Part shown: positions 1-46,480 of the stretch, in pieces
Layout: every line of letters starts with the position of its first letter
Numbering within the stretch: the first letter of the stretch is position 1
Assembly: GCA_026388315.1 (NCBI GenBank)
Contig: JAPLKA010000047.1
Location: 1-46,480 of the forward strand
DNA: 46,480 nucleotides
Origin: Pseudomonadota bacterium
GTDB taxonomy: Bacteria; Desulfobacterota; Syntrophorhabdia; Syntrophorhabdales; Syntrophorhabdaceae
Direction: 5' to 3'
Program-made: the position numbers and the translations under genes
The notes under the pieces: generated by a model
What the model was told of the DNA's origin: nothing
What the model saw: the letters and a program-made list of their open reading frames with translations, nothing else
Databases searched by the model: none

Positions 1-1163
1 ACATGATCTTTTCGGTCCTTGTCGCCGGGAGCCTTTTATCTTTCTTCTGGTTTTATCATACCGAAAAGAAGGGCTTTTTTTACCTGTTCTTTTTACTTAT
101 GGGTTTTGCCTTTATGACCAAGGGACCGCTTTCAGCAATCCTCATTTTTCCTGTTGTTTTAACATTCCTGCTTATCGAGAAAAACTTCAGGGCAATCAGG
201 GTCAGGGATATTGTTATCGGAATCGCAATACTCATTGCTACGATCCTGCCATGGTACCTGATAATCTACCTTAAAGAAGGCATGCCATATCTTTATGAAA
301 ATGTTATCCGGCAGAACTTTGTACGGTTTTTTGATGCCTGGAGCCACAAAAGACCCATATACTATTATTTTACTACATTGCCCTTGGATTTTTTCCCCTG
401 GAGCCTTTTTTTGCCATTGGGGATTTATATGGGTATATCACGATTCAAAGAAGACCACAGGATCAGATTTTTTCTCATCTGGTCCCTGTGGATGTTTGTC
501 TTTTTCTCTCTTTCATCGGGAAAAATAAGTAAATACATGCTGCCAATATTGCCACCCATCTCTTTGATAACATCGTTCACGTTTGTAAAACCGGGACATC
601 GTTACAATACAATAATGTTCATATTTCTTTCGATTTTATTTTTCTTTATTGGAATTCTTCTCAGTTCCTACAAAACAGATTTTTATCCTGAATTTTTCCA
701 GGAACGTTTATTTATCGGTATTCTCTCCATAATGTTAGCCATATCAATATGCTTTTTTCTAAAATTCAATAAAAAATCATATATTTTTCCTGCCCTTTTT
801 TGTTTCATTACATGTTCATATATGGCGGCAAACATATCCATTTATAAAAAATGGAATTTCTATAAATCTCCAAAACCTTTGGCCGAAAAGATAAAGCCAC
901 TCTTAAAAGACGGCACCCCTTGGGTTTATTACGGGAGCATGCGGGGCATTTATGTTTATTATATTGGGAAATATGCTATTCATGTGGACGAACACAGTGT
1001 TACCGGGCTAAATAAATTGGAACATATAAAAAAAATTTATATTCTTACGCGAAAAAGGGATTATAAAGAGTTATCCGATTCTCTAAGGGGCGTTCGTACA
1101 ATTTTTGAAGAGAAAATCGGGGATACACCAATGATATTTTCGTTGTATGAAGAAAAAATATAA
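1..1163 (+). CDS. ArnT-like membrane glycosyltransferase, 5' end cut by window
   Basis: This is the C-terminal part of an integral-membrane glycosyltransferase of the ArnT / PMT_2 (dolichyl-phosphate-mannose mannosyltransferase-like) superfamily. Such enzymes move a sugar from a polyprenyl-phosphate carrier to an acceptor on the periplasmic face of the inner membrane. The visible 386 residues hold about eight hydrophobic segments and the family-like stretch NFVRFFDAW followed by FFPWSLFLP. The catalytic N-terminal loop would lie upstream of base 1, so the ATG at base 3 is probably internal. The soluble C-terminal tail (about residues 285-386) is lysine-rich. A homologous gene follows 12 bp later, which suggests a tandem pair. 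The acceptor (lipid A, glycan or protein) cannot be told from sequence. Confidence 0.8.
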   Translation, partial: MIFSVLVAGSLLSFFWFYHTEKKGFFYLFFLLMGFAFMTKGPLSAILIFPVVLTFLLIEKNFRAIRVRDIVIGIAILIATILPWYLIIYLKEGMPYLYENVIRQNFVRFFDAWSHKRPIYYYFTTLPLDFFPWSLFLPLGIYMGISRFKEDHRIRFFLIWSLWMFVFFSLSSGKISKYMLPILPPISLITSFTFVKPGHRYNTIMFIFLSILFFFIGILLSSYKTDFYPEFFQERLFIGILSIMLAISICFFLKFNKKSYIFPALFCFITCSYMAANISIYKKWNFYKSPKPLAEKIKPLLKDGTPWVYYGSMRGIYVYYIGKYAIHVDEHSVTGLNKLEHIKKIYILTRKRDYKELSDSLRGVRTIFEEKIGDTPMIFSLYEEKI

Positions 1164-1175
1164 GGCATTTACTTA

Positions 1176-2822
1176 ATGAACAATAGCAGGTCAAACATAA
1201 GGCATTTACTTATTATCCTTCTTTTTTCGTATGTCTTCTTTTTTTACGGAATGGGCGAATATTCATTAAAAGAGCCGGATGAGGGAAGATACGCAGAAAT
1301 TCCGCGAGAAATGATAGAACTGAACGATTACACGGTCCCGCACCTCAATTATGTAAGGTATTTTGAAAAACCACCTCTTTTTTACTGGGCAGTTGCTGCC
1401 TCATATAAACTTTTCGGAGTGAATGAGTGGTCCTTCAGATTTGCAAATGCCTTTTCTGCCTTCCTGTGTATGCTTTCCCTCTATATCTTTGTGAGACGCT
1501 GGTTCGGTGAACGTGCTGCCTTTCTTTCGTCGATAGTGCTCATCTCTTCATTCGGGTTTTTCTCTATGGCACGAATAGTAACTATCGATATGTTTTTTAC
1601 ACTATGGTTATCCTTGTCTCTTTTTTGCTTTTTGGGATACTACAGAGAGAGAAAACCTCTCTTTATATATTTTTTCTATGTATTTCTCGCGTTTGCAACG
1701 CTTTCAAAGGGTATTGTCGCTATTATCCTATTGATCGTCACTATTATCATTTTTCTACTAATTGAGAAAAAAACATCTTTCATTAAAGAAATGCGGATCA
1801 TAAAAGGCATAATAATTTACGGCGTTATAGCGCTCCCATGGTTTATAGCAATCTCTTTAAAAGAAAGTGAATTCTTCTATTTTTTTGTCATAGATCAGCA
1901 TTTCCTCAGATTTTTTACAGCAAAACATAAGCGAACCGGTTCTCTGTTTTATTTTCTACCGGTTCTGATAGGAGGCATGTTTCCATGGTCGATACTCATA
2001 CCGAGAAGTATTATAAGCCTCTGGAAAAGGAGTGAAATCAGACTTTTTCTTATATGGAGCGGTATAGTCTTATTATTCTTCAGTGTTTCGAAATCTAAAT
2101 TACCCCCCTATATTCTACCCGTATTCCCTCCGCTGGCTATTGTTATTGGTTGTTTTTTTGATGATATATGGGACCGGGTAGCAGGAATAACATTAGAGGC
2201 TGCTATCTACATAATAATTTTTATTCTGTTCGCAATAGCTCCTTTTCTTTTCTGGAACACTACTGTCATTGGATGGGTATCACAAATATCTACAGAGGCA
2301 ATATATGTTTTTCAAAGTTTGAAGGTGGTTTTGATATGTGTTTCTATTTTATCTGCCATCATTGTATTTGCCTTATTTTTTCGTAGATTTACTACATATG
2401 CTTCCCTTTTTTTGATATTGTCCTCTTTCTCGTTTTTGTTCGTAAGTTTACTGATGGTGCTTAACATAAAAACCATTGATTCACTCAACTCAACGAAGGG
2501 GTTGAGCAATACCATTAACCGTAATATTCATGAGGGAGATTTACTTATCAATTATGGGGCATACGATCAAACACTCCCATTTTATACAAGAAGGAATGTT
2601 GTAATTGCCGCATATAAAGGCGAACTTGAAATGGGTTCAAAATATAAAGACGCTAAAAATATCTTCATTAGCGAAGATGATTTTATAAAACTTCTTAAAT
2701 CAGAAAAAAGGGTGTTTTCCGTATTAAAAACAAAGCGTTTAAAGAGACTAACGGAAAAACTTCCTGAAAATATCACAATAATTGATTATCAAAACGAAAG
2801 GTGTTTGATTAAAAACCGTTAA
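1176..2822 (+). CDS. ArnT-like membrane glycosyltransferase (PMT_2 family)
   Basis: A complete 548-residue polytopic protein, close to the usual 500-600 residues of ArnT-type enzymes. An N-terminal transmembrane segment is followed by the acidic periplasmic-loop motif PDEGRYAEIPREM (around residues 30-42), where the family carries its catalytic Asp/Glu, and by YFEKPPLFYW. Around ten further hydrophobic helices and a short soluble C-terminal domain follow. It likely transfers a polyprenyl-phosphate-linked sugar on the outer face of the inner membrane. The ATG lies 12 bp after the preceding stop, with a weak AAGG ribosome site. A 16-bp perfect direct repeat spans the preceding stop codon (1160-1175) and codons 8-12 of this gene (1197-1212). 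The acceptor is unknown; ArnT proper (4-amino-arabinose on lipid A) is only one possibility. Confidence 0.85.
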   Translation: MNNSRSNIRHLLIILLFSYVFFFYGMGEYSLKEPDEGRYAEIPREMIELNDYTVPHLNYVRYFEKPPLFYWAVAASYKLFGVNEWSFRFANAFSAFLCMLSLYIFVRRWFGERAAFLSSIVLISSFGFFSMARIVTIDMFFTLWLSLSLFCFLGYYRERKPLFIYFFYVFLAFATLSKGIVAIILLIVTIIIFLLIEKKTSFIKEMRIIKGIIIYGVIALPWFIAISLKESEFFYFFVIDQHFLRFFTAKHKRTGSLFYFLPVLIGGMFPWSILIPRSIISLWKRSEIRLFLIWSGIVLLFFSVSKSKLPPYILPVFPPLAIVIGCFFDDIWDRVAGITLEAAIYIIIFILFAIAPFLFWNTTVIGWVSQISTEAIYVFQSLKVVLICVSILSAIIVFALFFRRFTTYASLFLILSSFSFLFVSLLMVLNIKTIDSLNSTKGLSNTINRNIHEGDLLINYGAYDQTLPFYTRRNVVIAAYKGELEMGSKYKDAKNIFISEDDFIKLLKSEKRVFSVLKTKRLKRLTEKLPENITIIDYQNERCLIKNR

Positions 2823-2856
2823 TATGTTACTATATTCACAAGCAAATTAGTTCTTG

Positions 2857-2884
2857 TTGACATTTTGCTTTGAGTACGTAATAT
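2857..2884 (+). promoter_or_regulatory. Candidate sigma70 promoter of the GNAT gene
   Basis: A perfect TTGACA (2857-2862) is separated by 16 nt from TAATAT (2879-2884). The start codon follows 21 nt downstream behind a GAGG ribosome site, so this gene would have a normal short leader. Confidence 0.5.
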
Positions 2885-2905
2885 ATCTAACAAGCTGAGG
2901 TCAAA

Positions 2906-3358
2906 ATGAGTAACTTCTATGATAAGCTTTCTGTAAGACAATTAAGAAAAGATGATTTGGACGCTATTGTAGAGATAGATACCAAGGTTCTCGGGGAAAC
3001 AAGGAGAGATTACTGGGTAACTAAAATCATCAAACAGGCCGAAACGAGACCACCGGATGCCTCTCTTGCATCAGAGATTGATGGAAAGGTTGTAGGTTTT
3101 ATTCTTGGCGAAGTGAGTGGCTGGGAGTTTAAGGTTCCCAATAATATAGGGTGGATTGACACTATAGGCATAGACCCTGATTATCAGAACAGAGGCATCG
3201 CAAAGGTTCTCGCAAATGCCGTTATAACAAATTTAAAAAGTTACGGCGTAGATACTATATATACACTTGTTAACTGGAACGATTGGGACCTTCTTCAGTT
3301 CTTCCATGCAATGGGATTTTCACGAGGAGATATGATAAACCTCGTTTTAAAAGTCTAA
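2906..3358 (+). CDS. GNAT-family N-acetyltransferase
   Basis: A 150-residue protein with a single GNAT fold, the common acetyl-CoA-dependent N-acyltransferase domain. The acetyl-CoA pyrophosphate-binding motif A is clear as IGIDPDYQNRGIAKVL (about residues 90-105, core QNRGIA). A preceding beta strand VVGFILGEV and a later LVNWNDWDLLQFFHAMGF give the expected order. The start has a GAGG ribosome site 7 bp upstream and its own promoter. The C-terminal stretch 'W..LLQFF..MGF' resembles small protein- or metabolite-acetylating GNATs such as RimI-like enzymes. The substrate cannot be assigned, and its neighbours give no hint: the glycosyltransferase upstream is probably a separate unit. Confidence 0.85.
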   Translation: MSNFYDKLSVRQLRKDDLDAIVEIDTKVLGETRRDYWVTKIIKQAETRPPDASLASEIDGKVVGFILGEVSGWEFKVPNNIGWIDTIGIDPDYQNRGIAKVLANAVITNLKSYGVDTIYTLVNWNDWDLLQFFHAMGFSRGDMINLVLKV

Positions 3359-3369
3359 TAAAACATACA

Positions 3370-3397
3370 AATAACCAATAACCAAATTCCAGTCCCC
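3370..3397. repeat. Short period-7 degenerate repeat
   Basis: Four 7-nt words in register (AATAACC, AATAACC, AAATTCC, AGTCCCC) lie just after the GNAT stop. It is a small member of the heptad-repeat class seen elsewhere in the window. Confidence 0.5.
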
Positions 3398-3414
3398 AAA
3401 CATTTACTAACATT

Positions 3415-3440
3415 CAAAAAATAAAAAAACCACTTGGTTT
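3415..3440 (-). terminator. Probable intrinsic terminator after the mltD-like gene
   Basis: Read on the minus strand, an AAACC / GGTTT stem with a 4-nt loop (3427-3440) is followed by an A-interrupted T-rich tract, starting 26 nt after the mltD-like stop. The stem is short, so efficiency is uncertain. Confidence 0.45.
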
Positions 3441-3466
3441 GCTTTACTGATTATTGATTTACCGGA

Positions 3467-5182
3467 TTATCCTTTGCTCTCGACAATCTTCAATTTCATT
3501 TGAGGGTATACTTTATCGTTCTTCAGATTGTTTGCTGTTCTGAGGCTTGAGATATCTATCCCATATTTGGTTGATATTGAAGAGAGTGTTTCCCCTTTTT
3601 TAACGACATGGACTTTTACTGATGGTTTTTCCTTTTTATGTGAATAGCTCACAAGCTTCAGCTTCATGTTAGGGTACACTTTATTGTTCTTCAGGTTGTT
3701 CGCTGCCCTGAGGTTTGAGATACCTATACCGTATTTGGTGGATATTGAAGAGAGTGTTTCCCCTTTTTTAACGACATGGTAGGTTTTAGCTTCAAATTTT
3801 TCTTGTTTCTCTTGCTTCTCTTGTTTCTCCGTTTTCTCTATACTCGTTTGATTAACAACTTTTACATGTTTTTGTGCTGTTGCCTGTTTTTCGGTTTGTT
3901 TTGAAGGCCTCTCTGATTTTTGAGCAATTGCCTCCTTCACTGGCTGACCATTAAACCGTGGTATACTAACAACCATTCCTGGCTTAATCTTCATATCTCC
4001 TTCTGCATAATTCACCAGCTGCATATCTTCATAGCTCATTTTAAACTTCTTCAATATCCGGGCTAAGGTATCTCCTTTTTTTACCTTGTACGTTGAATAG
4101 CCTGTAATTTTTTTATCACTACTTAATGCAACCTCCAGATTCCTATTAAATTCATTCCTGTCCACGGTCAAGGGTAATTTAACTTCATAACAATCAATAT
4201 CCGGCGGTGTTATGCCGCGTAGGATTTCGGGGTTAATAGACCTCAAGGTACTTGTATCGAGGGATGCAGATTTTGCTATTGCCGTGAGGGGCGATCCTGC
4301 AGGAACTTTCACCTGTGTAAAGCGTATCGGCTGGTCGTATGAGATAGCCCCAAAACCAAATTTTTCAGGGTCTTTCGCAATGATTGCGGCAGCGATCAGT
4401 TTCGGTATATATTCCCTCGTTTCCCTTGGAAGGGTATTATATTTAACGATTTCCCAGAAATCATTTGTATTATGCTTTTCCATGGCCCTCTCGACCCTTT
4501 TTTCTCCTGAATTATACCCCGCTGCTGCAAGATACCAGCAACCAAACTGGTTAAAAAGGTCTCTTAAATACTTTGTAGCGGCCACAGTCGATTTTTCCGG
4601 GTCTCTCCTTTCGTCTATCCAGTAATTTACCTTCAGGCCATATCTTCCGCCTGTTTCATAAATGAATTGCCACGGTCCGCATGCCTTTGCAGGAGAATAG
4701 GCATTGGGGTTAAAGCCACTCTCAATCATGGCCAGATAAACAAGGTCTTCGGGCAACCCCTGTTCTTTTAAAATCTCTTTCATTATCGGAATATAATACC
4801 GTGACCTTTTCAGCCAGTTTCCAAAAGTCTTTCTCTTTTCTGTGGTAAAATATTGAATGAAGTATTTTACGGCGTCATTAAAGACAATAGGGATGTCAAA
4901 ATCTTTGTAATAATCACGATCGATAAGCGATGAAATATCGTCATCATCTTCAGAAAATTGTGTTATGCCTTCTGTTTTACTGTTCCATCTTTTTGCAAAC
5001 TTAGTCGTCTTTTTTGTACTGTCACTCTTCTTTACCTTAGCTGAATCCGGTGTAGTATCTGTCGGGGAAACAATCTGGCCATCTTGTGGCAGGTTTTCTT
5101 TCACTCCAGCGCTTTTAGTGGTTGTGCATCCATTTACAACCAAAAAAAAGAAAAATAAAAAAAGTACAGCAACCTTTCTCAT
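3467..5182 (-). CDS. mltD: MltD-like lipoprotein lytic transglycosylase with three LysM domains
   Basis: A 571-residue murein lytic transglycosylase that would cleave peptidoglycan glycan strands in the periplasm. The chosen start gives MRKVAVLF... with a hydrophobic stretch and lipobox VVNGC (Cys19), so it should be a lipoprotein. It also has an AGAGGT ribosome site and lies downstream of a good promoter, whereas an in-frame start at 5260 would overlap the -35 box. A Ser/Thr/Lys-rich linker leads into an SLT domain (about 110-260) with the catalytic Glu in AMIESGFNPNAYS and the later AAAGYNSGEKRV. Three LysM modules follow: one near 365-410 and two almost identical ones at the C terminus, separated by a (QEK)n low-complexity linker. 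It lies 98 bp downstream of fmt. Confidence 0.9.
   Translation of the reverse strand: MRKVAVLFLFFFFLVVNGCTTTKSAGVKENLPQDGQIVSPTDTTPDSAKVKKSDSTKKTTKFAKRWNSKTEGITQFSEDDDDISSLIDRDYYKDFDIPIVFNDAVKYFIQYFTTEKRKTFGNWLKRSRYYIPIMKEILKEQGLPEDLVYLAMIESGFNPNAYSPAKACGPWQFIYETGGRYGLKVNYWIDERRDPEKSTVAATKYLRDLFNQFGCWYLAAAGYNSGEKRVERAMEKHNTNDFWEIVKYNTLPRETREYIPKLIAAAIIAKDPEKFGFGAISYDQPIRFTQVKVPAGSPLTAIAKSASLDTSTLRSINPEILRGITPPDIDCYEVKLPLTVDRNEFNRNLEVALSSDKKITGYSTYKVKKGDTLARILKKFKMSYEDMQLVNYAEGDMKIKPGMVVSIPRFNGQPVKEAIAQKSERPSKQTEKQATAQKHVKVVNQTSIEKTEKQEKQEKQEKFEAKTYHVVKKGETLSSISTKYGIGISNLRAANNLKNNKVYPNMKLKLVSYSHKKEKPSVKVHVVKKGETLSSISTKYGIDISSLRTANNLKNDKVYPQMKLKIVESKG
3485..3779 (-). repeat. Duplicated C-terminal LysM module (DNA-level repeat)
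   Basis: Two 127-bp copies (3485-3611 and 3653-3779) encode the last two LysM domains. They share long identical runs, for example the 30 bp around GAAGAGAGTGTTTCCCC, which points to a recent in-gene duplication. Confidence 0.85.
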
Positions 5183-5228
5183 GTTACCTCTGTTATAAGC
5201 AAGAAACATACCAAATAGCACATTATTG

Positions 5229-5257
5229 ATAATAGAAGTTAACGTTTTCCCTGTCAA
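5229..5257 (-). promoter_or_regulatory. Promoter of the mltD-like gene
   Basis: On the minus strand, TTGACA (5252-5257), a 17-nt spacer and TATTAT (5229-5234) match sigma70 consensus at 11 of 12 positions. The transcript would start near 5222, about 40 nt before the chosen start codon. Confidence 0.65.
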
Positions 5258-5280
5258 CAAAAAAATGATATTTTTGCATT

Positions 5281-6201
5281 TTATTTCAATATCTTCCCAA
5301 TCAATCCCCTGTACCCATTGGCAAATTCGAATGCATTCATCCTTTTCTTATTTTGTAATTGAACTTCTCTCGCAATAATAGCGCCATTGCCCGTTTGGAC
5401 AACAATACCATCTTTTATTGTTTCCAGAATCGTACCCGGCAATTCTTTCCTGCCAGACCCAAAGATTTCCCCATCAAATATCTTTAAAAAAATTCCATCC
5501 AATAAGGTATGGGCCGTTGGCCAGAGTACAAAAGCCTTTATCTGTCTTACAATTTCTATGGCGCTTTTACTCCAGTCTACTTTGCCCATCTCTTTAGTAA
5601 TAATCTGCGTAAAGGTTGCCATTTCATGCCGCTGCTCGACGCCCTCTATCATGCCTTCAATTTCAATAACATCAAGGACCTCAAGGAGTATCCCGGCCGA
5701 CCTCCGAGAAAGCCTATCTGAAAGTGTAACAAAATTATCTTTCTCAGCAATCATCATGTTTTCCTGGTATATGACATTGCCTGCATCCATCTTTTCGTTC
5801 ATATCAATGAGGGTAATGCCAGTCTCTTCATCACCCTTCAGAAGTGCCCATTGGATTGGTGAAGGTCCCCTGTACAAGGGAAGTAAAGAAGGGTGAATAT
5901 TTATTGCACCCGTGGAAGGAATATCCAGAACCCAACGCGGTACAATAAGTCCAAAAGAAGCAACTATGAATAAATCAGGACTGTAATCTTTTAAATGCCG
6001 GGCAGCCTCATCCTTGAAGGATATAATCTCTATAAGCGGCAAGCCTAATTCCAGTGCTGTTTTTTTTACTTCATTGTCTTCAAGTAGATATCCCCTTCCT
6101 TTTGGCTTCGCCTTTTTTGTAACCACACACGAAACATAAGACGAAACAGATTTCAGCGGAGGAACAGAGAAACTTGAAGATCCGAAAAAGATGATATTCA
6201 T
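5281..6201 (-). CDS. fmt: Methionyl-tRNA formyltransferase
   Basis: A 306-residue enzyme that formylates initiator Met-tRNA using 10-formyltetrahydrofolate, the usual length for Fmt. The formyltransferase core has the signature NIHPSLLPLYRGPSPIQWAL (about 101-120), with the Asn and His of the active site, and the catalytic Asp in KMDAGNVI (about 138-144). The C-terminal OB-like tRNA-binding domain follows from about residue 205. Its ATG overlaps the def stop by 4 bp (ATGA), so the two are translationally coupled in the standard def-fmt pair that adds and later removes the formyl group. Nothing unusual is seen. Confidence 0.97.
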   Translation of the reverse strand: MNIIFFGSSSFSVPPLKSVSSYVSCVVTKKAKPKGRGYLLEDNEVKKTALELGLPLIEIISFKDEAARHLKDYSPDLFIVASFGLIVPRWVLDIPSTGAINIHPSLLPLYRGPSPIQWALLKGDEETGITLIDMNEKMDAGNVIYQENMMIAEKDNFVTLSDRLSRRSAGILLEVLDVIEIEGMIEGVEQRHEMATFTQIITKEMGKVDWSKSAIEIVRQIKAFVLWPTAHTLLDGIFLKIFDGEIFGSGRKELPGTILETIKDGIVVQTGNGAIIAREVQLQNKKRMNAFEFANGYRGLIGKILK

Positions 6202-6722
6202 CTGTCTTTTTTTATGTATTTTTTCTTAAAAAGGTTCCTCTTAACCGGACTCAGATAATCAATGAAAAGAATCCCGTTGAGGTGATCGATCTCATGCTGA
6301 AATGCCCTTGCCATGTGGCCATCACATTGCATCTCAAAAGGTATTTTATCAATAGTCATCCCTTTAACAGAAACTTTCCTGGCCCTCTTGATATATTCAT
6401 AGAACTTTGGAAGGCTTAAGCACCCCTCTTCTGCAATTTCTTCTTCCTCACTTCCAACTATAACAGGATTTATAATAACAATTGCCTTATTGCCTATATC
6501 GCCTATATCGCCTCTTTTCTTTTTATCACTTTCTTCCTCTAACACAATAAGCCTTACAGGCGCACCGACTTGATTTGCAGCAAGACCTGCGCCATGGGAA
6601 AGACGCATCGTCTCAATCATATCTTCGGCAAGTTTTATTGTTTGAGCATTTATATCATCAACGGGTTTTGCAATCTTTCTAAGCACCGGATCCGGATATG
6701 TTCTGATTTCGAGCAAAGCCAT
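6198..6722 (-). CDS. def: Peptide deformylase
   Basis: A 174-residue metallo-deformylase that removes the N-formyl group from nascent proteins. All three family motifs are present: GAGLAANQVG (44-53), EEGCLSLP (99-105) with metal ligand Cys101, and FQHEIDHLNG (141-150) with ligands His143 and His147 and catalytic Glu144. A small in-frame period-9 repeat (6492-6518) encodes a GDIGDIG loop around residues 71-77 that is not part of the conserved core. No Shine-Dalgarno precedes the ATG, and the -10 box ends 6 nt upstream, so the mRNA may be leaderless. It is first gene of a def-fmt operon and divergent from tatA. Confidence 0.97.
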   Translation of the reverse strand: MALLEIRTYPDPVLRKIAKPVDDINAQTIKLAEDMIETMRLSHGAGLAANQVGAPVRLIVLEEESDKKKRGDIGDIGNKAIVIINPVIVGSEEEEIAEEGCLSLPKFYEYIKRARKVSVKGMTIDKIPFEMQCDGHMARAFQHEIDHLNGILFIDYLSPVKRNLFKKKYIKKDR

Positions 6723-6728
6723 TAAATA

Positions 6729-6757
6729 TTAATAAAACAAATTACGACTCCAGTCAA
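6729..6757 (-). promoter_or_regulatory. Promoter of def-fmt, probably leaderless
   Basis: On the minus strand, TTGACT (6752-6757), 17 nt, then TATTAA (6729-6734). The expected transcription start coincides with the def ATG at 6722, and no ribosome site is present. Confidence 0.55.
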
Positions 6758-6774
6758 TAACCTGTTTTAAATTA

Positions 6775-6804
6775 TTGACTACTTAATAAATATAGTGGTA
6801 ATGT
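6775..6804 (+). promoter_or_regulatory. Candidate promoter of tatA-folK, probably leaderless
   Basis: TTGACT (6775-6780), 18 nt, and an extended -10 of the form TG-N-TAATGT (6796-6804). The -10 is weak, but the start would fall at the tatA ATG (6812), which lacks a Shine-Dalgarno sequence. Confidence 0.4.
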
Positions 6805-6811
6805 AGAAAAC

Positions 6812-7006
6812 ATGTTTGGTCTTGGATTTCCAGAGCTTATCGTTATTCTTATTATTGTTATCCTCATCTTCGGGGCCGGTAGGATCTCCGAAATCGGCGG
6901 GGCGTTGGGAAAAGGTATAAAGAGCTTTAAAAAATCAGTCAAAGAACCCGATGAGATAGATGTCACCCCATCGAAAAATGATAAGGATAAAGAAAAACCA
7001 GCTTAA
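6812..7006 (+). CDS. tatA: Twin-arginine translocase subunit TatA/E
   Basis: A 64-residue Tat pore subunit. The N terminus [24 protein letters not shown] is a short hydrophobic helix of TatA type with the conserved FG motif ahead of an amphipathic helix ([19 protein letters not shown]), followed by a charged Lys/Asp/Glu tail. TatA oligomerises to pass folded proteins across the inner membrane. No tatB or tatC lies next to it. A likely client in this window is the radical SAM protein at 35966-37075, which carries an RR motif. It is followed 8 bp later by folK. The motif string quoted here spans the first 24 residues; its key features are Phe-Gly near the start and Gly21. Confidence 0.93.
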
Positions 7007-7014
7007 TAGTCGTC

Positions 7015-7512
7015 GTGGATCATAAAATATTCATCGGTATCGGATCCAATATCGGCAACAGCCGGGAAAATTGTCTCACAAGCATTAAAAACATCTCAAA
7101 AGATGGCAGAGCAACGTGCATCTCCTCCTCTTCTCTCTACCTTACATCACCTGTTTCAGAAGTCGAGCAGGGAAACTTTATTAATTGTGCGATCTCCCTG
7201 GAATGGGAAGGCACACCACTTGAATTACTGAGTCTGTTGCAAAGGGTTGAGACAACCATGGGGAAAACAAGAGAAATAAAAAATGGACCGCGCATTATCG
7301 ATCTGGACATATTATTATTCTCAGACCTTATATTGAGCAATCCATCCCTCATTATACCCCATCCGGAATTGCATAAAAGAAAATTTGCCATTATTCCTTG
7401 CCTCGAAATAGAACCGGAGATTGTTCACCCTTTATATAAAAAACCGCTTAAAAACTTTCTCTGTGAAATAGAGGAAGAACAAATGTGCAAAAAGTTGCAG
7501 CTTGATATTTGA
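7015..7512 (+). CDS. folK: 2-amino-4-hydroxy-6-hydroxymethyldihydropteridine pyrophosphokinase
   Basis: A 165-residue HPPK enzyme of folate synthesis, transferring pyrophosphate from ATP to 6-hydroxymethyl-dihydropterin. The N-terminal strand IFIGIGSNIGNS and the HPPK signature GPRIIDLDILLF (91-102), with Mg-binding Asp96 and Asp98, are diagnostic. IPHPELHKRKFAIIP follows as expected. The start is a GTG at 7015, chosen because it places the conserved GIGSN stretch at the usual distance from the N terminus; no clear ribosome site is present, and coupling to tatA (8 bp upstream) is likely. No other folate genes are nearby. Confidence 0.95.
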   Translation: MDHKIFIGIGSNIGNSRENCLTSIKNISKDGRATCISSSSLYLTSPVSEVEQGNFINCAISLEWEGTPLELLSLLQRVETTMGKTREIKNGPRIIDLDILLFSDLILSNPSLIIPHPELHKRKFAIIPCLEIEPEIVHPLYKKPLKNFLCEIEEEQMCKKLQLDI

Positions 7513-7529
7513 ACACCTTACACGTTATA

Positions 7530-7557
7530 TTGACATATAAAAGCAAGTACCTGTAAA
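7530..7557 (+). promoter_or_regulatory. Candidate promoter of the lsrF-like cassette
   Basis: A perfect TTGACA (7530-7535) lies 16 nt before TGTAAA (7552-7557), leaving an untranslated leader of about 70 nt to the lsrF-like ATG. The -10 box is only moderate. A ten-codon ORF with an AGAGG site (7568-7600) lies in this leader; its meaning is unknown. Confidence 0.35.
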
Positions 7558-7634
7558 AGAAAAGAGGATGAAACTTTGTTGCCTCTTCAGGATATTGTGA
7601 CTATTTATAAAAAAATTGAAAGGAGCAAATAATC

Positions 7635-8525
7635 ATGCCAGAAGTTGATACATCTGAAAAGGAAAAACAGTTTTATGTGGACATTCCAGCCAAAAGTGAA
7701 CCTTTCTTTTTGAAAGGCTGTAACAACGTAGACTGGGGGATGAAAAACCGTCTATCCAGAATATTTAATCCCGAGTCAGGCAAGACAGTCATGCTGGCAA
7801 TTGACCACGGATATTTTCAAGGCCCGACTACAGGTCTGGAGCGTGTAGATGTCACTATCCTGCCGCTTTTACCATATGCAGATACCTTGATGCTTACACG
7901 GGGTATCCTCCGGACAATTATCCCCCCTACCCTTGGCAGGGGAATAGTCCTGAGATCAAGCGGGGGGCCAAGCATTCTTAATGAACTTTCAAACGAGCAG
8001 ATTGCCATAGATATAGACGAAGCTATTCGTTTAAATGTGGCAGCTATGGCTGTCCAGGTCTTTATCGGCGGTGAATTCGAAACTCAATCTGTGCACAACA
8101 TGACCCGTCTTGTAGATATGGGTAACCGCTATGGTATCCCTGTGCTGGGCGTTACAGCGGTGGGGAAAGAAATGGCCAGGGATGCCAAATATATGCGGCT
8201 GGCTTCGCGAATCATTGCAGAGCTTGGTGTCACTTATGTGAAAACATATTATGTAGAGGAAGGGTTTGACACGGTAGTAGCCGCCTGCCCGGTACCTATT
8301 GTTATTGCAGGAGGCAAAAAACTTCCGGAGCTTGATGCCCTGACAATGGCTTACAATGCTATTCAGGATGGAGCAGCCGGGGTGGACATGGGTCGTAATA
8401 TTTTTCAATCTGAATCACCTGTTGCCATGATTAAGGCGTTAAGAAAGGTCGTTCATGAAGGAATAAAGCCAAAAGACGCGTATGATTTCTTTATGACAGA
8501 AAAGAATGAGACAAAGCAGGGGTAG
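7635..8525 (+). CDS. lsrF: LsrF-like thiolase / class I aldolase-fold enzyme
   Basis: A 296-residue TIM-barrel protein strongly resembling LsrF, the enzyme that transfers an acetyl group from 3-hydroxy-5-phosphonooxypentane-2,4-dione to CoA in autoinducer-2 breakdown. Recognisable blocks are [43 protein letters not shown] and [11 protein letters not shown]. The Schiff-base lysine of the fold is Lys203 in [10 protein letters not shown], the same number as I recall for E. coli LsrF. The start has an AAAGGAG site. No other lsr genes (transporter, kinase, LsrG) are nearby. Instead a zinc alcohol dehydrogenase and a VOC protein follow, so the true substrate may be another phosphorylated keto sugar. 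Archaeal-type aminodideoxyheptulosonate synthase is a distant relative but a poorer match. Confidence 0.82.
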
Positions 8526-8532
8526 CTTAAGT

Positions 8533-9564
8533 ATGCGCGTAGGAATGTATTACAACAACAGCAGGGTAGAAGTAGAGGAACTGCCGGTCCCCGGGGTTGG
8601 CAAAAGAGACATTCTCATTAAGGTTATGGCATGCGGCATATGCGGCAGCGATGTTCTGGAATGGTACCGCATTAAAAAGGCGCCCCTGGTTCTTGGCCAT
8701 GAAGTTACCGGTGAGATAGTTGAAGCCGGAGAAGAGGTGACAAAATTCAAAAGAGGGGACAGGGTATTTACCACACATCATGTTCCCTGCGATGAATGTC
8801 ACTGGTGCTTGACGGGTCATCAGACCGCATGCCAGGTTTTCCAGACAAAGAATAATTTTAACCCGGGTGGATTTTCTGAATACTTAAGGGTCTCCGGGAA
8901 AAGCATTGATACCGGAACTATTCTTCTGCCTGACGGAATGTCCTACGAGCAGGGATCATTTATTGAACCGTTAGGAACAGTAATCAGAGGGCTAAGAGCT
9001 GTCAACCTGAAACCTGGCGATACCCTGTTGGTTCTTGGCTGCGGAATTGCAGGCTTGCTCATGATTAAACTGGCCCGTATTCTGGGTGCCGGGAGGATTA
9101 TCGCAACAGATATAGATGATTATAGACTGGAAGCAGCAAAAAGATTCGGTGCTGAAAAAACGATCCGGGCTGACAGAGATATACCGGGTTCGATAAAAGA
9201 GACAAATAACGGCCGTCTGGCTGACAAGGTCATAGTGTGCGCAGGGGTACTGTCTGCTGCTTTGCAGGCATTGGAATCGGTTGACCGGGGTGGAACTGTT
9301 TTATTTTTTGCAGTACCGAACCCGGGAGAAACACTCAATATAGATTTCAATCCTTTCTGGAGAAATGATATAAGCCTTAAAACCTGTTACGGGGCTGCCC
9401 CGCTTGATAATGTACAGGCCATGGAGCTCATCAGGGCCGGGAATGTTGATGTTAAAGATATGGTTACACACAGATTCAGCCTGGAAGAAATTGCAAAAGG
9501 ATTTAAGGCTGCCGGTGAAGGCAAAAACTGTTTGAAGGTTATCATAAAACCACACAACGCATAA
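8533..9564 (+). CDS. Zinc-dependent medium-chain alcohol/polyol dehydrogenase
   Basis: A 343-residue MDR-family dehydrogenase, NAD(P)-dependent. The catalytic zinc site is shown by ACGICGSD and LGHEVTGEI, and the structural zinc site by four cysteines in CDECHWCLTGHQTAC. A Rossmann segment LVLGCGIAGLLMIKLARILGAG gives the cofactor site; its key glycines are GCGIAG. The ATG at 8533 is preferred over an in-frame ATG at 8506 because an AGGGG ribosome site lies 10 nt upstream and the protein then begins at the conserved first strand. It follows the lsrF-like gene by 7 bp, so the two enzymes are probably consecutive steps. Sorbitol, threonine or hydroxy-acyl-CoA dehydrogenase activity are all possible; I cannot choose. 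Confidence 0.85.
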   Translation: MRVGMYYNNSRVEVEELPVPGVGKRDILIKVMACGICGSDVLEWYRIKKAPLVLGHEVTGEIVEAGEEVTKFKRGDRVFTTHHVPCDECHWCLTGHQTACQVFQTKNNFNPGGFSEYLRVSGKSIDTGTILLPDGMSYEQGSFIEPLGTVIRGLRAVNLKPGDTLLVLGCGIAGLLMIKLARILGAGRIIATDIDDYRLEAAKRFGAEKTIRADRDIPGSIKETNNGRLADKVIVCAGVLSAALQALESVDRGGTVLFFAVPNPGETLNIDFNPFWRNDISLKTCYGAAPLDNVQAMELIRAGNVDVKDMVTHRFSLEEIAKGFKAAGEGKNCLKVIIKPHNA

Positions 9565-9583
9565 CAGATTATAAAAGAACATA

Positions 9584-9931
9584 ATGCAAGAATTAAAAAT
9601 AGAACATTTCGGGATAAGCGTTACTGATATTAAAGAATCAACCAACTGGTATCAGGATGTCTTCGGATTTGAAGAAGTCAAGGAGTTTGAAAAACCCGAC
9701 CTGCAGATTAAGGGGGCGGTCATGAAGAGAGGAGATCTCTCTCTGGAAATTCTGCAGCCCTATGCTGTTAAAAAATGTCCTTCTGAAGATGGCCCTCTGG
9801 TCACCCGGTTGCAAAGAATTGGAGCTAATCATTTGACTTGCACAGATGAAGGATTAAAACCTGAAGCTTTCATTCGTGCCATTTACTCTATGGCGGGCAT
9901 ACAGTATGGCACGCTTCTGCCAGTTCCTTGA
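9584..9931 (+). CDS. VOC/glyoxalase-fold protein, apparently C-terminally shortened
   Basis: A 115-residue protein starting KIEHFGISVTDIKESTNWYQDVFGF, a complete first beta-alpha-beta-beta-beta module of the vicinal oxygen chelate fold (glyoxalase, methylmalonyl-CoA epimerase and relatives). Its key residues are the metal-ligand His8 and the WYQDVFGF helix end. The second module begins (ANHLTCTDEG) but stops after one helix instead of adding three strands. The last 44 bp overlap the 3' end of convergent trpA (9888-9931). The gene may therefore be truncated by the rearrangement that joined this cassette to the trp operon. It lies 19 bp after the dehydrogenase, with only a weak ribosome site. 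Function is unknown and activity doubtful. Confidence 0.6.
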   Translation: MQELKIEHFGISVTDIKESTNWYQDVFGFEEVKEFEKPDLQIKGAVMKRGDLSLEILQPYAVKKCPSEDGPLVTRLQRIGANHLTCTDEGLKPEAFIRAIYSMAGIQYGTLLPVP

Positions 9932-10703
9932 AAAAGGTTAAAAAAGCTTCCGGTTCTTCATGAGACTGACAAGCATCTTCCCACCTCTTTACGAGCGCAC
10001 TGCCCACCACAAAACCGTCTACATGGTTTGCGTATTCACGTATTATATCGGGTGCTGATATACCGAAACCGAGCACAAGGGGCAATTTGATCCTGCTTCT
10101 GATCTCATCTATCTTGTCTTTTATGCCTTCCGGCAGGGTATTCCTCTCCCCTGTAACACCGGTAACGGAAACAAAGTAAATAAAGCCTCTTCCGATACGT
10201 TTTATCACTTGAATACGCCTTCTGTCCGTTACAGGGGTTGCAAGAAAAATCGAAACGATCCCTTGTTCCCAGAGCAGGTCAACAAAGGTCTTCGCCTCCT
10301 CAGGGGGAAGATCAACAGTAAGTACAGCGTCAACCCCTGCTGCCCTTGCGTCTTTTGCGAACGCTTCAATCCCGTAAGCCCAGAAAGGGTTATAATACCC
10401 CATGAGTACTATCGACGCTGAATAACGTTCCTTAAAATCCCTTACCGTCTGAAGGACCTTTTTCAGGGTAGTCCCGCTTTTAAGCGCCCTTTCCGTAGCC
10501 CTCTGGATTACGGGTCCATCGGCCATGGGGTCGGAAAACGGGACGCCAAGCTCAATGATATCTGCGCCGTTGTCTGCAAATATCGCCAGGGCTTCCAAGG
10601 TCTTTGTAATATCCGGGTCACCTGCGGTAATGTATGGTATGAACGCCTTTTTGCCGGTTATTTTGAGTCCTTCGAATACCTTGGTTATCTTATTGTTATT
10701 CAT
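9888..10703 (-). CDS. trpA: Tryptophan synthase alpha subunit
   Basis: A 271-residue TIM barrel that cleaves indole-3-glycerol phosphate to indole, which passes to TrpB. The signature [18 protein letters not shown] carries catalytic Glu51 and Asp62. [19 protein letters not shown] and the phosphate-binding GFGIS and VVGSALV follow in order. Its ATG overlaps the trpB stop by 4 bp. It is the last gene of the aromatic supraoperon, and I see no terminator after it: its 3' end overlaps the convergent VOC gene by 44 bp. The last few residues, after ELAEAC, differ from the usual end and may come from the junction. Confidence 0.97.
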
Positions 10704-11875
10704 AGTTCTCCTTTTTGGATTTTCGATACCTGGTCTACGTCTTTGTCGCCCCTGCCCGAAAGATTCACAATTACAACCTTTCCCTGAAATTCATCTGCAT
10801 GCTTTATTACATAGGCTATTGCGTGACTGCTCTCAAGTGCAGGGATAATCCCTTCCTCCCTCGAAAGCAGGCTGAATGCGTCAAGCACTTCGTCATCGGT
10901 GGCATAGGCATAGTGAGCCCTTTTGGTGTCTCTCAAAAAGCTGTGCTCAGGCCCCACGCTGGCATAATCAAGCCCCGCGGAAACAGAGTGAGTTAAAAGG
11001 ATTTGACCGTCGTCATCTTGCAATGCATAGCTTTTCGTGCCCTGAAATATGCCTATCTTCCCTGTTGCAAACCTTGCAGCATGCCTGCCTGTCTCTATGC
11101 CGAGACCACCTGCCTCGACACCTATAAGCCTCACATGCTCAAGCTCGATAAAGGGATAGAATATACCCATGGCGTTGCTGCCCCCACCCACACATGCAAC
11201 AATCGTATCAGGTAACCTCCCCTCTTTTTTCATAATCTGCCTGATGGTTTCTTTTCCTATCACCGAAACAAACTCCTTTACCATTGTAGGATAAGGATGG
11301 GGTCCGAAGGCAGTACCGAGGACATAATGCGTATCGCGTACATTTGTCACCCAGTCCCTTAATGCTTCGTTGATTGCATCCTTGAGGGTTCTGCTTCCGC
11401 TGGCCACTCCGACTACTTCTGCGCCCAGTATCTCCATACGTATTACGTTCAACGCCTGCCTTTTCATATCTACCGTACCCATATAAACCCTGCATTTAAG
11501 ACCCAAAAGTGCAGATGCAGTCGCTGTTGCAACACCATGCTGGCCGGCCCCTGTCTCGGCAATAACCCTGTCCTTACCCATCTTTTTTGCAAGGAGCACC
11601 TGACCGATAGCATTATTTATCTTATGTGCGCCTGTGTGACAAAGATCTTCCCGTTTCAGATAGAGTCTCATCCCTGTTTTCCTTGAAATGTTTGCGGCAA
11701 AGTAAAGGGGCGTTGGCCTGCCGACATATCCGGTAAGGTAATGCATCAACTCTTTGCGGAATGCTCTTGATTTTACATGTTTGAAAAATCCATTTTTCAA
11801 CTCATTCAGCGCCGGCATGAGTGTCTCCGGTACATAAGCGCCGCCATATTCACCAAAATAACCGTTTGTTTTCAT
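10700..11875 (-). CDS. trpB: Tryptophan synthase beta subunit
   Basis: A 391-residue PLP enzyme that condenses indole and serine to tryptophan, typical length for TrpB1. It begins with [15 protein letters not shown]; the PLP lysine is Lys85 in [13 protein letters not shown], followed by [14 protein letters not shown] and the phosphate-binding GGGSNAMG. The start at 11875 has a strong AAGGAAGG ribosome site. An in-frame ATG at 11920 would add 15 residues not seen in the family. A stretch of period-9 repeat DNA separates it from trpF by 91 bp, one of the few gaps in the supraoperon. It couples to trpA by an ATGA overlap. Confidence 0.97.
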
Positions 11876-11933
11876 ATCATCCTTCCTTTTAACCGGGCTC
11901 GCACCGCCCTCTCCCTTCATAGATGTTCAAACG

Positions 11934-12023
11934 GCTTGAACCCTTTATCTGAACGGTTTTATCGGTTTAAGCAGCTTGAACGGTTTGAACCCTTTCTCCT
12001 AATCGGCTTGAACGGTTTAACCT
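11934..12023. repeat. Period-9 degenerate repeat between trpB and trpF, running into trpF
   Basis: Words such as GCTTGAACC, GTTTAAGCA, GCTTGAACG, GTTTGAACC and GCTTGAACG recur in a 9-nt register with two spacers. The same word family appears at 13425-13460. The part from 11967 upward is translated as the TrpF C-terminal tail. Confidence 0.7.
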
Positions 12024-12623
12024 GTGCGCGCCTATCCTTTTAAATATCTCAGCCATCTTATCAGGGTCTTTCTTTCCCGGTTCAGATTCGACACCGGAGG
12101 CTATGTCGATCGCATAAGGATTCAGCTTCAGCGCCATATCAATGTTTTCGCTGTTTATCCCGCCCGCAAGCATAAAAGGTCTGCCAAAATCCGCCAGAAG
12201 ATCCCAGTTAAATTTTACGCCGCCCCCGCCGTGCATATTTTCGTGATAGCTGTCGAGGAGCGGAAACGACTCCGACTTCCGCGCCTCTTCCACATCCTTC
12301 TTATCCCGTACTCTGAAGGCCATAATAGTGATACCGGGCGCAAAGTTACCGCATAGGCCCCTGTCGCCGGCGTATACCTGCACCCTGTCCAACCCGCAGT
12401 AATTCCTGACCTCCATGACTTTTTCCCATCTTTCATCGACAAAAACACCGCATCTAATAAGGAATGGCGGTAATTTACAGATTATTTTCCTCGCTTCCTC
12501 GTGCGGTATGAACCTTTTACTGCCTTTATAAAACACGAAACCTATTGCATCGGCGCCCATTTCTGCCGCGAGCGAAGCATCTGCATAATTTGTTATGCCG
12601 CAGATTTTAACAAGCGTATTCAT
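11967..12623 (-). CDS. trpF: Phosphoribosylanthranilate isomerase
   Basis: A 218-residue TIM barrel converting phosphoribosylanthranilate to CdRP. The N-terminal VKICGITNYADA holds the catalytic Cys. GADAIGFVFYKGSKR and MLAGGINSENID, followed by DIASGVE, are the other conserved blocks. The expected general acid Asp is in LLDSYHEN. The ATG at 12623 is chosen because it overlaps the trpC stop as ATGA; an upstream ATG at 12635 follows AAAGGAG too closely. The last 20 or so residues (RLNRSSRLGERVQTVQAA) are encoded by period-9 repeat DNA and are not part of the barrel, so they look like a repeat-derived tail. Confidence 0.95.
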   Translation of the reverse strand: MNTLVKICGITNYADASLAAEMGADAIGFVFYKGSKRFIPHEEARKIICKLPPFLIRCGVFVDERWEKVMEVRNYCGLDRVQVYAGDRGLCGNFAPGITIMAFRVRDKKDVEEARKSESFPLLDSYHENMHGGGGVKFNWDLLADFGRPFMLAGGINSENIDMALKLNPYAIDIASGVESEPGKKDPDKMAEIFKRIGAHRLNRSSRLGERVQTVQAA

Positions 12624-13405
12624 AACTTCCCGCATAACTCCTTTAGTTTTTTACAGGGATCACCTGAAACAATCAGCGAAGTTCCGATAAGGAATCCGCT
12701 AACTCCCCGCTCCATGAATGTTTCAATATGTTCACGTCTTTCAATGCCGCTTTCCACTATCACAGGCAAATTCGCAGGAATACCGTTGATCACCTCGTGT
12801 GAAACGGCAAGGTCAACCTTCAGCGTTTCAAGGTTTCTATTGTTTATCCCGAGGATAAACCCTTCAAGATCGGCAATCTTTTCATACGTTTTCAGGCTAT
12901 GGACCTCCAACAGTACATCAATGTCTAACTGTCGGGCAATCTCAAGATATTCCGCTATCTGATGCGCACTCAGCGCCTCGCCTATTAAAAGCACTGCATC
13001 GGCACCGGCGGCCTTGGCCTGGTATATATCATACTCGTCAACAACAAAATCCTTCCTCAAAATCGGCAGGTCTGTGATCATTTTTGCCTCTGGAATATAG
13101 GCAATCGAGCCGTTAAAATACGTTTCTTCAGTAATGACCGATATTGCCGAAGCCCCGCCTTTTTCGTAATCCATAAGAAGTCCCGGCAAATCCAGGTCGC
13201 AGGCGAGCACGCCTTTAGATGGTGATGCCTTCTTCACTTCAGCGATGACCTTCACCTCTTTAGGAAAACGTTGGGAAAATGTTTTGAAAAAAGACCTCTT
13301 TTCTATTCCATAAGTCATCTTCTTGAGCTCTTCAAGGGGCATTTTACCCTTCAGTGCTTTAACCAACTCCCTTTTTTCATTTAAAACCTTTTCAAGAAAT
13401 GTCAT
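12620..13405 (-). CDS. trpC: Indole-3-glycerol-phosphate synthase
   Basis: A 261-residue monofunctional IGPS that ring-closes CdRP to indole-3-glycerol phosphate. The signature VIAEVKKASPSKGVL (53-67) contains Glu56, Lys58 and the phosphate-binding Ser. LPILRKDFVVDEYDIYQAKAAGADAVLLI follows (key Lys in LRKDF), then ILGINNRNL and VIVESGI. It is separated from trpD by 59 bp holding a period-9 repeat and couples to trpF by a 4-bp overlap. Length and motif order are normal. Confidence 0.97.
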   Translation of the reverse strand: MTFLEKVLNEKRELVKALKGKMPLEELKKMTYGIEKRSFFKTFSQRFPKEVKVIAEVKKASPSKGVLACDLDLPGLLMDYEKGGASAISVITEETYFNGSIAYIPEAKMITDLPILRKDFVVDEYDIYQAKAAGADAVLLIGEALSAHQIAEYLEIARQLDIDVLLEVHSLKTYEKIADLEGFILGINNRNLETLKVDLAVSHEVINGIPANLPVIVESGIERREHIETFMERGVSGFLIGTSLIVSGDPCKKLKELCGKL

Positions 13406-13424
13406 ATCAATATCCTGTCGTGTC

Positions 13425-13460
13425 CTTTGAACCGCTTAAACCATTTGAACGGTTCAAGCT
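13425..13460. repeat. Period-9 degenerate repeat between trpD and trpC
   Basis: Four consecutive 9-nt words, CTTTGAACC, GCTTAAACC, ATTTGAACG and GTTCAAGCT, fill most of the 59-bp gap. The consensus matches the trpB-trpF repeat about 1.4 kb away. The last two words form an imperfect inverted pair. Confidence 0.65.
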
Positions 13461-13464
13461 ATAA

Positions 13465-14514
13465 TCATCCCCTGCCTGCTCCTGCCAGTTCTTCGAGCTT
13501 TTTCAATGCCTTCCCTGAGTCTATGACCTCTTCTGCATAGGCTATGCCTTCTTTTATATCCCGCCGGATACCTGCAATATAAAATGCAGCACCGGCATTG
13601 ATAAGGACTGCCGCCCTTTTCGCCCCGTTTTCTTTGCCTGAAAGAATACCTTTAAGGATTTGCGCATTCTCATGCGCATCCCCTCCCCTTAAATCCTCAA
13701 TGTTGTATGCCTTGAGTCCAAAGTCCCTAGGATTAATTATGTATTGGCGTATCCCGCCGTCTTTTATCTCCGCCACTTGTGTGTCTGTGGTAACGGATAT
13801 CTCGTCCATCCCGTCTTTTCCATGGACAATCATAGCCCTTTCCGTGCCGAGTTTTATAAGCACACCGGCAAACACTTCACACAATGTTTCCTTGTATACG
13901 CCGAGCAGCAGGTGTCTGGCCGATGCGGGGTTTGTAAGAGGGCCGAGCATGTTGAAGATCGTCCTGATGCCTATCTCTTTTCTGGGACCTACCGCGTGTT
14001 TCGTAGATCCGTGGAATACAGGCGCAAACAAAAAGGCTATGCCGATCTCGCTTATATGTTTTGCTACGGCTTCCGGGGGAGCTTCTATATCAATTCCCAG
14101 CGCCTCCAGCACATCGGCGCTGCCGCAGCGGCTTGAAACAGACCTGTTCCCGTGCTTTGCAACCGTAGCTCCTCCCGCCGCAACCACAAAAGCGGCAGCA
14201 GTGGAGATATTGAAGGTCATCGTACCATCTCCGCCTGTGCCGACTATATCCACTATCACCCTGTTTTGCCCGTTTATATGGTCACTTACCGTTTCTTTGT
14301 TTAATGTGATCTTTGCCGCCTTGCTTCTCATTACCTTCACCGCACCCACAACCTCGTCAACGGTTTCGCCTTTCATGCGCAACGCGGTAATAAATGCAGC
14401 GATCTGGGCAGGGGTTGTCTTCCCTTCCATAATATCCTCAATGACCTGCGCCATTTCGTGCTCTTCGAGATGAACCAGGTTTACAGCCTTATCAATAGCT
14501 TCATTGATCGTCAT
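13465..14514 (-). CDS. trpD: Anthranilate phosphoribosyltransferase
   Basis: A 349-residue enzyme that joins anthranilate to PRPP. The PRPP-binding GTGGDG and the [21 protein letters not shown] block (key Asn and the SSRCGSAD segment) are intact, with [10 protein letters not shown] and VHGKDGMDE further on. The N-terminal helical domain contains [10 protein letters not shown] as usual. It is not fused to TrpG, unlike in enterobacteria, but couples to it by a 4-bp overlap (14511-14514). The C terminus GAGRG is followed by the repeat-bearing gap before trpC. Confidence 0.97.
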
Positions 14515-15098
14515 TTTTGACCCCCGTTTGTTTTTGAAATTGATAAAAAATTATTCAATATATGTTTTCCTTCTATTGTAAGGATGGATTCCGGATGAAA
14601 CTGCACCCCTTCAAGCATATACGTTTTGTGCCTTATGCCCATGACTTCGCCGCCTTCTGTCCATGCAGAGACCTCAAATACCTCCCGCAAGCCATTCATT
14701 TCGACTGCAAGCGAATGATAGCGTGTGGCCTTAAAGGGGTTATCCACGTCGCTCATAATAGTTTTTCCGTCATGAAAGATCCTTGATATCTTTCCGTGCA
14801 TCAGTTCTTTTGCGTGTACGATCCGGCCCCCGAATGCATAGCCGATAGCCTGATGTCCGAGGCATACGCCGAGTATAGGAATTTTTCCCGCAAAATGCCT
14901 TACCACATCAACGGATATACCTGCTTCCCTCGGTGTGCACGGTCCGGGGGATATGACTATCCTATCCGGTAACAGCCTTTCAATCTCTTCCAAATCGATC
15001 ATGTCGTTCCTGTAAACCGCCACATCTTCTCCGAGCTCGCCGAGATACTGGACGAGGTTGTAGGTAAACGAATCATAATTATCAATCATAAGTAGCAT
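14511..15098 (-). CDS. trpG: Anthranilate synthase glutamine amidotransferase subunit
   Basis: A 195-residue class I glutamine amidotransferase that supplies ammonia to TrpE. It begins [19 protein letters not shown]. The nucleophile is the Cys in [10 protein letters not shown], and the His-Glu pair lies in [11 protein letters not shown]. The oxyanion segment [11 protein letters not shown] is present. It could also serve aminodeoxychorismate synthase (PabA) in folate synthesis, as in other bacteria, because no pabA is visible; that is inference. The start lies one base after the trpE stop. Confidence 0.96.
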
Positions 15099-15099
15099 A

Positions 15100-16584
15100 T
15101 CAGTCTATAATCTCCTTTAATTCCATTATGGATTTTACCAGGGCCTGTGACTTGTGGATCGTTTCCATGTACTCGTTCTCCGGTACCGAATCGGCCACAA
15201 TGCCCGCTCCTGCCTGGATATATACCTTGTTTTGTTTTTTAAGCAGTGTTCTTATTGTGATACAGAAATCCATGTTTCCGTTGTAGGCAAAGTAGCCTAC
15301 ACAGCCTGCATAAAATTCCCGTTTATCTTTTTCCAGTTCTTCTATGATCTCCATTGCCCTGATTTTCGGAGCACCCGCTACCGTGCCTGCAGGAAAGGTT
15401 GCCCGAAACACGTCGAATGCGTCCATGCCGTCTTTGACCCTCCCTTTGACGGAAGAAACGATATGCATTACATGGGAATACTTTTCTATGCCCATGAATT
15501 CAGGCACAGACACACTCCCTGTGACGGCGATCCTGCCCACATCGTTTCTTCCGAGATCGACAAGCATGGTATGCTCAGCCACCTCTTTCTCATCGGAGAG
15601 GAGTTCCTTTGCCAGAAGCTCATCTTCATCACGATCTTTGCCCCTTCTTCTTGTCCCTGCTATGGGCCTTACCTCCACCTCCCCGTTCTCGAGCTTTACC
15701 AGCGTCTCAGGCGAAGAGCCTATGAGGCTGTAATCGAGAAAATCAAGGAGAAACATATAGGGTGATGGGTTTACTACCCTTAACGCCCTGTAAAGGCTTA
15801 GGTTGTCGGTAGAAATCTCCATTGTAAACCTTTGAGATAAAACTACTTGGATTACATCACCGGCAATTATATATTCCTTTGCCCGCGATACCATCTCTTC
15901 AAATTCTTCCTTGGTTGTATTGCTGTCCATCATCCTTACGGATAATTTGCCTTCTTTGTTGAAGGCAAGGGATGAACGTACTATACCCTGGAGTTCATCA
16001 AGCTCTGCAACACCGCGTGCATAGCTCTCCTGCATGTTCTCGTGTTTGTCTGCATTCTGGAATACAAAAAGCGTCATTCTTCGTGTATAATTGTCGAAGA
16101 TGACGAGTTTTTTTGGAAATATGAAATACATATCAAAGACATCAAGGACACGTTTATTCGTATCCGGGATTTTCTCAAAGAATTTGACTACATCATACCC
16201 AACATAACCCACAGTACCTCCGCAGCATGCAATGCTGTCGGAAAAACCGAATCCCTTGAATTTGTTCATGATTTCCTTAAGCTCTAAAAAAGGGTTATTG
16301 CTTTCAAATGTATCTTCAATGAGGCCGCTTAAAAACACCTTTTTGCCGAGGCTCTTGAACACAAGGAATGGTTCGAAACCTATAAAAGAGAACCTGCCGA
16401 GCTTTTCTTTGGCCTCTACGCTTTCGAGCAGGAAAGACGGGGACAACGGATATGCATGCTTCAATTTCATATAACATGACAGCGGGGTATCGAGGTCTGC
16501 AAGTATCTCCCTGAAAAAGGGGAGCACATCATCCGTTTCAGCCTGTTTTAAAAATTCATTGTAAGTCATGGATTTTTCATTCAT
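15100..16584 (-). CDS. trpE: Anthranilate synthase component I
   Basis: A 494-residue chorismate-utilising enzyme making anthranilate with TrpG. The N-terminal LLES motif (52-55) and GRFSFIG mark the tryptophan-binding feedback site, so allosteric inhibition by Trp is expected. The catalytic C-terminal half contains [28 protein letters not shown] and [19 protein letters not shown], all in order. LLES and these blocks favour TrpE over PabB. The start overlaps the tyrA stop by 8 bp. It is the first trp gene of the supraoperon. Confidence 0.96.
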
Positions 16585-17377
16585 AAACGCCCTCTCTTGA
16601 TAACATATTTTCTCTTAATCGCAGGAAAAACGTCTCCATCTCTTCGTGGTCCCTTTCCCTGATAATGTGTTTCAGATATTCCAGCTTTGCCGTGACCCTG
16701 TCCAACTCGGCTAAGGAATAGGGATTAAACAGTATCTCTGTAAGTAGATGATCATCCTCGGATAAAAGTCCTTGTGCGATCCGCATATGCTTGGAGAAGG
16801 TGGTTCCGGGGACAGCGCCTTTGTCGATGCATGAGGCAAAGGCAATTGAAGAAATAAAGGGAAGTGTAAGGGAATAGGCCATCATCCTGTCGTGCTCGTC
16901 AAATGAATATTCAAAGATATTTACATTTAGTCTTTCGAATAACGTACTGAAAAACCAGGCACCTTTTTTATCAGACCCGCTTATGATGATTGCGCTTTCC
17001 TCTTTAAGTGCTTTCATATCGGTAAAGGTAGGGCCGAACATGGGGTGTACAGATACGAATCTGAACAGGCTCTGTTCGTAGTAACCGGCTATTTCTCCCT
17101 TTATCGATGCAAGATCGCCGATAATGCAGTTTTTGGAAATATGCAGCACAGCCTTTTCAAAAGCTGAAACGGTATTTTGGAGGCTCACGGCATTGATCAG
17201 GAGTTCGGGGTCAAACAAGGCAATCTCCTGTATACGGGGGAGCGCTGTTATGCTTTTTCCTCCAAGGCCGTTTAACTTCGTTTCGTCCGTATCATAAATT
17301 GCTATATCATGATCCCCGGATGATTCCCTTGCAAGCCATGAACCCATTTTACCGGCACCCAGAATGACGATTCTCAT
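16577..17377 (-). CDS. tyrA: Prephenate dehydrogenase
   Basis: A 266-residue NAD(P)-dependent enzyme that turns prephenate (or arogenate) into the tyrosine precursor. The nucleotide site is VILGAGKMGSW at the N terminus; GDLASIKGE and SVHPMFGPTF, with the catalytic His, follow. The C-terminal helical dimerisation region contains YSLTLPF. There is no ACT domain and no chorismate mutase domain, so it is a bare catalytic core with no visible tyrosine feedback site. It overlaps pheA by 4 bp (ATGA) and trpE by 8 bp. An aminotransferase is still needed and is not in the window. Confidence 0.93.
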   Translation of the reverse strand: MRIVILGAGKMGSWLARESSGDHDIAIYDTDETKLNGLGGKSITALPRIQEIALFDPELLINAVSLQNTVSAFEKAVLHISKNCIIGDLASIKGEIAGYYEQSLFRFVSVHPMFGPTFTDMKALKEESAIIISGSDKKGAWFFSTLFERLNVNIFEYSFDEHDRMMAYSLTLPFISSIAFASCIDKGAVPGTTFSKHMRIAQGLLSEDDHLLTEILFNPYSLAELDRVTAKLEYLKHIIRERDHEEMETFFLRLRENMLSREGVYE

Positions 17378-18450
17378 TGTATTGCTCCTTTATAAGATTT
17401 GTAACATCCGAGAAATTTAAAACTCGTTGTCTCTTTTTGCACTTCTTCAAGGGCATCCACTACCCTGCCCTCTTTGTCCGATCCTTCAAAATCAGTGAAA
17501 AACACATAGTTTCCCGGATCGTTTTTTATAGGTCTCGACTCTATCCTTGTAAGGTTTATCCTTTTGTCGGAAAATGCCTTCAGGACGGAAAACAGACCGC
17601 CTGTCTCATGTTTTACAGAAAATATTATTGAACATTTATCTCCAGGTTCGCCCCTTGCCTCCCTGGATAATACGATAAACCTCGTGGAATTAGATTCATG
17701 GTCTTCTATGTTTTCTTTAATGATCTCTAAATGATACAACTCGGCACAAAGCTTGTTCGCAATAACGCCTGCGGCTTCCAGCCTGTTTTCAGAGAGCATT
17801 TTTGCAGCGCCTGCGGTATCATAAAACGGTCTTGGTTCGAGTTTGTGCCTTAAGATAAATTCACGACATTGCGCGAGCGCTTGCGGATGAGAGTAAACAA
17901 CCTTCAAATCACGGTACTGCGTTTCAGGCAGTGCGAGAAGGCAGTGATGGACAGGTATGCTGACCTCTCCAATGATCCTTAAATTCGTTTGAACCAATAG
18001 ATCGTTGACCTGTGTCACAGCCCCTTCAAGGGAGTTTTCGACCGGGACAATGCCCAGATCAATCTGGCCTGATGAGACCTCGTTAAAGACCTCGATAAAT
18101 TCCTTGCATGAAACCGGGATCAAGGATGCGTCATACGAAAGAGAGGCGACCTCGCTGTATGCGCCGTGTTCTCCCTGAAAACCGATGAGGTTCAGACTTT
18201 GTTCCTGGACGTGTTTGCTTTCGTCGATGATCAGGCCGTATAATCTCTCCAGGAATTCCGGTTTTAACAGGCTGCGTGATGTTTTCTTTATATTATTGAA
18301 TATCTGTTGTTCCCGGTTTTGATCAAACACGCATTGCTTAAATTTCCTCGACCTTACTGCAAGCTCCATCCTCTGGTTCAGAAGCTCGATGATCCCGCAG
18401 TCGATCATGTCTATGCTTTTTCTAATAATCATAAGATCGCTATTGCTCAT
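17374..18450 (-). CDS. pheA: Bifunctional chorismate mutase / prephenate dehydratase (P-protein)
   Basis: A 358-residue two-enzyme fusion leading to phenylpyruvate. Residues 1-85 form an AroQ-type helical chorismate mutase (RKSIDMIDCGIIELLNQRMELA). The dehydratase begins at IGFQGEHGAYSEVA, with VPVENSLEGAV and the catalytic ESNSTRFIVL near residue 250. The C-terminal ACT domain (about 270-350) has GGLFSVLKAF and ESRP, the phenylalanine-binding signatures, so feedback inhibition by Phe is expected. It lies 12 bp after aroC with an AAAAGGA site and overlaps tyrA by 4 bp. The single mutase domain feeds both this gene and tyrA. Confidence 0.96.
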   Translation of the reverse strand: MSNSDLMIIRKSIDMIDCGIIELLNQRMELAVRSRKFKQCVFDQNREQQIFNNIKKTSRSLLKPEFLERLYGLIIDESKHVQEQSLNLIGFQGEHGAYSEVASLSYDASLIPVSCKEFIEVFNEVSSGQIDLGIVPVENSLEGAVTQVNDLLVQTNLRIIGEVSIPVHHCLLALPETQYRDLKVVYSHPQALAQCREFILRHKLEPRPFYDTAGAAKMLSENRLEAAGVIANKLCAELYHLEIIKENIEDHESNSTRFIVLSREARGEPGDKCSIIFSVKHETGGLFSVLKAFSDKRINLTRIESRPIKNDPGNYVFFTDFEGSDKEGRVVDALEEVQKETTSFKFLGCYKSYKGAIQ

Positions 18451-18462
18451 TTATAAGTCCTT

Positions 18463-19578
18463 TTACCGTGGCCCGGTATCCGCACTATTGCCGGGGCTTG
18501 CGCCTGTCCCGCTTGCGGGGTCGCCCCCTCCAACGGCAAAGCCGTTCGGAGCCTCCCTTTCTCGCTCACCGTGTGAACTGTTTAAATCCTGCAGCGGGAC
18601 TTGCCCGTGGGAATCTATAAGCATGAGGTCTGCAAGCGCTATGGCGGTAACAGCCTCTATAACAACGGGCACCCGCAACGCGATGCACACGTCATGCCTT
18701 CCTTTCACGTAAAGCTCCACCTGTTCGCCGGTTTTCAGGTTAACGGTATGCTGCATGCGGGATATACTTGATGTGGGCTTGACAGCCGCCTTAAAAACGA
18801 TATCGTTCCCGTTTGTTATGCCTCCGTTGATGCCGCCGGCGTTGTTGGTCCTTGTCTCGCCTTTTATGTTAATGATCTCATCGTTACACTCGCTTCCCCG
18901 CATCCGTGCGCATGAGAAACCTGCGCCAAATTCTATGCCCTTTATGGCAGGTATGGAAAAGACCAGATGGCTTATGAGGGATTCCACAGAATCGAAGAAT
19001 GGCTCTCCCAACCCCGCATGCAAACCGCTCGCCCTGCATGACACGATACCGCCGATAGAATCCCTGTTTTGCATAGCGGATTGAACGGCAGCCGTGATAT
19101 CTTCGGACCTGCCGGCTTCTATAAGCGTAGCCTCTACCTTTACCGGTTTTATCAGCAGCTTTGCTATGACCCCTGCAGCAACCAGCCCTGCAGTCAATCT
19201 TCCCGAGAAATGTCCACCGCCTCTGTAATCGTTGAAACCGTTGTATTTTTTCCAGGCAGTAAAATCCGCATGTCCGGGTCTGGGTGTATCTTTAATGCTA
19301 TTGTAAGCACTCGAATCAACATTCTTATTCTCAAAAAGGATACAAATCGGGGCGCCCGTGGTTTTCCTGTTGAATACACCACTTTTTATTAGAGGGATAT
19401 CCGGCTCTTTTCTCGGGGTTGTGCCCTCGATACCCCCCATACGCCTTTTCAGGTCATCATCAAACCCCTGAACCGGAACAGAAAGTCCGGCAGGACAGCC
19501 ATCGATGAGAATACCGACACACTCTCCGTGGGACTCGCCCAGGATTGATACTTTAAACACACGTCCGAAACTATTCAT
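18463..19578 (-). CDS. aroC: Chorismate synthase with a repeat-derived C-terminal tail
   Basis: A 371-residue FMN-dependent enzyme that eliminates phosphate from EPSP to give chorismate. GESHGECVGILIDGCPAGL, the RPGHADFTAWKKY block and RGGGHFSGRLTAG are all conserved, with SRMQHTVNL and the final active-site region KGRHDVCIALR later. The normal chain should end near SHGQVPLQDLNS. The last 37 residues (SHGEREREAPNGFAVGGGDP... to ...ADTGPR) are Gly/Ala/Pro-rich and encoded by GC-rich, hairpin-forming DNA (18466-18576) unlike the rest. It overlaps aroA by 8 bp. Confidence 0.96.
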   Translation of the reverse strand: MNSFGRVFKVSILGESHGECVGILIDGCPAGLSVPVQGFDDDLKRRMGGIEGTTPRKEPDIPLIKSGVFNRKTTGAPICILFENKNVDSSAYNSIKDTPRPGHADFTAWKKYNGFNDYRGGGHFSGRLTAGLVAAGVIAKLLIKPVKVEATLIEAGRSEDITAAVQSAMQNRDSIGGIVSCRASGLHAGLGEPFFDSVESLISHLVFSIPAIKGIEFGAGFSCARMRGSECNDEIINIKGETRTNNAGGINGGITNGNDIVFKAAVKPTSSISRMQHTVNLKTGEQVELYVKGRHDVCIALRVPVVIEAVTAIALADLMLIDSHGQVPLQDLNSSHGEREREAPNGFAVGGGDPASGTGASPGNSADTGPR

Positions 19579-20833
19579 GTTTCACCTTCACTGAATTCAG
19601 ATCTTCAAAAAACGAGGGAAAGGACTTGGAAACACATGCCGGTCTCTCTACAATAACATCCCCTTGCCCTGCAAGCGCAGCTATTGCGCATGCCATTGCT
19701 ATTCTATGGTCATTATGAGAATCCACTGTACCGCCCCTCCTGTTCCCACCGGTAATCTCCATCCGGTCTTCAAAAATCCTTATCTTGATCCCGATCTTGG
19801 AAAATTCCTCAACCAGGGCAAGGCCGCGGTTGCTCTCCTTATGTTTTAAGCGTTCCACCCCGTAGATGACGCTTTTGCCCGCACATCCTGCTCCGAGGGC
19901 AACAAGGGGAGGAAACAGATCAGGGCAATCACCGGCATCAAACTCAAATGCATTCAGCCTGTCTTTTGCGACAAAAATATAGTCATTTTTCACCTCTACC
20001 TGAGCCCCTGCCTTAATAAGCGCCTCTATCACCGCTTTATCCGCCTGATATGAGTCCGGACTTAGACCCTTTACCTTTATGGAACCTGCCAATGCCCCGG
20101 CAACAAGAAAAAAGGCAGCGCCAGACCAATCCCCTTCTATTGCGCACATACAGGGTTTATAGTGCTGATCACCTTTTATATGAAATTCCGTAAGGTCATT
20201 GTTGTGGGAAACTGCTACACCGAACCTCCTCATAGTATCAATCGTCAACTCGATATAGGGCTTACTTTTCAGTGCCGTAACCGTGATATCGGAATCACCG
20301 CTGCACAGAGGAAGTGCCACCAGCAAACCCGTTAAAAACTGTGAGCTTTCAAAACCGTTTATATTAATCCTGCCTGAACCGATCCTGCCTTTTACCTGTA
20401 CGGGTGCAAAATCTCTGTCTGTCAAGCACGTTGCGCCTAAACCAGTCAATGCTTCAACCATCTTTAAGGGTCTTTTAAGCAACGAGCCTGAGGCATTCAA
20501 TGTGATTTCCTCTTCAAGCAATCCTGAAACAGGCGCGAACATCCGAATACAAAGCCCGGATTCGCCGCAATCGAGCGTGTTGCCTCTTATGCATTTTTCT
20601 TTCAGGCTGGCGTTTCCCTCGATTGTTATACTGTCTCCTTCCTTTAGTATTTCAGCCCCGAGTGTATCCGCTATGCCAAGGGCAGTCAGGCCGTCGCTGC
20701 AAAAGGATGGGTTGATTATTTTTGATGTACCTGAAGCGAGCAAGGCTGCGGCAACAACCCTGATCATCTCACTTTTTGAAGCAGGCGCATTGATTTCGCC
20801 GTCAATTTGTGAGGACTTTACCCGTTTCGTCAT
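19571..20833 (-). CDS. aroA: 3-phosphoshikimate 1-carboxyvinyltransferase (EPSP synthase)
   Basis: A 420-residue two-domain enzyme joining shikimate-3-phosphate and PEP. The N-terminal ASKSEMIRVVAAALLASG block, LDCGESGLCIRMF in place of the class I GNAGTAMR loop, the GDWSGAAFFLVAGAL segment and SHNDHRIAMACAI are in order. Gly in GESG corresponds by position to the glyphosate-contacting Gly of class I enzymes, but the loop as a whole is of the divergent GESGL type. Glyphosate response cannot be predicted. The start has an AAGGA site and overlaps aroE/K by 32 bp, the longest overlap in the operon. Confidence 0.95.
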   Translation of the reverse strand: MTKRVKSSQIDGEINAPASKSEMIRVVAAALLASGTSKIINPSFCSDGLTALGIADTLGAEILKEGDSITIEGNASLKEKCIRGNTLDCGESGLCIRMFAPVSGLLEEEITLNASGSLLKRPLKMVEALTGLGATCLTDRDFAPVQVKGRIGSGRININGFESSQFLTGLLVALPLCSGDSDITVTALKSKPYIELTIDTMRRFGVAVSHNNDLTEFHIKGDQHYKPCMCAIEGDWSGAAFFLVAGALAGSIKVKGLSPDSYQADKAVIEALIKAGAQVEVKNDYIFVAKDRLNAFEFDAGDCPDLFPPLVALGAGCAGKSVIYGVERLKHKESNRGLALVEEFSKIGIKIRIFEDRMEITGGNRRGGTVDSHNDHRIAMACAIAALAGQGDVIVERPACVSKSFPSFFEDLNSVKVKHE

Positions 20834-22115
20834 ATATTTTCCTTATAATCTCGTTCGGTTCTACACCGTCTGTCTTTACGATCATGTCGGAGGTGCTTGC
20901 ATATAAAGGCAACCTCTCGTTGAGCATCCTCCTGATACCGGATTCTGTATGTGCTTCAGGCAGCAGCGGACGTCCGTTGTCGTTGCCCACTTTTTTTAAA
21001 ACAGTGTCGATATTTGCCCATAACCATACGACAATGCAGCTTTTCCTGAGTATGTCCCTGTTTGCCCTGTTCAGTATTGCCCCGCCGCCGCATGAAATTA
21101 CCGTATTTGAGAGGTCCGGGATACAAGCAATCTCCTTTTTCTCAATCTGTCTGAAGGCGCCTTCTCTCTTAACTTCAAATATCTCGCGTATTGATAACCC
21201 GGTCTTCTGTTTTATCTCTTCATCGATATCTATGTATGACATCGCACTCTGTTTTGAAACACCGTGACCCACCGTAGATTTGCCGGCACCCATAAAGCCT
21301 ATGAAAGCAATGTTCTTTTTACAGGACATGCTTTCCCTGTAAACAGCCTTCCGCATGACCTCCATCGGAGGTTCTATCCCGGTAAAGTGCCTGAAGGCCG
21401 ATATCCCTTGAAAAAGAAGCCATTCTCTGCCGTCTACGATTGTGCAACCCCTTTGTTTACCGTCCTTTACCAGTGCTGTGGGCACTCCATAGTTTGCATC
21501 GAGGATGACAATACCTTTTTTAAGGGCATCGGGCTTTACAACCCTTTCTTTTGAAGAAAGGCATGAAACGAGGATATCCGTATGTTTTAGCGTTTCATCG
21601 ATATGTTCCATTCTTGCGACTTTACATCCCAGCTCTTCAGAAATAGCCCTTGCCTTTTCAAACGTGCGGTTCGCGATCACCACATCCGCCCCTTCCGAAA
21701 TAAGGGCACACACAGCCGCCTTGGCCGCCCCGCCTGCGCCCAGCACAAAGGCCCTTTTCCCTTCTGCTTTCACACCGTTGAAATGAAGGGCATCTTTTAC
21801 GCCTTTAATATCCGTATTGAACCCTTTAAGCCTGCCCTCTTTTACAATTATTGTGTTGACAGCGCCTATTCTCTGCGCCGCCTCCTCCATGTCGTCCAGA
21901 AAGGGCACAATCTCTTCCTTGAAAGGCGAAGTTACATTAAAGCCTGAAATGCCTATATCCAATGCACCCTCTATGATTTCTTCAGGCCGGGAGGCTGCAA
22001 AGCGCGTGTATACGGCGTCCATTGACAATAATTCAAAAGCGGCATTGAAGATATCGGGGCTCCTGCTCTGAAGAACCGGATTTCCGGTAACGGCAAATAT
22101 CTTTGTCTTAGACAT
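20802..22115 (-). CDS. aroE-aroK: Fused shikimate dehydrogenase - shikimate kinase
   Basis: A single 437-residue ORF carries two consecutive shikimate-pathway enzymes. Residues 1-260 are AroE: shikimate-binding NPVLQSRSP (12-20), catalytic Lys66 in VTSPFKEEI, Asp102 in FNTDIKG, NADP-binding GAGGAA (126-131) and NRT. Residues 265-437 are a shikimate kinase: Walker A GFMGAGKSTVG (273-283), DIDEEIKQKTGLSIREIF, CGGGAIL and the lid GRPLLPE. The linker is only about 10 residues. The two steps, dehydroshikimate to shikimate to shikimate-3-phosphate, are adjacent, so channelling is possible. It overlaps aroD by 8 bp. No frameshift is seen between the halves. Confidence 0.93.
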   Translation of the reverse strand: MSKTKIFAVTGNPVLQSRSPDIFNAAFELLSMDAVYTRFAASRPEEIIEGALDIGISGFNVTSPFKEEIVPFLDDMEEAAQRIGAVNTIIVKEGRLKGFNTDIKGVKDALHFNGVKAEGKRAFVLGAGGAAKAAVCALISEGADVVIANRTFEKARAISEELGCKVARMEHIDETLKHTDILVSCLSSKERVVKPDALKKGIVILDANYGVPTALVKDGKQRGCTIVDGREWLLFQGISAFRHFTGIEPPMEVMRKAVYRESMSCKKNIAFIGFMGAGKSTVGHGVSKQSAMSYIDIDEEIKQKTGLSIREIFEVKREGAFRQIEKKEIACIPDLSNTVISCGGGAILNRANRDILRKSCIVVWLWANIDTVLKKVGNDNGRPLLPEAHTESGIRRMLNERLPLYASTSDMIVKTDGVEPNEIIRKIYDETGKVLTN

Positions 22116-22755
22116 GTTTCAATAACCTCATAATCTCTTCCAAACGCGCCTTTTCAATCTGGCCTTCGGCAGTCTGCTTACCCTCTTCAAAGGATACATA
22201 TGTAAAGGGGCTTCCCAGAAAAGGAGCAACAACCCGCGTTATCTTGCCCTTTTCACCCATTCCTACAACTACAAGTCTGTCTTTAAAATCCTCCTGACCG
22301 AGCAGTCCCAGAAGCCTTGCGCTATCCGTGACGGAATGTACCTTGCAGGCGATTTTGGCAATGTCGGCACCCTCGCTGAAGCACAATGCAGCAGTTTGTC
22401 TCAGTATTTTATCTTCAGGGGTCTTCTCGAAGTCATGAAAGGAAATTATCACCTTACACCCCTTTGATCCTGCCCTTTTCATGATCTCCCTTTTATAGGC
22501 AATGACCGATTCAACCTCGATATCCACATACTGTGCCCCTGCTTCTATTGCAGCAATCAAATATTCCTTCCTCTTCGTATCATCGAGGGCGCCCGCTCTG
22601 CATGTGGCAATAAGCGTCACAGGTTGCGAAAATATTTTTGCAATATCTTCTGAATTCAAGACCATCCGGTCCATCCTTATCTCGGCTAAATCTATTTTAT
22701 TCAATGATATATTATAGATAATATTACATTGTTCATCCATACTAACACATATCAT
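22108..22755 (-). CDS. aroD: Type I 3-dehydroquinate dehydratase
   Basis: A 215-residue TIM-barrel dehydratase that forms a Schiff base with 3-dehydroquinate. Conserved residues appear in LAEIRMD, QYVDIEVE, the catalytic His of ISFHDFEKT (around 106) and the Schiff-base Lys of ADIAKIACK (around 131). The C terminus has GSPFTYVSFEEGKQTAEGQ, matching the substrate loop. The length is slightly short against 225-250 for the family because the N terminus begins directly at the first strand. It overlaps aroB by 14 bp and aroE/K by 8 bp. Confidence 0.95.
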   Translation of the reverse strand: MICVSMDEQCNIIYNISLNKIDLAEIRMDRMVLNSEDIAKIFSQPVTLIATCRAGALDDTKRKEYLIAAIEAGAQYVDIEVESVIAYKREIMKRAGSKGCKVIISFHDFEKTPEDKILRQTAALCFSEGADIAKIACKVHSVTDSARLLGLLGQEDFKDRLVVVGMGEKGKITRVVAPFLGSPFTYVSFEEGKQTAEGQIEKARLEEIMRLLKHV

Positions 22756-23770
22756 AAGCTATTTCCTTGATTTCGTTAATGTTTACCTTCTCTATTCTTG
22801 CCTTTCCGATTCCATCGAGCAGGACAGTATGTATATATTCATCTTCCCGCTTTTTATCTTTCCTGATTGCATCCATGATCGCTTCCACATTGCCCTTAAA
22901 CGATACAGGGAGATCGAACATTGCGAGCATCTGCCCTATCCTCTCCACATCCTTTTTCTGCAATAACCCTTTAACCTCAGAAAGCCTCGCCTCCATAAGC
23001 ATTCCTATGCTTACCGCTTCACCGTGCTTGATGACGGCGGTCTTCTCAAACGCATGTCCGAAGGTATGGCCGAAATTCAATTTTATCCTCTCTCCTTTTT
23101 CTGTTTCGTCTTGAGAAACAATGCCGGTTTTCACCTTCAGAGAATCGTATACAATCCTTTCAATTGTGCCTTTATCAAACGATAGGGCTGCTTCCCGGGC
23201 GCTCTCAATAGTGGAAAAAAGCGCCTCGTCTCCTATCAATGCATGTTTTATCACCTCGGCAAACCCATTCCTTAACTCTGCTGCTGAAAGGGTCTTCAGA
23301 ACGTCAAAATCGCACAGCACAAATTGGGGCTGATTAATCGTGCCGATAAGATTTTTATAACCTTTGAAATTGACGCCATTCTTACCGCCGACACTTGCAT
23401 CCACCTGAGCAAGAAGTGTAGTGGGCGCAAAGGCAAAGGGCAAACCACGAAGATATGTAGAGGCTGCAAAGCCTGCAATGTCGCATACAACCCCGCCACC
23501 TATACCCAATATAAACGATGAACGGTCAAATTCGAACTCAAGAAGCTTTTTGTATATACCATGGACTGTATCAAGGGTTTTATGCTCTTCCCCGGCCTTA
23601 ATTACAATTGTCCTGTATATGGAAAACAATTCCCCGTAAAGCCTGTGGACATTGCTGTCCGTAATTACAACCGTTTTCTCGATACTGCAAAAGTCAATCA
23701 GGTTATTTAACGACAGACCCAGCATGATTATACTTTTGCCCGTATTTCCGGCTAACGTGATCTGTCTCAT
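22742..23770 (-). CDS. aroB: 3-dehydroquinate synthase
   Basis: A 342-residue NAD- and Zn-dependent enzyme that cyclises DAHP. The nucleotide-binding [15 protein letters not shown], the substrate motif [30 protein letters not shown] and zinc ligands in [12 protein letters not shown] and HGEAVSIGM are all present and in order. Length is standard. It overlaps aroF by 4 bp (ATGA), so the first two committed steps are translationally coupled. The final residues overlap aroD. Confidence 0.97.
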
Positions 23771-24579
23771 TCTGAATCCGCCATGAATTTATGGAGTGTA
23801 CGAGCCCTTTTTATCATCTTCGAGAACTGTTCAGGGTTTAATGTCTGATCCTTATCACAAATCGCCTCAGATGGATTTATGTGGACTTCAACGATAATGC
23901 CGTCTGCGCCGGCAGCCACTGATGCAAGGCTCAAGGAAGCTATGAGGCTCGCCCTTCCCGTAGCATGGGAAGGATCAATGATTACCGGCAGGTGCGTGAG
24001 TTCTTTTAAGGAAGGGACAGCGCTTATATCAAGTGTATTTCTTGTATATGTCTCAAAAGTACGGATGCCCCTCTCGCAGAGTATCACGTCAGGGTTTCCT
24101 CCATCGAGGATGTATTCCGCACAATTTAACCATTCTTCTATAGTTGAGTTCATGCCTCTTTTTAATAAGACAGGTTTTTGTGTTTTACCCACTTCCTTAA
24201 GCAGTGAAAAGTTCTGCATATTCCTTGCGCCTATCTGCAGCACATCGGCATATTCGCATACCCATGGAACATCCCTTGTATCAATTACCTCTGTGACAAT
24301 AGGTAATCCTGTTTCTTCCTTTGCCTTTTTCAATATCTTGAGCCCTTTTAAACCAAGTCCCTGAAAGGCATAGGGAGAGGTTCTCGGTTTAAAGGCGCCG
24401 CCCCTCATCATATCGGCCCCTGCTTCTTTTACCGCATGCGCAGTTTCAATGGTCTGTTTTTCGTTTTCTACAGAGCAGGGGCCGGCAATCACACAAAAAC
24501 CTTCCCCTATCGTCACATCACCAACAGAGACAACGGTTCTTTCTCTTTCTTTCAAGGCAGTCAACAATATATTTTTCAT
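23767..24579 (-). CDS. aroF: DAHP synthase, short class I-beta type
   Basis: A 270-residue 3-deoxy-D-arabino-heptulosonate-7-phosphate synthase, the entry step joining PEP and erythrose 4-phosphate. [44 protein letters not shown] and the metal-site DPSHATG and GIIVEVH blocks define the KDOPS-like I-beta core. The protein begins only about 28 residues before GPCSVE, so the N-terminal ferredoxin-like regulatory domain of the Thermotoga type and any fused chorismate mutase are absent. Feedback inhibition is therefore not evident, and control may fall to the attenuator upstream. The start has a strong AAAGGAG site 5 nt away. It is the first structural gene of the supraoperon. Confidence 0.96.
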
Positions 24580-24601
24580 TTTTGCTCCTTTTTCACAGTA
24601 C

Positions 24602-24644
24602 TAAAAACAAAAAAGGCCATGGGTTTTTACACCCATGGCCTTTT
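24602..24644 (-). terminator. Attenuator terminator of the aromatic supraoperon
   Basis: On the minus strand a perfect 14-bp stem (24631-24644 pairing with 24611-24624, core AAAAGGCCATGGGT) with a 6-nt GTAAAA loop is followed by TTTTTGTTTTTAG-like sequence (24602-24612). It lies between the leader ORF stop and the aroF ribosome site. Its 5' arm can instead pair, through GGC...GGGTG (24630-24640), with CACCCGCC at 24673-24680 in the end of the leader ORF, giving an antiterminator. Confidence 0.9.
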
Positions 24645-24662
24645 GGTATCCCATTTATGTTA

Positions 24663-24740
24663 TTAGGGGCACGGCGGGTGCATAACAATATAGTAATACC
24701 AATACCAGAAATTGTTTGTCGGATTTTTACGAGTATTCAT
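24663..24740 (-). CDS. Aromatic amino acid attenuation leader peptide (25 aa)
   Basis: A 25-codon ORF beginning MNTRKNPTNN and continuing FWYWYYYIV before a Pro-rich end. Codons 11-17 (24690-24710) are seven consecutive aromatic codons: Phe, Trp, Tyr, Trp, Tyr, Tyr, Tyr. A ribosome stalled there for lack of Phe-, Trp- or Tyr-tRNA would leave the CAC-CCG-CC segment (codons 21-23) free to form the antiterminator. A ribosome reaching the stop would cover it and let the terminator form. That geometry is the classical trp/phe attenuator logic. No Shine-Dalgarno is present, and the predicted transcription start is at the ATG, so the peptide may be read from a leaderless mRNA. I know of no gene name for it. 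Confidence 0.88.
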   Translation of the reverse strand: MNTRKNPTNNFWYWYYYIVMHPPCP

Positions 24741-24747
24741 TGTACTT

Positions 24748-24777
24748 AATATAATACAATATGAAGATTGTTGTCAA
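24748..24777 (-). promoter_or_regulatory. Promoter of the aromatic supraoperon, with overlapping palindrome
   Basis: On the minus strand, a perfect TTGACA (24772-24777), 18 nt and TATATT (24748-24753). The expected start is 24740-24742, at the leader ATG. A 15-bp palindrome ATTGTTG-T-CAACAAT (24767-24781) covers the -35 box and ATTGTA/TACAAT half-sites flank the -10, so a repressor may act here as well. The sites do not resemble TrpR or TyrR boxes. Confidence 0.7.
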
Positions 24778-24853
24778 CAATAATTATTTTATTTTTAATG
24801 CATTACACTAATACTCAAAATAATTTTAATAACATTTTAATGATTTTTCTTGC

Positions 24854-26425
24854 CTACTTAATGAAGTGAGCGCCCCGGCTCATACGGTTTTTGAATGCGG
24901 ATTGAGCCACTATGAATGCCGTCCTGACTCCGTTTCTAAGATTGATCACCATAGGAACAAGGTGTGCCCTTCTGTAAAAATCGTCTATCCTGTTCTTGAG
25001 ATAGCCAAGATCTGATTTTGCCCTCTCCAGTCTCCTGACAGTACGTATGATACCCACGTAATTCCACATGGTGGATTTTATACTTACCCAGTCCTGCTGG
25101 ATAAGCGCCGGGTCAACCTCTTCTTCCCGTTCCGGAAAACGCCATGGCGGGATTTCAGATTCTTCATACGGTTTTTTATCATCAAAGTGTTCAACTATAT
25201 GTTGAGCAGATCTTATTCCCCACACCAGTCCTTCAAGGAGCGACGTGGAAGCAAGTCTGTTGGCGCCATGTATGCCCGTTGCCGTCACCTCCCCGGCAGC
25301 ATAGAGATTATTGAGAGATGTCCTTCCCCAGACATCCACCTGGACACCACCGCAACTGTAGTGAGCGGCAGGCACAACCGGAATAGGCACCTTCTGGATA
25401 TCAATATCAAGCGACAGACAGCGTTTATAAATAGTGGGAAAACGTTTCTTGATATTGATATCCGTATAAGAGGCAATATCGAGATAGACGTATGAATCTC
25501 CTCTTTTTATCATCTCTTCATATATTGCCCGTGACACCTCGTCTCTCGGCGCAAGATCGCCCAAAGAAGAATATTTGTCCATGAAAGGTACATCGTCTTT
25601 TGTTTTAAGCTTTGCGCCCTCACCCCTCAGCGCCTCTGAAATAAGAAATCCGTCGGCGTCCTTATGAAAAAGACTTGTTGGATGGAACTGAATGTACTCC
25701 ATATTGATCAGTCTGGCCCCTGCCCTGTCGGCCATTGCAAATCCGTCGCCTGTTGCACTGGAAGGATTTGTGGTGTGGAGATAGATTCTTCCGAGACCTC
25801 CGGCTGCAAGGATCGTATAGGTCGAGAATATCCTCTCCACATGCTCACTTTCGTTATTCAGCACATATGCGCCTATACACTGCGGCTCCATATACAACGC
25901 CAGCGGACTGGTCGAATGATGCGGTATGGTAAGCAGGTCTACTGCGGTATAATTTACAAAAACTCTTATTTTTTCTATCTCCATCACCTTTTTTACAAGG
26001 GCTTCTTCAATTGACTTTCCCGTGGAATCCATACAATGGAGAATCCTTCTTTTCGAATGACTTGCCTCCCTTGCATATTCATATCCTGCCTCCTCGGAAC
26101 GCGAAAAAGGGACACCTATTTTTTTTACCAGAAAAGCATCCACCAGGGATGGCCCTTCGTGGGCAACCACTTTAACCGCCTCAAGGTTTGAAATTCCATC
26201 CCCGGCCTGCATAATATCGTTTATAAGGTATTCCGGGGAGTCATCCCTTCCCATAGAGACAATCCCACCCTGAGCATGGTATGTATTCGATTCCTCAAGG
26301 GTTGACCCCTTTGTGACAATGATTACATCGAGCCCTGAATCTGCGGCGGTAATGGCCGCCGAAAGGCCGGCTATACCCGAACCGATAATGAGAACATCAC
26401 AATAATGTCTGTTATCTTTATTCAT
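24854..26425 (-). CDS. nadB: L-aspartate oxidase
   Basis: A 523-residue flavoenzyme that oxidises aspartate to iminoaspartate, the first step of de novo NAD synthesis. FAD binding is shown by LIIGSGIAGLSAAI at the N terminus. The NTYHAQGGIVS segment, HSKRRILH, the substrate-capping QFHPTSL, a GEGAKL segment and the C-terminal GGVQVD...GEVTATGIHGANRLASTSLLEG, here key glycines and GANRLASTSL, all match NadB and its relative SdhA. Quinolinate context settles it as NadB. It begins one base after the nadA stop. No terminator is evident between its stop and the aromatic promoter 75 bp on. Confidence 0.96.
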   Translation of the reverse strand: MNKDNRHYCDVLIIGSGIAGLSAAITAADSGLDVIIVTKGSTLEESNTYHAQGGIVSMGRDDSPEYLINDIMQAGDGISNLEAVKVVAHEGPSLVDAFLVKKIGVPFSRSEEAGYEYAREASHSKRRILHCMDSTGKSIEEALVKKVMEIEKIRVFVNYTAVDLLTIPHHSTSPLALYMEPQCIGAYVLNNESEHVERIFSTYTILAAGGLGRIYLHTTNPSSATGDGFAMADRAGARLINMEYIQFHPTSLFHKDADGFLISEALRGEGAKLKTKDDVPFMDKYSSLGDLAPRDEVSRAIYEEMIKRGDSYVYLDIASYTDINIKKRFPTIYKRCLSLDIDIQKVPIPVVPAAHYSCGGVQVDVWGRTSLNNLYAAGEVTATGIHGANRLASTSLLEGLVWGIRSAQHIVEHFDDKKPYEESEIPPWRFPEREEEVDPALIQQDWVSIKSTMWNYVGIIRTVRRLERAKSDLGYLKNRIDDFYRRAHLVPMVINLRNGVRTAFIVAQSAFKNRMSRGAHFIK

Positions 26426-26426
26426 T

Positions 26427-27485
26427 TTATTTAATCTCCAGCATTCTTTTTAAGGCCAGCCTTGCATGTTCCGTATACGTTCCATCCACAAGAACCGGAT
26501 TGACAACCCTTCCTTCGACCAGATTTTCAAGCACACGAAGGAGCTTTTCCGGCGTAATCTTTGCCATCTCCCTGCAGCCTGAACCCAAAAGGGGAATAAT
26601 AAGCTTATCCGGATTTTCTTTTTTAATCCTGTTTACAAAGTTAATCTCCGTTCCAATTGCCCAGCTTGAGCCTGGGGCCGATTTTTCTACAGTATTCTTA
26701 ATAAAGCTCGTTGAACCCGCCAAATCGGAAACGTTAACGGTATCCGGAGTACATTCGGGATGCACAATTACCTTTATGCCTTCATATTGCCTTCTTATTG
26801 CCTCCACATGGGACGGTAAAATAACCGTATGAACTATGCAAAATCCTCTCCACAAAAAAATCCTGGCATTGTTCATGGATGCTCCATTCCTGGTGTTGTC
26901 GGTCTCGTAGGGATCCCAGAGAAACATCTCTTCGTCGGATATACCCATGGTGTGCGCCATGTTTCTTCCAAGGTTTTCATCCGGAAAAAAGAAAGGGACT
27001 GCATTTCTGGAAAAGACATGTTCCATGACCTTTTTAGCATTGGCTGATGTACACACAAGCCCTTCGTTTTTACCGCAAAAGGCCTTTAAATCGGCATTTG
27101 AATTAACGTACACAACGGGGATAATCCTTTTCCCTGTCTTTCCCAGGGTAACCCATGCCTTTTCAACATCATCTATATTCGCCATCTCTGCCAGAGGGCA
27201 TCTCGCTTTTGTTTCCGGATGAAACACCATCTGTTCAGGACTGCATATGATTCGCGCCATTTCAGCCATAAAGGATACGGAACAGAAGATGATATAATGT
27301 GCATCTTTCTGTTTTGAAGCGGCCTGGGCAAGCAGTAAAGAATCTCCAATAAAATCTGCTGATTGTATAATGTCGTCATTTTGATAGAAATGCGCCAGTA
27401 CAACCAGGTCACTGCCAAGTTTCTTTCTGGCAGCCTTTATCCTTTCCAGTATTTCTGTTTTTGTTGGTTGCGGTTTACTCATCAT
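26427..27485 (-). CDS. nadA: Quinolinate synthase
   Basis: A 352-residue [4Fe-4S] enzyme condensing iminoaspartate with dihydroxyacetone phosphate. LAHFYQNDDIIQSADFIGDS, the first repeat, is diagnostic. The three cluster cysteines lie in GLVCTSANA, VIVHPECTPDT and LLGSGCREMAK. Two adjacent ATG codons (27485, 27482) directly follow the nadC stop, with AAGGAG 8 nt upstream of the first. It sits between nadC and nadB in one operon whose products are consecutive. Confidence 0.96.
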   Translation of the reverse strand: MMSKPQPTKTEILERIKAARKKLGSDLVVLAHFYQNDDIIQSADFIGDSLLLAQAASKQKDAHYIIFCSVSFMAEMARIICSPEQMVFHPETKARCPLAEMANIDDVEKAWVTLGKTGKRIIPVVYVNSNADLKAFCGKNEGLVCTSANAKKVMEHVFSRNAVPFFFPDENLGRNMAHTMGISDEEMFLWDPYETDNTRNGASMNNARIFLWRGFCIVHTVILPSHVEAIRRQYEGIKVIVHPECTPDTVNVSDLAGSTSFIKNTVEKSAPGSSWAIGTEINFVNRIKKENPDKLIIPLLGSGCREMAKITPEKLLRVLENLVEGRVVNPVLVDGTYTEHARLALKRMLEIK

Positions 27486-28304
27486 CTACGAAACTCCTTC
27501 GTGGAGCAAACTTATGTCGAGCGATTTAAAAGAATGTGTCAACGCCCCTATTGAGATAAAATCGACACCAGCTTTCGCAATTTTCTTTATGCTTTCTATG
27601 TTTACGTTCCCGGACACTTCAACGGGAATCCTTTTGTTCACGAATAAAACTGCCGTCTTTATCCCTTTTGTATCCCAGTTGTCGAGCATTATACGATCTA
27701 CTTCTTCCTTTAATGCCTCCTCTAACTCCACCATGTTTTTTACTTCTACCTCTATAGGCACCTTTGATATGTCGCGGATCTTCCTTACTGCATCTTTTAT
27801 GGAGCCCGCAGCAGCTATATGGTTCTCTTTAATAAGGGCCATTTCACTGAGATTGCTCCTGTGATTATAGCCTCCACCCATTCTCACCGCATATTTTTCC
27901 TTTTCCCTGTGGCCAGGGGAAGTCTTTCTTGTATCAAGTATCTTAACTCCGGTGCCTTCAACGGCCTCAACAAACTTCCCCGTTAAAGTGGCTATGCCTG
28001 AAAGTCTCTGCAGAAAGTTCAAGGCAACCCTTTCACCCGTCAATATTGCACGTGTCTTTCCTTTAATAATGGTGATTATGTCGCCCTTCTTCACATGCTC
28101 CCCGTCTTTTTTCCATTCTTCGTATACCAATGTATCGTCAAGCTCCCTGAAAACTTCTTTTGCGATAGACTGGCCCGCAATGACACCATCCTCTTTTGCA
28201 ACAATTCTGGCCCTTGAAACATGCATTTCAGACACTATGGCATCTGTGGTAATATCCCCGGTACCAATATCTTCTGTCAGATAATATTTTATGCTGTTCT
28301 TCAT
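27486..28304 (-). CDS. nadC: Nicotinate-nucleotide pyrophosphorylase (quinolinate phosphoribosyltransferase)
   Basis: A 272-residue enzyme that joins quinolinate and PRPP. TEDIGTGDITTDAI, LTGERVALNFLQRLSGIAT, LDTRKTSPGHREKEKYAVRMGGG (key Arg and Lys residues) and EVSGNVNIESIKKIA are all typical. The ATG at 28304 is chosen over an in-frame TTG at 28343, because a consensus promoter occupies the intervening DNA and its -10 ends 10 nt upstream of the ATG. No ribosome site is present, so it looks leaderless. It is first in nadC-nadA-nadB and divergent from fsa. Confidence 0.95.
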   Translation of the reverse strand: MKNSIKYYLTEDIGTGDITTDAIVSEMHVSRARIVAKEDGVIAGQSIAKEVFRELDDTLVYEEWKKDGEHVKKGDIITIIKGKTRAILTGERVALNFLQRLSGIATLTGKFVEAVEGTGVKILDTRKTSPGHREKEKYAVRMGGGYNHRSNLSEMALIKENHIAAAGSIKDAVRKIRDISKVPIEVEVKNMVELEEALKEEVDRIMLDNWDTKGIKTAVLFVNKRIPVEVSGNVNIESIKKIAKAGVDFISIGALTHSFKSLDISLLHEGVS

Positions 28305-28314
28305 AGAATTATTT

Positions 28315-28343
28315 ATTATAAGGTTGTATAGAAATTGAGTCAA
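28315..28343 (-). promoter_or_regulatory. Promoter of the nadCAB operon, probably leaderless
   Basis: On the minus strand, TTGACT (28338-28343), 17 nt and a perfect TATAAT (28315-28320). The start would be about 3-5 nt before the nadC ATG. An 11-bp palindrome ATTGA-G-TCAAT (28334-28344) overlaps the -35 box and could be an operator. Confidence 0.75.
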
Positions 28344-28407
28344 TCAAAGACTGCTATTCTTTTAAAATAGTTTTGTAATCATACTCAATATATGTCATAT
28401 CTATATA

Positions 28408-28420
28408 GAATCTCAGATTC
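28408..28420. promoter_or_regulatory. Small perfect palindrome upstream of fsa
   Basis: GAATCT-C-AGATTC lies in the nadC-fsa intergenic region, 48 bp before the fsa start. It could be an operator, but 6-bp half-sites also arise by chance in AT-rich DNA. Confidence 0.25.
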
Positions 28421-28468
28421 AAAAATAAAATTCAACTTTATTGAAAATGTAAATACGGAGGTATAGAT

Positions 28469-29113
28469 ATGAAATTTTTTATAGACACGGCAAACATTGA
28501 AGAGATCAAAAAAGGGATTGAAATGGGGCTTGTCGATGGCGTTACAACCAACCCTTCATTGCTCTCAAAGGAAAAAAAGGATCCACAGACAGTAATTAAA
28601 GAAATCTTATCCGTTGTAGAAGGGCCTGTAAGCCTGGAGGTTGTGGCCACAGACTCCAAAGGTATGGTCGGGGAGGCAAGAAAGCTTGCATCATTAGGCC
28701 CTAATGCTGTTATCAAAATCCCCATGACTGAGGAAGGGGCCAAAGCAGTAAAAACACTCTCACAGGAAGGCATAAAAACAAACGTAACATTGATATTCCA
28801 ACCTGTTCAGGCGCTTATTGCTGCAAAAGCGGGGGCAAGTTACGTAAGTCCCTTCATCGGGAGACTCGATGACATTTCCCAGAGAGGCATGGGCATTATT
28901 GAAGATATAGCGACAATCTATTCAAATTACGGGTTTGAAGCAGAGATCATCGTTGCAAGCATCCGCAATCCCGTTCATGTCCTTGATGCAGCGCTTATTG
29001 GCGCTGACATAGCCACCATACCCTTTAACGTTCTCTCACAGCTCATCAAACATCCATTAACTGACATAGGACTTGAGAAGTTTTTGAAGGATTGGCAATC
29101 GATAAAACAGTAG
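28469..29113 (+). CDS. fsa: Transaldolase / fructose-6-phosphate aldolase family enzyme
   Basis: A 214-residue small transaldolase (TalC/FSA type), about two-thirds the length of classical transaldolases. Asp6 in FFIDTANI, Asn28 in VTTNPSLL and the Schiff-base Lys83 in AVIKIPMT are conserved, with [29 protein letters not shown] (key Ser and Gly residues of the phosphate site) and ASIRNPVHV following. It either moves dihydroxyacetone units in the pentose phosphate pathway or makes/cleaves fructose 6-phosphate; sequence alone does not settle this. As a source of erythrose 4-phosphate it could feed DAHP synthase. A strong GGAGG site precedes the ATG. The stop codon lies inside a short heptad repeat (29109-29129). 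Confidence 0.95.
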
Positions 29114-29126
29114 ATAGTAGATAGAA

Positions 29127-29321
29127 TAAACCCAAATCTGTCATTGGGAAGGTGTCGGGGTATCCCGGAGCAAACCGTCATGAGGCGAGGAAGCTCGGTC
29201 TTTTGCGTATGCAAAAGTTCCGAAGCCGAACGCGAGTGAATGGAGTCGCCGGAGCGGAATGAACGTGTTTGCGAGGGATTATCCGACACCGATAGTGATT
29301 CTAACGATAAATCTGGGTTTA
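29127..29321. repeat. Structured intergenic element with nested inverted repeats
   Basis: A 195-bp block bounded by TAAACCCA (29127-29134) and TGGGTTTA (29314-29321), with a second nested pair GGTGTCGG (29151-29158) / CCGACACC (29283-29290) and a central perfect hairpin TTTTGC-GTAT-GCAAAA (29201-29216) extended by partly paired flanks. The base composition is richer in GC than the flanks. Heptad repeats abut both sides: AGTAGAT words at 29109-29129, ACTATTC-type words at 29324-29358. No ORF is evident. It fits a MITE-like element or structured RNA between fsa and recR. Confidence 0.6.
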
Positions 29322-29323
29322 GT

Positions 29324-29358
29324 ACTATTCACTGTTCACTATTCGCTATTCACTGCTC
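29324..29358. repeat. Period-7 repeat downstream of recR
   Basis: Five consecutive 7-nt words in register: ACTATTC, ACTGTTC, ACTATTC, GCTATTC, ACTGCTC. They end two bases before the recR stop codon. Confidence 0.75.
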
Positions 29359-29360
29359 TA

Positions 29361-29957
29361 TTAAATATTTTTCCGATTATCTATCGAGCTTTTTATGGTG
29401 AGTGGGTCTATGTAAACAATATCTCCACCGACAGGAATGCCTGAAGCAATTCTTGTAATCCTTACATCAAGTGATTTTAGAATCTCGCTTATATAGTGGG
29501 CAGTTGTATTACCTTCTATGTTGGGATTAGTGGCAATAATCACTTCCTTGATTTCTTCCCTGATAATCCTCTCATGCAATTCTTTTATCCTCACGTCATC
29601 GGGACCAATGCCCTCTATAGGGTTTATAACACCGTGAAGAATATGGTATTTATAATGACCTGGATTGGCCGATTCTACCACCATCATATGTGATGATTCT
29701 TCGACAACACAAATAATAGACCTGTCCCTCCGGGGGTCAGTACAGATTACGCAAGGATCAACATCCGTAATATTGAAGCAGACACTGCAAAGTTTTATTT
29801 TTTCTTTAACATCGAGAAGGCTTTCTGAAAGTTCAGATATATAAAACCCCTTGGAATTGAGAAGAAAAAAGGTGAGTCTTGTAGCGGTTTTCCTGCCAAT
29901 GCCAGGCAACTTTGTAAGGTTTTCAATCAACCGCTCGATTGGTCCGGGATAATACAA
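29361..29957 (-). CDS. recR: Recombination mediator RecR
   Basis: A 198-residue protein of the RecFOR pathway that helps load RecA on gapped DNA. The helix-hairpin-helix LTKLPGIGRKTATRLTFFLL, the C4 zinc finger (CSVCFNITDVDPCVIC) and the Toprim domain with VVEES and IATNPNIEGNTTA are all present. I choose a TTG start at 29957: it gives LYYPGPIERL, the expected N terminus, and the standard length, sits right after the ybaB stop, and has a GGGG site 6 nt upstream. An ATG at 29990 would overlap ybaB and add an unconserved stretch. It is last in dnaX-ybaB-recR. Confidence 0.95.
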   Translation of the reverse strand: MYYPGPIERLIENLTKLPGIGRKTATRLTFFLLNSKGFYISELSESLLDVKEKIKLCSVCFNITDVDPCVICTDPRRDRSIICVVEESSHMMVVESANPGHYKYHILHGVINPIEGIGPDDVRIKELHERIIREEIKEVIIATNPNIEGNTTAHYISEILKSLDVRITRIASGIPVGGDIVYIDPLTIKSSIDNRKNI

Positions 29958-29958
29958 T

Positions 29959-30279
29959 CTATACCCCGAACGGCATTTGCATACCACCAAGCCCGGTAAT
30001 CTTCGCCATCTCTTCCTGCATCATATCTTTTGATTTATTGAGACCTTCGTTGATAGCTGCAACGATAAGGTCTTCCAGGAGTTCTTTGTCCTTTTCTTCC
30101 CATATTTCGTCGGAAATCTTTAATGAAATCAGATCCTGTTTTCCATTTACCACACAAGAGACCATACCTCCGCCGGATTGGGCTTCAACGGTTTTGTCGC
30201 CCATTTCTTCCTGCATCTTTTGAAGCTTCTCCTGCATCTTTTTTGCCTGGCTTAATAGTTGACCAAAATTCTTTGACAT
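29959..30279 (-). CDS. ybaB: YbaB/EbfC nucleoid-associated protein
   Basis: A 106-residue DNA-binding protein of the YbaB/EbfC family, which forms tweezer-like dimers. The N-terminal helix (LLSQAKKMQEKLQKMQEEM) is a Met/Gln-rich coiled coil, followed by a strand region EAQSGGGMVSCVVNGKQDL and a helix ELLEDLIVAAINEGLNKS. The C-terminal Gly/Met tail is typical. It lies between dnaX and recR as in most bacteria and is likely cotranscribed with both; its start is 13 bp after the dnaX stop. Confidence 0.95.
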   Translation of the reverse strand: MSKNFGQLLSQAKKMQEKLQKMQEEMGDKTVEAQSGGGMVSCVVNGKQDLISLKISDEIWEEKDKELLEDLIVAAINEGLNKSKDMMQEEMAKITGLGGMQMPFGV

Positions 30280-30292
30280 ATCCCCTCCTTCT

Positions 30293-31783
30293 TCATACTT
30301 TAAATAAGGAATCTGCCTCTTTCACATAATCCTCGAGCATATCCTTTTTCTTCTCTGTTGCACCTTTAAAAATTAATCCCATTTCGTTGCCAAAAAATAT
30401 CTTCGAATACTGTCTTATATCATCCTTCAAGCTGGCATCTTCTTTGATGAAATTATAGTTTTTGTCAATAAATACAACTATATTGGCACCATCTATCTTA
30501 ATTTCAAGGGACTGCAGGATGCTACTCATAAAGGGCTTCTTCTGTTTCAGATACTCAATAAACCCTTTCAAATCCTTCTTAAATTGAGGTTCGGGTGGAT
30601 TATGCTCCTCTACAAGTTTATCATATTTATCATGCACAGACCCCTCTGTATGCTCGTGCTTACTTAAACTGTCAATCATTTTCTCCACATCTCTCAGTTT
30701 TGAGATGTTGTAGAGGTTGATATAGAGTATCTCCAGGGAAATCCTCTGGAAAATCCCTTTAAACATGTCCTCTGATCTCAGCATATAGTTCAGCATATTT
30801 TGAATCTCATAATATTCAATACCTTTTAACAGTTCCGCTATTTTACGATATTCTTCCTCTCCCATATAAAAAAAGGGGGGGATGCTGCCGTATACCTTGA
30901 GTATCATCATGTTTCGCAAAAAAGATATAAGACCTTCGTATACCTGATAGGTATCATAACCATCATTCAATGTCTTCTCAATAATCTCAAGACCGGCCTT
31001 CAGGTTTTCGTCCAGAATAGATTTGATGAGGTCGTACAGGATTTCTTTTTCTACAATACCAATTACACTTATAACATCCTTTTCGGATATAAAGTCACCG
31101 CTATAGGCAATAATCTGATCTAACAGAGATTCGGCATCTCTCATACTCCCGTCTGCCTCGACTGCAATATGGCTGAAGGCGCTCTCATCATATTTTATCT
31201 TTTCGTCCTCGCAGATCAACTTCAACTGGTTCACTATCTCCCTCTCCGAAATCCTCTTGAAGTCAAAACGCTGACACCTGGACATTATCGTGTAAGGAAT
31301 CTTCTGCGGCTCCGTAGTTGCAAGAATAAAGATATTGTTTCCGGGAGGCTCTTCGAGGGTTTTCAAAAAGGCATCTCTTGCCTGCGGTGTCAACATATGT
31401 GCCTCATCGAGAATATATAGCTTGTAAGTGCCCTTCATGGGCATATACCTGACGGTTTCGGTGAGCTCTCTGATGTCGTCAATTCCTCTTGTGGATGCCG
31501 CATCTATCTCAATAACATCAACAAAGCTGCCGTTATCGATCGCAGTGCAATTTTCACATATGCCGCAAGGCTCTTCTTTTGGCCCGCCAATACAGTTCAT
31601 CGCCTTAGCAATGATCCTTGCAAGGGATGTTTTACCAACACCCCTCGGGCCGGTAAAGAGGTAGGCATGCGCTACCCTGTTGTGTTTAATCGAGTTCTTT
31701 ATTGTTGTGACAATATGAGGTTGACCTACAACATCTTCGAAACGCTTTGGTCTCCACCTTCGTGCAATGACAGTGTAGTTCAT
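30293..31783 (-). CDS. dnaX: DNA polymerase III subunit gamma/tau
   Basis: A 496-residue clamp-loader ATPase. It begins YTVIARRWRPKRFEDVVGQ. Walker A is GPRGVGKTSLA (45-55), a four-Cys zinc module follows (CIGGPKEEPCGICENC), then Walker B/DEAH (LDEAHMLTP) and the SRC sensor (MSRCQRFDF). The C-terminal third is shorter than in E. coli tau (643 residues), as in many non-enteric bacteria. I did not find a convincing programmed frameshift signal for a separate gamma form, though I did not search exhaustively. It lies downstream of tRNA-Ser and the SRP RNA. The 86-bp gap to ffs holds heptad repeats and a small CTTGC/GCAAG hairpin near a GAGG ribosome site. Confidence 0.96.
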   Translation of the reverse strand: MNYTVIARRWRPKRFEDVVGQPHIVTTIKNSIKHNRVAHAYLFTGPRGVGKTSLARIIAKAMNCIGGPKEEPCGICENCTAIDNGSFVDVIEIDAASTRGIDDIRELTETVRYMPMKGTYKLYILDEAHMLTPQARDAFLKTLEEPPGNNIFILATTEPQKIPYTIMSRCQRFDFKRISEREIVNQLKLICEDEKIKYDESAFSHIAVEADGSMRDAESLLDQIIAYSGDFISEKDVISVIGIVEKEILYDLIKSILDENLKAGLEIIEKTLNDGYDTYQVYEGLISFLRNMMILKVYGSIPPFFYMGEEEYRKIAELLKGIEYYEIQNMLNYMLRSEDMFKGIFQRISLEILYINLYNISKLRDVEKMIDSLSKHEHTEGSVHDKYDKLVEEHNPPEPQFKKDLKGFIEYLKQKKPFMSSILQSLEIKIDGANIVVFIDKNYNFIKEDASLKDDIRQYSKIFFGNEMGLIFKGATEKKKDMLEDYVKEADSLFKV

Positions 31784-31832
31784 TCCTCAAAACCCCTTGC
31801 GAATTGCAAGTATGAGTAAATTCTGTATTTTA

Positions 31833-31867
31833 ATTCTACATTCATAATTCTACATTCTACATTTTAA
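31833..31867. repeat. Period-7 repeat between the SRP RNA and dnaX
   Basis: Five words in 7-nt register: ATTCTAC, ATTCATA, ATTCTAC, ATTCTAC, ATTTTAA. It directly abuts the 3' end of the SRP RNA. Confidence 0.7.
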
Positions 31868-31869
31868 AG

Positions 31870-31963
31870 ACCAGGCTACCTGCGGCACACGAATCAGTTA
31901 CTACCGCTGCTTCCTTCCGGACCTGACGGGGTTCATAACCTCCACGTTGCGCAGGGCCTGGCG
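31870..31963 (-). ncRNA. ffs: Signal recognition particle RNA, small bacterial (4.5S) type
   Basis: On the minus strand, complementary ends GCCAGGC...GCCTGG close a hairpin about 94 nt long. The universally conserved core GTCAGGTCCGGAAGGAAGCAGC (key: GGTCCGGAAGG tetraloop region, then AGCAGC) is present at about 31907-31929, followed by GTGTGCCG. It binds Ffh and targets membrane proteins to the Sec system. It starts 19 bp after tRNA-Ser and is probably cotranscribed with it. Ends are judged by pairing, to within a few bases. Confidence 0.93.
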
Positions 31964-31982
31964 AATTTTTCACAATTTTTTA

Positions 31983-32076
31983 TGGCGGAGAGACAGGGAT
32001 TTGAACCCTGGGTGCGCGTTTTAGCACGCACACACGATTTCCAGTCGTGCTCCTTCAGCCTCTCGGACATCTCTCC
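31983..32076 (-). tRNA. tRNA-Ser (anticodon GGA)
   Basis: A 94-nt class II tRNA on the minus strand, with acceptor GGAGAGA pairing to TCTCTCC, discriminator G and an encoded CCA. The anticodon loop CTGGAAA has GGA at 32040-32042, reading UCC and UCU. A long variable arm (GTGCG/CGCAC-like stem) and GGTTCAAATCC T-arm confirm serine. It has its own promoter and leads into the SRP RNA. Confidence 0.96.
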
Positions 32077-32085
32077 GGGTTACAT

Positions 32086-32115
32086 TTTATATCATACTCC
32101 ACCGGAAAGAGACAA
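32086..32115 (-). promoter_or_regulatory. Promoter of tRNA-Ser - SRP RNA
   Basis: On the minus strand, TTGTCT (32110-32115), 18 nt and TATAAA (32086-32091), placing the start a few bases before the mature tRNA 5' end at 32076. Confidence 0.6.
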
Positions 32116-32131
32116 GGTAATTTAGAAAACA

Positions 32132-32362
32132 GGGGTCAAGGGGTCGAGAGGCGGGGTTCAAGGGGCCAAGGGTTCAGGGTTACTTCAGTGAATAGTCGTT
32201 TAAAAACAGTCGATAGTCGTTAGTGAACAGTGAATAGTCTGGACTCCTGCTTCCGCAGGAGTGACGGAAAAAAAGCAGGAGTGACGGGAAAAAGGTTTTA
32301 CTATTCACTATTCACTACCTTTTACCTTTCACTTTTCACCTTCCACCTTTCACCTTGCACAT
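32132..32362. repeat. Composite period-7 repeat region with hairpin (gene-free stretch)
   Basis: The gap between the tRNA promoter and the next gene is almost wholly repetitive. 32132-32180: seven GGGGTCA-like words. 32187-32242: eight words AGTGAAT, AGTCGTT, TAAAAAC, AGTCGAT, AGTCGTT, AGTGAAC, AGTGAAT, AGTCTGG. 32243-32262: a perfect hairpin ACTCCTGC-TTCC-GCAGGAGT. 32255-32294: two 20-bp units beginning GCAGGAGTGACGG. 32300-32362: nine words from ACTATTC to TTCACCT to TGCACAT. Every heptad block keeps register over its length. No ORF or known RNA is seen. Confidence 0.8.
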
Positions 32363-32383
32363 TATACCCGAACATTATATATG
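32355..32383 (+). promoter_or_regulatory. Candidate promoter of the spermidine-synthase-like gene
   Basis: TTGCAC (32355-32360), 17 nt and TATATG (32378-32383); the start would fall at about 32390, two bases before the ATG. A perfect TATAAT at 32384-32389 is too close to the start codon to be the -10 unless translation begins further in. The -35 hexamer belongs to the last heptad repeats. Confidence 0.35.
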
Positions 32384-32391
32384 TATAATTG

Positions 32392-34713
32392 ATGCATAAA
32401 ACAAAAACCATCCGCTTTATTCTTTTTGTATTCGTTGCCGGTTTAGGCGGGATTGTTGCGCAGACGATACTTCTAAGGGAGTTGCTCGTCCTCTTTTCCG
32501 GGAATGAATTATCAATAGGGGTCATAATCGGCTCCTGGGTCATATGGGAAGCCATCGGTGCATTTATCGGCGGCACATGTAACCGCAAGGACAACCCTGA
32601 AATACTTGTATTTTCAATAATCCTCTTCTCAGTGCTATTCCCCGCAAGCATCTATCTGACCCGTGTCTTTAAAGTAATTCTCTCTATCCCCCCCGGAGTA
32701 GGAGTGGGGCTTCTCCCTGTTTTTTACTCTTCTTTTCTCATTCTTCTTCCAACAGGAATCCTCCATGGTTTCTTTTTTACCCTGGCGTGTTCAATCCATA
32801 ATCAACTGACCGGCAAAGGGGCATCATCAGTGGGAAAAGTCTATTTCTATGAGATGCTCGGAACGATTGCGGGGGGAATACTGGTAAGCTATATCTTTAT
32901 TCCATATTTCAACTCATTTCATGTTGCCCTCGTTGTAGCCTTGTTGAGTACAGTATCCTGCATGATTTTCATGCTGCATGTTTTTAAAGAAAATAAAACA
33001 GGGCAATCAGGCGGTAGGAAGGCGGGATTGTTTATATTCACCCTTATGCTCTCGGTTTCCACTTTCATTGCCTTGCTATATGATATTGACGATACACTCC
33101 ACTCTACCTCCATCAAGAAACAATGGCCACAACAAAACGTGGTCTTTTATGAAAATTCCGTCTATCAGAATATAGTTGTAATCCAAAATGAGAACCAATA
33201 CACCTTTTTCACTGACGGCATCCCATTCATAACCACGCCCGTACCTGACATTGCCTTTGTGGAGGAATTCGCCCACTTTCCTCTCCTTACCCATCCCCAT
33301 CCTGAAAACGTTCTCATCCTTGGCGGAGGCGCAGGCGGTCTCATTAACGAAATACTCAAACACCCCACTGTAAAAAAGGTGGATTATGTCGAGATAGACC
33401 CTGCCCTCCTCAAGACAATCAGAAGATTTTCAACACCGCTTACAGAAACAGAGTTGAATAATCCCCTTGTCAGGCTTCATTACATAGACGGGAAAATATT
33501 CCTCAAAGAAACGAAAGATAAATATGATGTTGTGCTGATAGGATTGCCCCCGCCATCGACACTTCAGACGAACAGATTCTATACACAGGAATTCTTCACT
33601 ATGGTAAAGTCCATTTTGAAAACCGACGGGATACTCGCCCTTACCATGCCGGGCTCTCAGACTTACTACAGCAGCGAGTTGAAGGAGCTCAACACAAGTA
33701 TCATTGAAACACTCAAGTCCGTATTCGCATACGTCTTTGTCCTCCCCGGTGATTACAACCTTCTTCTCGCTTCGCATTCGGATATAGTGACAGAAATATC
33801 CCCTTCCCTTCTTTACAAAGCATTGAGCCGGCAGCGTATAGAGACAAAATTAATAACCCTTCCACACCTCAATTACCGGTTTGAAAAAAGGTGGCAGGAG
33901 TGGTTTGCCTCTGCCATAGAGGATTCAAAAGCATCAGTGAACAGGGATTTTTCTCCAAAAGGTCTCTATTATACTATTGCCTATCAGAACCTGCTCTTTT
34001 CTCCATCGCTCAAGTCTGTTTTCGATTCAGCAAAACACATCAATTTCACCTCCTTGCTTATTTTCATTTCTGCTGTTTTTCTGTTGTTCCTTCTTCTCAG
34101 GAAAAAGTTCACATACATCGGCATCCCCTATGCAATCACCACAACAGGCTTTGCCGTAATGGTTTTCGAGCTTGTTTTGATGTTTGGTTTTCAGATATTT
34201 TACGGGTATGTCTTCTACGAAATAGGGATTCTCATCACTGTTTTCATGGGAGGCATGGCTGCCGGGAGTCTTATTGTAACCTATCGCGACAGGCGGATCG
34301 GCGCACAAGAATTATCTCTCATGAAGACTCTCGATGCTGCAATGGTAATGTTTTCACTCCTCCTCATGCTTATATTTTCCTTTCCTGAAAAATTATCCTC
34401 CATATCACCCGTTGCCATCCGGCTCATATTTTATATCCTGCTCATGATCTCAGGTTTTTTTGCCGGTATGCAATTCCCGCTTTCCAATGCAATCTATCTG
34501 AATCGTACCGGTCACGAAGGTTTAGGTAACACTCAACCGGTCGGCAGAACTGCGGGGATGCTCTACGGTGCAGACCTTGTTGGCGGGTGCCTCGGAGGCA
34601 TTGTTGGAGGACTCATCGTTCTTCCCGTGCTCGGCCTTCTCCAGGGCTGTCTTCTCCTTGCCGTTCTAAAGGCAACAAGCCTGATCCTCCTGTACACTTT
34701 TCCAAAGAAATAG
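32392..34713 (+). CDS. Membrane-embedded spermidine-synthase-like protein
   Basis: A 773-residue protein with two blocks of hydrophobic helices (about 1-235 and 555-773) flanking a soluble spermidine-synthase-like Rossmann domain (about 250-500). The SAM-type site is NVLILGGGAGGLINEIL followed by VDYVEIDPALLKTIR. Where active spermidine synthases have a catalytic Asp (as in DSSDP), this protein has VVLIGLPPPSTLQ, so aminopropyl transfer is doubtful. Fused MFS/spermidine-synthase-like proteins are common and mostly uncharacterised. The ATG at 32392 is preferred to the in-frame TTG at 32389; no ribosome site is present. Membrane topology and substrate are unknown. Confidence 0.75.
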   Translation: MHKTKTIRFILFVFVAGLGGIVAQTILLRELLVLFSGNELSIGVIIGSWVIWEAIGAFIGGTCNRKDNPEILVFSIILFSVLFPASIYLTRVFKVILSIPPGVGVGLLPVFYSSFLILLPTGILHGFFFTLACSIHNQLTGKGASSVGKVYFYEMLGTIAGGILVSYIFIPYFNSFHVALVVALLSTVSCMIFMLHVFKENKTGQSGGRKAGLFIFTLMLSVSTFIALLYDIDDTLHSTSIKKQWPQQNVVFYENSVYQNIVVIQNENQYTFFTDGIPFITTPVPDIAFVEEFAHFPLLTHPHPENVLILGGGAGGLINEILKHPTVKKVDYVEIDPALLKTIRRFSTPLTETELNNPLVRLHYIDGKIFLKETKDKYDVVLIGLPPPSTLQTNRFYTQEFFTMVKSILKTDGILALTMPGSQTYYSSELKELNTSIIETLKSVFAYVFVLPGDYNLLLASHSDIVTEISPSLLYKALSRQRIETKLITLPHLNYRFEKRWQEWFASAIEDSKASVNRDFSPKGLYYTIAYQNLLFSPSLKSVFDSAKHINFTSLLIFISAVFLLFLLLRKKFTYIGIPYAITTTGFAVMVFELVLMFGFQIFYGYVFYEIGILITVFMGGMAAGSLIVTYRDRRIGAQELSLMKTLDAAMVMFSLLLMLIFSFPEKLSSISPVAIRLIFYILLMISGFFAGMQFPLSNAIYLNRTGHEGLGNTQPVGRTAGMLYGADLVGGCLGGIVGGLIVLPVLGLLQGCLLLAVLKATSLILLYTFPKK

Positions 34714-34980
34714 TGGTCGTTTTCCTATACAAATCCTATGAATCTTGATAATATCAAACAACATTTAAAAGAGAGGCATTCATTATGCGTTCCATCTTTT
34801 CTCTGGAATAACGGGGGATTATGATGCACACTCCTGTAAGAATAAATAATGATAATTTTTGTATTGTGTAGTAAAATTTGCCTCATTACGTCAAGGCATT
34901 TGCCGTAATCCTGTTGAAACAAACGGACAATTTCTTGAGTAGAATGAAAACCCGGAGACGGGAATAAATCTGGTGCGCTG
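34714..34980. other. Intergenic stretch with no gene seen
   Basis: AT-rich DNA between the spermidine-synthase-like and YdcF-like genes. I see only a loose inverted pair ATTACG / CGTAAT (about 34885-34909), no convincing terminator, no repeat block and no ORF with a ribosome site. Confidence 0.5.
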
Positions 34981-35757
34981 ATGGTCGACACAATATTTTT
35001 TTTGAAAAAAATTGTTTCCCCCCTTTTTCTGCCCTTGCCCATCGTGTCAATCTTGATAGTGAGCGGCTTGATCCTCCTGTGGGCAACTAAGAAGCAATTT
35101 TTAGGTAAAATCTTCGTTACCCTGGGAACGAGCCTGCTCCTACTGACAAGCTTCGGATTTCTGGCAGACCAGCTTACGACATCTCTCGAAAACCGTTATC
35201 TCCCTTTACTCAATGTTAAAGATATTCAAAAGGCCAAAGACATTAAATGGATTGTGGTGCTGGGAGGCGGCAACCTGCCCGATCCACGTTTGCCCCTTTC
35301 CAGTCAGCTTGGTTCGGCGTCGCTGACTCGCCTCTTAGAAGGGGTAAGCCTCCACCGTCAACTCCCCGGTTCAAGGCTCCTTCTTTCCGGCGGAGCCGTA
35401 TTTCAGGACACACCGGAGGCCGAAACGCTTGCGAAGACAGCCCTGTTGATGGGGGTAAAAGAAAACGATATGGTCTGTGAAAATAAATCCCGGGATACGG
35501 CCGATCAGGCAAAATGGATCTCAAGCATCGTTGGCCATAGTCAATTCATTCTCGTGACCTCGGCCATCCACATGCCCCGGTCCATAGCCCTTTTTCGCAA
35601 ATACGGTATGGACCCGATCCCCGCGCCAACCAACTACATGGTCGTCAAACAATCGCAATTCCATCCCGGGATGTTCTTTCCTAGCGCCAGTTCCCTGGGA
35701 ATGTTGGAAGCGGCCAGCCACGAATATCTGGGCATGATCTGGTTGCATGCTCAATAA
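34981..35757 (+). CDS. YdcF/ElyC-family DUF218 membrane protein
   Basis: A 258-residue protein with two N-terminal transmembrane helices (about 10-35 and 42-62) and a DUF218 domain. The conserved WIVVLGGGN strand (about 85-93), LLLSGGAVF, a segment PEAETLAKTALLMGV and NKSRDTADQAKWI, followed by ILVTSAIHMPRSIALFRKYGM, give the usual order. Relatives ElyC and SanA affect envelope integrity in E. coli, and the domain faces the periplasm. The ribosome site is weak. The gene is GC-richer than its flanks, and gene-free DNA lies on both sides, so it is probably monocistronic. Confidence 0.82.
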   Translation: MVDTIFFLKKIVSPLFLPLPIVSILIVSGLILLWATKKQFLGKIFVTLGTSLLLLTSFGFLADQLTTSLENRYLPLLNVKDIQKAKDIKWIVVLGGGNLPDPRLPLSSQLGSASLTRLLEGVSLHRQLPGSRLLLSGGAVFQDTPEAETLAKTALLMGVKENDMVCENKSRDTADQAKWISSIVGHSQFILVTSAIHMPRSIALFRKYGMDPIPAPTNYMVVKQSQFHPGMFFPSASSLGMLEAASHEYLGMIWLHAQ

Positions 35758-35941
35758 GACCTAAAAAAAACCGTCTTGAATAGTGAATAAAAGGTGGCAT
35801 GTTACTGACAGGAATTTGCTTTTTGGCATGACATAAGAATAATAGAAGAAAAACAATTTCTCAATACGAAAGTACCGAATTATGGTTAAAAATCCGATAA
35901 CGGGAAGTTATCTGAGGTATTTTCTCTGTGTTCAGAATGTA

Positions 35942-35955
35942 GTATAATATTATAC
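35942..35955 (+). promoter_or_regulatory. Promoter/palindrome upstream of the AmmeMemoRadiSam genes
   Basis: A perfect TATAAT (35943-35948) lies inside a 14-bp perfect palindrome GTATAATATTATAC. No good -35 box is seen at the right distance. The start codon is 10 nt beyond the palindrome, with only a weak GGA. Upstream, 35758-35940 holds no gene, apart from a two-word heptad repeat (GAATAGT GAATAAA) at 35778-35791. Confidence 0.45.
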
Positions 35956-35965
35956 GGATAGTGCC

Positions 35966-37075
35966 ATGATAACCAGAAGAGACTTTTTGAGAATTGCCCT
36001 GCTCGCCCCCGTTGTATTGAAGAGTATGCCGGGTAAGCTTTACGCCGACACGAAACCCCAGCTCAAAGAAGCCCTATATTATCAAAGGCTCGACGACAAA
36101 AAGATGACTGTATCATGCCAACTGTGTCCACGTGGATGTATTATTCCGGAAGGTGAAACCGGTTTCTGCCGTGCGAGAAAAAATGTAAGGGGCATACTGC
36201 TCTCCCTTGGATATGCGCAACCCTGTGCGATCCACATCGACCCCATCGAGAAAAAACCATTTTATAATTTTTATCCAAAGAGCATGAGCTTTTCTATAGC
36301 GAGTGCCGGCTGCAATCTGAGGTGCAAGTTCTGTCAGAACTGGCAGATATCTCAAGTTTCCCCGCTCGATACCGTAAACCAGTACAGTCTGCCGGATAAA
36401 ATTGTATCAACTGCAAAATCAAGCGGATGCAGAAGCATAGCCTATACCTACACAGAGCCGACAAATTTCTTTGAATACATGCTTGATACAGCAAAGCTTG
36501 CAAGAAGTAACGGCATTCTCAACGTGAACCATTCAAACGGTTACATCAACCCGGAACCGCTGAAAGAACTCTGCAAATACCTCGATGCGGCGAATATCGA
36601 CCTAAAGGGGTTCAGCAACGATTTTTATAACAGAATCTGCGAAGCCGAACTAAATCCGGTGCTTGAAACGATAAAAACACTCAAGAAATCAGGGGTATGG
36701 GTGGAGATAACAAATCTTGTCATCCCTGGTTACAACGATGATATGAAGATGATTACAAAATTATGTGAGTGGGTAAAAAACGATGTAGGTGCGGACACGC
36801 CTGTCCATTTTTCCCGTTTTTACCCCATGTATAAAATGACCGGTGTTGCCCCCACCCCGGTGAGCACGCTCGAGAAAGCACGGGAAATTGCCATAAAAAC
36901 AGGGCTCCATTACCCATATGTGGGAAATGTCCCCGGTCATCCGGGAGACAATACATACTGTCCCAACTGCAAAAAGATGCTGGTAAAAAGGGCCGGATAC
37001 AGCATTCTTGAGAACGCGGTAAAGAATGGAAAATGCAAATATTGCGGGACAAAGATAGGAGGAATATGGGGATGA
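35966..37075 (+). CDS. amrS: AmmeMemoRadiSam system radical SAM enzyme with a Tat signal
   Basis: A 369-residue radical SAM protein. The [4Fe-4S] motif is AGCNLRCKFCQNW with Cys116, Cys120 and Cys123. An N-terminal Cys block (SCQLCPRGCIIPEGETGFC) and a C-terminal zinc-ribbon-like CPNCKK...CKYCG match the AmrS family. It begins MITRRDFLRIALLAPVVL, a twin-arginine signal with RRDFLR, so the folded, cofactor-loaded enzyme may be exported by Tat. AmrS is named for its genomic link to Memo and AMMECR1 proteins; its reaction is unknown. Those two domains are fused in the next gene, whose start overlaps this stop by 4 bp. The C-terminal GIWG and AGGAGG site of the neighbour overlap. Confidence 0.93.
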   Translation: MITRRDFLRIALLAPVVLKSMPGKLYADTKPQLKEALYYQRLDDKKMTVSCQLCPRGCIIPEGETGFCRARKNVRGILLSLGYAQPCAIHIDPIEKKPFYNFYPKSMSFSIASAGCNLRCKFCQNWQISQVSPLDTVNQYSLPDKIVSTAKSSGCRSIAYTYTEPTNFFEYMLDTAKLARSNGILNVNHSNGYINPEPLKELCKYLDAANIDLKGFSNDFYNRICEAELNPVLETIKTLKKSGVWVEITNLVIPGYNDDMKMITKLCEWVKNDVGADTPVHFSRFYPMYKMTGVAPTPVSTLEKAREIAIKTGLHYPYVGNVPGHPGDNTYCPNCKKMLVKRAGYSILENAVKNGKCKYCGTKIGGIWG

Positions 37076-38571
37076 AAACAGTTTTGAGTTTTGAGTTTCG
37101 AGTTTTGAGTTATAAACACCTTATCATTGCCCTTGGCATATTTTTCATATTTTTTGTCTCAACCCTCTGCAATGCTGAGGAGGGGCAGCAGAAAGTAAAA
37201 AAACCGGCTTTTGCAGGGTCTTTTTATCCGGCGGACAAGCATCAACTGGAGAAAAAGATAGATGGGTATCTCAAAGAGGCTGAGGCAAAGAGTGAAAAGA
37301 TTCCTTCACAGATTTTTGGTGTTATTTCTCCCCATGCAGGATACGAGTATTCAGGACAGGTTGCAGCGTACGGATATAACCAGATAAAAGGAAAAGATTA
37401 CAAAACCGTGATTATTATCGGGTCGAGTCACCAGGTGCCTTTCAAGGGAATCTCGATTTACCCTTCAGGCTCCTGGGAAACCCCACTCGGAAATGTCCAG
37501 ATAGACCGGAAGATTGCACAATATCTCATGGATAACTGCAAATCCGTAAAGGTCTATCCCGCGGCCTTTGTCCGTGAGCATTCCCTGGAGGTACAGGTGC
37601 CTTTCCTCCAGCGCTCTCTTAAATCATTTAACATTGTACCTCTGGTTACCGGGTCTCTTGATGGAGATGACTATAAAAACCTTTCCGATGCCCTCCTGAA
37701 ACTCCTCAAACAAAACCCGAAAGACATCCTCATTGTTGCATCCTCCGACATGTCCCACTATCACTCTTATAACAAAGCGTCCCAAATGGACAAACTCGCC
37801 TTAAAAGACATGGAAGAACTTGGTATCGAAAAACTCTTTGAAAATCTTTACAATGGGAATTGCGAATTGTGCGGCGCCCCCGGTGTGATTACCCTCATGA
37901 TGGTAGCCTCGAAGCTGAACGCCCGGGCGAAAACCCTTTATTATGCAAATTCCGGCGATGTGACACGTGATAAAGACAGGGTTGTGGGATACGGGGCCGT
38001 TGCCTTTATGTATCCCGACAAAAGCGACTCCGCTCTGAGCAAGCAAGAACAGAATACATTACTTATGATTGCCCGCAAAACCCTCGATGAATATATCTCA
38101 AAGGGCAATATCCCGCAGTTTGATATTAAAGCAGGCAAGCTCCTTGAAAAAAGAGGGGTCTTTGTTACGCTTACAAAAAATCATGACCTCCGCGGGTGCA
38201 TTGGATATATTGTGCCGGTTGCACCATTATACAAAGCAGTTATAGAAATGACGGTATCAGCGTCAACCAGGGACCCCCGCTTTCCTCCTGTTTCAAAAGG
38301 GGAATTGAAAGACATTAATATTGAAATATCAGCACTCACCCCTTTAAAACTTATCAATGATCCAAACAGTATCGAAGTTGGAAAACATGGTTTGTATATA
38401 ACAAAAGGTAACTATTCCGGTCTCCTGTTGCCGCAGGTGGCCACAGAGCATAAATGGAACAGGGAAGAATTTCTCAGACAGACCTGCATGAAAGCCGGTC
38501 TCCCGTCAACGGCGTGGAAGGATAAAGGAACAAACATTTATACCTTCATGGCACAGATATTTTCTGAATAG
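37072..38571 (+). CDS. Fused AmmeMemoRadiSam B (Memo) and A (AMMECR1) protein, secreted
   Basis: A 499-residue fusion. Residues 1-35 form a Sec-type signal peptide (hydrophobic core HLIIALGIFFIFFVSTLC, cleavage after CNA). Residues 45-315 are a Memo domain related to extradiol dioxygenases: AGSFYPAD, VISPHAGYEYSG, IGSSHQVPF, EHSLEVQVPF and ELCGAPGVIT carry the expected His/Cys ligands. Residues 330-499 are AMMECR1, with LRGCIGYI (about 373-380) and ASTRDPRFPPV. The ATG at 37072 overlaps the previous stop and has AGGAGG 9 nt upstream. Codons 4-15 lie in a period-7 repeat, so the n-region of the signal is repeat-encoded. With the Tat-signalled radical SAM partner, all three parts of the system appear to be outside the cytoplasm. 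Confidence 0.92.
   Translation: MKTVLSFEFRVLSYKHLIIALGIFFIFFVSTLCNAEEGQQKVKKPAFAGSFYPADKHQLEKKIDGYLKEAEAKSEKIPSQIFGVISPHAGYEYSGQVAAYGYNQIKGKDYKTVIIIGSSHQVPFKGISIYPSGSWETPLGNVQIDRKIAQYLMDNCKSVKVYPAAFVREHSLEVQVPFLQRSLKSFNIVPLVTGSLDGDDYKNLSDALLKLLKQNPKDILIVASSDMSHYHSYNKASQMDKLALKDMEELGIEKLFENLYNGNCELCGAPGVITLMMVASKLNARAKTLYYANSGDVTRDKDRVVGYGAVAFMYPDKSDSALSKQEQNTLLMIARKTLDEYISKGNIPQFDIKAGKLLEKRGVFVTLTKNHDLRGCIGYIVPVAPLYKAVIEMTVSASTRDPRFPPVSKGELKDINIEISALTPLKLINDPNSIEVGKHGLYITKGNYSGLLLPQVATEHKWNREEFLRQTCMKAGLPSTAWKDKGTNIYTFMAQIFSE
37081..37115. repeat. Period-7 repeat inside a signal-peptide coding region
   Basis: Five in-register words, GTTTTGA, GTTTTGA, GTTTCGA, GTTTTGA, GTTATAA. They are translated as VLSFEFRVLSYK in the Memo/AMMECR1 protein. 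Thirty-five bases is not a multiple of three, so the repeat length was constrained by frame at some point. Confidence 0.8.
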
Positions 38572-38583
38572 CCCGACCGGCCT

Positions 38584-39246
38584 ATGATAAAAGAAAGATA
38601 CTTCACAGCCGGTTCTATCCATCAAAAGGCTGAAATAATGCTCTCTTCGCTCATGGAGTTCAGGAAAAGACATGATTTTGTGTTTAATCCTGAAGGGTCG
38701 GCATTATTAATTCTGGATATGCAAAAATATTTTCTGGAAGCATCATCACATGCATATATTCCCAGTGCCAGCGCGATTATTCCCGCCATAAAGACACTTA
38801 TCCATTTGTATTCGGACAGGGGTCTGCCCCTCATATTCACCCGTCATATCAATACACCCGTCAACTCCGGGATGATGTCACGATGGTGGACGGATACGAT
38901 CACAAAAGAAAACCCCTTGAGCGGCATCGCAGACAGCATGAATACTGAAAACGCTGTTGTGATTGATAAAGGCCAGTATGACGCCTTTTTTGAAACCCCC
39001 CTTGAATCCATCCTGAAGGGAAAAAACATCACCCGCATCATCGTTTGCGGGGTCATGACACATCTGTGTTGTGAAACGACGGCCCGCTCCGCTTTCACAA
39101 GAGGTTTTGAGGTCTTTTTCACGATTGACGGAACAGCCACATACAACAAACTGTTCCACATGTCTGCTCTTCTCAATCTCTCTCACGGTTTTGCCGTCCC
39201 TGTCCTTATGACTGAATTAATAGCATCTTTTGAGGTATACCCCTGA
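38584..39246 (+). CDS. Isochorismatase-family cysteine hydrolase
   Basis: A 220-residue hydrolase of the isochorismatase-like fold (nicotinamidases, ureidoacrylate and related amidases). The catalytic triad is visible: Asp45 in LLILDMQKYF, Lys129 in AVVIDKGQYDAF and Cys162 in CGVMTHLCCETTARSA. An N-terminal extension of about 35 residues precedes the first strand. It starts 12 bp after the Memo/AMMECR1 stop with no clear ribosome site, and its stop overlaps the next gene, so it belongs to the same transcript. The substrate is unknown. The fold's name does not imply chorismate metabolism here. Confidence 0.85.
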   Translation: MIKERYFTAGSIHQKAEIMLSSLMEFRKRHDFVFNPEGSALLILDMQKYFLEASSHAYIPSASAIIPAIKTLIHLYSDRGLPLIFTRHINTPVNSGMMSRWWTDTITKENPLSGIADSMNTENAVVIDKGQYDAFFETPLESILKGKNITRIIVCGVMTHLCCETTARSAFTRGFEVFFTIDGTATYNKLFHMSALLNLSHGFAVPVLMTELIASFEVYP

Positions 39247-40145
39247 AAACCATTAATGTAGCCATCATCGGCGCCGGCCCTGCCGGTATTGCAGCATCAA
39301 TACAACTCAAACGCTATGGAATCGACACTATACTCTTTGAAAAAAACGGTGTCGGGGGGCTGCTGCGGAACGCTAACTTTGTTGAGAATTATCCGGGGTT
39401 TCCTAAGGGGATTTCAGGCAGCCGCCTTGTCAACTCTTTCAAAAAACAATTGGAAGCCCTCTCGATAAATGTTCTCCTCGAAGAGGTTTTGAGGCTTGAC
39501 CTCGAAGACAAAACGAAAAAAGGTTTCATTATAGAGACTGCCGCCGGGCTTTACAGGTCAAGCATGACAGTCATTACTACGGGAACAAAGCCAAAGAAGG
39601 CTGCATCCATTACGATACCGGACAACGTTAAAGGCAATATCTACTATGAAATCCTCCCTATTATTGCAACAAGAAGAAAGACGATCATTATTGCAGGTGG
39701 CGGAGATGCCGCCTTTGATTATGCCCTGAACCTCGGAAGATATAACGAGGTAATTATCCTCAACCGGACCGACAGAACAAGATGCCTCCCTCTTCTGCGG
39801 GAGAGGGCCTCCCTTCTGAAAAACATTACTTATCATGAAAATACCTTAATCTCAGGGGTTACACAATCGCCTGACCATGGATTGCATATCACATGTTTAA
39901 TGCCCGGCGGTGTGGCCGCCTTTTCTGCCGATTATCTGATATTTGCCGTCGGTAGAGAGCCACAACTTGATTTTCTTGCTGAAAAAGTGAAGAATAGTAT
40001 CCCCCCTTTGAAGGAAAAAGGGATTCTTTATTTCGCCGGCGATGTGCACAACGGTGATTTCAGACAGACCTCTATCGCTACAGGGGAGGGTATCATGACA
40101 GCCATGAAGATTCAGCGAATAATGAAGGAGGCACAAAAAGGATGA
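39243..40145 (+). CDS. Thioredoxin-reductase-like FAD/NAD(P) oxidoreductase, CTG start
   Basis: A 300-residue flavoprotein. The frame opens with LKTINVAIIGAGPAGIAAS, with the FAD Rossmann motif GAGPAG at 10-15, then VGGLLRNANFVENYPGFP, a second Rossmann GGGDAAFD (around 150) and a final YFAGDVHNGDF. TrxB-type layout is clear, but the redox CxxC of thioredoxin reductase is absent, so it resembles TrxR-like ferredoxin/flavodoxin reductases. No ATG, GTG or TTG lies near the conserved N terminus. A CTG at 39243 overlaps the preceding TGA (CTGA), with GAGG 7 nt upstream, so I call CTG as the start. An ATG at 39450 would remove the FAD site. It overlaps the RlmN-like gene by 4 bp and could feed electrons to radical SAM enzymes. 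Confidence 0.85.
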   Translation: MKTINVAIIGAGPAGIAASIQLKRYGIDTILFEKNGVGGLLRNANFVENYPGFPKGISGSRLVNSFKKQLEALSINVLLEEVLRLDLEDKTKKGFIIETAAGLYRSSMTVITTGTKPKKAASITIPDNVKGNIYYEILPIIATRRKTIIIAGGGDAAFDYALNLGRYNEVIILNRTDRTRCLPLLRERASLLKNITYHENTLISGVTQSPDHGLHITCLMPGGVAAFSADYLIFAVGREPQLDFLAEKVKNSIPPLKEKGILYFAGDVHNGDFRQTSIATGEGIMTAMKIQRIMKEAQKG

Positions 40146-41095
40146 GGGTTGTTGCATCGGCAGGAAGGGAAGACGTCGCCCTTGTATATGTCATGGAATT
40201 CAAAAAAGACATGATGGTGGAGTGTGTGGAATCGATCCAGCCGCCATACCCGAGAGAGAAAAAGTGGGTTCTCATCGTTTCCACCATGTTCGGCTGTCCG
40301 GTGGGGTGTCTTATGTGTGATGCCGGTTCACATTACCGGGGAAGGCTTTCCAAAGAAGAGATGTTTGCCCAAATAGATTTTCTTATAAAAAAACGCTACG
40401 ATAACGGGTCAATACCGGTGGATAAGCTCAAGATACAGTTCGCGCGCTTAGGTGAACCTTCATTCAACCCTGAGGTGCTCCGCGTCCTCGAAGAGCTTCC
40501 CCTGAAATATAATGCCCCGGGGCTCATGCCCTCTATCTCAACCGTTGCACCTTCCGGAACAGAGGAATTCTTTGAAAGCCTCATTGTTATCAAGGAGAAG
40601 CTTTATGACAGAGGCCGCTTTCAACTTCAATTCTCTATCCACAGCACCGACGATGCGTCAAGAAACCGGCTTGTCCCCGTTAAAAAATGGAGTTTTTCAG
40701 AGATATCAAGTTACGGGGAACGATTCTGCACAAACACCGACCGTAAAGTAACTCTGAACTTCGCTCTCGCAAATGACGTGCCTGTAGAGCCTGAAGTCCT
40801 TCTGCGCCATTTCAATCCTGAAAAGTTCCTGATAAAGATAACGCCTTTAAATCCGACATACCGGGTATCTGAGAACGGACTGTCTTCTTATATCGACCCC
40901 TATCGCAACGGTTTTGACTATGCAATAGTAAAAGAGTTGTCAGACTGCGGTTATGAGGTGATTGTCAGCATAGGAGAGGTGGAGGAAAACTTCATCGGCA
41001 GCAACTGCGGACAGTACATAACAAAGCATATGACGTCACAGAAACAGATGAACGAAGGTTATACCTATCACATTCAACAATATCCGGCAGTCTAA
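40142..41095 (+). CDS. RlmN/Cfr-like radical SAM protein without the usual N-terminal domain
   Basis: A 317-residue radical SAM protein. TMFGCPVGCLMCDAG gives the cluster ligands Cys52, Cys56 and Cys59. ARLGEPSFNPEVL, FSIHSTDDASRNRLVPVKKW, IKITPLNPTYR and EENFIGSNCGQYI correspond block for block to GMGEP, SLHA...R..L.P, IPFNP and the ACGQL Cys of RlmN, the C2-methyladenosine rRNA methylase. Cys289 would be the methyl-carrying cysteine. The N-terminal helical RNA-binding domain of RlmN is missing or replaced by about 40 residues. It may be a distinct methylase with another target. The start has an AGGAGG site 9 nt upstream. It is followed by ygiQ with a TAATG overlap. Confidence 0.8.
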   Translation: MRVVASAGREDVALVYVMEFKKDMMVECVESIQPPYPREKKWVLIVSTMFGCPVGCLMCDAGSHYRGRLSKEEMFAQIDFLIKKRYDNGSIPVDKLKIQFARLGEPSFNPEVLRVLEELPLKYNAPGLMPSISTVAPSGTEEFFESLIVIKEKLYDRGRFQLQFSIHSTDDASRNRLVPVKKWSFSEISSYGERFCTNTDRKVTLNFALANDVPVEPEVLLRHFNPEKFLIKITPLNPTYRVSENGLSSYIDPYRNGFDYAIVKELSDCGYEVIVSIGEVEENFIGSNCGQYITKHMTSQKQMNEGYTYHIQQYPAV

Positions 41096-43077
41096 TGGGT
41101 AGATTTGCAGATACGGCTAAAACCTTTGCAGGCGGCCAAAATAACTTCCTTCCCCTTTCATCTGACGACTTTAAAAAGAGGGGATGGGATGCACTTGATA
41201 TAATCCTTATCACCGGCGATGCATATGTGGACCATCCATCATACGGTGCTGCCGTAATCGGGAGGGTATTGGAAAATGCCGGTTACAGGGTGGGTATTAT
41301 TCCACAGCCCGATTGGAGAAAGCCCGACGATTTCGGGAAACTGGGGAAGCCCCGCCTCTTCTTCGGTATCACCGCCGGTAATATGGATTCCATGGTGGCA
41401 AACTATACGGCAAACAAGAGACCGAGACAAAAGGACGACTATTCTCCAGGAGGAAAGGCTGGTTTGCGCCCTGACAGGGCAACAATCGTTTATGCCAACC
41501 GGATCAGGGAAGCTTTTGGAGATATTCCGATAGTTATAGGGGGAATCGAGGCAAGTCTGCGGAGATTTGCTCATTACGACTGGTGGGATAATGCGGTGAG
41601 GCGGTCTATTCTCCTCGACTCGCGGGCAGACATCCTTGTTTATGGAATGGGTGAAAGACAGGTCGTGGAAATAGCGGAAAGACTGAGCAAAAGTGAAAAC
41701 CTTTCAGGGATCAGGGGAACGGCCATTGTAACGTATAGCGGAGAGCCCCCGCTACGCGAGGACAAGCGTAGAGCGTTTAATTCCGTAGCCGAAGGCTTCA
41801 GCCTGCGTCATCCGAAGGACGTGGGACGTGGGACGTGGGACAGCGAGAAAGAAGAACCGGCGAAGCGGCGAACCGGCGATAACGAACTGGTAACACATGA
41901 CGATTTACGATTTACGAGATACGATTTACGAGATACGGCAGTTGAGATTCCTTCCTATGAAGAAGTGAAAGAGGACAAAGAGAAATTCAATGAAGCCTTC
42001 AGGCTGATCTATCAAAATCAGGATCCATTCACCGGGAAAACTATCATACAAAGGTATGCTACAAGGTGTGTCATACAGTATCCGCCGCCCCTTCCCCTTA
42101 CGGAATACCAACTGGACGCCATTTACGAGTTGCCTTACATGAAGAATCCGCATCCGTCCTATAAAGAAAAGGGTAGCATCCCTGGTTTCGAAACGGTCAG
42201 ATTTTCCCTCATCTCTCACAGAGGATGCTGCGGCGAATGCAGTTTCTGCGCCCTCTCCATGCATCAAGGAAGGATTGTCCAATCAAGAAGCAAAAAATCT
42301 ATTCTAAGAGAAGCAACATTACTTACAAAAAGAGAGGATTTCAGGGGCACCATTACCGACATAGGTGGTCCTACGGCCAATCTTTATAAGGCAAAATGCC
42401 CTTTATGGGACAGTAAAGGTGCCTGCCGGAACAAACAGTGTCTCATGCCGGAAAAATGCAAAAACCTGAAAACAGGATACAGAGATAGCATAGAATTATA
42501 CAATGAAGTCCTTTCACTGCCAAAAGTAAAACATGTTTTTTTGGAGAGCGGGATCAGATACGACCTGCTCACAGATAATGATTCCACCGGATATTTTTCA
42601 CATCTCTGCACATATCATATCAGCGGACAGATGAAGGTTGCCCCGGAACATACCGTCGATCGTGTCCTGAAATTAATGAACAAACCACCCTTCCACGTTT
42701 ATGAGACATTTGCCAAACAATATATAGAAACAAACAGGCGGCTGAAAAAAGACCAGTATCTTGTTCATTATTTCATCAGTGCCCATCCGGGCTCAACATT
42801 GGAAGATACATTTGCCCTTTCACAATATCTTATGAAAAGAAAAATCCATCCTGAACAGATTCAGGATTTCATCCCCCTACCCCTCACCCTGTCAGGCTGT
42901 ATGTACTACACAGAAAAACACCCTTTCACAGGAGAAAAGGTATATGTGGCAAAGACATTCCGGGAGCGTAAAATGCACCGTGCACTCATTCAATACAAAA
43001 ATCCGAAAAATAAAAAGCTCATCGAAGAAGCAATGAAAATTTTGAAAAAGCGTAATAAAAGTAATTCAAAACTCTAA
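41095..43077 (+). CDS. ygiQ: YgiQ-family radical SAM protein with a repeat-encoded insert
   Basis: A 660-residue UPF0313/YgiQ protein. The N-terminal domain starts KRGWDALDIILITGDAYVDHPSYG. The radical SAM cysteines are in SHRGCCGECSFCALS (around 375-390), spaced C-x3-C-x2-C, followed by DIGGPTANLYKAKC, MKVAPEHTVD and VHYFISAHPGSTLEDT. YgiQ's reaction is unknown. Between GIRGTAIVTYSGE and VEIPSYEEVKEDKEKF, normally nearly adjacent, lies an Arg/Asp/Glu-rich insert of about 60 residues (around 222-282). It is encoded by repeat DNA (roughly 41750-41940), kept in frame. Such a loop should be disordered and surface-exposed if the protein works. It is the last gene of the run that starts at amrS. 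Confidence 0.92.
   Translation: MGRFADTAKTFAGGQNNFLPLSSDDFKKRGWDALDIILITGDAYVDHPSYGAAVIGRVLENAGYRVGIIPQPDWRKPDDFGKLGKPRLFFGITAGNMDSMVANYTANKRPRQKDDYSPGGKAGLRPDRATIVYANRIREAFGDIPIVIGGIEASLRRFAHYDWWDNAVRRSILLDSRADILVYGMGERQVVEIAERLSKSENLSGIRGTAIVTYSGEPPLREDKRRAFNSVAEGFSLRHPKDVGRGTWDSEKEEPAKRRTGDNELVTHDDLRFTRYDLRDTAVEIPSYEEVKEDKEKFNEAFRLIYQNQDPFTGKTIIQRYATRCVIQYPPPLPLTEYQLDAIYELPYMKNPHPSYKEKGSIPGFETVRFSLISHRGCCGECSFCALSMHQGRIVQSRSKKSILREATLLTKREDFRGTITDIGGPTANLYKAKCPLWDSKGACRNKQCLMPEKCKNLKTGYRDSIELYNEVLSLPKVKHVFLESGIRYDLLTDNDSTGYFSHLCTYHISGQMKVAPEHTVDRVLKLMNKPPFHVYETFAKQYIETNRRLKKDQYLVHYFISAHPGSTLEDTFALSQYLMKRKIHPEQIQDFIPLPLTLSGCMYYTEKHPFTGEKVYVAKTFRERKMHRALIQYKNPKNKKLIEEAMKILKKRNKSNSKL
41818..41936. 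repeat. Period-7/8 repeat block inside ygiQ
   Basis: Three GACGTGG words (41818-41838), an AACCGGCG / AAGCGGCG / AACCGGCG octamer set (about 41855-41878), then GATTTAC, GATTTAC, GAGATAC, GATTTAC, GAGATAC (41902-41936). The block is 119 bp, 17 heptads. DNA just upstream (41755-41815) also looks foreign to the gene, with an AGGCT-TC-AGCCT hairpin. Confidence 0.8.
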
Positions 43078-43121
43078 AAATATCTTATAATGATGGGGGA
43101 AGCTTCACAGGGACATCCAAT

Positions 43122-45341
43122 ATGAATTACGAGAATCTGACAAAAGATGAGCTTGTAAACGAATTATCAAAACTCCATCAGTGCGTTGTTGATTTTAAAC
43201 ACTCGGAGTCAGAACTGAAGGAGGCTGAAACCGCCCTCCGTCAAGCCGAAGAAAAGTATCGGAATATATACGAAAATGCCACCGAAGGTGTATTCCAGAC
43301 AAGTCCTGACGGGCGTTTTATCAGCGCCAACCCCTCCCTTGCCCGCATTCATGGCTATGATTCCCCCGAAGATCTCATCAATTCAGTAGATGACATGGCT
43401 CATCAGCTCTATGTAAGCCCTGAAAGGCGTGCAGACCTCATCAGGCTCCTCCAGAAATACGGCGCTGCCCAGAACTTTGAAGTTCAGATGTACCACAAGG
43501 ATAGAACACTGCAATGGATTTCAATAAACGTAAGGGTCGTAAAGGACAAGGACGGAAAAGTCCTTTTCTATGAAGGCACCATGCAGGACATCACTCAGCG
43601 GAAGATTGCCGAGCAGTCCCTCAAGGAGAGTGAGGAGCGTTACAGGACCGCCATTGAGCATTCCAACGACGGTGTTGCCATTATACATGGAAACATCAAC
43701 CAGTATGTAAATAGAAGATTCATTGAAATGTTTGAATATGAAAGACCTGAAGAGATAATCGGTAAACCGGTCATGATGGTGGTTCATCCTGACGACCTTG
43801 AAAGGGTAACCAGCATTAATAGAAAAAGGCAGAAAGGTGAACCCGTTCCGTCACGATATGAATTCAAGGGTATTACCAGGAACAAAAAAACCATCTACAT
43901 TGAGGTTTCAGCCACAAGCACTACTTTCCGCGGGGAACCCGTTTATCTTATTTACATGAGAGATATCACCGAAAGGAAGCAAGCTGAGGATGCCATCAGA
44001 AACGAAAGAAACAGGTTTCAGACCCTATCCGAGAATGCCCCTTTCGGTATAGCCATGATCGATAAGGAAGGATACTTTACCTACATCAACCCGAAATTCA
44101 TTGAAATCTTCGGCTATACGCTGAAAGATATACCTACAGGGAAAATGTGGTTCAAAAAAGCTTATCCGGACAGGAATTATCAAAAGAAGGCTATTCTTGA
44201 TTGGATAGACGACGTTGAAAACACAAAGCCAGGCGAAAAAATGCCGAGGACTTTCGATGTAACCTGCAAGGACAATACGGTGAAAACAATCAATTTCATT
44301 CCTGTCATGCTCAGCACAGGCGAACTCATTATATCCTTTGAAGATATTACCGGACGTATAGAAGCACATAATGCCCTTATCAAGTCTCACAAAGAACTCG
44401 AAAACCTCAACAGGGCAAAAACCAAGGCCGTTAATCATATCTCACACGAGCTGAAAACGCCCATTGCTGTCATTCAGGGAAACATTCGCATTCTGAGACG
44501 CAAGCTTGAAACCATGTCGCTTATAACACATTTTCAGGGACTCATTGAGCCTCTTGAACGGAATCTGGAGCGCCTTTTTAATATCTCGCGGGAAACCGAT
44601 GAAATATTCAATGTATCCCAGGAACTTGAGGCGCTTGTTATTCTCGATGACATTGACCGCCTCTGGCAGCATATGGAAGTTTTATCCGAAATACCGTCTA
44701 ACATTCGTTCTCACTGGGAAGCGCTCAAAGACTGGACAAGTCATCATCTTTCCGGCAGCACACAAAATTTTCAATCCATCGACCTGTCTCCCTTTATTCA
44801 GTCTGTCCTCGAAAAGATGAAACACCTCTTTGCCCACAGGCATATCCGTTTTCAGATAGACGGGGAAAATTTCCTCTTCATTTCCATGGACCCCGTTATT
44901 TTAAGGGACATCGTTGAAAGTCTTGTAAAGAACGCCATCGAAAATACCCCTGATGGCGGAATCATTGTAATTACAATGGAACAAAAAAAAGATAAAATTT
45001 GGCTTCATATTACAGATTATGGGGTTGGCATTACAGAAGAAAACCAGCAGTACATATTTGACGGTCTTTTTCATACAGAGGAAACTGAATCGTACAGTTC
45101 CAAAAAACCTTATGATTTTGGAGCCGGTGGTAAAGGGCTCGAACTGCTCAGAATGAAAATCAACGGACGGCGGTTTGGTTTTGACATATCCTGCAAAACC
45201 CAGCGGTGTATCTATATCCCTTCTGACCAGGACATTTGTCCGGGAAACATTTCTCTGTGTCAGCATTGCAAATCTCCTGATGACTGTAAAAATTCCGGAG
45301 GAACCACCTTTTCTGTATCATTCCCGATTGGAACCGATTGA
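43122..45341 (+). CDS. PAS-domain sensor histidine kinase with a Cys-rich C-terminal motif
   Basis: A 739-residue, apparently soluble sensor kinase with no transmembrane segment. A coiled-coil start (1-40) leads into three PAS domains (about 42-165, 168-290 and 295-415), each ending in DIT-R. The HisKA box is NHISHELKTPIAV with His442. A long helical linker follows. The HATPase domain has the N box ESLVKNAIENTPDGG, the G1 box DYGVGITEENQ and the G2 box GAGGKGLELL. Between G2 and the last strand (SGGTTFSVSFP) is an insert with six cysteines (about 691-722: SCKTQRC, DICPG, LCQHC, DDCK), which could bind a metal or Fe-S cluster. A perfect TATAAT lies at 43086-43091 and an AGGGA site before the ATG. 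No response regulator is adjacent. Confidence 0.92.
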   Translation: MNYENLTKDELVNELSKLHQCVVDFKHSESELKEAETALRQAEEKYRNIYENATEGVFQTSPDGRFISANPSLARIHGYDSPEDLINSVDDMAHQLYVSPERRADLIRLLQKYGAAQNFEVQMYHKDRTLQWISINVRVVKDKDGKVLFYEGTMQDITQRKIAEQSLKESEERYRTAIEHSNDGVAIIHGNINQYVNRRFIEMFEYERPEEIIGKPVMMVVHPDDLERVTSINRKRQKGEPVPSRYEFKGITRNKKTIYIEVSATSTTFRGEPVYLIYMRDITERKQAEDAIRNERNRFQTLSENAPFGIAMIDKEGYFTYINPKFIEIFGYTLKDIPTGKMWFKKAYPDRNYQKKAILDWIDDVENTKPGEKMPRTFDVTCKDNTVKTINFIPVMLSTGELIISFEDITGRIEAHNALIKSHKELENLNRAKTKAVNHISHELKTPIAVIQGNIRILRRKLETMSLITHFQGLIEPLERNLERLFNISRETDEIFNVSQELEALVILDDIDRLWQHMEVLSEIPSNIRSHWEALKDWTSHHLSGSTQNFQSIDLSPFIQSVLEKMKHLFAHRHIRFQIDGENFLFISMDPVILRDIVESLVKNAIENTPDGGIIVITMEQKKDKIWLHITDYGVGITEENQQYIFDGLFHTEETESYSSKKPYDFGAGGKGLELLRMKINGRRFGFDISCKTQRCIYIPSDQDICPGNISLCQHCKSPDDCKNSGGTTFSVSFPIGTD

Positions 45342-45397
45342 AAATTTAGAATTTAATAAACCCGAAAAATGAATAAACTTACTTAACATAACATTTT

Positions 45398-45534
45398 ATA
45401 CCAATTCGGATTCAAAGATAGCACCCAGAAGGTACCCGGGCGAGGAGGAGGAGGCGACGGAGGCGTACATTTTGGTACGTCAAGGAGATGACGACGAAGT
45501 CAACAAAGTTATATGAATGAAGGCGAATTGGTAT
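45398..45534. mobile_element. MITE-like element with 11-bp perfect terminal inverted repeats
   Basis: A 137-bp block bounded by ATACCAATTCG (45398-45408) and its exact complement CGAATTGGTAT (45524-45534). Inside is a purine-rich strand (GAGGAGGAGGAGGCGACGG at about 45442-45460) and a small GTAC-ATTTTG-GTAC hairpin. It has no ORF of its own and no visible target duplication. The right end lies inside the predicted start of the following gene. It might be a non-autonomous mobile element or a structured RNA. Confidence 0.7.
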
Positions 45535-46480
45535 TAAACAAAGAAGATACGATCACAGTTGAAATAACCGATATGGCCTTTCCGGACGGTTACGGAGTCG
45601 CAAAGCATGAAGGACTCGTTATTTTTGTTCCTGATTGTGTTCCCGGTGACATCGTAAAAATAAAGATTGTAAAAACCAGTAAAAAGTTCGCCTATGGAAA
45701 GGTCCTCGAAATTGAAACCCCCTCCCCTTTCAGGGTCACCCCTGCATGCCCTCATTCTGATATATGCGGCGGCTGTACCATGCAAAACCTCTCATATGAA
45801 AAACAGCTTCAGGTTAAAGAAAATTATTTAAAAGAATCCCTGAAAAGGATTGGGAGAATCGATATTGCAAACGTCAGAATCTCATCTATTGCTCCATCGC
45901 CGGACATACATTTCTATAGAAGTAAAATCGAACTTGCCTTCGGCGAAGATGAGCATGGCATCATACTCGGTATGCGGAAAAGGGTTCCATTATCCGGGAA
46001 ATATGCATGGGATGTGACGCCCCTCGTGAAATGCGATATCTTTAGTGACATAATTCAAAAAATTATACCGCTCTTTAGAGGCTTTGCCGGCAAGAACAAC
46101 CTTTCCGCCTACAACCCGCTCACCGGTAAAGGTTTCCTGAGACATCTCATCCTGAGAGAGGCAAAATCTACCGGCAATATGATGGCTATCATCGAAACAG
46201 CGAAGGGCAAGCTGCCTGATACGACAGAACTCTGGCAAACCCTTGTACAGGAAATCCCGAACATAAAAACCCTTTACAGGATCATAAACAACCAGCCCGG
46301 GGATGTCATTCACTATGAAAGGTCTTCCAGGTTTTTCGGCGAATCATATATTACAGAATCGATGGGGGGCATAAGTTTCCGGATTTATCCCGAATCGTTT
46401 TTTCAACCCAATCCGAAGGCTGCTCACCTTTTATACTCCAGATTAGCGGAGTTTGTGCAACATGAAACCAATCCCCCCTC
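45513..46480 (+). CDS. rlmD: RlmD/RumA-TrmA family (uracil-5-)-methyltransferase, 3' end cut by window
   Basis: The first 322 residues of a SAM-dependent rRNA or tRNA uracil-5-methyltransferase. An N-terminal TRAM domain (about 12-72, TVEITDMAFPDGYGVA...VPGDIVKI) is followed by the [4Fe-4S] cysteine motif CPHSDICGGC (Cys79, Cys85, Cys88) and YEKQLQVKENYL. A fourth Cys lies in TPLVKCDIF. FRIYPESFFQPNPKAA near the window end precedes the SAM site, which is cut off. The ATG at 45513 lies inside the right end of the MITE-like element, and the first seven codons are element sequence. A TTG at 45528 behind GAAGG is an alternative. The symbol is by family; TrmA or RlmC activity is not excluded. Confidence 0.88.
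   Translation, partial: MNEGELVLNKEDTITVEITDMAFPDGYGVAKHEGLVIFVPDCVPGDIVKIKIVKTSKKFAYGKVLEIETPSPFRVTPACPHSDICGGCTMQNLSYEKQLQVKENYLKESLKRIGRIDIANVRISSIAPSPDIHFYRSKIELAFGEDEHGIILGMRKRVPLSGKYAWDVTPLVKCDIFSDIIQKIIPLFRGFAGKNNLSAYNPLTGKGFLRHLILREAKSTGNMMAIIETAKGKLPDTTELWQTLVQEIPNIKTLYRIINNQPGDVIHYERSSRFFGESYITESMGGISFRIYPESFFQPNPKAAHLLYSRLAEFVQHETNPP

Follow-up and report, generated by a model that had tools for sequence, protein, structure and literature searches.

Where the genes for a whole pathway stand in one operon, a single stretch of leader RNA may have to answer to several end products at once, and the stretch of Syntrophorhabdales DNA analyzed here (46,480 nt, referred to as the window) raises the question of how this is accomplished for Phe, Tyr and Trp. 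On its minus strand, the window carries a compact operon of 15 genes (24579 to 9888; aroF-B-D-EK-A-C, pheA, tyrA, trpE-G-D-C-F-B-A), the products of which span the route from the first step of aromatic biosynthesis to all three amino acids, minus the aminotransferase step. Between nadB (24854-26425) and aroF (23767-24579) lies a minus-strand gap of 274 nt, in which an initial annotation had placed one attenuator that reads Phe, Trp and Tyr together. Re-reading of the open reading frame (ORF) translation, the pairing segments, the terminator and the promoter located every element exactly where that annotation had put it.

The leader locus and the operon downstream

The elements of the leader and the genes that follow it are listed below in the direction of transcription.

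24748..24777, minus strand: predicted sigma-70-type promoter, TTGACA-N18-TATATT (11/12 match to consensus)
24738..24744, minus strand: putative transcription start, coinciding with the leader ATG or a few bases away from it (from -10 spacing)
24663..24740, minus strand: leader peptide ORF of 25 codons, MNTRKNPTNNFWYWYYYIVMHPPCP, then the stop codon (translation; run kept in 17/17 orthologs)
24690..24710, minus strand: regulatory codons 11-17, Phe-Trp-Tyr-Trp-Tyr-Tyr-Tyr (FWYWYYY) (translation; stall folding)
24644..24701, minus strand: competing upstream hairpin, or anti-antiterminator (minimum-energy fold and stall-position folding)
24673..24682, minus strand: segment 2 (TGCACCCGCC), the antiterminator 5' half, within the tail of the leader ORF (pairs with 24640-24628; covaries)
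24611..24644, minus strand: intrinsic terminator with a perfect 14-bp stem and a 6-nt loop, arms AAAAGGCCATGGGT/ACCCATGGCCTTTT (direct reading; covariation)
24602..24610, minus strand: T-rich tail of the terminator (direct reading)
24585..24590, minus strand: aroF Shine-Dalgarno site, AAGGAG (direct reading)
23767..24579, minus strand: aroF, DAHP synthase, the first aromatic-pathway enzyme (TIGR01361, 408 bits)
18463..23770, minus strand: aroB, aroD, an aroE-aroK fusion, aroA and aroC, the remaining steps to chorismate (NCBIfam)
16577..18450, minus strand: pheA (chorismate mutase-prephenate dehydratase) and tyrA (prephenate dehydrogenase) (NCBIfam; tyrA on weaker matches)
9888..16584, minus strand: trpE, trpG, trpD, trpC, trpF, trpB and trpA (NCBIfam)

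The leader contains a single Phe codon and no Leu codon. Following its aromatic run, CACCCGCC (24680-24673) can pair with GGCCATGGGTG (24640-24630) in the 5' arm of the terminator, that arm and the loop representing segment 3 and the 3' arm segment 4. In the fold of the window leader, the upstream hairpin sequesters part of segment 2 unless it is opened by a ribosome. As trpE overlaps tyrA (gap of -7), the window is without a separate or internal Trp leader between these two genes, and, in this genome, no attenuator other than the single leader ahead of aroF was seen for the trp genes. The same assembly harbors a second, six-gene aroF-B-D-EK-A-C operon (L219; contig C13 of G000, positions 2081-8072), which is 50-73% identical, lacks a leader and includes neither phe nor tyr nor trp genes up to the end of the contig; it could represent either a paralogous set or contamination (estimated at 3.7%). 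Elsewhere in the window, positions 31866-31963 of the minus strand specify a bacterial small SRP RNA (RF00169, 79.4 bits).

Because short ORFs are frequent in any sequence, the aromatic run might be thought to belong to a chance ORF ahead of an ordinary terminator. A short ORF with seven consecutive aromatic codons, however, occurs once in the whole window and in none of 60 dinucleotide shuffles of it, and 16 such cases arose when the 274-nt intergenic region was shuffled 20,000 times. Furthermore, a survey detector that required a terminator preceded by a short ORF in which 5 or more of 8 codons are aromatic retrieved 75 leaders when applied to 161 aroF loci, as opposed to 0 in the shuffled loci and 1 on the opposite strand. 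Coincidence is, in our estimation, next to negligible as an explanation.

At the site corresponding to the window promoter, 16 of the 17 orthologs (the window included) display a TTGACA or TTGACT -35 box together with a comparable -10 box, the promoter of L018 being poorly called. The window leader ATG is situated 7 nt past the -10 box and lacks a Shine-Dalgarno site; similarly, 7-9 nt separate the end of the -10 box from the start codon in 16/17 orthologs, in which the best Shine-Dalgarno match amounts to 2-3 of 6 positions. Given this short spacing and the lack of a ribosome site, the leader in this order is probably translated from a leaderless mRNA. More distantly related leaders generally start 17-50 nt past the -10 box, in some cases behind a clear ribosome site. 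Leader peptides encoded on leaderless transcripts have been described previously, for instance trpL of Sinorhizobium meliloti (PMC7298713) and leaders of Streptomyces lividans (PMC8079986).

Alternative helices and predicted ribosome stalling

The aromatic run, segment 2 and the terminator are present in all 17 of the aroF-headed operons found in the order. The initial annotation had held that its proposal would fall if related leaders kept the terminator and lost the codon run; alignment of the upstream aroF regions revealed conserved aromatic codons throughout, and no ortholog in which the terminator alone was retained. The leader is absent at unlinked or second copies of aroF (L002, L031 and L032). 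The core of the run generally ends a few nucleotides 5' of segment 2, and a ribosome terminating on the leader would have segment 2 within its footprint, the end of this segment being 8-16 nt from the stop codon in 12/17 orthologs and 3 nt before or overlapping the stop in the remaining 5.

Both of the alternative helices are supported by compensatory change. In alignment A2, 94.5% of the cells of the antiterminator (segment 2 with segment 3) are paired, with both sides changed at 4 of 8 pairs, as opposed to 20-57% when the helix is slid by 1-3 columns; for the terminator, 96.6% of the cells are paired and 6 pairs exhibit changes on both sides, the slid controls falling far below both helices. 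At two sets of aligned columns (76/121/135 and 77/120/136), all three of segments 2, 3 and 4 co-vary, C-G-C being replaced by T-A-T in L021 and in L007. At the level of the phylum, relatives employ different yet matching segments, such as GGCGTCTGCCCG/TGGGCAGACGCC in L022 and CTCCCATCCA/TGGATGGGAG in L025. The mutual exclusivity of antiterminator and terminator is backed by this covariation. The hairpin between segments 1 and 2 (pause or anti-antiterminator hairpin) is present in the window and in L008, L010 and L014, and is weak or absent in most orthologs.

The consequences of ribosome position were assessed by placing a ribosome on each codon in turn, with its leading edge 13 nt beyond where the A-site codon begins, and folding the free downstream RNA of a transcript ended before the 3' arm of the terminator. 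With the ribosome on codons 1-9 of the window leader, the probability of antiterminator formation is 0.04-0.53; it rises to 0.79-0.86 over codons 10-16, falls to 0.47 at codon 17 and is 0 from codon 18 onward. Release of the antiterminator is accordingly predicted mainly when the ribosome waits on codons 10-16. The same model predicts antiterminator probabilities of 0.86-1.00 for stalls over most of the run in 17/17 orthologs, in all of which a ribosome at the stop codon covers segment 2 and leaves the terminator free. The upstream fold that prevents antitermination from early stalls in the window is clear in few orthologs and is not part of the conserved arrangement; in those that lack it, stalls on early, non-aromatic codons could also result in readthrough.

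It is, therefore, proposed, with a probability of approximately 0.8, that the locus encodes a ribosome-mediated transcription attenuator which senses several amino acids. As a computed object the attenuator is close to certain, and it is from this object that we infer leader translation, termination in vivo and control of the operon. RNA polymerase would start at or beside the leader ATG and a ribosome would load onto the presumably leaderless RNA. When charged Phe-, Trp- and Tyr-tRNA are ample, this ribosome is expected to cross codons 11-17 and, close to the stop codon, to cover segment 2 (CACCCGCC), allowing segment 3 to pair with segment 4, upon which the terminator would form and the operon be switched off. 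Scarcity of any one of these charged tRNAs would instead cause the ribosome to wait on codons 11-17, 5' of segment 2, such that segment 2 would pair with segment 3, the terminator would not form and all 15 genes would be transcribed.

A terminator coupled to an alternative structure would, taken alone, also fit a riboswitch, a T-box or a protein-bound leader to which the ORF is incidental. The conserved element of the locus is, however, the ORF itself, with codons that track operon content, and an Rfam search of the leader yielded no leader, T-box or riboswitch family at the gathering threshold (Trp, Phe and His leaders and T-box included), T-box, Trp and Phe leader matches being absent even in a permissive search at E values up to 10. 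Control of the terminator by an element of this kind is considered a very remote prospect.

Amino acids probably read by the leader

The make-up of the aromatic run varies considerably across the order, as illustrated by FWYWYYY, YFGWWYF, YFGFWFYY, YHWYHY, YWWYYY, GYWYFYW and FNFYYWYFY. Being short, rich in aromatic codons and placed ahead of a terminator, the ORF resembles a TnaC-like arrest peptide, for which the ligand in the exit tunnel would be a free aromatic amino acid or some other molecule. Arrest peptides conserve their sequence, whereas residue order and identity are shuffled between the orthologs (FWYWYYY, YFGWWYF, YHWYHY and GYWYFYW) with only the aromatic class being kept, and the conserved His-Pro tail is accounted for by the RNA pairing of segment 2. 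Ligand-induced arrest is, consequently, considered highly unlikely. The leader YHWYHYAF of L009, found also in L117, includes two His codons amid the aromatic run, His not being a product of the operon.

Attenuation through a translated leader being favored by the 17/17 conservation, the covariation of both helices, the stall geometry and the agreement of codons with operon content, it remains to be considered how many of the three amino acids are effectively sensed. Tyr is found in 17/17 runs, Trp in 16 (lost in L016, although the operon there extends to trpE) and Phe in 15 (absent from L010 and L011). It may be that the same attenuator effectively senses one or two amino acids only, be it Tyr by itself or Tyr together with Trp, with the remaining aromatic codons being tolerated as easily interchanged, a reading which is in line with the absence of Phe and of Trp from certain runs and with the Phe-Tyr-Phe leader of Corynebacterium glutamicum, which is reported to answer to one of its two amino acids (PMC11802643). 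A race model with assumed rates predicts a response to each of the three amino acids, strongest for Tyr, intermediate for Trp and weakest for Phe; even so, a single slow Phe codon raises predicted readthrough from about 0.09 to 0.45-0.8 under these rates. The same model returns no Leu response, as the leader is devoid of Leu codons, and overestimates the Lys response relative to stall folding, since it grants early codons full antitermination.

Further evidence against a restricted reading is provided by the wider survey, in which operon content was taken from enzyme hits and spacing. Operons of the type aroF-trpEGDCFBA possess Trp-dominated leaders (NFWWCWWW and RFWWCWWW), whereas the leaders of aroF-pheA operons (VFFYFYYF, VYYFSYFYF and FFFNYYYFYF) and of clostridial aro-pheA operons without trp genes (FYFYGYYFF and SYFYFYYYF) contain no Trp; in full operons, the leaders mostly mix Phe, Tyr and Trp, with Trp in nearly all. 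Accordingly, Trp accounts for a share of 0.60-0.83 of the aromatic codons in three operons with trp genes and no pheA or tyrA call, and for none of those in the aroF-pheA and clostridial aro operons. The Trp share is higher where trp genes are present in the cluster (means of 0.27 versus 0.11; Mann-Whitney P of 2e-4), the classes having been set post hoc and shared ancestry left uncorrected. A two-way test of Trp presence against trp genes in the cluster was weak (Fisher P of 0.14), since a single Trp is frequent in the leaders of isolated aroF genes and certain trp blocks possess a Trp leader of their own. Separate trp blocks are, indeed, often preceded by such a leader (SWWWRD, NVWWWGS and AAWRNWWWR), as is the case for five relatives within the order (L117, L119, L121, L122 and L127), in which an internal leader restricted to Trp (WWWGS or WWWDS) lies, together with a terminator, between tyrA and trpE and an aromatic leader is likewise located before aroF. 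Operons of the order with and without the internal leader show no obvious difference in the Trp codons of their first leader.

The agreement between codon make-up and operon content suggests selection on amino acid identity, and sensing restricted to one or two amino acids is, on balance, regarded as rather unlikely. Of the earlier interpretation, attenuation is strongly supported, while the idea that the leader senses all three amino acids is plausible, the single Phe codon, the ortholog losses and the Phe-only response reported for C. glutamicum speaking against it. The leader is likely to read all three, the case being weakest for Phe, and to each of these a response would be expected, with sensitivity declining from Tyr through Trp to Phe.

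Precedents and wider occurrence

Ribosome-mediated attenuation and multi-amino-acid leaders are already known kinds of control. The trp (trpL) and pheA (pheL) systems of Escherichia coli likewise rely on a translated leader of cognate codons and on mutually exclusive antiterminator and terminator structures, yet each reads one amino acid, whereas the window leader presents all three before one operon, is probably leaderless and has a segment 1 hairpin that is poorly conserved. The ilvGMEDA and thr leaders of E. coli do read several amino acids for pathways with multiple end products, those being branched-chain amino acids or Thr and Ile as opposed to aromatic ones. The initial annotation's remark that only single-amino-acid leaders are known must be softened in this respect; for a leader that combines Phe, Trp and Tyr, no description was found among the open-access papers covered by the search, an absence which constitutes weak evidence.

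The nearest precedent is aroR of C. glutamicum, a leader-peptide attenuator with codons for more than one aromatic amino acid that also precedes a DAHP synthase gene, the aroF operon. Its Phe-Tyr-Phe sequence is reported to respond to limitation of Phe and not of Tyr; it includes no Trp codon and is not stated to head a phe, tyr and trp operon (Neshat et al. 2014, as cited in PMC11802643 and PMC4046766). The uORFC-13-1 motif of Acholeplasma similarly combines an upstream ORF, encoding at least one Phe, with a terminator before aroF, although it is not multivalent (PMC8632094).

At even odds stands a broader reading, according to which multivalent aromatic attenuators would represent a widespread form of first-step control, placed on whichever enzyme starts the pathway, with the proportions of Phe, Tyr and Trp codons being readjusted whenever trp, phe or tyr genes enter or quit the operon. 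A fused operon would, thus, have one three-amino-acid leader and a split one a Phe/Tyr leader plus separate Trp leaders, and in the order of the window the leader would be translated from a leaderless mRNA with each amino acid sensed independently. In the window, one RNA of 140 nt would integrate the supply of three amino acids and gate a complete 15-gene operon without a regulatory protein. The leader series (Trp-dominated, Phe/Tyr-only, mixed and split) amounts to a natural experiment on how the choice of codons determines the amino acids to which an attenuator responds, and on the way in which control is re-established after the fusion or splitting of operons. As regards the distribution of the pathway itself, AroF and AroC are both absent from approximately 27 of 46 order-level genomes (G001-G061), many of which are nearly complete, and TrpB exceeds the curated cut-off in only 13 order-level genomes; the whole aromatic pathway seems to have been lost in many members of the order.

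Within the same phylum, leaders of this kind also precede operons which start with the unrelated genes of an alternative dehydroquinate route, being detected at 18/20 such loci. A putative attenuator had been listed in the Merino database before the aroA'-aroB'-pheA-aroF-tyrA-trp supraoperon of the delta-proteobacterium Desulfovibrio vulgaris (PMC1173090, Table 7). This supraoperon has first genes unrelated to those of the window, and the text of that report gives neither a leader peptide nor its amino acid make-up. In operons of the D. vulgaris type in this phylum, the present survey did identify Phe/Trp/Tyr leaders (L250-L258), among them GFYFWYWFSHARGRG ahead of the complete operon of L255, and a leader of this type is likely the identity of the attenuator once predicted for D. 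vulgaris.

Follow-up and report, generated by a model that had tools for sequence, protein, structure and literature searches.

A branch of the AmmeMemoRadiSam system predicted to act outside the cytoplasm

Results and Discussion

Organization of the locus

The window, which is the whole stretch of 46,480 nucleotides analysed here, carries an amrS gene overlapping a gene for a Memo-AMMECR1 fusion and, upstream of both, a gene for an MFS-type membrane protein with an inserted spermidine-synthase-like domain (Table 1). AmrS, Memo and AMMECR1 each score above their curated cut-offs (386, 285 and 185 bits), so the two genes hold all three named components of the AmmeMemoRadiSam system (TIGR04337, TIGR04336 and TIGR04335), as the initial annotation had stated. 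The catalytic and metal-binding residues of that system are kept as well; the locus differs from it in that each of the two genes encodes an export signal, Memo is joined to AMMECR1 in one protein, the unit includes an MFS/spermidine-synthase-like gene, and the same genome has a parallel set that lacks signals. The initial annotation had overlooked both the MFS/spermidine-synthase-like gene and this second set.

Table 1. Positions of the genes, domains and motifs of the exported unit in the window
Feature	Position	Strand	Basis or remark
MFS-type membrane protein, 14 helices, inserted spermidine-synthase-like domain	32389..34713	+	belongs to the conserved exported unit
Spermidine-synthase-like domain (residues 231-552), between helices 7 and 8	33079..34044	+	predicted extracytoplasmic; catalytic Asp missing
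Exported-type AmrS (AmmeMemoRadiSam radical SAM enzyme, 369 aa)	35966..37075	+	TIGR04337 386 bits (cut-off 220)
Predicted Tat signal of AmrS (residues 1-27)	35966..36046	+	TRRDFLR motif at 35972-35992
N-terminal four-cysteine motif of AmrS (C51, C54, C58, C68)	36116..36169	+	invariant, 44 homologues
Radical SAM motif CxxxCxxC (C116, C120, C123)	36311..36334	+	invariant, 44 homologues
C-terminal CxxC...CxxC motif of AmrS (C332, C335, C357, C360)	36959..37045	+	invariant, 44 homologues
Memo-AMMECR1 fusion with Sec signal, 501 aa	37066..38571	+	TIGR04336 285 bits (cut-off 26), TIGR04335 185 bits (cut-off 99), PF01875, PF01871; alternative start 37072
Predicted Sec signal peptide of the fusion, cleavage after CNA	37066..37176	+	sequence; hydrophobic N-termini of fusions beside AmrS
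Memo domain	37198..38007	+	keeps metal ligands equivalent to human MEMO1 H49, H81, C244
AMMECR1 domain	38056..38562	+	TIGR04335 185 bits; PDB 1vaj, 1zq7

The AmrS of the window

The N-terminus of the window AmrS, MITRRDFLRIALLAPVVLKSMPGKLYADTK (also quoted as MITRRDFLRIALLAPVVL), opens with MITRRDFLR and bears out the twin-arginine signal described in the initial annotation. The stretch TRRDFLRIALLAPVVL has the hallmark of a Tat substrate, a twin-arginine motif followed by a hydrophobic segment, and the genome contains two tatC genes. An alignment with 21 homologues revealed that only R4, R5 and F7 are invariant in the signal region while the rest of the signal diverges. The pattern RR.F[LIVMF] occurs in 0.5% of shuffled N-termini versus 21/21 of these homologues, a figure that measures conservation rather than frequency, the homologues having been chosen as RR-type. 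Export signals were called by motif and hydropathy scripts throughout. The hydrophobic core of the window signal is short, and the possible cleavage site, between LYA and D, is not a textbook AxA.

The AlphaFold model of AmrS has a pLDDT of 92.7, with low confidence near the end of the Tat signal, and its nearest fold is the PFL activating enzyme 3cb8. The PF04055 match (75 bits), the CxxxCxxC motif and the barrel place the protein in the radical SAM superfamily. TYxEP, CxxxCxxC and both other cysteine motifs are invariant across 44 AmrS proteins, exported and cytoplasmic alike. With Tat-exported Fe-S enzymes such as hydrogenase small subunits, AmrS shares an RRxFLK-type signal, a cysteine-rich cofactor enzyme behind it and tatC in the genome; unlike them, as a radical SAM enzyme it needs SAM and a low-potential electron at its point of use.

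The Memo-AMMECR1 fusion

The fusion most likely starts at the ATG at 37066, behind a GGAGGA at 37058, and not at the first ATG of the ORF (37033); from this start the gene overlaps the last ten bases of amrS. With the start so corrected, the N-terminus reads MGMKTVLSFEFRVLSYKHLIIALGIFFIFFVSTLCNA, followed by EEG, and the Sec signal with a CNA cleavage site claimed for the overlapping partner holds. Its n-region is unusually long. At 37080-37116 the n-region (TVLSFEFRVLSYK) is encoded by tandem GAGTTTTGA-like units; long n-regions also occur in relatives (e.g. FNFELLIFNFK), which gives the impression that the gene start was invaded by a repeat.

The Memo domain is homologous to human MEMO1 (PDB 7KQ8), in which H49, H81 and C244 are the metal ligands (PMC11081632); these are kept in the window fusion and wherever they could be aligned across 95 Memo domains. 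The window Memo differs from the human protein in being predicted as exported and in being fused to AMMECR1.

The MFS/spermidine-synthase-like protein

The AlphaFold model of the third protein (pLDDT 93.3) has seven helices, a spermidine-synthase-like domain and seven further helices in that order. The membrane part has an MFS fold by its match to SV2A (9okg; Z 26.3, rmsd 4.4 over 365 residues), and a Pfam search gave no match of the protein to the MFS profile. The inserted domain has a spermidine-synthase fold, matching 1uir with Z 30.6 and rmsd 3.3 over 297 residues, and the whole protein barely passes NF037959, fused MFS/spermidine synthase (42.8 versus 40). Averaged over 46 homologues, K+R content is higher in every predicted inner loop than in every outer loop, a positive-inside pattern that places the inserted domain outside the membrane. 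MFS-type helices and a spermidine-synthase fold are thus common to the window protein, the NF037959 proteins and the membrane PRK03612 proteins; in the window protein, by contrast, the domain is inserted after helix 7, on what is predicted to be the outer side, and lacks the catalytic Asp, and the protein is linked to an exported AmrS.

The catalytic Asp of VDSxDP is missing in 43/46 members (present in 3/46; Gly in the window protein), and residues of the nucleotide site are kept (D367 in 46/46, E335 in 42/46), from which the domain should bind a SAM-like ligand and not transfer aminopropyl groups. The same observations bear on an alternative in which the protein supplies or moves not SAM but a polyamine-like compound, which would then be what the radical enzyme modifies outside. 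The domain is nearest to aminopropyltransferases, and an 'spm-bound' structure is among the better matches of the membrane part; however, MFS is a broad fold, so that the latter match says little about the cargo, and the spermidine synthase catalytic Asp is gone from nearly all members. We consider this alternative unlikely.

An ElyC-like (DUF218) gene at 34981-35757 separates the membrane protein gene from amrS. It was rejected as a component of the system: it is absent between the two genes in a relative of the same genus (L037) and is therefore treated as an insertion. Downstream of the fusion, at 39450-40145, an ORF of 231 aa resembles thioredoxin reductase but has no counterpart of that family's N-terminal part, and is possibly truncated or called from a wrong start codon.

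Signal-less paralogues and related genomes

The window genome encodes a second AmrS without a signal on contig C55 (175/338 aligned columns, 52%, identical to the window AmrS) and, on C128, has Memo and AMMECR1 as two separate genes, likewise without signals; it thus possesses an ordinary cytoplasmic set in addition to the exported one. A distant, N-terminally extended Memo homologue lies upstream of a NuoE-like gene (L006, G000:C110, 1090-2364), and most relatives have one as well.

In 60 related genomes we collected 81 AmrS genes, 36 with an RR signal and 45 without a signal. Memo lies within 5 kb of 28/36 RR-type AmrS genes versus 0/45 signal-less ones, and the MFS/spermidine-synthase-like gene is in the same locus in 26/36 (all on the same strand) versus 1/45 (on the other strand); Fisher tests on these pairings take each gene as independent and ignore relatedness. 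The Memo and MFS/spermidine-synthase-like partners of RR-type AmrS are always on the AmrS strand, and some missing partners are accounted for by contig ends. With 64 loci, the MFS/spermidine-synthase-like gene is the commonest neighbour after Memo. The window gene is part of the same conserved unit as amrS and the fusion gene. A strongly hydrophobic N-terminus is found on 61/64 Memo-AMMECR1 fusions beside AmrS versus 1/24 separate Memo proteins. The survey called for in the initial annotation, of how often RR-type AmrS pairs with signal-bearing Memo, thus came out in favour of the pairing.

These comparisons already contradict the simplest explanation, an ordinary cytoplasmic AmmeMemoRadiSam system whose N-termini resemble signals by chance. 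The domains are indeed those of ordinary family members, but the rarity of the motif in shuffled N-termini set against its conservation in the homologues, together with the separate signal-less set in the same genome, leaves this explanation with hardly any probability.

Among viral contigs, only five relatives were found. In seven loci (L042, L102, L161, L163, L174, L176 and L180) exported AmrS is adjoined by another radical SAM gene, related in type, head to head or divergent and with no Memo nearby; in L042 and L102 this second gene has a Tat-like N-terminus.

Export routes across phyla

A wider sample of eighty named loci was picked for similarity to the exported type, and its proportions are accordingly not population frequencies. 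It covers Omnitrophota, Elusimicrobiota, Thermodesulfobacteriota, Myxococcota, Bacteroidota, Ignavibacteriota, Aminicenantes, Acidobacteriota, KSB1, Latescibacterota, Chloroflexota and others. When signal typing took in as many as 100 upstream residues, AmrS in the named genomes has a Tat-type signal (RR or KR) in 46 cases, a Sec-type signal or anchor (TM) in 23 and none in 12. In the tree the exported AmrS types fall mostly together, apart from a cytoplasmic clade that holds the second copy of the window genome, and about five changes between Sec and Tat occur while export persists.

If the Tat signal is functional, genomes without Tat are expected to lack it. We found tatC in 24/26 genomes with Tat-type AmrS versus 6/22 with Sec-type AmrS (16/22 of the latter without tatC), giving a p of about 5e-6 over the 47 rows in the tree with kinship ignored. 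Three loci (L165, L170 and L184) first typed as RR/KR proved to be accidental pattern matches and were manually reassigned to Sec ahead of this test. Genomes in which tatC was not found include those of L151, L153, L157, L158, L165, L170, L178, L182, L185, L186, L211 and L216, many of them Omnitrophota and the others further small MAGs, each with an AmrS homologue bearing a Sec-type signal; the absence of tatC from MAGs may reflect incompleteness.

In the named genomes, 17/23 Sec-type AmrS genes versus 0/46 Tat-type ones have, on their own strand and no more than 3 kb away, a gene for a DsbD/CcdA-like membrane thiol reductase. It is plausible that a cysteine-rich enzyme crossing unfolded by Sec needs reduced thiols outside, whereas a Tat passenger folded inside does not. 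The tatC and DsbD tests contain two to five independent Tat/Sec contrasts, nearly all of which agree or tie, too few for significance. In L182 and L185 DsbD_2 is joined to FMN_bind and Fer4_5. The proteins of L187 and L196, which had been candidates for DsbD, have no DsbD_2 match and are NosR-like instead (FMN_bind, Fer4_5); they adjoin AmrS. In Aminicenantes, KSB1 and relatives a DUF362 protein lies directly upstream of exported AmrS (L179, L188, L190, L200, L204, L207, L212, L217, L223 and L226).

Two further features point to an outer location. Memo signals in several phyla end in a lipobox-like motif (e.g. L150, L181, L205 and L224), and in seven AmrS proteins (L198, L202, L224 and L263-L266), which come from Chloroflexota, Latescibacterota and relatives, the stretch that separates the Tat signal from the radical SAM domain holds a CxxCH with a distal His after it. 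Attachment of haem c takes place outside the cytoplasm, so these segments may be built-in electron carriers. CxxCH was counted solely where it falls in the extension that follows the Tat signal, chance CxxCH occurring in other cysteine motifs of some AmrS proteins; it was dropped as a haem site where it lies within a zinc ribbon or the N-terminal cysteine motif.

The N-terminal segments might instead be uncleaved or vestigial, with the proteins active inside the cytoplasm or at the cytoplasmic side of the membrane. The short hydrophobic core of the window AmrS and its lack of a canonical cleavage site speak for this reading, but it does not account for the strict conservation of RR, the matching signals on both partners, the link to tatC, the lipoboxes or the CxxCH segments, and we regard it as very improbable. 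Judged from these sequence comparisons, export of this AmmeMemoRadiSam branch appears to be real and ancient, and the action outside the cytoplasm proposed in the initial annotation is well supported by the paired signals, the tatC link, the linked unit and the route survey. Its further proposal, loading of the enzyme ahead of export, agrees with the Tat lineages, that of the window genome among them, but not with the Sec-signal relatives, which are mostly without tatC and have a DsbD/CcdA-like gene.

Proposed mechanism

We propose that the locus probably encodes an AmmeMemoRadiSam variant dedicated to work outside the cytoplasm, in which a Tat-exported AmrS, a Sec-exported fusion and an outer SAM-type domain would act together on an envelope molecule. 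Comparison supports the predicted export of AmrS and the fusion, the conservation of the unit and the intact catalytic and metal-binding residues. AmrS would fold and receive its iron-sulfur clusters in the cytoplasm and then cross the membrane by Tat, and the fusion would cross by Sec and act beside it. The MFS/spermidine-synthase-like protein would present its SAM-type binding domain on the outer membrane face, where we infer that it works with AmrS and the fusion; it might bring SAM (or a relative) outside or clear its product, carriage of SAM being a guess. Exported AmrS would make the 5'-deoxyadenosyl radical outside and modify an envelope molecule, our guess at the substrate, assisted by Memo with its Fe/Cu site and by AMMECR1, the three proteins presumably acting together on one substrate. 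Cell-envelope modification, the task put forward in the initial annotation, would be a plausible one for AmrS. As electron donors we can only guess at CcdA/DsbD, NosR-like proteins or c-haem in some lineages: the membrane electron carriers adjoin AmrS in Sec-type or signal-less lineages, and a search for a donor gene beside the window system found none, DsbD/CcdA-like and NosR-like genes occurring only in other lineages.

The absence of such a gene also speaks for an alternative in which the proteins are exported but AmrS performs no radical chemistry outside, forming with Memo-AMMECR1 a metal- or redox-handling module in which the residues of the SAM site are kept for another ligand. No source of SAM and no donor is known outside the cytoplasm, and the human homologue MEMO1 is a binder of Fe and Cu with no demonstrated enzyme activity (PMC11081632). 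Against this, CxxxCxxC, the N- and C-terminal cysteine motifs and TYxEP are invariant in exported and cytoplasmic proteins, and the linked MFS protein includes a fold of the SAM type; we rate such a module as a rather improbable reading.

In a bolder form of the preferred reading, every step of a complete radical SAM system would take place outside the cytoplasm; an MFS transporter of its own would handle SAM, and membrane proteins conducting thiols or electrons would have been recruited at Tat-to-Sec switches. We put this forward tentatively, as a possibility that we lean against. The accepted view is that radical SAM enzymes depend on cytoplasmic SAM and on electrons of low potential, and we know of none that works outside the cytoplasm; nor do we know of a precedent for Sec export of a cysteine-rich Fe-S enzyme, as in the tatC-less lineages. 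A widespread and ancient exported branch, if real, would imply SAM and a strong reductant beyond the membrane and, in lineages without Tat, Fe-S assembly after Sec export. The unexplained Memo and AMMECR1 families, which have human members, would gain a defined place and a partner set for functional tests, and two strain-named, non-MAG hosts carry the system, Desulfoferrobacter suflitae DRH4 (L218) and Dethiosulfatarculus sandiegensis SPR (L222). The component families are already known, and the predicted exported variant is what appears to be new; a literature search that covered a minority of the subscription papers found no report of an exported AmrS.
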